Shown piece by piece: positions 1 to 27,469 of a stretch of 27,469 nucleotides of DNA. The stretch's first letter is position 1. Every line of letters starts with the position of its first letter. This DNA comes from a virus. Location: IMG/VR virus record IMGVR_UViG_3300037119_001561, positions 1 through 27,469 of that record; one strand, 5' to 3'. Below the pieces are notes generated by a model that worked only from the letters and a program-made list of their open reading frames with translations, was not told the DNA's origin and did no database searches. Position numbers and translations under genes: made by a program.

Positions 1-4
1 CTTT

Positions 5-316
5 GTGGAGTTACGACGTTTGTCGTACGGTGAGAAGATGAAGCGGCAGGAAATGTCGTTCGGTGCTGCTATGAAGGTTGACAGGAAGCAGCAGCAGAAT
101 CAGTCAGCTGAGATGGTAATGGACATGGCTCAGACGGCTGCTACCGAGTTCGAGTTCAAGAACTGCATCGTCTCCCACAATTTGGAGGATGACATCGGCA
201 ATCTGCTTGACTTCAAGCAGGCCGTCCACGTCCACTTGCTCGACCCCAGAATTGGTGAGGAGATCGCTGGCTACATCGATCTCATGAACAATGCGCCGGT
301 AGACCTGGGAAACTAG
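5..316 (+). CDS. Tail assembly chaperone, zero-frame product (gpG-like), possibly 5'-truncated
   Basis: This acidic, helix-rich protein of about 103 residues lies directly upstream of the tape measure gene, the usual place for the short tail assembly chaperone that coats tape measure protein during tail assembly. I do not recognise a specific family from the residues. The assignment rests on position, size and the frameshift arrangement at its 3' end. The listed start is a GTG at base 5, but the frame is open to the window edge, so the true start may lie outside. The frame ends in TAG at 314-316, immediately after a GGGAAAC heptamer, and an open -1 frame continues to 531. Confidence 0.75.
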   Translation: MELRRLSYGEKMKRQEMSFGAAMKVDRKQQQNQSAEMVMDMAQTAATEFEFKNCIVSHNLEDDIGNLLDFKQAVHVHLLDPRIGEEIAGYIDLMNNAPVDLGN

Positions 317-531
317 CAAACGAGATCCGAAGAGAGGTACGTAATCTCGGAAGAGTTTCGGATCTCGATCTAGAGATAGCCAGGTTAATCGACATAGCAG
401 CATTGTCTCTCGAGATGCACTGTACGCCAAGTCAACTCCGAGCCGAGGACTGGCTAGAAGTAGAAGCGGTCAAGCTGCTTCTAATGGCCCGAGCAGAGAA
501 GGCTAAGGAAGATGCCGCTAAGCGTCCGTGA
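5..531 (+). CDS. Tail assembly chaperone, -1 frameshift fusion product (gpGT-like)
   Basis: Slipping back one base at GGGAAAC (307-313) avoids the TAG stop and continues in a frame that stays open from before 300 to the TGA at 529-531. The extension adds about 73 residues. It is charged and helical, runs through LANEIRREV, SLEMHCTPSQLRAEDWLEVE and LLLMARAEKAKEDAAKRP, and has no good independent start with a ribosome binding site. That is the lambda G/GT arrangement: a short major product and a rare longer product that bridges to tape measure protein. The fused frame overlaps the tape measure start at 512 by 20 bases. Only protein data or comparison with relatives could prove that the slip is used. 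Confidence 0.8.
307..313 (+). promoter_or_regulatory. Programmed -1 ribosomal frameshift slippery heptamer GGGAAAC
   Basis: In the zero frame the sequence reads G GGA AAC TAG, an exact X XXY YYZ heptamer followed at once by the stop codon. After a -1 slip both tRNAs re-pair as GGG AAA and translation continues through CTA into the open downstream frame. A stop directly 3' of the slip site is common in phage tail chaperone genes. I did not find a strong downstream stem-loop by eye. Confidence 0.85.
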
Positions 532-2752
532 GGTGCTGCTAGTCCTCCGCGCTAAGGATCAGGCGAGTCGTGTCATCGCCGACGTAGGCCGGTCCTTCAA
601 CAGAGCGCAGGACGAGGCCGACGCTGCGGCCCGTAGGCAGATCCATGCTGGGCAGGCCCTCTTGGGCGTTGGCGTAGCGATGGCTGCCACGGGCGCAGCT
701 GGCATTGCATTCTATGGTAGCATGATCAATGCTGCCGTCGAGTACCAAAGACAGTCAGCTCTTACTCTGACCCAGGTTAGTGCACAGGGTGCAACGCTAC
801 AGCAGGTCGAAGATATTGCTCGACGTGTAGGTTCTCAAGTCGGTGCGCCATTCGATCAGATGCAGACAGCGTTGTACGACATCTTCTCTTCGACCGATGC
901 TAACTTGGGTCAAGCTGAGATGTTGTTGGACTCGTTCGCTCGGACTGCTGTGGCAGGTCAGGTTGACATTCAGACTGCTGGTCGTGCTACTATTGCAATT
1001 CTGAACTCTTTCAAGTTGCCTCTTGAAGACGTCAACAGAGTTGAAGACATCATGTTCAAACTGGTCCAGAAGGGCCAGGGTACCTACGAAGAGTTCGCCT
1101 CGACAATTGGTCGGTCGATTCCGTCCGCTGTGAGAGCCGGTCAATCGATCGAAGACCTAAGCGGCATGCTCGCGTTCTTGACTCGTAATGGTCTTAGTAC
1201 CGCCATGGCTTCAGCTTCAGCCGCCCGTGCTCTCGACAGCTATGCCAACCCAAAGATTGTTGACCGCCTCGAGAAGATGGGCATCAAGGTCAAGGACTCC
1301 GAGGGTAACTTCCGAGCCATCTCTGACGTCGTTACCGACCTAGCTAAGAAGACCGCAGGCATGAAGGCGCCCGAATTGGCTAAGTTCCTTGACGAACTGT
1401 TCAAGGGTGCTGGTGGTACTATTCAGGCTAGACGATTCTGGGACACTGCTCTAAAGAATCCCGAAGGCTTGGCAGGGTTCACGGCGGACATGAAGGACTC
1501 TGCCGGGGCAATGAAGACTGCCTACGATATCATGGCCGACAGTGTTGCCGTCAAGACTCAGTTGCTCAAGAACAACTGGGAGATTCTGAAGACATACATC
1601 GGCGAGATCGTCCTTCCCATCTTCTTGAAGGCTGTCGACTTCGTCCAGAAGATCGTGGAGAAGTTCATTAGCTTGGATCCGCATACAAAGAAGTTGATTG
1701 TGTGGATCTCGTTGGCTACCTTCGCTGCCATGATCCTCTTTGGTATCTTGCTCTCGCTAGCCGGCATTGCTCTGATTATCGGAGGTGTCCTTGAACTCCT
1801 AGGCATTGGCCTACTACCCCTCATTGGCCTCTTCATCCTAGGTGCCTTGGCTATTGGTGGAATGGTCCTCGCGATCATCTGGCTGTACAACAATAGTGCG
1901 AAGTTCAAGGACTTCGTCGACAGGATCTGGCAAGAGATGCAGCGTCTCTACAAGGCCTTCGAAGAGGGAGGCATCAAGGGAGCAATTGGCGAATTCTGGA
2001 GGTCTTTCAAGAGCGCGTTCAGTCAAGGCTGGCAGAACTTCCAGGCCGACTGGGATGGCTTCCTCAGACAACTCGGTCAAGGCTGGGATGAACTACCGAC
2101 AGACCTGAAAGCAGGCTTCACTGCGATCAACGATTGGCTGGCACAAGAAGGTTGGCCAATGTTGGCCGGAGCGCTTGCTTCTGGGGCAGAGTGGTTCTGG
2201 GACAACTTCACTGAGAAGTGGGCACCAGGTGCAGCTAAGGCAGCGCTTGACATTGTCGCTGCCCTAGGTGACTTCATTGGTGATCAGGCAGAGCAACTCT
2301 ACAACATGGGCCTTGGCATAGCTGGTGATATAATCTCCGGCTTCTGGCAAGGACTGAAAGACGTTCCTGGCCTTGGTTGGCTTCTTGGTGGTGCGGAGTC
2401 GATGCTCAAGTCGGACATCTTCTGGAAGGGTATCCCAGGTGGAAACCCCTTCGACAAGCCCGAGGCGAACCCTCTGGCTGGTGTCATTGATGCTGGCGCA
2501 ATAGGTGGAGCGCTTACAGCCGCTGGTGCACCTGGCTATGGTTGGGGTTCTGGATACATGGACCAGCAAACGATCGACGTCCACGACAACGTCTTCCAGG
2601 TCGCTGACCTCTCAGACTTTGTCAGTCAGATGGAGAACTTTGGCAAGACAAACAACAAGGCAGTAGGTGCAGCACAACCATCAGCACAGAAGGGTCCGCC
2701 GGCTAAGACTAAGGCAGTCGCAGCCGCACCTAAGGCAGGGAAGTTTACCTAA
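512..2752 (+). CDS. Tail tape measure protein
   Basis: This is the largest gene of the tail block, 746 residues. It fixes tail length and is carried inside the tail tube. The N-terminal half matches the phage tape-measure core: VREVLLVLRAKDQASRVIAD at the start, an Ala/Gly-rich stretch near residues 45-70, and the SIEDLSGMLAFLTRNGLS segment near 225. Residues about 395-460 hold strongly hydrophobic helices (around LVWISLATFAAM and LLPLIGLFILGALAIGG), typical of tape measures that reach the host membrane at DNA entry. The C-terminal part is Trp-rich and amphipathic and ends in a Lys/Ala/Pro tail. By the usual rule of about 0.15 nm per residue, the tail would be roughly 110 nm (inference). It starts 20 bases inside the frameshifted chaperone frame with AAGGAAG just ahead. 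Confidence 0.93.
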   Translation: MPLSVREVLLVLRAKDQASRVIADVGRSFNRAQDEADAAARRQIHAGQALLGVGVAMAATGAAGIAFYGSMINAAVEYQRQSALTLTQVSAQGATLQQVEDIARRVGSQVGAPFDQMQTALYDIFSSTDANLGQAEMLLDSFARTAVAGQVDIQTAGRATIAILNSFKLPLEDVNRVEDIMFKLVQKGQGTYEEFASTIGRSIPSAVRAGQSIEDLSGMLAFLTRNGLSTAMASASAARALDSYANPKIVDRLEKMGIKVKDSEGNFRAISDVVTDLAKKTAGMKAPELAKFLDELFKGAGGTIQARRFWDTALKNPEGLAGFTADMKDSAGAMKTAYDIMADSVAVKTQLLKNNWEILKTYIGEIVLPIFLKAVDFVQKIVEKFISLDPHTKKLIVWISLATFAAMILFGILLSLAGIALIIGGVLELLGIGLLPLIGLFILGALAIGGMVLAIIWLYNNSAKFKDFVDRIWQEMQRLYKAFEEGGIKGAIGEFWRSFKSAFSQGWQNFQADWDGFLRQLGQGWDELPTDLKAGFTAINDWLAQEGWPMLAGALASGAEWFWDNFTEKWAPGAAKAALDIVAALGDFIGDQAEQLYNMGLGIAGDIISGFWQGLKDVPGLGWLLGGAESMLKSDIFWKGIPGGNPFDKPEANPLAGVIDAGAIGGALTAAGAPGYGWGSGYMDQQTIDVHDNVFQVADLSDFVSQMENFGKTNNKAVGAAQPSAQKGPPAKTKAVAAAPKAGKFT

Positions 2753-3189
2753 TGGCGATTACCCTAAAGATCACACGTACACTCCTAGCACTAGGAGACC
2801 TAGACCTGATCGCTTCGGGTGGCTACGAAGTCATCTCTGATGGTCTTACCATGGGCGAGGTGAGTCAAAGACAGGACTGGGCCAAGTCAGCGTACGTGTC
2901 TGGTGGTGCCTTGATGTCTACGATCGATGACATCGTTCAATCATCCGTCCAGGTAGAAGTGTACGGTTCGAGTCGTGCAGACCTACGAACTAAGGTCACT
3001 ACACTCATGGCTGCCTTCAAGCAGACATACTACACTCTCACGTGGGACCTAGACGGGTCGTCGTATGCCTGGCTTTGCTACAAGGCGAATCGAAAGATGG
3101 ATTCCAACTTTCCCTTCTACCTAGGCAACCTCACTGTCTGTACGTTCACCTTCCAACGTCAGCCCGATCCACAGTCAGGACCTTTCTGA
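2752..3189 (+). CDS. Minor tail protein, distal-tail-like
   Basis: The 145-residue protein begins at ATG 2752, sharing one base with the tape measure stop (TAATG), so the two are probably translationally coupled. It is beta-rich with no membrane segment or signal peptide. Its place right after the tape measure is where siphophages encode the distal tail protein that joins tube to baseplate. The string QVEVYGSSRADLRTKVTTLM followed by a YTLTWDLDG strand resembles such proteins. The function comes mainly from position, and I cannot name a family with certainty. Confidence 0.6.
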   Translation: MAITLKITRTLLALGDLDLIASGGYEVISDGLTMGEVSQRQDWAKSAYVSGGALMSTIDDIVQSSVQVEVYGSSRADLRTKVTTLMAAFKQTYYTLTWDLDGSSYAWLCYKANRKMDSNFPFYLGNLTVCTFTFQRQPDPQSGPF

Positions 3190-3416
3190 TGCCTACTACT
3201 GTCAATGCACCAGCGATCACTGTCGGCGTCACAGTTCCGGCAATCAGTGTTCCTACTCACGTGTACCTGGAAGCGATCACCGTCAACATGACCGTGTCGC
3301 CAGGCTACATAAGCCCTACGCCTACTCCTGTCCCGACAGGGTACACGATGGGGCCAATTCTTCGCATCTCCGATGTGATGCCTACACCAACGATCGTCAA
3401 CGGTCGCCCAACCTAG
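3189..3416 (+). CDS. Small Thr/Val/Pro-rich virion protein
   Basis: The chosen start is the ATG at 3189, which overlaps the preceding stop as TGATG. A longer frame upstream is a shadow of the previous gene. The 75-residue product is made of short alternating beta-type runs: ITVGVTVPAISVP, then YLEAITVNMTVSPGY, then a PTPTPVPTG linker. This is a repetitive composition seen in small decoration or fibre pieces. It lies between minor tail genes and is probably structural. I do not recognise a family. Confidence 0.6.
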   Translation: MPTTVNAPAITVGVTVPAISVPTHVYLEAITVNMTVSPGYISPTPTPVPTGYTMGPILRISDVMPTPTIVNGRPT

Positions 3417-3424
3417 GAGCATAG

Positions 3425-3868
3425 ATGGCAATAACAGGATCGGGCGTCTTTGGCCTGACACTTCGAGATGGCTTGAAGGGAACGATCGTTCTCGACTTGG
3501 ACCTCACCACTCACAAGGTGGCGATGTTCACGAACAGTGTCACGAACAACTTCGACACCGACACTGCTTATGGTGTTTCCCCTTGGAACGCAAACGAGGT
3601 CAGCGGTACAGGGTACACAGCCGGTGGTATGCTTTTGGCGACGCCGACGTTCGCTATCGCCTCAAGTCTCCTAGTCTGGGACGCCCCTGACATTGCTTGG
3701 ACTACCTCGACTATTACCAACGCGAGGTGCGCGCTTCTCTATGCCGACGCACTTGCTGGCAACAATGCGATTGCCTTGCTTGACTTCGGAGCGAACTTCT
3801 CTACCGTCGCTGACACCTTCAACTTGCACTTCAACACTGCCGGCATCGTCATCTTTGACTACTCGTAA
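3425..3868 (+). CDS. Minor tail/virion structural protein of the DTDTAYGV type
   Basis: This 147-residue beta-rich protein starts with an ATG after AGGAGCATAG, a good ribosome binding site. It carries VAMFTNSVTNNFDTDTAYGV and the NEVSGTGYTAGG segment, a pattern I associate with a widespread small phage structural family found among baseplate and fibre genes of actinobacteriophages. That family link is from memory and unverified. It has no signal peptide or transmembrane helix. Its neighbours are all tail genes on the same strand. The exact location in the virion cannot be told from sequence alone. Confidence 0.6.
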   Translation: MAITGSGVFGLTLRDGLKGTIVLDLDLTTHKVAMFTNSVTNNFDTDTAYGVSPWNANEVSGTGYTAGGMLLATPTFAIASSLLVWDAPDIAWTTSTITNARCALLYADALAGNNAIALLDFGANFSTVADTFNLHFNTAGIVIFDYS

Positions 3869-3876
3869 GGAACTGC

Positions 3877-5739
3877 ATGCCCTGGGATCCAAGTAGTTCA
3901 GTCGTACAAGATTGGGGACGATTCCAGATTGTCGTCGCCGGACAAGATGTTACGTTCTATCGTAACGCTCCTGCGCAGGTTGTGAATCGTCAGTATGCCG
4001 ATCCTGGTGGTGACTCAGTTGCACAAGTCCGCTTCCCACAGATCACTGGCTTTGACCTTCCCGGTACAAGTGTGCCCTGGCTTAATAAGTGGGCTAGTAT
4101 TCAGATCAACAAAGTCTTGACTACTGGTGAGTTCGCCAAGATCCTTTGGGAAGGTCTGATTGAGTCGTGGCAGTTTCATCTCGACGAGGGCGGTGCTCAC
4201 ACTACGATCACTTGTCTTGGTGCACTGCATCAGCTTGACCTGTACGTGAGAGCGCCTAGCCCGATCAAGGATCCACAGACGATCTCGTACGCCGTCTCCA
4301 AGCAGTGGTTCTTCGATAGCCGCCCGCACCTACGGACCCAAGAGATGATCGTCCGGAACGCATGCGGTATCCTAACCTGGGAGAGTGGCTCATGGCAGTC
4401 AGCCTACCAGTACGTTCTTGAACAACTCCAGAAAGCAGTTGATGGTGGGGCCTCATGGACGATCGCACTAGAGAGACCACTCCAGCCTGTCTTCAAACTA
4501 CGAGACAGGTCAACAGTCCATTGGACAATCTCGTATGGTCAAAGAGGCTTCACAGGTGACATCAGTCAAGAGTGGAAAGGTGCAGCCAATGTCATCTACG
4601 GAGAGTGCTCCGACACCCCAGATACTACAACCCGAAACATGTACTGGGCCCAAAACGTATACGACATCCATCTCGGAGGTGCTGTCACGGTGGCTGCGGG
4701 AGGAGGCGGACCCTTTTACAATCCCTTTGCAGGATCCGACTCCCTCCTTCTAACATTCGACGAGTCTACTGCTACCTTCGGAGCTGACACCTTCAACCTC
4801 GGCGAAGTTAGAATAGAACGGTTCATTAACTTCGGTGATGGTATCGACAAGGCTACGGCAAGAGGTCTGGCACAAGAGATCATAGACCGAGACGCTGACA
4901 TTGGCCACTTCGGAACGATTGTTCTTCGAGCTGACCCAGAAGAAGGCTCCAGGTTTGAGATCGAGGCGGGTCAGAACATCCTAGTCAAGAACTACTTTGG
5001 CTCAGGAGCCACAGGGATCTTGTTCGGCATCCAAGGTGTCACGCAGAACGACGAGAACCTTTCCACGACTCTGACTGTCGATACGAAGTTTCGCAATCTC
5101 CCGTATCTGTACGAGCTCATGCAGGCACAGCTTGATGGGCAGGATCCAGATAGGAAGAAGCGAACTCAACGGAATACGTCGTCGATCAAGGACGACAAGA
5201 TTCCCTGGGACGATGACGCTGGTTCGGGAGTCATCCCCTACGCTCGGCACCTCGATGGTACTTCCACTGTTGCTGTGCCACCGAACACATGGGTGACGAC
5301 GAAGATCGTTGCGGCAGAGGGTCCGATGAACGTGATGAAGACCATCGTCTCAGCAGACCTCCCGTTGCCCTTCCATGTGAGTGTGTACGACTGGGACGCT
5401 ACAGCGTTCTTGACAGCCTTCATTGATCCGTTCACCGAAGGTACCTGGAAGCGAACTCCGAAGGGCTTCTTGATCGGTTGGGGTCAGTTCGAACAGCGTG
5501 CCGGTTACTGGCCAGGCTTCGAGTCTGACGGCGACCCGCTTACTGGAGTTCTGAAAGACGAATCTGACTGGACGTTCTCCCATAGGCGCAAGATTCCTAA
5601 AGGTGATGGTGGCCCAACCTTCTCTGGCGATGTCTCCTTCCTGTGGGTAAGTTTCTATCACAAGAATGCGGCCACGACACTTCACTTCCAAGGGCACTTC
5701 ATTCACGGCAGGTCGGCTGCAGAGGACAACGACGAATGA
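3877..5739 (+). CDS. Minor tail protein (baseplate hub-like)
   Basis: This 620-residue protein is the second largest of the block. The N-terminal third (RFQIVVAGQDVTFYRN, VRFPQITGFDLPG, LWEGLIESWQFHL) is a run of beta strands like the hub proteins that siphophages place two or three genes after the tape measure. The middle (residues about 290-420, DSLLLTFDESTATFGADTF and RFEIEAGQNILVKNYFG) continues this fold. The last 150 residues, after a Lys/Arg/Asp-rich linker near residue 430, look like a separate jelly-roll type binding domain (VPPNTWVTTKIVA to the end). This could be a receptor- or carbohydrate-binding part. The glycosyltransferase gene starts inside its stop codon (ATGA). Confidence 0.72.
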   Translation: MPWDPSSSVVQDWGRFQIVVAGQDVTFYRNAPAQVVNRQYADPGGDSVAQVRFPQITGFDLPGTSVPWLNKWASIQINKVLTTGEFAKILWEGLIESWQFHLDEGGAHTTITCLGALHQLDLYVRAPSPIKDPQTISYAVSKQWFFDSRPHLRTQEMIVRNACGILTWESGSWQSAYQYVLEQLQKAVDGGASWTIALERPLQPVFKLRDRSTVHWTISYGQRGFTGDISQEWKGAANVIYGECSDTPDTTTRNMYWAQNVYDIHLGGAVTVAAGGGGPFYNPFAGSDSLLLTFDESTATFGADTFNLGEVRIERFINFGDGIDKATARGLAQEIIDRDADIGHFGTIVLRADPEEGSRFEIEAGQNILVKNYFGSGATGILFGIQGVTQNDENLSTTLTVDTKFRNLPYLYELMQAQLDGQDPDRKKRTQRNTSSIKDDKIPWDDDAGSGVIPYARHLDGTSTVAVPPNTWVTTKIVAAEGPMNVMKTIVSADLPLPFHVSVYDWDATAFLTAFIDPFTEGTWKRTPKGFLIGWGQFEQRAGYWPGFESDGDPLTGVLKDESDWTFSHRRKIPKGDGGPTFSGDVSFLWVSFYHKNAATTLHFQGHFIHGRSAAEDNDE

Positions 5740-6263
5740 TCGATGTACTGATTCCATGTCGAAACGGTGGCGACAAGATGCTCGCACCGCTAGTCAGGTC
5801 GCTCGAGGCCCAAACAGCCAAGATCAACATCGAGGTGATGTTCGCCGACGGGCTTCTGTTGTACGAACTTCGCAACGCCCTTCTAAAGAGAGGCACTGGC
5901 GAGTACGTGTACTACGTCGACGCTGACGACTGGCTACAGAATGAAACAGCCCTAGAGGAGTTGCAGGAAGCACTTCAGTACGACTACGCTTGGGGTGACA
6001 TGTGGGCCTACGTCACTCCACTAGACAAGACTATCCATATCAACCAGGCTCACCCGGCACAGAAACCAGCCTGTGGTTCTTGGTTGGCACGGCGCGACTC
6101 GTTCCCTCCGGACCCTTGGCAGCCTATGGATAGAGATCCCCACAGGAGTGATTGGATCATCCCACAAACTTGGAGAGGGACATACGTCGAGGTAGACGTG
6201 TTCACGTACAGAGTTGCTTGGAGTGATAAGCAGCTGACTGCAAGGCCGATCATCATTGGGTAG
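5736..6263 (+). CDS. GT-A fold (GT2-like) glycosyltransferase
   Basis: The 175-residue protein is taken from the ATG at 5736, which overlaps the previous stop as ATGA. It opens with the nucleotide-sugar binding strand IDVLIPCRNGGDK, has ADGLLLYELRNALLKRGTG, and then YVYYVDADDW (D62, D64, D65), the DxD metal-binding motif of GT-A enzymes. This should transfer a sugar from a nucleotide donor. It is short, and the acceptor-binding half is reduced. Coupling to the hub/fibre gene suggests that it decorates tail proteins, but it could also act on host surface sugars. Phage-encoded GT2 enzymes that glycosylate virion proteins are known. The target here is inference. Confidence 0.75.
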   Translation: MIDVLIPCRNGGDKMLAPLVRSLEAQTAKINIEVMFADGLLLYELRNALLKRGTGEYVYYVDADDWLQNETALEELQEALQYDYAWGDMWAYVTPLDKTIHINQAHPAQKPACGSWLARRDSFPPDPWQPMDRDPHRSDWIIPQTWRGTYVEVDVFTYRVAWSDKQLTARPIIIG

Positions 6264-7092
6264 TTGCTGGAGTACACAAGGAGTGATATCTGGTGGAGGA
6301 CACGTCATGGGAATCAGCGACGACCACACCCAACTCTACGTTCCAACAAACACTGGAATTGACCGTTGGACCTACCCAGGATTCGTTCAGACCGTTAACT
6401 GGTTCACAAAGGCTGGAGGGGTCCAGTCTCTCGCTGTCGACAACGGAAACCAAATCTGGTACCGAGCCAATACGGGTGGACATCTCTGGGTCATTGAAGA
6501 CGACGCAACAGGTGACACCGACGTCGGAGCAATTAACGCTTGGAATCTTGTTTACTCCGGCCACGAAGATTGCCTCTACGGGGCTCTCGGTCCAAGTCTT
6601 TACAGAATAACCTTGGCAGGTACGGAGTCAGTTGTCTTCACTGGGACTGATCTCTTCAGGCCTACGATCCAACGAGGCGGGATCATTTGGGTGTCAGACA
6701 ACTTCGGATCACTGAAGCGGATCGATCCCGATGACGGCTTCTCTGTTCAGTCCTACGCTACTAGTGGGCTCTACCCAACACCTAACTGTGGCAAGGCCTC
6801 CGTGTACTTCGAGACACATCTCTACAGCGAAGGCATTACACAGTCCGCAATCACTTGCACGACGTGGCTCTCCAATATGTGGCCTGTGTGGACATCCGAC
6901 TACAGTCTCATCCTGGGTGACGACGGAGGGTCAGGTGCAGCACACGTGTACCAGTTGAGGTGTGGGGCCAAGCCGCCCCTTCGAATCAGACAACGTAATG
7001 ACGACCTCTTGTCAGGGTCGCCTCGCATCGAAGCCAAGATGGACACGATGCAAAGGTCGCTTCGAATCTACGGACGGAATTCACCAGCGTGA
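6256..7092 (+). CDS. Beta-propeller-like tail-associated protein
   Basis: Up to 278 residues with repeated units of the kind GHVMGISDDHTQLYVPT, GVQSLAVDNGNQIWYRA, HEDCLYGALGPSLYRIT and GGIIWVSDNFGSLKRID. These are spaced about 35-45 residues apart, as in WD/YVTN-type propeller blades. The frame opens with TTG at 6256, overlapping the glycosyltransferase stop. GTG 6283 and ATG 6307 (with GGAGG seven bases ahead) are real alternatives. I kept the longer frame because GHVMGIS completes the first blade. There is no signal peptide or membrane segment. It is probably a fibre or receptor-binding component given its place, though the role is not certain. Confidence 0.6.
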   Translation: MGSCWSTQGVISGGGHVMGISDDHTQLYVPTNTGIDRWTYPGFVQTVNWFTKAGGVQSLAVDNGNQIWYRANTGGHLWVIEDDATGDTDVGAINAWNLVYSGHEDCLYGALGPSLYRITLAGTESVVFTGTDLFRPTIQRGGIIWVSDNFGSLKRIDPDDGFSVQSYATSGLYPTPNCGKASVYFETHLYSEGITQSAITCTTWLSNMWPVWTSDYSLILGDDGGSGAAHVYQLRCGAKPPLRIRQRNDDLLSGSPRIEAKMDTMQRSLRIYGRNSPA

Positions 7093-7319
7093 TTCTTGCC
7101 CGGTTTGATCTTACGCTTGAACTAGGTTCAGTGCTGGCCGGAATAGCCACCCTTCTGGTTGCTATTACTACCTTTCTGAACAGTAAGTTGAACAAGATCG
7201 ACCATCAGGTCAACGGCGGCGAGGTCACGCTACACGATCGACTCGACGTGATCGAGGAACGGATCTCCCTTCTGAACGACAAGATCGAACAACTGAAGGG
7301 AGGTGACAGTGAACACTGA
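7089..7319 (+). CDS. Small membrane protein with coiled coil, holin-like
   Basis: Starts at GTG 7089, overlapping the preceding stop (GTGA). The 76 residues hold one transmembrane helix (about residues 11-29, LGSVLAGIATLLVAITTFL), a basic turn, then a heptad-patterned C-terminus (LDVIEERISLLNDKIEQLK). This one-helix plus coiled-coil plan is common among small phage holins and holin partners. Its 3' end overlaps the next two-helix protein, so the pair is probably a holin/antiholin or two-component holin system. No endolysin gene adjoins it in this block. Confidence 0.6.
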   Translation: MILARFDLTLELGSVLAGIATLLVAITTFLNSKLNKIDHQVNGGEVTLHDRLDVIEERISLLNDKIEQLKGGDSEH

Positions 7320-7542
7320 ACCAGTAGCAATCATGGCAGCCATCAATGCTGCAATCACCGCTACGCTAGGCGTCGCCGTACTCATGGGCCTGGACCCCGA
7401 ACTCTCTGGCGCAATCGGCTTGGCACTCGCAGCCTGGATTTTCGTCGGTGCACTCCTGTTCGTACGTAGCAAGGTTGCGTCACCGTTGACACAGGAGAAT
7501 CTACAAAAGGAACTCGCCGAGGCGCAAGCCAAAGGCGTCTAA
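7309..7542 (+). CDS. Putative holin, two transmembrane helices
   Basis: I chose the GTG at 7309 because GGGAGG sits five bases ahead. A GTG at 7303 is in frame but falls inside that site. The 77-residue product has two hydrophobic helices (VAIMAAINAAITATLGVAVLM and GAIGLALAAWIFVGALLFV), separated by a short GLDPELS loop, and a charged tail with ENLQKELAEAQ. Size and topology fit a class II holin that would open the cytoplasmic membrane at lysis. It is the last gene of the + strand block, 5 bases before a long inverted repeat. Homology to a named holin family was not checked. Confidence 0.65.
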   Translation: MNTEPVAIMAAINAAITATLGVAVLMGLDPELSGAIGLALAAWIFVGALLFVRSKVASPLTQENLQKELAEAQAKGV

Positions 7543-7546
7543 GGTG

Positions 7547-7586
7547 GAGCCGGAGTAGTAGTGTCGGGGCAGCTCTACTCCGGCTC
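7547..7586. terminator. Long inverted repeat between convergent operons, likely bidirectional terminator
   Basis: A perfect 12-base inverted repeat, GAGCCGGAGTAG (7547-7558) and CTACTCCGGCTC (7575-7586), encloses a 16-base loop. It lies between the stop of the last + strand gene (7542) and the stop of the convergent - strand gene, whose TAG is formed by the right arm itself. There is no long T tract, only TCTCTCGCTCT on the + side. Its place and perfect symmetry support termination of both operons. Confidence 0.75.
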
Positions 7587-8018
7587 TCTCGCTCTACGGA
7601 TCCACGTGTCGTCTTTCATCTCCGTGGTGATGTAGTAGAAGAGGTGCCGGGTAGCATCGTTGGCGTGAACCATCGCCGGACGGTAGAAGCCTAGGGCCTT
7701 TAGGCGAGCGTCATGGAAGAGTGCCATACAAGAAGGCTGCTGCATGACAAGCTTATGGTGCACGGCATGGGCATACAATTTGCAAACCCCTATGTACTCC
7801 CGGGAAACAAGAACTAGTGCCACACCTTTATCCAGTTCTCGCCGCTGGTAGTTGAACCGTTCACAGATGATGAGATCGGGCGCTGTTGCGGACAGATACT
7901 CCCACAGTTCCAGGTGGTGCTCCTGGGGCCCAATTTGGAACTGGTACAGCTTCTCTTCCTGTACATTCCACTCGGCAATCCCTGTGGTGCCACCGGGGTC
8001 AACGGCCACAATCTTCAT
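7575..8018 (-). CDS. RuvC-like Holliday junction resolvase (RNase H fold)
   Basis: The 147-residue protein begins MKIVAVDPGGTTGIAEW, the first strand of RuvC/YqgF nucleases with catalytic D7 and the GGTTGIA turn. A second acidic residue is in LIICERF (near residue 53) and a C-terminal acidic residue in HANDATRHLFYY, consistent with a metal-binding triad. It would cut branched recombination or replication intermediates before packaging, fitting the Sak4 and Cas4-like genes of the same operon. It is slightly shorter than bacterial RuvC. It is the last gene of the - strand block, and its stop codon lies in the terminator stem. The AGGAG ahead is at a rather long 11-base spacing. Confidence 0.8.
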   Translation of the reverse strand: MKIVAVDPGGTTGIAEWNVQEEKLYQFQIGPQEHHLELWEYLSATAPDLIICERFNYQRRELDKGVALVLVSREYIGVCKLYAHAVHHKLVMQQPSCMALFHDARLKALGFYRPAMVHANDATRHLFYYITTEMKDDTWIRRAREPE

Positions 8019-8161
8019 GGTGTCTCTGTCTCCTGTCTTTCAAGTCTAATGCGAGTCTAACCTGCGCGGCAAAGCGCCCGTGATTACCCTACTCGATGCG
8101 CGTTTGCCTCTAGTTAGACCGCAAGAGACTCGTGATTTTCAATGGAATTCCATCGCTCACG
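8019..8161. promoter_or_regulatory. Intergenic region with repeated TTAGAC motifs and a palindrome
   Basis: This 143-base stretch between the HNH-like and RuvC-like genes has no convincing reading frame. The heptamer AGTCTAA occurs at 8043-8049 and 8054-8060, an 11-base period. The reverse form TTAGACC is at 8114-8120. A perfect 12-base palindrome ATGGAATTCCAT lies at 8142-8153. TGCCTCTAG (8105-8113) and GACTC 13 bases later match a promoter element at 26965-27000 in opposite orientation, without its TATAAT. These look like protein binding sites. No standard promoter for the RuvC-like gene is clear. Confidence 0.35.
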
Positions 8162-8461
8162 CTACTCGAGTTCTTCGAGCTGTGCCTGTAGTTCATCTAT
8201 CTTTGCCTGCAACCATGCACGCCTCTTCTCGATGGACGATGTCGACTTCTTTTCCACCACGTAAATGTTGTTAGGACTTAGGTCAGTTCTGTCGTTGTTT
8301 CGGAACTTGACACGCTCGTTGTGACGAAGCTTCCGCCCGAGAATCATATCCTCGGCAATCATTCTATGTGTGAGCACCCATCCGACTGGTGTCCTTGTGT
8401 ACTCGTACCCATTCTGACTGATTCTAGTTTCGCCGACGAGTGCTGGTTGTCCTTTGGGCAC
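8162..8461 (-). CDS. HNH-like protein with coiled-coil tail, active site incomplete
   Basis: Starts at GTG 8461 after GGAGAGGAAA. The 99 residues contain GYEYTRTPVGWVLTHRMIAE, then LGRKLRHNERVKFRNNDRTD and LSPNNIYVVE. This follows the phage HNH_3 plan of a His at the first strand (H32), a beta-hairpin, and an N-rich loop ending in NN-x-VV. The central histidine of the usual VHHxDGN segment is missing: the residues there are V-K-F-R. The last 25 residues form an amphipathic helix ending DELQAQLEELE, a likely dimerisation coil. It may be a DNA-binding protein derived from a homing-type nuclease rather than an active enzyme. The fold call is moderate. Confidence 0.6.
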   Translation of the reverse strand: MPKGQPALVGETRISQNGYEYTRTPVGWVLTHRMIAEDMILGRKLRHNERVKFRNNDRTDLSPNNIYVVEKKSTSSIEKRRAWLQAKIDELQAQLEELE

Positions 8462-8481
8462 TTTCCTCTCCTTATGTTGAA

Positions 8482-8499
8482 GGGGGTGGGGCCACCCCC
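8482..8499. terminator. GC-rich hairpin between LPxTG and HNH-like genes
   Basis: GGGGGTGG (8482-8489) and CCACCCCC (8492-8499) are perfectly complementary across two bases, giving a very stable stem. It sits in the 45-base gap 8 bases past the stop of the upstream - strand gene (8507). There is no T-run on the - strand side, so it may act as a weak terminator, an attenuator or an mRNA 3'-end stabiliser. Confidence 0.5.
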
Positions 8500-8506
8500 C
8501 ATCAAG

Positions 8507-9151
8507 TTATACCTTCCGCTTCTCCACCAAGAGGAACAGTCCTCCGATGATTACTAGCGACAGGCCAATAGGTACCCAGACCCACGGGTCGAAGCCGCCA
8601 GTTGTAGGCAGCTCATCGGAGCCTCCAGGAGCAACTGCTACAGTGGTCACCTCGTCCTCTGCAGGGCTAACACCCCTACTAGGCGATGTCGTCGCTACAG
8701 TGTTCACAGGGACAATACCTCGACTCGGTTGAGTCGTGGCCGCAGAGGTCGACGATCCAACCCCTGTGGTGGTTGCTCCTGCCTGGACGGTGGTTGTCAC
8801 GTCGACACTTCTACACGTCAAGCACGGAGGCAGTGTAGTTGTAGGTGTCGTGGTAGTTGGTGGTTGTGTGATAACAACCGTATTGATCGTACAGTCAGGA
8901 CAGGTGGTCGTTGTGCTGGAAGATGTCGTCGTACTACTAGTAGTCGTGGTTGCTATAGTCGTGCTTGCACTAGTAGTAGTCGCCATCGTGGTGGTTGTGG
9001 TGGCTTGAGTAGTCGTTGGGTATGTTGGCTGTGTAGTCGAGGGAATGGTGGGACATGGACCTCCACATCGTATGACTGATGCGTCAGCCTGTGATAACCC
9101 CGCCATCCCCACGAGTAGTACAACAGCACTACCCACGAGGAAACGTTTCAT
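8507..9151 (-). CDS. LPxTG sortase-anchored, Thr-rich (mucin-like) surface protein
   Basis: The start is ATG 9151, overlapping the polymerase stop (ATGA). The 214 residues show a full wall-anchor plan. The signal peptide is MKRFLVGSAVVLLVGMAGLSQADA. A long stalk follows, in places almost only Thr and Ser, with three Cys pairs (CGGPC, CPDC, CLTC). Then come ELPTTG at about residues 180-185, a hydrophobic helix (VWVPIGLSLVIIGGLFLLV) and the basic end EKRKV. Host sortase would cleave at LPTTG and attach it to peptidoglycan. The stalk is probably O-glycosylated in actinobacteria. I do not recognise a binding domain. A role in changing the infected cell's surface, for example against superinfection, is inference. 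Confidence 0.85.
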   Translation of the reverse strand: MKRFLVGSAVVLLVGMAGLSQADASVIRCGGPCPTIPSTTQPTYPTTTQATTTTTMATTTSASTTIATTTTSSTTTSSSTTTTCPDCTINTVVITQPPTTTTPTTTLPPCLTCRSVDVTTTVQAGATTTGVGSSTSAATTQPSRGIVPVNTVATTSPSRGVSPAEDEVTTVAVAPGGSDELPTTGGFDPWVWVPIGLSLVIIGGLFLLVEKRKV

Positions 9152-11505
9152 ACTTCTCCCCATGTATTGCCGACTTTAACGTCGACAGGAAATGGAACGT
9201 AGTCGGTGAACACTTCAGTTGCCGTTTGTGACATCACCTCCTTCATTAGTTTGGCCACATCAGAAGAATCACCACGAGAGCACTCAACCAGAATACTATC
9301 GTGAACAGGCAAGCGAACACTAAGATTATGATCGCTCCGGAGTTTGATGAACGCAGCCAAACAGATGTCAGAAGCAATCGATTGCGGAAAGAAAGCGTAG
9401 GCTTCTTTTTCAACGTCCACTCGGTTCTCATTGGTGATCAACCAGAACCTTCGTCGCCGGCCGAAGGGTGTTTCCAGATCTTCGGACTCGCGCAGGACCT
9501 TATGTTTGATTGATGCTTTCCAGGCTACTACGTCAGGGATGACTCGGAAGAACTCGTTCATCATGTGTTGGGCTTCGTTGACCTTCATGTCGTATTCTTG
9601 CGCGATTGAATAAGCCTCTCGTCCATACGAGAGGCCATAGACGACTGCTTTAGTTCTGACTCGCTGCTCTTTGGTGAAGTCGGGACCGTAGAGCTGGGTG
9701 GAGATTTCGTTGTGAATGTCTCGTCCCTCGTTGAAAAGTCCACGTAGGTATTCGTCTCCGGCGAGAGTAGCGAGGACTCGCAGTTCAACCGTAGCATAGT
9801 CCGCTTGGACGAAGACATTCCCTTCCTCGGGGACGTACATATTTCGAATGAGACTTCCTCGGGGGACGTTCTGGAGATTTGGATTTCGACAGCTGAGCCT
9901 TCCAGTAGTTGTGCCATGGAGTAGGAAAGTAGGATATATCCGACTATTCCAGATACGCTTTCGGACTCCCTTGATGTAGGTTCCATACAGCTTTGCCTCT
10001 TTTCGATTTCGGAGCATGAGATTAATGAAACGTGCACTGTCTGATCCGGGTTCGCATCGTCCAAGCAGTTCGATAAGAATGTCTGCAGCTGTCGACTCGA
10101 CTCTGAACCCCATGTCATCGAGGGCCTCTTTCACTTGCTTCGGACTTCTAGGATTTCTCACCCACGGTTTGAGATCGTCCTCAAGCGCGTCCAGGCTCTT
10201 TGCATACTCCACAGCCAGCGTGTCGAGGTATGAGATGTCGACGCCGATACCTTCCATCTCCGACTCCATTAGGGCAGACGAGGCCTCCGTAAGGAAGGCG
10301 TTCAGCTTCACACTGGGGGCGTCCATTTCCCTTCGATATCGCTCAGCAAGGAGGTGTGTACAGGCAACGTCATATGCGTTGTATTTGTAAAGGACATCGC
10401 GAGGTACGACGGCGTAAGAGTCACCCTTACCCACAAACCGTTTAACCTCAAGATCATAGTTAGGGGCCCCAAGGAGTTCCGCAGCCAGATATTTGAGGCC
10501 ATGAGTACCCTGTCGCTCATCAAGAGCATACGAGGCAAGCATAGTGTCAAAACGAAGTTTCCCTCGCCCAAGTCTTCGGACCCCAGCAAGATCGAACTTT
10601 CCATTGTGGGCAATCCAATCCTTGTCGTCTAGAAGCTGACCTAGTACTCGCTTGACTCGTCCGTCTCTGAGGGCTTGTTCTCCGATGACAACAACTCGTC
10701 CAGGCTCGAATCCCAATCCGACGCAGAGGAGAGAGTGTCGGTCGGTGTGTTCGAAGCTGGAGTCTTTTTCGAGTCCGGTTTCGATGTCAACGACGAGTTC
10801 ACTGTATTTGTTTCCCAACTCGACGAGGACTTGTACTGCTCTTTCATGTTCGTCGAATACAGCCCACTTGGGGGGTTCGAAGTGGATCGTGACCGTGGAA
10901 TTAACCTTGCCAACGTCTGTAACAAACGAAGGGAATAGATCAGCAAGTCTAAGGCACGCAGCTGGATGAAACGTCGGAATGACTTTGACTCCTGGGATGA
11001 CATCCGACTCCTTTGCTAGACCGGTTCGTAGTTGTGTGATTCCAACATCGGATCGAAGGAACGAGTGCGCTGCTGTGTTGCCAAGAGCAAGAATGGTCTC
11101 GGCGCCTGTAGCCTGTATCTCAGCCACCAGCCGGCCATGGCAAGCTTTGACCTCAGCTGCCGTGGGCGTTCGATTGTTCTCAGGCCGACACAGAACTGCA
11201 TTCGTGATGAATACAGTGTCTCGGTCGACAGCGTGGTGGGAGAGAACCATGTCCAGTAGACGACCACTCGGTCCAGTGAACGGTACTCCCTCTTTAGCCT
11301 CCTTATATCCCGGTGCCTCACCGACAATGGCGAGACTTGCACGAGATGGTCCAGCGCTGGGACAGAACCGACTTGACTCGATATTAAGCGTACAGTTCTC
11401 ACAGTCAGCCAACGGGTGGCGCTTGGGCCCAGGTAAGGAACTTGGCGCAGTTGTGGTAGGACTCGTTGTACTGCCACTCGGTTGGGATAGCTCCGAAGAA
11501 GTCAT
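9148..11505 (-). CDS. polA: Family 4-type uracil-DNA glycosylase fused to family A DNA polymerase
   Basis: One 785-residue chain with three parts. Residues about 30-200 are an Fe-S uracil-DNA glycosylase: CENC (C35, C38) with C106 and C122 as cluster ligands, GEAPG motif with E63, and HPAACLR with H180. No KRRIH is present, so it is not UdgX. Residues about 210-400 are a DEDDy 3'-5' exonuclease (VVDIETG, HNGKFDLAG, YNAYD). The rest is polymerase: TGRLSCRNPNLQNVP, motif A QADYATVELR, motif B RTKAVVYGLSYG and motif C VHDSILVE. Motif B has Tyr where E. coli Pol I has Phe762, as in T7. ATG 11505 has AGAGG eight bases ahead and overlaps dpdA by 101 bases. TTG near 11412 is an alternative. This is the phage replicative polymerase. 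Confidence 0.95.
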   Translation of the reverse strand: MTSSELSQPSGSTTSPTTTAPSSLPGPKRHPLADCENCTLNIESSRFCPSAGPSRASLAIVGEAPGYKEAKEGVPFTGPSGRLLDMVLSHHAVDRDTVFITNAVLCRPENNRTPTAAEVKACHGRLVAEIQATGAETILALGNTAAHSFLRSDVGITQLRTGLAKESDVIPGVKVIPTFHPAACLRLADLFPSFVTDVGKVNSTVTIHFEPPKWAVFDEHERAVQVLVELGNKYSELVVDIETGLEKDSSFEHTDRHSLLCVGLGFEPGRVVVIGEQALRDGRVKRVLGQLLDDKDWIAHNGKFDLAGVRRLGRGKLRFDTMLASYALDERQGTHGLKYLAAELLGAPNYDLEVKRFVGKGDSYAVVPRDVLYKYNAYDVACTHLLAERYRREMDAPSVKLNAFLTEASSALMESEMEGIGVDISYLDTLAVEYAKSLDALEDDLKPWVRNPRSPKQVKEALDDMGFRVESTAADILIELLGRCEPGSDSARFINLMLRNRKEAKLYGTYIKGVRKRIWNSRIYPTFLLHGTTTGRLSCRNPNLQNVPRGSLIRNMYVPEEGNVFVQADYATVELRVLATLAGDEYLRGLFNEGRDIHNEISTQLYGPDFTKEQRVRTKAVVYGLSYGREAYSIAQEYDMKVNEAQHMMNEFFRVIPDVVAWKASIKHKVLRESEDLETPFGRRRRFWLITNENRVDVEKEAYAFFPQSIASDICLAAFIKLRSDHNLSVRLPVHDSILVECSRGDSSDVAKLMKEVMSQTATEVFTDYVPFPVDVKVGNTWGEV

Positions 11506-12145
11506 CGGGTCGGCCTCTGTACTCATGCTCGTCGATTCTCTTTCCGGCCAAGCCCATTACACAGGGCAACGATGTGTCGATACCACGTAGCTTCGGACTG
11601 TCGATGTCTGCGAGAGCCTTGACCTCTGTGATCCACTCCGACGTCCCTAGACAATGGTAGTCGACGAAGTCGAACGTGTTCCGAGGAAGTATGCCTTCGA
11701 GGAACGACTGCCTGAATGCTTTGTGGATGATTCTGTTGAGGCATCGTGGCACACCGAGTGTAGTCATGTAGCCCATCTTGTCTAGGGCCGTAGTGCACTT
11801 GAGGACCTCAACCAGGCTCTTACCCTGAGCAACGCCCATGTACTGAAAGCCATTACGCAGATGCTTCTTGAAGTCCAGGGCCAAGTCAATAGTGCGATCA
11901 CACTCACCCATAGCATCGGGAACCACGATCTCATGAACGCCGAGCTGTGCAGCGATGTTGAAGAGATCATCCCACTCCGTCTCGACACCTTCCGCAACCC
12001 CGTTGTCCAGGATCTTGAAGTCACTTCCCCCCTTGTAGTGGTTTAAGTACATCGGATATCGGCACAAATGAGGTAGTACCATCTGATACCTCGTCATCCC
12101 CGTCAGTCCCAACATCTCCATCGGCGTTATCAGGGCTACCTGCAC
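11405..12145 (-). CDS. dpdA: DpdA, 7-deazaguanine DNA transglycosylase (TGT-like)
   Basis: DpdA swaps guanine in DNA for preQ0, the DNA counterpart of tRNA-guanine transglycosylase. The 246 residues follow the small phage DpdA plan: VALITPMEMLGL, then FKILDNGVAEG (D47), HEIVVPDAMGECDRTIDLAL (D77), QYMGVAQGKS, and a late LRGIDTSLP. The TGT zinc site is absent, as expected for short phage forms. The start is GTG 12145 with AAAGAGG four bases ahead. It lies 125 bases inside the MazG-like frame, but the first residues are conserved-looking, so I accept the overlap. QueC, QueD, QueE and FolE are encoded just upstream on the same strand and supply its substrate. Confidence 0.88.
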   Translation of the reverse strand: MQVALITPMEMLGLTGMTRYQMVLPHLCRYPMYLNHYKGGSDFKILDNGVAEGVETEWDDLFNIAAQLGVHEIVVPDAMGECDRTIDLALDFKKHLRNGFQYMGVAQGKSLVEVLKCTTALDKMGYMTTLGVPRCLNRIIHKAFRQSFLEGILPRNTFDFVDYHCLGTSEWITEVKALADIDSPKLRGIDTSLPCVMGLAGKRIDEHEYRGRPDDFFGAIPTEWQYNESYHNCAKFLTWAQAPPVG

Positions 12146-12440
12146 TAAACCTCTTTTCGTTGTATTCCCGTTTCAGTTGGTACATCACTTCCATATCGAC
12201 GTTCATGATTGCTGCCATGTTCATCAAATAGATGAACACGTCACACAATTCGAACGCCAACTCAACATGGACTTCTTCCGTTAGTTCGATAGACCCCCTT
12301 TCGATCTTCTTGAAGAGGTTACAGAACTCTCCGAGTTCGCCAGTGATTGCAATGGTCATGTAGCCTAGGCTATGGGCTACATCCGGGAACCACCTTTCGG
12401 AGTCGTCCAAGCACTGCTGTTGAATGTCAACTATCTCCAT
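12021..12440 (-). CDS. MazG-like nucleotide pyrophosphohydrolase
   Basis: The start is ATG 12440, 16 bases after the folE stop. A longer upstream frame would run into folE. The first 100 of 139 residues are the all-alpha NTP pyrophosphohydrolase core with GELGEFCNLFKKIERG (ExxE) and ELAFELCDVFIYLMNMA (ExxxD) metal-binding helices. The last 40 residues (DGDVGTDGDDEVSDG and on) are acidic, low in complexity and overprinted on the start of dpdA. MazG-type enzymes hydrolyse (d)NTPs to monophosphates. In this operon it may adjust nucleotide pools or alarmones, or remove an unwanted nucleotide. The substrate is unknown. Confidence 0.8.
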   Translation of the reverse strand: MEIVDIQQQCLDDSERWFPDVAHSLGYMTIAITGELGEFCNLFKKIERGSIELTEEVHVELAFELCDVFIYLMNMAAIMNVDMEVMYQLKREYNEKRFSAGSPDNADGDVGTDGDDEVSDGTTSFVPISDVLKPLQGGK

Positions 12441-12456
12441 ATTATACTCTACCCCT

Positions 12457-13047
12457 CTAGCCCTTATCAACGTGACGGAAGAACTCTGCACGTGCCTGCT
12501 TTTCAGGATCCAGGAAGACCCCCAACATCGTCGACGTGATCGTTTTGACACCTGGAGCCTGTACGCCTCTGATCGTCATACACATGTGTTCGGCCTCCAT
12601 AACGATCCCAAGGCCAAGAGGTTCCTCGAGCATGTCGAACAGGTAGTGTGCGATTGCGTCAGTCAGATCCTCTTGCGTCCAAAGACCCTTCGACCAATAC
12701 TTGACCGCGCGTGGAAACTTTGACAGCCCGGCGATCTTCCCAATAGGGATATAACCGATGTGGGCGTAGCCAGAGAACGGAATCAAGTGATGAGCACACA
12801 AGGACACAAACGGAATGTCCTTGATGACGATCATCTCGTCCTTGCGGAGGTCGTTGTCAAAGACTGTGAACTCGAACTCTTCGGGTGTAGTCAAGTCGTG
12901 CAGCATGTTCAGAAAACGGCGAGGTGTTTCTTGTAGGTGTTGACTGTCTTCCCACCGAGCATTCGGGACGGCACGCATTAGAAAGCGTCGAGTCCTGACA
13001 ATGGCTCGACGTTCCTTTATTACACTCCTCTCAGTGTCGGAGACCAA
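12457..13047 (-). CDS. folE: GTP cyclohydrolase I (FolE type)
   Basis: Converts GTP to 7,8-dihydroneopterin triphosphate, the first step toward preQ0. Signatures are QETPRRFLNML, CAHHLIPFSG, GYIPIGKIAGLSKFPR and EAEHMCMTIRG, which contain the zinc Cys/His ligands and the GTP-binding glutamate. The end QARAEFFRHV is typical. The start is uncertain. TTG 13047 gives a 196-residue protein with a complete first helix but overlaps queE by 28 bases. ATG 12978 would lose that helix, and the longest frame begins at 13104. GAGAGGAG at about 13027-13034 suggests a start near the queE stop, possibly at a rare codon. It is followed directly by the MazG-like gene. Confidence 0.92.
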   Translation of the reverse strand: MVSDTERSVIKERRAIVRTRRFLMRAVPNARWEDSQHLQETPRRFLNMLHDLTTPEEFEFTVFDNDLRKDEMIVIKDIPFVSLCAHHLIPFSGYAHIGYIPIGKIAGLSKFPRAVKYWSKGLWTQEDLTDAIAHYLFDMLEEPLGLGIVMEAEHMCMTIRGVQAPGVKTITSTMLGVFLDPEKQARAEFFRHVDKG

Positions 13048-13706
13048 ATGTACTTGTGCACCTGTACGTTCAACTTCCAATCCAACTTCTCCTTGACTAG
13101 CCAATCGACGATGGCGGCATCGTCAGCCTTACCCCACACTGCGCCTACGTAGAACTGGGCCAAGCACCCTTGGCCTACTAACTCTTGGTACTCATGCTTC
13201 GCTTCGTACAAGTCGTTCTCGTTTGCCACTACGAACTTGATAGCGTCCTTGCTGAGTAGGGACAGCGCATTCTTTGTACGAACGTCTCTCAACTTGCCAG
13301 CTTCACCTGAACCTTGAAGCTTCCAATCCATGATGAACTTCATACCGGTTAGTGCCCAAGCGGGAAACAAGAATGAACCATTGGAGAAGCACTCCAACTT
13401 GAAGTTCTCGTCCCAGAGATATCTGGCGAGAGTGTACAGTTCATCTTCTTTCTGGAGGAAAGGTTCCCCACCCGTCCAACAGACCCACTTGACTGGCTTC
13501 TTCTCTAGGCAGTCCAAGACTATGTCGTCGATCGTCTTGACTCTAGAATCGACACGCCAGATCTCTGGGAAGATGGCGTACGGAGTGTCACAAGGCCAGC
13601 CTGCACATCTCATGTTGCATCCAGCGAAGCGAAGGAACTGAGTCAGCTCACCAGTCCTTGGTCCTTCACCTTGTGTACTCACGTAGTGTTCACTTACTCT
13701 CAACAC
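13020..13706 (-). CDS. queE: QueE, 7-carboxy-7-deazaguanine synthase (radical SAM)
   Basis: Converts 6-carboxytetrahydropterin to 7-carboxy-7-deazaguanine with SAM and a 4Fe-4S cluster. The 228 residues start with SEHYVSTQGEGPRTGELTQF, the QueE signature, and continue with the cluster loop CNMRCAGWPCDT (C30, C34, C39). Spacing is CX3CX4C rather than the usual CX3CX2C. VCWTGGEPFLQ follows as the SAM-binding GGEP motif. The start is GTG 13706 with GGAGG five bases ahead. The small membrane ORF upstream overlaps it by 17 bases. The third step in the preQ0 route, it lies between queD and folE. Confidence 0.93.
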   Translation of the reverse strand: MLRVSEHYVSTQGEGPRTGELTQFLRFAGCNMRCAGWPCDTPYAIFPEIWRVDSRVKTIDDIVLDCLEKKPVKWVCWTGGEPFLQKEDELYTLARYLWDENFKLECFSNGSFLFPAWALTGMKFIMDWKLQGSGEAGKLRDVRTKNALSLLSKDAIKFVVANENDLYEAKHEYQELVGQGCLAQFYVGAVWGKADDAAIVDWLVKEKLDWKLNVQVHKYIWSPTLRGV

Positions 13707-13776
13707 TTCGCCTCCCCCACCAGTAGCCTAGGCCCCAGATGGCACAGCCAAGAAGGACCCCAAAGAGGAATTCCAT
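13690..13776 (-). CDS. 28-residue membrane micropeptide, translationally coupled
   Basis: A short frame reads MEFLFGVLLGCAIWGLGYWW then GRRSVESK: one hydrophobic helix and a basic tail, a plausible single-pass inner-membrane peptide. Its ATG shares a base with the queD stop (TAATG), GGGAGGG lies just ahead, and its end overlaps the queE start. It fills the only gap between queD and queE. No family is recognised. It may simply keep ribosomes moving between the two enzymes. Confidence 0.5.
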   Translation of the reverse strand: MEFLFGVLLGCAIWGLGYWWGRRSVESK

Positions 13777-14207
13777 TAACCCTCCCAACTAGCACCGTTA
13801 TGTAGGCCCTCTTCGAGAACCGTACGGTACCTGTATTGAAGTCCGAACAACTGTCGAGCCGACTGCCCAATGTACCTAGCGATGGACTCGGTCGTTGGGT
13901 CTGAGGTGAACAGACGAATTCCAGGCGGATACAACTCTATGCCCTCTGGCTTCTTCGAAACGTCACGAAGCTGCCCGAGCCAAGGATCCTTCTCCCACAG
14001 AAGTAGACGATGGTCGAACTCCTTGTCGAGGAACGCTTTGAACCATTCCTTTAGGACATGGAAGTCGATGATGATCCCACGTTCGTCGACGTCACCGAAG
14101 ACCTCGAGTGTACACACCCAAGAGTGGCCATGGATGTTCTGACACTTACCAGGCAGTTGAAGCCGGTGAGCCATTTCAAAGTTGTGCTTCACTGTCACTG
14201 TCTGCAT
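13776..14207 (-). CDS. queD: QueD, 6-carboxy-5,6,7,8-tetrahydropterin synthase
   Basis: Second step of preQ0 synthesis, from dihydroneopterin triphosphate to 6-carboxytetrahydropterin. The 143-residue protein has the tunnelling-fold hallmarks: FEMAHRL (zinc ligand H14), catalytic C22 in GKCQNIHGHSW with H26 and H28, then GIIIDFHVLKEW and KEFDHRLLL. The C-terminal part (FTSDPTTESIARYIGQ) has the usual PT-x-E-x-x-A helix. The start is ATG 14207 with GGGAG five bases ahead, 32 bases inside the preceding gene. Slightly longer than E. coli QueD, with a linker near residues 85-95. Confidence 0.93.
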   Translation of the reverse strand: MQTVTVKHNFEMAHRLQLPGKCQNIHGHSWVCTLEVFGDVDERGIIIDFHVLKEWFKAFLDKEFDHRLLLWEKDPWLGQLRDVSKKPEGIELYPPGIRLFTSDPTTESIARYIGQSARQLFGLQYRYRTVLEEGLHNGASWEG

Positions 14208-14511
14208 CGTACTCCCTTCTGTAGAGTACTAATGAGATGACAGAGAAGACTGCCCTGTCTAGGTAGGCATCATCTACGTATGACGCCGTAGCTGTTCCTC
14301 GAGTCTTCCAGCCCTTGAGGAACGCCTGATGTTTCGCCAGTAGGACATCGCACGCTTGAAGTGGTGTAAGGCTCTCCATGTCGGCGATGTCAAGAATGTT
14401 CTGGTAGGCATCCTCACCTCCATACTCTAGGGCCTTCTCCCTGTGGTGCTCTACCAAAGACATGAGCGCGGATTCGAACTCGTCATCTGGGTCTAGGACG
14501 ATGCCGGTCAT
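14176..14511 (-). CDS. DUF6378-like small helical protein
   Basis: Starts at ATG 14511, overlapping the queC stop (ATGA). The longer frame upstream is a shadow. The 111 residues read like phage proteins with a YGGEDAYQNILDIADM segment, LTPLQACDVLLAKHQAFLKGW, and a final DDAYLDRAVFSVISLVLY helix with a conserved-type Asp. That layout resembles the DUF6378/nucleotide-modification-associated families of all-alpha, MazG-like folds. The match is from memory and moderate. The operon place between queC and queD suggests a supporting role in deazaguanine metabolism, but no catalytic site is evident. Confidence 0.55.
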   Translation of the reverse strand: MTGIVLDPDDEFESALMSLVEHHREKALEYGGEDAYQNILDIADMESLTPLQACDVLLAKHQAFLKGWKTRGTATASYVDDAYLDRAVFSVISLVLYRREYDADSDSEAQL

Positions 14512-15209
14512 CGGTTCGCCATGATCTCGTAGCCCGGGTCCTCGTAGTCCGTCGGGTCGGTGACCTCCGCCAGAACGAATGCCTCTTTTCGCTCGACGCA
14601 TGTGCCGCATCTTCCGCAATGGATGTCCCCTCCCATGTAGCACGACCACGTCTTGGTCCAGTCAACCGCTAGCGTATGACCCTGGCTAACGATGTCAGCC
14701 TTGGAGGCGAAGATGAACGGTGTGTACAGGTGATCAGCCCAGGCACCCCAGAAGCCATCTGTTGCCACGAAGAGTACTTCGTTCATCTTCTCGGCAAAGA
14801 GAGGTCGGCAGTCAGGATAGACAGCATGGTCACCAGAGTGGATACCTACAGCGACCTGATCGTACTCGTTAGCGACGGCAAAGCCGGCGGCGATCGAGAT
14901 CATGATCATGTTTCGGTTCGGGACTACGGTTGCCTTCATCGACTCTGCTTCGTAGTGTCCTTCTGGGACATCGACATTGATGTCAGTCAGAGCTGACCCT
15001 TTCAAGAGGTCTCGCATGAATCTCATGTCGACTAGAGTCCAGGGGACTTCGAGGTCCTTACAGTTCTGTTCGGCGAAGAACAGTTCCTTGTTATGGCGCT
15101 GACCATAGTTGAAACTGATCACGCCCAGATGCTTCTCTCCGTCGTCGTGGAGCATATGGAGTAGCGTGACGCTATCCATACCACCGCTGACGATTGCAAG
15201 TGTTGACAT
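14508..15209 (-). CDS. queC: QueC, 7-cyano-7-deazaguanine (preQ0) synthase
   Basis: Makes preQ0 from 7-carboxy-7-deazaguanine, ammonia and ATP. The 233 residues start with the PP-loop LAIVSGGMDSVTLL (residues 4-17), have NYGQRHNKEL and VVPNRNMIMISIAAGFA, and end with the structural zinc site formed by C190, C198, C201 and C204 (SCYMGGDIHCGRCGTC). VGIHSGDHAVYPDCRP is also typical. AAGGAG lies four bases before ATG 15209. It is the first gene of the deazaguanine cluster in transcription order, just after the primase-helicase. No amidotransferase domain is fused, so its product should be preQ0 itself. Confidence 0.95.
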   Translation of the reverse strand: MSTLAIVSGGMDSVTLLHMLHDDGEKHLGVISFNYGQRHNKELFFAEQNCKDLEVPWTLVDMRFMRDLLKGSALTDINVDVPEGHYEAESMKATVVPNRNMIMISIAAGFAVANEYDQVAVGIHSGDHAVYPDCRPLFAEKMNEVLFVATDGFWGAWADHLYTPFIFASKADIVSQGHTLAVDWTKTWSCYMGGDIHCGRCGTCVERKEAFVLAEVTDPTDYEDPGYEIMANR

Positions 15210-15217
15210 GGGGCTCC

Positions 15218-17395
15218 TTACATGTTGGTCGGGTATAGCCTTTCACCACGTCCAGATTTCACTCGGTTGATGAGTGCTCTCTGTTCCAACGTAGCCAAGA
15301 TACCGTCAGCGTCACGAGAGTTCAGTCTGTACCTTTGCATGACTTCACTTCGCATCACTCCTGGCTTGGCTACTACCGTCTGCAACACTCGTTGGACTTC
15401 TGCTTCTGCTCCAGTCCGTCCGAGGTTGGAGATGACATCTAGTGTATACTTACGCCACTGTTCCACATAGGCAAAGGCTCGTATGAGGTCTTCCTCCTCT
15501 ACGACTACTCTGTCTTGTAGTCGCCTAGCTGCTGACAATAGTACAGCTGCCTTCAGGCCGGACTTGGCTAGACGATCGAACGAAGGAGTCAACACATCCC
15601 TGTATGAAGAGTTCAGTGCTGACATCAACATGTCGTTCTCGATCTGGTTGTACCTCTTCCAAGCATCGTCAGTCAACGTAGCGTCCCACCGCTTTGGTGA
15701 AGTGAACAATTTGTCGTCGACGTGGATCTGTTGCACTTGGTCATAGTGAGCTCTGACGTGCTTGAGTCGGGACATCAAGATGTCCTTCTGGCCTAGTGAC
15801 CTTTCAGTGGGTGGGCCTAGTGGCTTGAGTCTTGTGACATCGGACTCGGCGGTGATGAAAATAAATCTTGGAAGGAAGCCGGAGGCGACGTGTTCGTAAG
15901 TGAGTAGAGAAAGAACCCTGTCACGGATCCCCCCGGCGAAGAGAATAAGTACAGGGTCCCGTACTTCAATTGTCTCTTTCCTAAGAACTCTTTTCTGGAA
16001 CTTACCGTCGTAGAGTTTGGTGAGTGTCTCTGCCATGCCTGCATAGTAGTCCTTCTTTGTTATGGCCTCTAGCAAACCGGAGAACTCATCCCTCAGGAAG
16101 ACACTAGGGCGGTTCGGCCTCCCTGCCAAGCTTGTGAATAAGCCCTCGATAGACCCATCGGTCGCCAAGACGACGTCGGAGTCGATTTCTAAGACTAAGT
16201 CGATAGCCATGTCCATGGCAGTTGTCTTTCGGGTGAGGGTCGTGTCTGCCAGAATCATGAACCATAGATTTGGCACCACAACTCCAAACGACGTAGGCAG
16301 CCTTACCTTCCCTGCCAACAATGAACTCAACACGACAAATGCCCCTGCTTGGTGATACTGCCAAGCTGCGTCTCCAAGGCTTTTGCACCACTCAATGTAC
16401 TCCTCGACTAGACCCGATTCGTTCTCTGCCCACTTTCTCTCCTCGTCGGTCAAGATGGGTACGTCGTTGAATCCAGACACCACAGTGAAGCCATGAGTGT
16501 CTTGATACCTTAAGTGGGCCTTACAGACTTCCTTCCAGAGCAACATCTCGGACTTGTTGTCTCTCTGGTACTTGTTGCACTTGGCAGCTCGGGCGATGGA
16601 GAACACTTCTGCTCGATCCATTCCGGCTTCGAAGCAGATCATCTGCAACTGCCAAAGAGCCTTAGACCAATCGTGCTCAGGAGTTAGACTGTACAGGCCC
16701 CAGATTGTCGGCTGCAACTTGTTCTTGTACATCTCAAGGAGCTGATCGGGGTCTTGAAGATCCATTTCGTCCGGAATGGGGTACTCAGTCTTCTGGTATC
16801 CTTCCGTCTTAGGATAGGCATCGAAGTCTTCGACATTGTAGGCAACGTTCTTAGCTGACTTGAACTGAACGGTGACGAGTCCGATGCCTTGGTACTTATG
16901 ATTGTAGCTTAGAGGGACTCTCAGCAGTTGAGTTAGGTCCCAGCCAGTCTTGTCACAACCATCAGCCTCATGGAAGTAGGCAATACGTCTGGACAACTCT
17001 TCTGCGACATCCGGGTCCGTGTCTTCTTCAAGGCGCCACAGGGCTTGAAACCTTCGCGGTGAGGACTCGATGACCATTGAAGGTTCGACGAGCATCTTAT
17101 CAGGGGTACAGAAGTCTAGGTCAGCCCAGACTGTCGTACAAGTAGCGACTGTCTCTTTCGATCGTCTACCAGTATGAAACAGCATGGGGCAATAATAGAT
17201 GTCCGCTCCCATACTGTTCGTATTGATGTAGTCGATCATCGCTACCATATCATCTGGCCATTTGTAGAACCTTTCCATGAATTGATGACTGATGACATTC
17301 CGGGCGGCAATGCAAACGAAACCTTCTGTGTCACCAAATATGAAGCGGAAGAAGGTAGTTTGTTTCTCCGCCGTTTCAGGAACGGCAATCGACAT
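15218..17395 (-). CDS. Primase-helicase: AEP-type primase domain plus DUF3987-like ATPase
   Basis: The start is ATG 17395 after GGGGGTG. The frame runs further upstream into the tRNA-like element, which is not credible. 725 residues. The N-terminal 200 resemble RepB/Prim-Pol primases: VWADLDF (D92, D94), ESSPRRFQALWRL, and CDKTGWDLTQLLRVPLSYNHK. From about residue 330 a helicase-like ATPase follows, with the Walker A position at residues 383-392 reading ADTTLTRKTT and the Walker B position FLRDEFSGLL (D436, E437). The last 60 residues form a winged helix. It should prime and unwind at the phage origin and pair with the polymerase. The Walker A lacks the usual glycines and has Arg before Lys. 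ATP use is likely but not assured. Confidence 0.82.
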   Translation of the reverse strand: MSIAVPETAEKQTTFFRFIFGDTEGFVCIAARNVISHQFMERFYKWPDDMVAMIDYINTNSMGADIYYCPMLFHTGRRSKETVATCTTVWADLDFCTPDKMLVEPSMVIESSPRRFQALWRLEEDTDPDVAEELSRRIAYFHEADGCDKTGWDLTQLLRVPLSYNHKYQGIGLVTVQFKSAKNVAYNVEDFDAYPKTEGYQKTEYPIPDEMDLQDPDQLLEMYKNKLQPTIWGLYSLTPEHDWSKALWQLQMICFEAGMDRAEVFSIARAAKCNKYQRDNKSEMLLWKEVCKAHLRYQDTHGFTVVSGFNDVPILTDEERKWAENESGLVEEYIEWCKSLGDAAWQYHQAGAFVVLSSLLAGKVRLPTSFGVVVPNLWFMILADTTLTRKTTAMDMAIDLVLEIDSDVVLATDGSIEGLFTSLAGRPNRPSVFLRDEFSGLLEAITKKDYYAGMAETLTKLYDGKFQKRVLRKETIEVRDPVLILFAGGIRDRVLSLLTYEHVASGFLPRFIFITAESDVTRLKPLGPPTERSLGQKDILMSRLKHVRAHYDQVQQIHVDDKLFTSPKRWDATLTDDAWKRYNQIENDMLMSALNSSYRDVLTPSFDRLAKSGLKAAVLLSAARRLQDRVVVEEEDLIRAFAYVEQWRKYTLDVISNLGRTGAEAEVQRVLQTVVAKPGVMRSEVMQRYRLNSRDADGILATLEQRALINRVKSGRGERLYPTNM

Positions 17396-17428
17396 AACAC
17401 CCCCGGACAGTTGAAATTTGTTACCCCG

Positions 17429-17510
17429 GTCCCCACTGAGGAATCGAACCCCAGATCGAGCCACTTGTTTGATTGCCCGGGCGCTAGCTCTGCCATTGAG
17501 CTATGGGGAC
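17429..17510 (-). tRNA. tRNA-like element with non-canonical anticodon arm
   Basis: On the - strand, GTCCCCA and TGGGGAC pair over 7 bases. TA follows, then a D arm GCTC-AATGGCA-GAGC, and a T arm with GGTTCGATTCC. These are clear tRNA hallmarks. Between D and T arms there are 33 bases instead of about 22, and no 5-bp stem with a 7-base loop fits. The best pairing is CGGGC with GCTCG around a 13-base loop. One extra G lies between T arm and acceptor. No CCA is encoded. It may be an unusual tRNA, a decayed one or a tRNA mimic. I assign no anticodon. It lies between the DUF669 and primase genes. Confidence 0.5.
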
Positions 17511-17545
17511 TTCTCTACTACCTGGGTGCGTGTCCGGCGGAATAG

Positions 17546-17962
17546 TTATGAAGGTAGCAGAGAATTGCTGCCGACGGAAGCTCCGGCGGCCTTGTAACCC
17601 TTGACGTCGTTGTAGGTGTTGCCGTTGTCAGCGTCGCGCTGCGACAGCTTCACCTGGACTTGCTTGCCGATGACATCGTCGATCTCGAAGTCGAGGTCGC
17701 CGTCGACGGGGAACCCTGCAGCTCCGAGAAGGCCCTTCAAGGAGAAGAGTGCGTGCGGCAAGAGAGTCGTGTTGTCCCAGACCTTGCGGTTGGCGAACTG
17801 ACCCTCTTGCACGGTGTACTCCCAGTGGATGTACTCCGCACCAGGGTTCTTCGACTGCGGACCCGACTCGCGGATCTCACCGTCCGTCACTGCGACGGTG
17901 TACCACCCGCTGGGCAGTGGCTCGAAGTCCTGGACCTCGGTCTCGGCAAAGTTGATCTTCAT
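17546..17962 (-). CDS. DUF669-like protein, probable phage single-stranded DNA-binding protein
   Basis: 138 residues from ATG 17962, which overlaps the Sak4-like stop (ATGA). The order FAETEVQDFEPLPSGWYTV, IRESGPQSKNPGAEYIHWEY, FANRKVWDNTTLLP, LKGLLGAAGFP and IGKQVQVKLSQ is the DUF669 pattern, an OB-like fold found next to phage recombinases and thought to bind ssDNA. Its position right after Sak4 and the Cas4-like nuclease, and before the primase, fits that role. The C-terminus is not strongly acidic, unlike classical SSB. Family call good, function inferred. Confidence 0.75.
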   Translation of the reverse strand: MKINFAETEVQDFEPLPSGWYTVAVTDGEIRESGPQSKNPGAEYIHWEYTVQEGQFANRKVWDNTTLLPHALFSLKGLLGAAGFPVDGDLDFEIDDVIGKQVQVKLSQRDADNGNTYNDVKGYKAAGASVGSNSLLPS

Positions 17963-18729
17963 GTCTCGTTGTCCTCTCGGTAAATGAGTCGATGTAAGGT
18001 CTGCATCGTTGGGTCAATGACTGCTTCCGGGAGTGGCTCCGGGGCGTCGCGCCACTTTGCGACGTGTTTCTCTGTTGCACTCGTCAACAGAAGTCTTTGG
18101 TTCTGTCCGTCGACGACCTTGATGTACATGTACATCACGATGTCTACGAACCCACTGACCTCGTTGCTGAGTTTTGCCGACAGGGACGGCTTGATGGTTA
18201 CTACGCCTGTCTTGGGATCCCTGTTGTCCATAGCGAGGCAAGTGAACAGACAGTTCATCGGAAGGTCACGGAAAGCCCGAACCATCCTTCTGATCTGTTC
18301 TGTGTTCTTACCCCACTCGCCAATCCCAGGCAGGTCTGGGTCTCGATCCGGATCCTTCTTGAAGACCTTCTCCATGATACCATACATAGAGAACTTCTGC
18401 ATTTCAGTCAGCGAATCGATGACGACTGTCTTGTACGGAGTCTTACCTTTGTAGAGGTCGTCGTACACCTTCTGAACGTCGTCGAAACTGTTCACTCGGA
18501 CGACGTCGACGTTTGGATACTTTGACCTGAGAGACAAAGTTCCACCTTCGACGTCTACGAACAGTACTGGATTCATTTCAGGTACGGCGAGAGCAGACCC
18601 ACACAACATGGTCTTGCCCACTCCGGGGTCACCATACACCAAGAAGTTGAACCATGGTGTACGATCGATGACTTGGTCGACCTTGAGGCCTCCAAGAGTT
18701 CTTTGCGTCAGTGTATCAACCGTTGTCAA
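17959..18729 (-). CDS. Sak4-like RecA-superfamily ATPase (AAA_24)
   Basis: The core has Walker A VYGDPGVGKT (Lys about residue 39), LFVDVEGG, Walker B YKTVVIDSLTEMQ and a KLSNEVSGFVDIVMYMYI segment. This is the plan of phage Sak4/AAA_24 proteins, single-domain Rad51/RecA relatives that anneal ssDNA in phage recombination. The frame is open further upstream, but the upstream part overlaps the nuclease gene heavily. I chose TTG 18729, which has AAGGAG ten bases ahead and gives 256 residues. The overlap with the nuclease stop is then 14 bases. Neighbours (nuclease before, putative SSB after) support a homologous recombination or replication-restart module. Confidence 0.82.
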   Translation of the reverse strand: MTTVDTLTQRTLGGLKVDQVIDRTPWFNFLVYGDPGVGKTMLCGSALAVPEMNPVLFVDVEGGTLSLRSKYPNVDVVRVNSFDDVQKVYDDLYKGKTPYKTVVIDSLTEMQKFSMYGIMEKVFKKDPDRDPDLPGIGEWGKNTEQIRRMVRAFRDLPMNCLFTCLAMDNRDPKTGVVTIKPSLSAKLSNEVSGFVDIVMYMYIKVVDGQNQRLLLTSATEKHVAKWRDAPEPLPEAVIDPTMQTLHRLIYREDNET

Positions 18730-19756
18730 CCTGGTAGTTCTCCTTGAGGATCCATTCCACGTCTGAACCGTCGTTGATTGCCATACACGGAAGACGGTAG
18801 TCGCAGAAGCGGCAACTGAACTTGTTCGGGTTTGGGTAGATTCTGATTTGAGGGTCAAGCATGTCAGACGTTTCCATACTGATCTGCTTGCCCAGGTTCT
18901 CCAACTCCTCCTGTGACCTGTGTACCTGCGTCCGCTTGAAGTACGTCTTACCGTCAGCTTGCAGGAAGTTCAGGTAGTCAGTGTACAGTTGGATCGGTTC
19001 GTTGGCCTCCGTCAACGTCTGCATCACCATCTCGTAGGATGTATTCTGTTGACGGTTGACAGAGAACCAACGACCTTGCCTCTGCGAGTTGTTCATCGCA
19101 GGGGGCTGGGGGTATCCTTTAAACAGTTCGTTGTAGATAACCCCTGCAACCTTGATGCCGAGCTGCTCTTGCATAGCCCAAGCGTACGAACCACATTGTT
19201 CGTCCAACTCCAGGAATGGCAACTCGTCTTCCATCCTGGCAGTTGTCTTGTGGTCAACGATCCAGTACCGATCGTCGAAGTCTTCGATCAGAAGGTCCAT
19301 ACGACCCCGATACATAGCATCGTGACCTGTGATCGGTACTTCGAACTTGGCCTCAACAAGGACAGGTATGAACTTATCGTGTGCTGGAGCCCATTGGAAG
19401 TAGTGACGCAGCATCCCTAGACCAAGATCCATTCGGTCTTCGAAGTCGATCCTGTCCTCTTCGGAGAGTTCACCACGAGCTGCCTTGTGCTCCTTCGTGA
19501 CCTCGATGAACCTCGCCAACGTGCACTGCTGTACGACTTCACGGTCAGCACGCCAGAGTTGGGGTTCGTAGTACACCTCAAGCGCCGCATGAATCGCTGT
19601 ACCGAACTCAAGGGCCTTAGCCGGTTGCTTCGGTTTCAGGTTCTGCCGGATACGTGACGACAGGTCCCATTTCCGACGACACTGTTTGAAAGTGATCCTG
19701 TCGGAAGTATGTATCGGTATAACGCTCATCGGTACTATAAGTTTACTCGTGTCCAT
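18716..19756 (-). CDS. Cas4/RecB-like PD-(D/E)XK nuclease with Fe-S cysteines
   Basis: 346 residues. C26 in TFKQCRRKWDL and the C-terminal CRFCDYRLPC give the four-Cys pattern of Cas4/AddB Fe-S nucleases. The nuclease core is YRGRMDLLIEDF (D154), then WIVDHKTT (D168, K170), followed by EQCGSYAWAMQEQLGI, the QxxxY-type motif. It should resect DNA ends to give ssDNA for the Sak4-like protein encoded next. ATG 19756 overlaps the preceding gene by 14 bases. ATG 19729 is also possible, and neither has a good ribosome binding site. No Cas1/Cas2 or CRISPR repeats are near, so this is a phage exonuclease and not an adaptation gene. Confidence 0.85.
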   Translation of the reverse strand: MDTSKLIVPMSVIPIHTSDRITFKQCRRKWDLSSRIRQNLKPKQPAKALEFGTAIHAALEVYYEPQLWRADREVVQQCTLARFIEVTKEHKAARGELSEEDRIDFEDRMDLGLGMLRHYFQWAPAHDKFIPVLVEAKFEVPITGHDAMYRGRMDLLIEDFDDRYWIVDHKTTARMEDELPFLELDEQCGSYAWAMQEQLGIKVAGVIYNELFKGYPQPPAMNNSQRQGRWFSVNRQQNTSYEMVMQTLTEANEPIQLYTDYLNFLQADGKTYFKRTQVHRSQEELENLGKQISMETSDMLDPQIRIYPNPNKFSCRFCDYRLPCMAINDGSDVEWILKENYQVDNG

Positions 19757-20009
19757 TGGACTGAATCAAGGGGTCATCCAAGATTTCCGGCTCTACAATT
19801 GCAATGTTCAAGTCCTCCAGGAGCTTGATGACGAAGTCAACTGCTTCCTTTCGACTCGAAGTCTGGATGAGTTCCCACGACCTTGACCACAGGCCTGTAT
19901 GTAGAGAGTCGAAGTAGGACTCGATCCTCTTCTCGAGGCTAGTCCTAGTTGTTCGCCACCCAATAGGGGTCAGGACGAACGAACCTTGGTCTACGTTGTA
20001 GTCAGTCAC
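19743..20009 (-). CDS. Small protein of unknown function (88 residues)
   Basis: Begins at GTG 20009 with GGAGGGGAA just ahead and overlaps the DJ-1-like stop by 8 bases. The first 25 residues look beta-like (GSFVLTPIGWRTTRTS). The rest is helical and acidic (SLEKRIESYFDSLHTGLW, RKEAVDFVIKLLEDLNI). No cysteine clusters, membrane helices or recognisable family. Tight packing between the DJ-1-like and nuclease genes supports it as a real gene. Confidence 0.65.
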   Translation of the reverse strand: MTDYNVDQGSFVLTPIGWRTTRTSLEKRIESYFDSLHTGLWSRSWELIQTSSRKEAVDFVIKLLEDLNIAIVEPEILDDPLIQSNGHE

Positions 20010-20631
20010 TCTTCCCCTCCTGAATCTTCCGGATCTTCTCTACGATGGGGATGGGCTTTCGTTCTCGGCCTTTGGGGACATAGCCAGAGTCGACGAGCCG
20101 AACGTCTGGATCAACTCCCAGTAGGACATCGCTGAACGCATTCGCCCACATCTGAGATGCCATCTGATGCTCTGCGGTGACGAGTCTTCCATCGACTGTC
20201 AGAGCCACCGTCTGGAGGATCGCTCCGGCATTGGAAAGGAGTTGGCGGGAACGAACCAGAGGGAAGAACGACACCTTCTTGTCGCGCGCTGCCTCACGGA
20301 TCGTAGGGACCGAACAACAGATTGCCGCAATGGGTTTCTCCTGTTTGTCAGTGAGTCGAACGAACTCTAGGACCTTCTCGTGCTTCCAGTAGAGTTCTGT
20401 GTCGGCCATATTACCTGACACGATCATCAGACCGTCGAAGTCTTCCAGTTCAGCTAGGTCGACATCGTTGATAGTCCTGGCAATCGTGTTCGCTTGGTAC
20501 GTCACTTCGTCGAAGACAGTTGTCTCTGTCGACACTACCTCGAAGTCGATGCCACGCTCTTGCATAACACCGAGTGCCGTCCACAATTCATGGCCATTGT
20601 ACCTTCTGGCACAAACGACCAGTACCTTCAC
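20002..20631 (-). CDS. DJ-1/PfpI family protein
   Basis: 209 residues with the class I glutamine-amidotransferase-like fold. Strand one is MKVLVVCARRYNGHELW (E15), then DFDGLMIVSGNM, and the nucleophile elbow PIAAICCSVPTIREAA with C105. The RQLLSNAGAILQTVALTVDG and RLVTAEHQMASQMWANAFSD strings match the C-terminal half of PfpI/ThiJ proteins. Family functions include deglycase, chaperone and peptidase activities. The residue after the catalytic Cys is Cys, where PfpI has His. GTG 20631 overlaps the previous stop (GTGA). A target for it in phage infection is not known; protein or nucleotide glyoxal repair or defence evasion would be speculation. Confidence 0.8.
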   Translation of the reverse strand: MKVLVVCARRYNGHELWTALGVMQERGIDFEVVSTETTVFDEVTYQANTIARTINDVDLAELEDFDGLMIVSGNMADTELYWKHEKVLEFVRLTDKQEKPIAAICCSVPTIREAARDKKVSFFPLVRSRQLLSNAGAILQTVALTVDGRLVTAEHQMASQMWANAFSDVLLGVDPDVRLVDSGYVPKGRERKPIPIVEKIRKIQEGKSD

Positions 20632-21020
20632 TTCGTGACCTTGTCCTTCTCCTCTGCGAAGCGGACCTTGACCTCCATGGGACCAATGGGCGTAGGCTCA
20701 CCCTTGGCTAGTGCCTGCTTCTCGAGGTCATGATCTTCCTTCCAGTTCTCGTTCACCGAGCCGTCCTCGTTGAGGTCCAGCCGTGCCAGGTAGATCTGGC
20801 CCATACGTGTGAACAGCTTCACGGGTAGGTTGTGGCTCTTGATGTAGGCGTTCAGACACGAGGACAGCGACTGCAACGTCTGCTGCATGCCCGTCCGATC
20901 GATCTGTGCCATCATCATCCCTGACTCGAGGAAGGTCTTGAGCAGAGGATACGACACACGACCTCTGTGGGACTCTCGGAAGTTGGGGATCTCGTTGGGG
21001 TCCACTTCGACAAGTTGCAC
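20628..21020 (-). CDS. Protein of unknown function, first gene after a promoter
   Basis: GTG 21020 has GGAG six bases ahead and follows promoter element 21049-21080. The 130 residues are soluble, with SHRGRVSYPLLKTFLESGM, a helical middle (QQTLQSLSSCLNAYIKSH), a beta pair (VKLFTRMGQIYLARLDL) and a charged tail rich in Lys/Glu. The middle could be a small alpha/beta DNA-binding fold, but no family is recognised. Its place at the head of the DJ-1/recombination transcript suggests early expression. Confidence 0.65.
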   Translation of the reverse strand: MQLVEVDPNEIPNFRESHRGRVSYPLLKTFLESGMMMAQIDRTGMQQTLQSLSSCLNAYIKSHNLPVKLFTRMGQIYLARLDLNEDGSVNENWKEDHDLEKQALAKGEPTPIGPMEVKVRFAEEKDKVTK

Positions 21021-21048
21021 TTGGTCTCCTTTGCTATTGTGTACTTAA

Positions 21049-21080
21049 ATTATATAGTAGTCAGATGGACTTTCTCAAGA
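21049..21080 (-). promoter_or_regulatory. Promoter element A (repeat family of three)
   Basis: On the - strand, TTGAGA (-35 like) and TATAAT (-10, 21049-21054) are 18 bases apart. The spacer carries GTCCATCTGACT. The two other elements in this window have TATAAT at the same distance (26 bases) from TCTNGA and a related spacer. The leader to GTG 21020 is short. The element begins inside the end of the 75-residue gene upstream. Confidence 0.75.
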
Positions 21081-21302
21081 GGCTTCTTCTGGAGCTTCTC
21101 CTTCTAGGTAGTGATGCTCGATCTTGACTTCTGCGATCTGTCCATCGTAGTTCAGGGTCATCTCGTCACCGTAGGCCAGCAGGAAGAACTCAAATGTGTC
21201 CTTGTCACTCTTCTGGATCTTCACCGTAGCCCAGGGCTTCTTATGTGGACAAGGTGGGTAACATCCGAACGACCTCTTGATACGGTTCCAAAGGTCAGTC
21301 AT
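21075..21302 (-). CDS. Small protein of unknown function (75 residues)
   Basis: Starts at ATG 21302, overlapping the helicase stop (ATGA). The 9 residues further upstream in the frame are not needed. It has a basic N-terminal helix (TDLWNRIKRSF), a CYPPCPHKKPW segment with two Cys and a His, and two or three beta strands ending in an acidic tail. Too small for a certain fold. The two cysteines are not enough for a zinc ribbon. Probably translated together with the SNF2 helicase. Confidence 0.65.
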   Translation of the reverse strand: MTDLWNRIKRSFGCYPPCPHKKPWATVKIQKSDKDTFEFFLLAYGDEMTLNYDGQIAEVKIEHHYLEGEAPEEAS

Positions 21303-22645
21303 ATGTCTCCTAGGAGTTGTTGGATCCACTTGTGCTTCATCTCGATGGTCTGGAAGCGTCCACGGTCGACGGTGTTCTTAGCCATGATGTCTATGACCTG
21401 CACAGATTCAGCTTGGCCAATACGATGGAGCCTGTCTTCGGCTTGGAGATTGAGAGCTGGACTCCAATTTCGATCCAGGAAGATGACTGTTGAGGCGGCA
21501 GTGAGCGTAATACCGACACCACCAGCTTGAACCGTCCCAATGAATAGACGCGTCTTCTTCGATTGGAAGTCACTGACAGCCCTTCCGCGATCTCGTTGAT
21601 CCACGTCTCCTGTGAGAAGCCCATACGTGATTCCTTCCTTCTTCAGTCGCGCTTCCAGTAGGGTAATGAGCTGTTTGAAGTTTGAAAAGACCACGAACTG
21701 TTTGTCTGGGTTGTCTTCGAGGATGTCCATCAAGGCGTCCAGCTTGCTACTAGGTTCGCTTAGACGTACGCCCTCTCCAGTCACCTCAGCATGCGACACT
21801 GCGAACTGTTGGAGACGTACGAGCTGGGCGATAACAGCTGGTGCGATCAGAGGCGTGTCACCTTGCTTATTGACCCACGCCACCATGTCGTTCTTCATCT
21901 GGTTGTACGCCTTACGCTGTACAGGTGAGAGGTCGACCCAGATCTTGTCGTAGTACTTGTCAGGCAGATCAGGAAGCACCTCTTCCTTTGTCCGTCGTAC
22001 GTAGTAGGGTTCGATCTTCGCTAGTAGCGCCGGAACGTTTTTGGGTCCCTTAATGACGTGGTACCCTTGGGGCAACTTGACATCGTACTCAACGTGTTCG
22101 GCGTAGAACTTCCAGAAAGACCCAAACTGCTTCTTGTCAATCCAGTTGAGCGACGACCAGAACTTCTCCGGGTGCCCTGTGGTGGGTGTTCCAGACATGG
22201 CCGTGCGGTACGACGTGGGGATCTTCTTGATCGCCTGTGTCATCTGTGCCTTACGATTCTGCATTCGATGACACTCGTCAGCGATAACATGCATCCATCG
22301 GACAGTGAGCAACTCAGGCATTAGCCTAAGTGCCTCCCAGTGGACGATGAACACTTCATAAGGATTGTTGATAAACTGATCCCATGATCGTGCTCTGTCC
22401 TTCGGGTCGATTGACTTGGCTAGCAAGTCAAACATCTCACAGTGATCTTCCCAGGTGGGAATGACACTCATTGGAGTCACCACTAGTGTTCGGCTACAGC
22501 CGTTTCCACCTAGATCGCGAATGAGTTCGTCTCGCCAGAGCGCCTCTACAGTCTTCCCTGTGCCCATGTCGTTAGCAATCATGACCCCAGGCAGAAGACC
22601 GATCTTGTCCATATCTTCTTGTTGGAAGGGGTACAGTTCAATCAC
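21299..22645 (-). CDS. SNF2-family DEAD/DEAH helicase
   Basis: Starts at GTG 22645, overlapping the previous stop (GTGA); the upstream part of the frame is a shadow. The 448 residues hold both RecA-like lobes: LYPFQQEDMDKIG, Walker A MIANDMGTGKTVEAL, TLVVTPMSVIPTWEDH, Walker B VIADECHRM, AMSGTPTTG, then FVVFSNFKQLITLLEARL, YGLLTGDVDQRDRG, FIGTVQAGGVGITLTAA and QAEDRLHRIGQ. These are motifs I-VI of SNF2 translocases. Phages often carry such genes near replication modules, where they may displace proteins or remodel forks. It has no nuclease domain. Confidence 0.93.
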   Translation of the reverse strand: MIELYPFQQEDMDKIGLLPGVMIANDMGTGKTVEALWRDELIRDLGGNGCSRTLVVTPMSVIPTWEDHCEMFDLLAKSIDPKDRARSWDQFINNPYEVFIVHWEALRLMPELLTVRWMHVIADECHRMQNRKAQMTQAIKKIPTSYRTAMSGTPTTGHPEKFWSSLNWIDKKQFGSFWKFYAEHVEYDVKLPQGYHVIKGPKNVPALLAKIEPYYVRRTKEEVLPDLPDKYYDKIWVDLSPVQRKAYNQMKNDMVAWVNKQGDTPLIAPAVIAQLVRLQQFAVSHAEVTGEGVRLSEPSSKLDALMDILEDNPDKQFVVFSNFKQLITLLEARLKKEGITYGLLTGDVDQRDRGRAVSDFQSKKTRLFIGTVQAGGVGITLTAASTVIFLDRNWSPALNLQAEDRLHRIGQAESVQVIDIMAKNTVDRGRFQTIEMKHKWIQQLLGDI

Positions 22646-22935
22646 GAGTTCACTTCCTCCCCGAGCAGACGACGCAGGACGGCTTTCACTTCGGGCCAAT
22701 CATGTGACCCTCCCCATCGCTGGAACGCCCTGCTCGCTTCGGTTTCGTTGTCGGTGAGCGTGGTTTTGATGGTCAATCGATCACATTTGGTCTGACAAAC
22801 CTCTAGTGCTCGCTCGGCGGCCAGCGCACGTTCGGCCAGATCGCAGACGGCGAGAATTTCAGCTTCGACGCCGACCGGATGAGTCAGCGGTTCGCACCAG
22901 TCGCGCAGGTAGGCGATCTGCTCTCGCGGGGTCAT
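22642..22935 (-). CDS. Protein of unknown function (97 residues)
   Basis: Starts at ATG 22935, overlapping the stop of the small membrane ORF (ATGA). 97 residues, mostly helical, with REQIAYLRDWCEPLTHP, LAVCDLAERALAAERAL and DWPEVKAVLRRLLGEE. The Ala/Arg-rich middle helix could be a coiled coil, and VCQTKC has two cysteines three residues apart. No family is recognised. It ends with GTGA shared by the helicase start, so the helicase is probably coupled to it. Confidence 0.65.
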   Translation of the reverse strand: MTPREQIAYLRDWCEPLTHPVGVEAEILAVCDLAERALAAERALEVCQTKCDRLTIKTTLTDNETEASRAFQRWGGSHDWPEVKAVLRRLLGEEVNS

Positions 22936-23033
22936 AGCGCACCGCCCAGGAACAGAATGACGAGCAAGGCAACACAGCCGACACAAACTCCGGCGATGAA
23001 CCCCCTCCAGGCGATCTGCTCTTGCGTGGTCAT
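22932..23033 (-). CDS. 33-residue single-pass membrane peptide
   Basis: ATG 23033 overlaps the preceding stop (ATGA) and its own stop overlaps the next start (ATGA). It reads MTTQEQIAWRGFIAGVCVGC followed by VALLVILFLGGAL, a short polar N-terminus and one hydrophobic helix of about 22 residues. The two perfect four-base junctions and complete filling of the gap support a real gene. Function unknown. Confidence 0.65.
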   Translation of the reverse strand: MTTQEQIAWRGFIAGVCVGCVALLVILFLGGAL

Positions 23034-23308
23034 GATCCTTCTCCCTTGATCCTCCGCATGAGATCGTCCACGTTGGACAAGTCTGGGATCTGCTTAGTCA
23101 CTGTGAGACCTGATGAGTGTGCCTTCAAGGCATCAGCCAACATGCCTGCTTGCTCTCTCTCCAAGAACAGAACTGTTGAGCCCGTCACCAAGAGGAACTG
23201 AATCAGAACAAGCTCTTGACCGTTCTGCATTCGCGCCGTACCAATCTTGTAGGTGATTGGGGTCGGCTGGGGTTTGATCTCGTTGACTTCGTCACCATTC
23301 ATAACCAT
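23030..23308 (-). CDS. Protein of unknown function (92 residues)
   Basis: ATG 23308 has GGAGGTG six bases ahead. An in-frame ATG two codons later is possible. The sequence reads as a small beta sheet (ITYKIGTARMQNGQELVLIQ, LLVTGSTVLFLERE) followed by a helix (GMLADALKAHS) and an acidic tail (NVDDLMRRIKGEG). No membrane segment, cysteines or known family. It is in the run of small overlapping genes between the ligase and the SNF2 helicase. Confidence 0.65.
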   Translation of the reverse strand: MVMNGDEVNEIKPQPTPITYKIGTARMQNGQELVLIQFLLVTGSTVLFLEREQAGMLADALKAHSSGLTVTKQIPDLSNVDDLMRRIKGEGS

Positions 23309-23513
23309 CTTGCACCTCCAGTTCGTAGACCATGCCTAGGTCGGTCATGTTGTCTTCCTTGAGAACAACGCCACACTCACAAACCCAAAGTCTGTAGGTG
23401 TCAGTGCCTTGCATCTCGTACCAGGTGTCCAAGTTATGCCAGAGGATCCTCCTGTGGCAGTTCTTGCAGATCAGTCCCTTGTCCTTCGTCTCGCTCATCG
23501 TCTGATCTGGCAT
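23292..23513 (-). CDS. Zinc-ribbon small protein
   Basis: ATG 23513 has GAGGGAAG about eight bases ahead. ATG 23498 is an alternative. The 73 residues carry GLICKNCHRRILWHN and VCECGVVLKED, a CxxC...CxC pair typical of zinc ribbons, between aromatic strands. It overlaps the upstream HTH gene by about 80 bases. Such small zinc proteins often bind nucleic acid or act as adaptors. The role here is unknown. Confidence 0.62.
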   Translation of the reverse strand: MPDQTMSETKDKGLICKNCHRRILWHNLDTWYEMQGTDTYRLWVCECGVVLKEDNMTDLGMVYELEVQDGYEW

Positions 23514-23733
23514 CCAACTGCTTCCCTCGTGCGAGAGCTTTCGCCTCCAACGCTTTGTCGGCTGTTCCAACATGAAGAACTCGTCTTCCACAGCGGCAGT
23601 ACTCCGTTTCGATGACCTTGTTCCGGATGTAGTAGTAGATCAATTGTGACGACTTACCACGAAGCTTTGCGTACTCGATCGGTGTCAGCCAACCAACTGT
23701 GTCAGCTTGGTCTTGGATGTCGTACAGTTCCAT
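23434..23733 (-). CDS. Helix-turn-helix (excisionase/MerR-like) DNA-binding protein
   Basis: ATG 23733 is preferred: the longer frame overlaps the SWIM gene. The 99 residues contain WLTPIEYAKLRGKSSQLIYY then YIRNKVIETEYCRCGRRVLHV. This is the winged-HTH plan of excisionase/MerR-type proteins: T-x-x-E-Y-A-K helix, a Y-Y-Y-I-R recognition helix and a wing with CxCG. The C-terminal third is charged (LDARSDDERDEGQGTD) and overprinted by the zinc-ribbon gene. Probably a small regulator. No integrase is near to make it an excisionase. Confidence 0.68.
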   Translation of the reverse strand: MELYDIQDQADTVGWLTPIEYAKLRGKSSQLIYYYIRNKVIETEYCRCGRRVLHVGTADKALEAKALARGKQLDARSDDERDEGQGTDLQELPQEDPLA

Positions 23734-23741
23734 GTCATGTT

Positions 23742-24062
23742 CTATGTCTCCCACGAATGCTCTCCTTGGTGTCCTTCGACGTAGTAGCACTCAGTGATGG
23801 CTTGCATGTTAAACACATGTCCTTTGTTGTTGGTGCCAAAGGTAGTCTTCGCTTGTTTGGCTAGGCACAACGGTACTTGCTCGACGTGCCAGCAGTGTGC
23901 TTGGTATCTCCACCCTTCGCATGTGCACTGGATGCCACGCTCGTCTGGGTACGCAACCACGAAGTGAAAAGTGCCTGGACGAGACCGAGAGGATGCGGAG
24001 AAGACGGTAAGGTTGTCACCCAACTTTGTTAGCTTTGGTTCGTCAGTTTGTTTGATGATCAC
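23742..24062 (-). CDS. SWIM-type zinc finger protein
   Basis: 106 residues from GTG 24062. Residues about 45-60 are CTCEGWRYQAHCWHVEQV, a CxCx(n)CxH SWIM zinc finger preceded by a strand pair (FSASSRSRPGTFHFVVAYPD). SWIM domains bind DNA or proteins in recombination factors and in many phage proteins. The C-terminal part (FNMQAITECYYVEGHQGEHS) has another Cys and His. It lies between the lysozyme-like and HTH genes. Confidence 0.72.
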   Translation of the reverse strand: MIIKQTDEPKLTKLGDNLTVFSASSRSRPGTFHFVVAYPDERGIQCTCEGWRYQAHCWHVEQVPLCLAKQAKTTFGTNNKGHVFNMQAITECYYVEGHQGEHSWET

Positions 24063-24083
24063 TTTGCGTACTTGTCCTTCCGT

Positions 24084-24449
24084 TCAACGACCTGGAGTGC
24101 AGGGCCAAACCGTTTTACCATTGACACGGATAGGCGTCCACGGACCAGTCCCACAGTTCTGGTATAGCCTCCAGGCAATTTCGATATTGACCAGACAATT
24201 ACTTGCGACCTCTTCCCGAGTAAATCCAAGAGCGTCTGCCATGTCCTGGTGTCCGGCCAATTGGAATAGTCCGGACCCGTTACCGTTTCTAGGCGGATTA
24301 CAACTAAGGCCAGACTCCCTTTGGGCGAGCTGTACGAATTTATCTTCATGGGGCGTACCTGCCCAACGGGCTCGGATCAACTCTTCGGGTGAACATGCTG
24401 TTGCAAGCAGCACGAGTACGGCGGCCGCCAGCCGCCGACGACACCTCAA
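24084..24449 (-). CDS. Exported lysozyme-like/transglycosylase protein, probable lipoprotein
   Basis: TTG 24449 overlaps the previous stop (TTGA), with AAGGGGGG ahead. The first 19 residues MRCRRRLAAAVLVLLATAC are a signal peptide with a weak lipobox ending at C19. The mature part has FVQLAQRESGLSCNPPRNGN, GSGLFQLAGHQDMA, NIEIAWRLYQNCG and PWTPI, the pattern of resuscitation-factor/transglycosylase-like lysozyme folds with candidate catalytic E45. Four more cysteines could form disulfides. It is in the early/replication strand and not near the holins, so a role in infection onset or cell envelope change fits as well as lysis. Function inferred. Confidence 0.75.
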   Translation of the reverse strand: MRCRRRLAAAVLVLLATACSPEELIRARWAGTPHEDKFVQLAQRESGLSCNPPRNGNGSGLFQLAGHQDMADALGFTREEVASNCLVNIEIAWRLYQNCGTGPWTPIRVNGKTVWPCTPGR

Positions 24450-24754
24450 TGGCCCCCCTTATCTTCGGCTGCGAGCCGAGCGAGATAGTCCTCGTACGCC
24501 TGTCGTTGAGAGTCAGGTAGCACAGGAAACTCCTTTGGACCTTCGGTCCTGTTGGGGATCGAACCGTCTTGATTGATCTGAACGATCCAGCTGGTGTTGT
24601 ACCAAGGACAGACCTCTGTCTCACACTTGTAGGTCTCGACCTTGGAGCCTCTGGGACCAGGCACAGAGCCCAGAAGTGTACCGTAATGCTTACACTTCGG
24701 ACACATCCTGGCTTGTTCAAACGTTGTCTGCGTCGACTCGGGCAGATCAGCCAA
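24446..24754 (-). CDS. Zinc-ribbon protein (102 residues)
   Basis: Starts at TTG 24754, overlapping the upstream gene by 8 bases. The residues include RMCPKCKHYGTLLG and YKCETEVCPWYNTSW, two CxxC/Cx4C knuckles forming a TFIIS-like or rubredoxin-like zinc ribbon. A charged helical end follows (SQRQAYEDYLARLAAED). Function unknown. It may bind nucleic acid or act as a transcription adaptor. It sits directly upstream of the lysozyme-like lipoprotein and shares a TTGA junction with it. Confidence 0.65.
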   Translation of the reverse strand: MADLPESTQTTFEQARMCPKCKHYGTLLGSVPGPRGSKVETYKCETEVCPWYNTSWIVQINQDGSIPNRTEGPKEFPVLPDSQRQAYEDYLARLAAEDKGGH

Positions 24755-25142
24755 CCCTAGCCTCCAGAATCTCGACCCGGTTGTTCAGGTCGTTGATCAG
24801 TTCCTGCTGGTCACGAAGCCTCTGACTGAGAATGTCGTCAGCCTTTGTGGGCTTGTACACCGTGTGCGCTCCAAACAGAGTCTCTGTCGGTGGCTGCAGA
24901 AGCAACCACGCACTCGGCGAACTCCCACCACCTCGTGCCAGCTGACGAATACAATCCATCCGCTTGAGGTGTTGAGTGACGGACGTGAAGAGCGGAACGG
25001 CTAGGTTCAGTCGCTTGAACAGCTTCGTTGTGTAGCCTGTCCAGACGAGCATCCCATCGTCGTTCACTTCGGCTTCCTTCTCCATTGTTGAGTAGACCTC
25101 CACACAGTGGTGGAAGACTGCGGGCATTGGGCGTGTGTTCAC
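24747..25142 (-). CDS. Winged-helix DNA-binding protein with C-terminal coiled coil
   Basis: 131 residues from GTG 25142, overlapping the previous stop (GTGA). The region GMLVWTGYTTKLFKRLNLAV through LFTSVTQHLKRMDCIRQLAR and SSPSAWLLLQPP reads as a winged helix: two helices, a wing with Gly/Ser and a closing strand. The last 35 residues (LRDQQELINDLNNRVEILEA) form a heptad coil, probably for dimerisation. Similar small regulators occur in actinobacteriophages. A target is not known. Confidence 0.65.
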   Translation of the reverse strand: MNTRPMPAVFHHCVEVYSTMEKEAEVNDDGMLVWTGYTTKLFKRLNLAVPLFTSVTQHLKRMDCIRQLARGGGSSPSAWLLLQPPTETLFGAHTVYKPTKADDILSQRLRDQQELINDLNNRVEILEARVG

Positions 25143-25363
25143 TTCCTCCTCGCTTCCAGTAGTTTGATCTTAAGGTCAACCGCGTCTGCGTGTTGCCAGT
25201 TCAACTCGTCGACTGCCCTCAGTAAGTCTTCGGGCTGATCGAACATCGGTGCCTGTTCGACATCCTGGACCTGTTTGATTGACTCTTCGTAGCCTTCAAT
25301 CCACATGTCCAAGATATCGGTTAGGTACTCGGCCTGCCGTTCGGTCATCTCTATCGTCACCAA
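25139..25363 (-). CDS. Small helical protein (74 residues), first gene after promoter C
   Basis: Starts at GTG 25363 after GGGAGAG, 21 bases downstream of a TATAAT. All helical and acidic: MTERQAEYLTDILDMWIEGY, then DLLRAVDELNWQHADAVDLK, ending in a basic tail. No family is recognised. As the first gene behind a promoter in an operon of DNA-binding proteins it may be a small regulator or partner. Confidence 0.65.
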   Translation of the reverse strand: MVTIEMTERQAEYLTDILDMWIEGYEESIKQVQDVEQAPMFDQPEDLLRAVDELNWQHADAVDLKIKLLEARRK

Positions 25364-25383
25364 TTGCTCTCCCTTCTCCTATA

Positions 25384-25415
25384 ATTATACAACAACCATA
25401 TGGCCCAAATCTAGA
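25384..25415 (-). promoter_or_regulatory. Promoter element C (repeat family of three)
   Basis: On the - strand, TCTAGATTTGGGCCATATGG lies upstream and TATAAT is at 25384-25389, 26 bases after the first T of TCTAGA, exactly as in elements A and B. The -35 like hexamer is TAGATT with an 18-base spacer. The leader to GTG 25363 is about 14 bases. It lies between the ligase stop and the 74-residue gene. Confidence 0.7.
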
Positions 25416-25417
25416 TG

Positions 25418-26269
25418 TCAGTCCAGATCGGGTCGCATACGAAGGAACTGGGGGAACCTCGGTGTGCCGGCCGTGAGGCCGAAGTGTTTGATCTCACACA
25501 TCTTCCCATCGTAGGCATGGAAGAAGGTTGCAAAGCGGCCACGCATGATATCATCCATGCCGGCCACCCAGAAGGTCAAGCCGTCAGAGTTGAGAACGTT
25601 CAACGCTCCGCACATGCCAACGTACTTGCCCTCACCTTCCTTCCAGCTGATGACCCGAACGTCCATGGTGTCGAACTTCTTGACCTTGTACCAGGTATTG
25701 GCTCTCCGTTTACCGGAATGGTACGCGGCCGTTGGGTTCTTCAACATGACCCCTTCGCCTCCAGCATTGACGTAGGCAACATACCACTCCTCGTCAAACC
25801 GGTCCATGCGAGGGACAAGCACCACAGGGGCTTCGTAGTCGTCAGGGAAGTAGGTTGATATCCACCAGTCGAACATCGCACGTCGACGTTCCCAGTCCTC
25901 GAGGCTCGACGGCTGGTCGAAGATGAAGTACTGGATCTGTTCGTCGTTGTCAAGTTGCTTCTCGAGGGCGACGTCGACGCCGGACCCAAGGACTCGTGTG
26001 GTCTTGTTGAAGTCGATGGTCATTGCACCAGCCCAGTAGCCCAGTTCACCGTCGAGGTAGGTGCCTCGTAGCTGTGTCTTGGCTAGGGCTTCAACGATGT
26101 GTGGCACCTTCTCGGTGAGGTCTTTGTTACCTCGACTCGTCAGCGTGACTACACCATTGTTGTCCTTGTAGGAAATACAACGGATGCCATCGAGCTTGGG
26201 CTCCATGACGTAGTTTGGGTACCTGTCCACCCGAGCAATCTCGAGTGGACAGGCAAGCATTGGTTCCAT
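25418..26269 (-). CDS. ATP-dependent DNA ligase
   Basis: 283 residues. Seals nicks using ATP. Motif I is VMEPKLDGIRCISY with the adenylated Lys near residue 24. Further motifs: TLTSRGNKDLT, YLDGELGYW (III), FIFDQPSS (IIIa), GGEGVMLKNPTAAY (IV) and WYKVKKFD (V). From about residue 200 an OB fold follows (DVRVISWKEGEGKYVG). The N-terminal domain is complete, but the protein is shorter than T7 ligase (about 359 residues), so this is a minimal form. The start is ATG 26269, sharing a base with the upstream stop (TAATG). Confidence 0.93.
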   Translation of the reverse strand: MEPMLACPLEIARVDRYPNYVMEPKLDGIRCISYKDNNGVVTLTSRGNKDLTEKVPHIVEALAKTQLRGTYLDGELGYWAGAMTIDFNKTTRVLGSGVDVALEKQLDNDEQIQYFIFDQPSSLEDWERRRAMFDWWISTYFPDDYEAPVVLVPRMDRFDEEWYVAYVNAGGEGVMLKNPTAAYHSGKRRANTWYKVKKFDTMDVRVISWKEGEGKYVGMCGALNVLNSDGLTFWVAGMDDIMRGRFATFFHAYDGKMCEIKHFGLTAGTPRFPQFLRMRPDLD

Positions 26270-26508
26270 TAGATGTCTGGGACCTCCCGCTCTTCTATGA
26301 CGACTTCGAACGTGATCTTTGGGTCGTACCTGGCCTCTGTCCCATCGGGAAACGTGACCGAGAAGTCAGGGACGATGAAAGTGACTTTGCCATCAAGTGT
26401 GGCCCAAAGGTCGGACTCAGGACGAGTATCAAGTACGCCGTCGTAGTAGACCCTGGCACACATCACAGGGATCTTGACCTTCGGGATGTAGATGTGTTCG
26501 TCGCTCAC
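26269..26508 (-). CDS. Protein of unknown function, beta-rich (79 residues)
   Basis: Starts at GTG 26508, sharing a base with the previous stop (TAGTG), and ends one base into the ligase start (TAATG). The composition suggests a small beta sandwich: IYIPKVKIPVMCARVYYDG, DLWATLDGKVTFIVPDFSVT, then ITFEVVIEEREVP. No cysteine cluster or transmembrane helix. Coupling to the ligase suggests shared expression, perhaps a partner. No family is recognised. Confidence 0.65.
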   Translation of the reverse strand: MSDEHIYIPKVKIPVMCARVYYDGVLDTRPESDLWATLDGKVTFIVPDFSVTFPDGTEARYDPKITFEVVIEEREVPDI

Positions 26509-26936
26509 TACGACTGCAGTCCTTCGAGGTACCGCGTCTCGTAGTAGTCGGCCATCTGCATGATTGCCTTCTCGACCTCTTCGAACGTCCGACCCTTAGT
26601 GTCGTTCCACCGCTCGATCTGCCAGCCTTCGTAGTGGATGTTGTCCATGTCGAGAGGGAACATCTCCGCCAGATGCTTCTTGACTTCCTTCAAGAGTGAC
26701 TCGTACACGTACCTCCGTTGGATGGGAAGCGTGTTGAGTTGCTTCCTGTAGCCGAACCTGAACACTTCCGCTTTGCCGAAGAGGACAGTGTTGTAGGCGC
26801 CCATGAAGCACACCTGGTTCTCGTCGTTCTCGAGTGTGCCTTGCACCCAGCCCTGGTCGTGGAGGACCTCTCTCATCTCGTGGAGCACGTCCGCCTTGAG
26901 TTCGTTCAGGTTGTCGTAGTGGTCCTTAAGTGCCAT
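26508..26936 (-). CDS. DUF6197-like protein, first gene of the ligase operon
   Basis: ATG 26936 is chosen over 26954 because GAGAGGAG lies eight bases ahead and the distance to promoter B fits. The 142 residues have LKADVLHEMREVLHDQGWVQ, then NDENQVCFMGAYNTVLFGK, resembling the GW-x-QG...C-x-xGA motif of DUF6197. That small helical domain is common in actinobacteria and their phages and has no settled function. The rest is helical with many aromatic and acidic residues (EGWQIERWND, AIMQMADYYETRYLEG). Family match moderate. Confidence 0.62.
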   Translation of the reverse strand: MALKDHYDNLNELKADVLHEMREVLHDQGWVQGTLENDENQVCFMGAYNTVLFGKAEVFRFGYRKQLNTLPIQRRYVYESLLKEVKKHLAEMFPLDMDNIHYEGWQIERWNDTKGRTFEEVEKAIMQMADYYETRYLEGLQS

Positions 26937-26964
26937 CTTGGCAACTCCTCTCATCGATACCCTA

Positions 26965-26996
26965 ATTATATATGAGTCAACTGGACCTTATCTAGA
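26965..26996 (-). promoter_or_regulatory. Promoter element B (repeat family of three)
   Basis: On the - strand, TCTAGATAAGGTCCAGTTGA leads by 26 bases to TATAAT (26965-26970). The -35 like hexamer is TAGATA with an 18-base spacer. The distance from TATAAT to the start codon at 26936 equals that of element A. The terminator at 27001-27038 ends just ahead of it, so a new transcript begins here. Confidence 0.78.
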
Positions 26997-27000
26997 GGCA

Positions 27001-27038
27001 GAAGAAAAGCCCCCGGAGAGTGTGCGTCTCCGGGGGCT
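27001..27038 (-). terminator. Rho-independent terminator
   Basis: AGCCCCCGGAGA (27008-27019) and TCTCCGGGGGCT (27027-27038) form a perfect 12-bp stem with a 7-base loop. On the - strand the stem is followed by TTTTCTTCT. It follows the stop of the 132-residue gene by about 18 bases and ends its transcript before promoter B. Confidence 0.92.
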
Positions 27039-27056
27039 GAACTTCCCTGAGTTGGA

Positions 27057-27455
27057 TCAGGCTTCTGCGGGTGCCGTGGTGGCCGATGCCTTCTCGGCCT
27101 CCTTGGCAGCCTTGTCCGCGGCGCGCTGTGCCTTCCGCGTTTCCTTCTCATCGAACCACGTCAGTGCCGGCTCGATTTCCACGATGAAGTGCCCGTCCGT
27201 GTTCTGCTTGAACGGGAAGTTCTTGGAGTTCTTGATGAAGCCGTACACCATCTGCGGCCGGAAGTCGGATCCGATCTTCGCCGAGATCCGCTTCGCGAAC
27301 GCAACCGGGGTCTCCCAACCCTCAGGCACGGGGTCCTTCTTGGTCTTCTCGACCTTTGCCTCGGCAGGCTCCTCAGCGACTTCGGTCGTCTCTTCGGTGG
27401 ACATGTCACTTTCTCCTTCTGGTTCTTGTGTTGGTTGTTGGGGCTTGCGAGCCAT
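27057..27455 (-). CDS. Acidic/Lys-Ala-rich protein of unknown function (132 residues)
   Basis: ATG 27455 has AAAGGAG seven bases ahead. ATG 27404 is internal. The first 45 residues are acidic and disordered-looking (STEETTEVAEEPAEAKVEKT). The middle has a compact part, EGWETPVAFAKRISAKIG, then FRPQMVYGFIKNSKNFPFKQ, which may be a small helix-turn-helix-like domain. The last 30 residues are a Lys/Ala/Glu helix. Abundant small early proteins of this kind are common in phages. A strong terminator right after it suggests high expression. No family is certain. Confidence 0.62.
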   Translation of the reverse strand: MARKPQQPTQEPEGESDMSTEETTEVAEEPAEAKVEKTKKDPVPEGWETPVAFAKRISAKIGSDFRPQMVYGFIKNSKNFPFKQNTDGHFIVEIEPALTWFDEKETRKAQRAADKAAKEAEKASATTAPAEA

Positions 27456-27469
27456 CGAGTGACTCCTTT

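Follow-up and report, generated by a model that had tools for sequence, protein, structure and literature searches.

The window, the whole stretch of DNA analyzed here, is an entire metagenomic virus record of 27,469 b from an uncultivated soil phage. Its left 7.5 kb carry rightward genes, among them the gene for the tape measure protein, and the remainder forms a leftward replication arm with genes for DNA polymerase, the preQ0 pathway, primase, an AAA ATPase, an exonuclease, a helicase (21299-22699, named by inspection of its sequence), and a ligase. The phage is probably lytic. No relatives of the window at DNA level were present among 50,697 phage records, and a host search with the primase against bacterial genome contigs gave no match. 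The closest cultured primases are mostly from actinobacteriophages (170 of 298 records from Microbacterium phages and 68 of 298 from Gordonia phages). The gene at 8507-9163 (- strand) encodes a Thr-rich product with a signal-like N-terminus and a tail made up of LPTTG, a hydrophobic stretch, and KRK. Such tails of LPTTG followed by hydrophobic and positively charged residues are typical of Gram-positive sortase substrates, and the product is a putative phage-encoded, sortase-anchored protein for the host surface. Based on the closest cultured primases and on this LPTTG tail, we infer that the host is actinobacterial. The genes for GTP cyclohydrolase I, a radical-SAM (QueE-like) protein, PTPS/QueD, and QueC lie next to each other at 12457-15209 (- strand) and make up a preQ0 (7-deazaguanine) pathway, which suggests that the phage DNA is modified. 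They are adjoined by a conserved gene without a Pfam match (11405-12145), whereby one may guess that its product is possibly a DNA transglycosylase.

The window contains exactly three matches to the pattern TCTNGA-N20-TATAAT, all on the - strand, namely 21049-21080 (A), 25384-25415 (B), and 26965-26996 (C), whereas none of 100 dinucleotide shuffles of the window contains any. The scan thus recovered the three elements of the original prediction, in position and strand, and nothing else. If the elements are read as TNGANN promoters, TCTNGA corresponds to TC plus the -35 hexamer up to its fourth base, and the hexamers are TTGAGA, TAGATT, and TAGATA for A, B, and C, each separated by 18 nt from a perfect TATAAT. 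With start codons ~21-29 nt downstream, the elements have the make-up of sigma70/SigA-type promoters. The expected GTCCA or GGCCA block is present in all three as G(T/G)CCA (GTCCA, GGCCA, and GTCCA by position), and 7 columns among the first 15 of the spacer are identical in all three (G..CCA..TG..T), an outcome reached by none of 100,000 within-spacer shuffles (p<1e-5). A shared TGACT and an equal distance of 29 bases from TATAAT to the start codon had been assigned to A and B; this label was wrong, since the true pair consists of the sites at 21049 (GTG at 21020) and 26965 (ATG at 26936). The site at 25384 has TGGTT in place of TGACT and a leader of ~21-24 bases. As there are only four TATAAT sequences on the - strand of the window, i.e., those of the three elements and one at 12446, there was little room for selection bias. 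The latter belongs to a further site at 12441-12470 (- strand, TTGATA-N18-TATAAT), which we rejected: its -35 encodes the end of FolE, the site runs across the stop codon of folE and the start codon that follows, and the relative L011 has AGGAGGATATAGTATG in this stretch, i.e., a ribosome-binding site with a start codon. The TATAAT at 12446 therefore looks like a coincidence of coding and ribosome-binding sequence.

All three elements lie in gaps between genes (54 nt for A, 54 nt for B, and 102 nt for C). Promoter A (TC-TTGAGA-N18-TATAAT, spacer AAGTCCATCTGACTACTA) has 11 of 12 consensus matches at a spacer of 18 and precedes a - strand operon of the genes 20628-21020, 20002-20631 (DJ-1/PfpI), 19743-20009, and 18716-19756 (Cas4/RecB-like exonuclease); presumably the transcript continues into the AAA ATPase and primase genes. 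Orthologues of the DJ-1/PfpI-family protein and of the 130-aa protein encoded at 20002-21020 (- strand) were each found in 7 related loci, and the two genes are neighbors in L007 and L018, where gene order was read. Promoter B (TC-TAGATT-N18-TATAAT, spacer TGGGCCATATGGTTGTTG) is situated between the ligase gene and the gene 25139-25363, ahead of a - strand cluster that includes the winged-HTH gene 23434-23733 and the helicase gene. Within this early operon, and outside a lysis module, a gene at 24084-24449 (- strand) encodes a small lipoprotein-like protein without a Pfam match, which by eye resembles a lytic transglycosylase. Promoter C (TC-TAGATA-N18-TATAAT, spacer AGGTCCAGTTGACTCATA) precedes, on the - strand, the genes 26508-26936 (DUF6197), 26269-26508, and 25418-26269 (ATP-dependent DNA ligase). 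It follows directly after a strong intrinsic terminator-like hairpin (27008-27038, - strand; 12 pairs, of which 9 are G-C, then TTTTCTTCT), which separates it from the gene 27057-27455.

A near-identical contig, IMGVR_UViG_3300037071_001413, extends 2.2 kb further than the window and reveals a fourth promoter, D, ~15 nt beyond the right end and upstream of the gene 27057-27455 (sequence CGTTGATTAGTTCCAGCGCTACCACATATAAT; TATAAT at 2213-2218 in L004). CCA stands in the same spacer register in all four promoters (p=1e-5), whereby D fits the spacer sequence of the others in part: TCCA is present and TGRYT is absent. As to the proposal of a regulator site common to three transcripts, the shared sequence is present at all three, and the number of predicted transcripts has to be raised to at least four.

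Further evidence came from 80 loci of a viral collection that had been recruited by their primase (identity ~45-85%). In 41 related records, some of them near-duplicates, TTGA-N19/20-TATAAT gave 72 matches and the reversed pattern gave none. The distance between TTGA and TATAAT in the fetched loci peaks at 17, 18, and 19 with 11, 31, and 7 cases, and any other spacing has 0-7. An orthologue of the exonuclease 18716-19756 lies directly downstream of 25 of 53 promoters in the relatives; the window differs from this arrangement in that the exonuclease gene is reached from promoter A via three small genes. All five orthologues of the gene 27057-27455 with enough upstream DNA are directly preceded by a promoter, with TTGC and TAAAAT variants counted, and in L041 the orthologue of 25139-25363 follows a promoter of the same class at a distance of 21 nt. 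The closest relative, L011 (primase identity 82%), has a rearranged A operon, and the genes surrounding B and C are absent from its contig. No comparable repeated promoter set was seen in L091-L093, which are partial genomes of three cultured actinophages. Taken together, the location of the elements, the peak in spacing, and their repeated occurrence in relatives strongly support that they are promoters, as far as sequence can tell. It is very improbable that they are chance matches or an over-reading of AT-rich gaps. A general promoter scan of the window would fit such an explanation, as it gave 10 matches versus 10.9 in shuffles, and so would the coincidental TATAAT at 12446; the specific pattern has an expectation of 0, though, and its counterpart in relatives appears only in the forward sense, with a spacing peak, while the elements themselves sit in gaps ahead of operons.

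The original prediction had also claimed that conservation between -35 and -10 goes beyond what a promoter needs, and the spacer comparison bears this out. In the window, the signature GTCCATCTGACT (GKCCANNTGRYT) lies at 21059-21070 in A, with copies at 25394-25405 and 26975-26986, all on the - strand. A search with GKCCANNTGRYT returned three matches, all of them within the promoters (in shuffles 0.62 on average and at most 2), so that within the 27-kb window there are no stoperator-like copies outside promoters. Each phage has its own version, namely GKCCANNTGRYT here, AAATGNCNTANGTC in L007, and TTTCNNANNGCCC in L041. In L007 three near-identical CTCTTGAAATGNCNTANGTC copies occur, and in the L041 record four promoters with 19-nt spacers carry GCCC at the same place in the spacer; one of these promoters lies outside the tested set. 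In order to quantify the difference, 41 sites from 23 non-redundant genomes were compared, whereby the 37 within-genome pairs come from seven genomes only. Spacer identity was 0.436 within and 0.301 between genomes (p<5e-5), and it was still 0.422 within genomes when the window phage was left out (p=0.00045). The within-genome excess is confined to the 6 nt before the -35 (p=0.0014) and the spacer (p<0.0002); it is weak at +1 to +10 after the -10 (p=0.04) and not significant further out. For A-D, identity amounts to 0.20-0.26 upstream, 0.53 in the spacer, and 0.33-0.36 downstream. The similarity is uneven among the window promoters, with GGCCA and TGGTT in B.

Since this excess fades beyond ~10 nt outside the promoter, the shared part appears to be a short site and not a recently copied segment. 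A recent duplication of promoters within each genome, by which the likeness would be due to descent and not to selection of a binding site, is accordingly quite improbable. It would account for the within-genome similarity of the spacers and for the L007 copies, but copied segments would have brought their flanks along unless the duplication is old, and the three window promoters hold a few specific columns next to columns that have diverged. It is possible, though rather unlikely, that the sites are just plain strong sigma70/SigA promoters, whose extra similarity reflects optimized polymerase contacts at the -35 upstream edge, in spacer shape, and in the discriminator, without a dedicated regulator. 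The near-consensus -10, the 18-nt spacing, and a weak spacer profile that spans the genomes of the family (C-rich, then G-rich; z 4.9, strict set) would fit this, and the early promoters of T4 carry an extended consensus that arises without a dedicated regulator (PMC2988021). However, the signatures differ from phage to phage and are stronger within genomes, which generic contacts fail to explain unless the hosts differ, and the -35 hexamers of B and C are poor, not optimized. We therefore favor, with a probability of roughly 0.6, host-polymerase promoters that are addressed by one common, probably phage-encoded, trans-acting factor at a genome-specific site. This reading draws its support from the spacers being more alike within than between genomes and from the flanks beyond 10 nt having no significant excess.

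The closest described kind of promoter is that of the ESAS promoters of cluster K mycobacteriophages. These are intergenic SigA-like promoters with a -35/-10 spacing of 17-18 and a conserved extra sequence, of which Adephagia has seven copies; the ESAS measures 46-47 bp and includes an inverted repeat of 15-17 bp that is imperfectly conserved, and the role of the extra sequence is unknown (PMC11373665). Like these, A, B, C, and D are several intergenic copies with conservation beyond the hexamers. In contrast to the ESAS, the extra block of the window phage is shorter, asymmetric, and extends across -35 and spacer, and its spacers have no significant inverted repeat: dyad symmetry tested against within-spacer shuffles gave p=0.09-0.20 for the window sites and p=0.17 for the strict family set. 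A palindromic operator (CCATATGG in B, CC..GG in relatives) was likewise rejected because its dyad scores do not exceed those of shuffles, also in a free-centre test; without the window phage the dyad test gave p=0.01, but at a different centre. Furthermore, cluster K phages are temperate, whereas no tyrosine or serine integrase families were found in the 22 relatives of at least 42 kb, records that may be incomplete. In cluster O phages, SigA promoters have been predicted, and a 17-bp repeat distinct from them is located mostly away from promoters (PMC4351075).

Three further systems offer functional parallels and not memberships. The middle promoters of T4 combine a MotA box at -30 with a sigma70 -10 (PMC2988021); the window promoters share with them a perfect -10, a phage-specific element around the -35 and spacer, and the presumed nature of a co-regulated class, but keep a recognizable -35 at 18 nt from the -10. 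The operators and stoperators of L5-type (cluster A) phages function in immunity and occur outside promoters as well (PMC9283540). The signature resembles them in being short, asymmetric, oriented with transcription, and common to several loci, yet in the 27-kb window it is located inside promoters only. In classical MerR systems a palindromic operator lies in a -35/-10 spacer of 19-20 nt, while BldC binds asymmetric direct repeats (PMC5859096). As there, a conserved block, the predicted operator, is positioned in the spacer, and the fold of the candidate regulators is a winged HTH like that of MerR, BldC, and Xis; unlike in classical MerR promoters, the spacer has 18 nt and no significant palindrome.

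These candidates are two related winged-HTH proteins, A1 with 132 aa (27057-27455, - strand), which is encoded by the first gene after promoter D, and A2 with 99 aa (23434-23733, - strand). Their kinship is indicated by an hhalign probability of 95.7, and one member of the A1 family matches HTH_17 (3.5e-5). AF2 models of both have the order helix-helix-strand-strand-helix at a pLDDT of ~86-96, i.e., an HTH with a wing. Structural neighbors of both proteins are BldC, Xis (excisionases), the terminase small subunit, and SoxR/MerR regulators at Z 6-9, which speaks for a DNA-binding fold in the models and says nothing on function. With Foldseek the 132-aa protein had no significant match (best E 0.19), and its best structural match, BldC (Z 7.5), comes from comparing these Foldseek candidates once more. 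Both proteins are the leading candidate regulators of A-D.

In the favored model of a common trans-acting factor, the host RNA polymerase (sigma70/SigA-type) would start at TNGANN-N18-TATAAT and launch successive leftward operons of the replication arm, with the winged-HTH gene from D, the DUF6197 and ligase genes from C, the small genes up to the helicase from B, and the exonuclease to primase genes from A. The promoters have in common an asymmetric sequence that is specific to the genome and extends from ~6 nt ahead of the -35 through the spacer, here G-K-C-C-A-NN-T-G-R-Y-T, and one factor would bind the -35/spacer region of all of them and switch the operons together. This factor might either repress the operons later in infection or activate those with a poor -35 (TAGATT in B, TAGATA in C). 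The sequence, position, and spacing of the elements, their recurrence, and the within-genome signature are observed, and from these we infer promoter activity, binding, and the direction of control. Since no integrase was found in the 22 relatives of at least 42 kb, whose records may be incomplete, a role in lysogenic immunity is less likely than a switch for timing within a lytic cycle. More specifically, a BldC/Xis-like winged-HTH protein expressed from the first promoter might sit asymmetrically in the spacers of all replication promoters, with a fast-evolving, phage-specific code that co-evolves with the protein; this extension, which would hold for lytic soil phages of one large family, we regard as doubtful.

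To our knowledge, almost nothing is known about how uncultivated soil phages regulate their genes. With a promoter class that is recognizable by sequence and carries a phage-specific spacer tag, operons can be mapped in dozens of metagenomic genomes. Should a dedicated regulator bind there, it would allow compact timing of the lytic program by use of the host polymerase, and such a regulator could be tested with synthetic promoters even though the phage is uncultured. The best genome seen for a study of the promoter class is L041 (record G018), where several TTGATTTC-type promoters are distributed over the replication arm, at 2629, 4146, 5092, 7381, and 14977.
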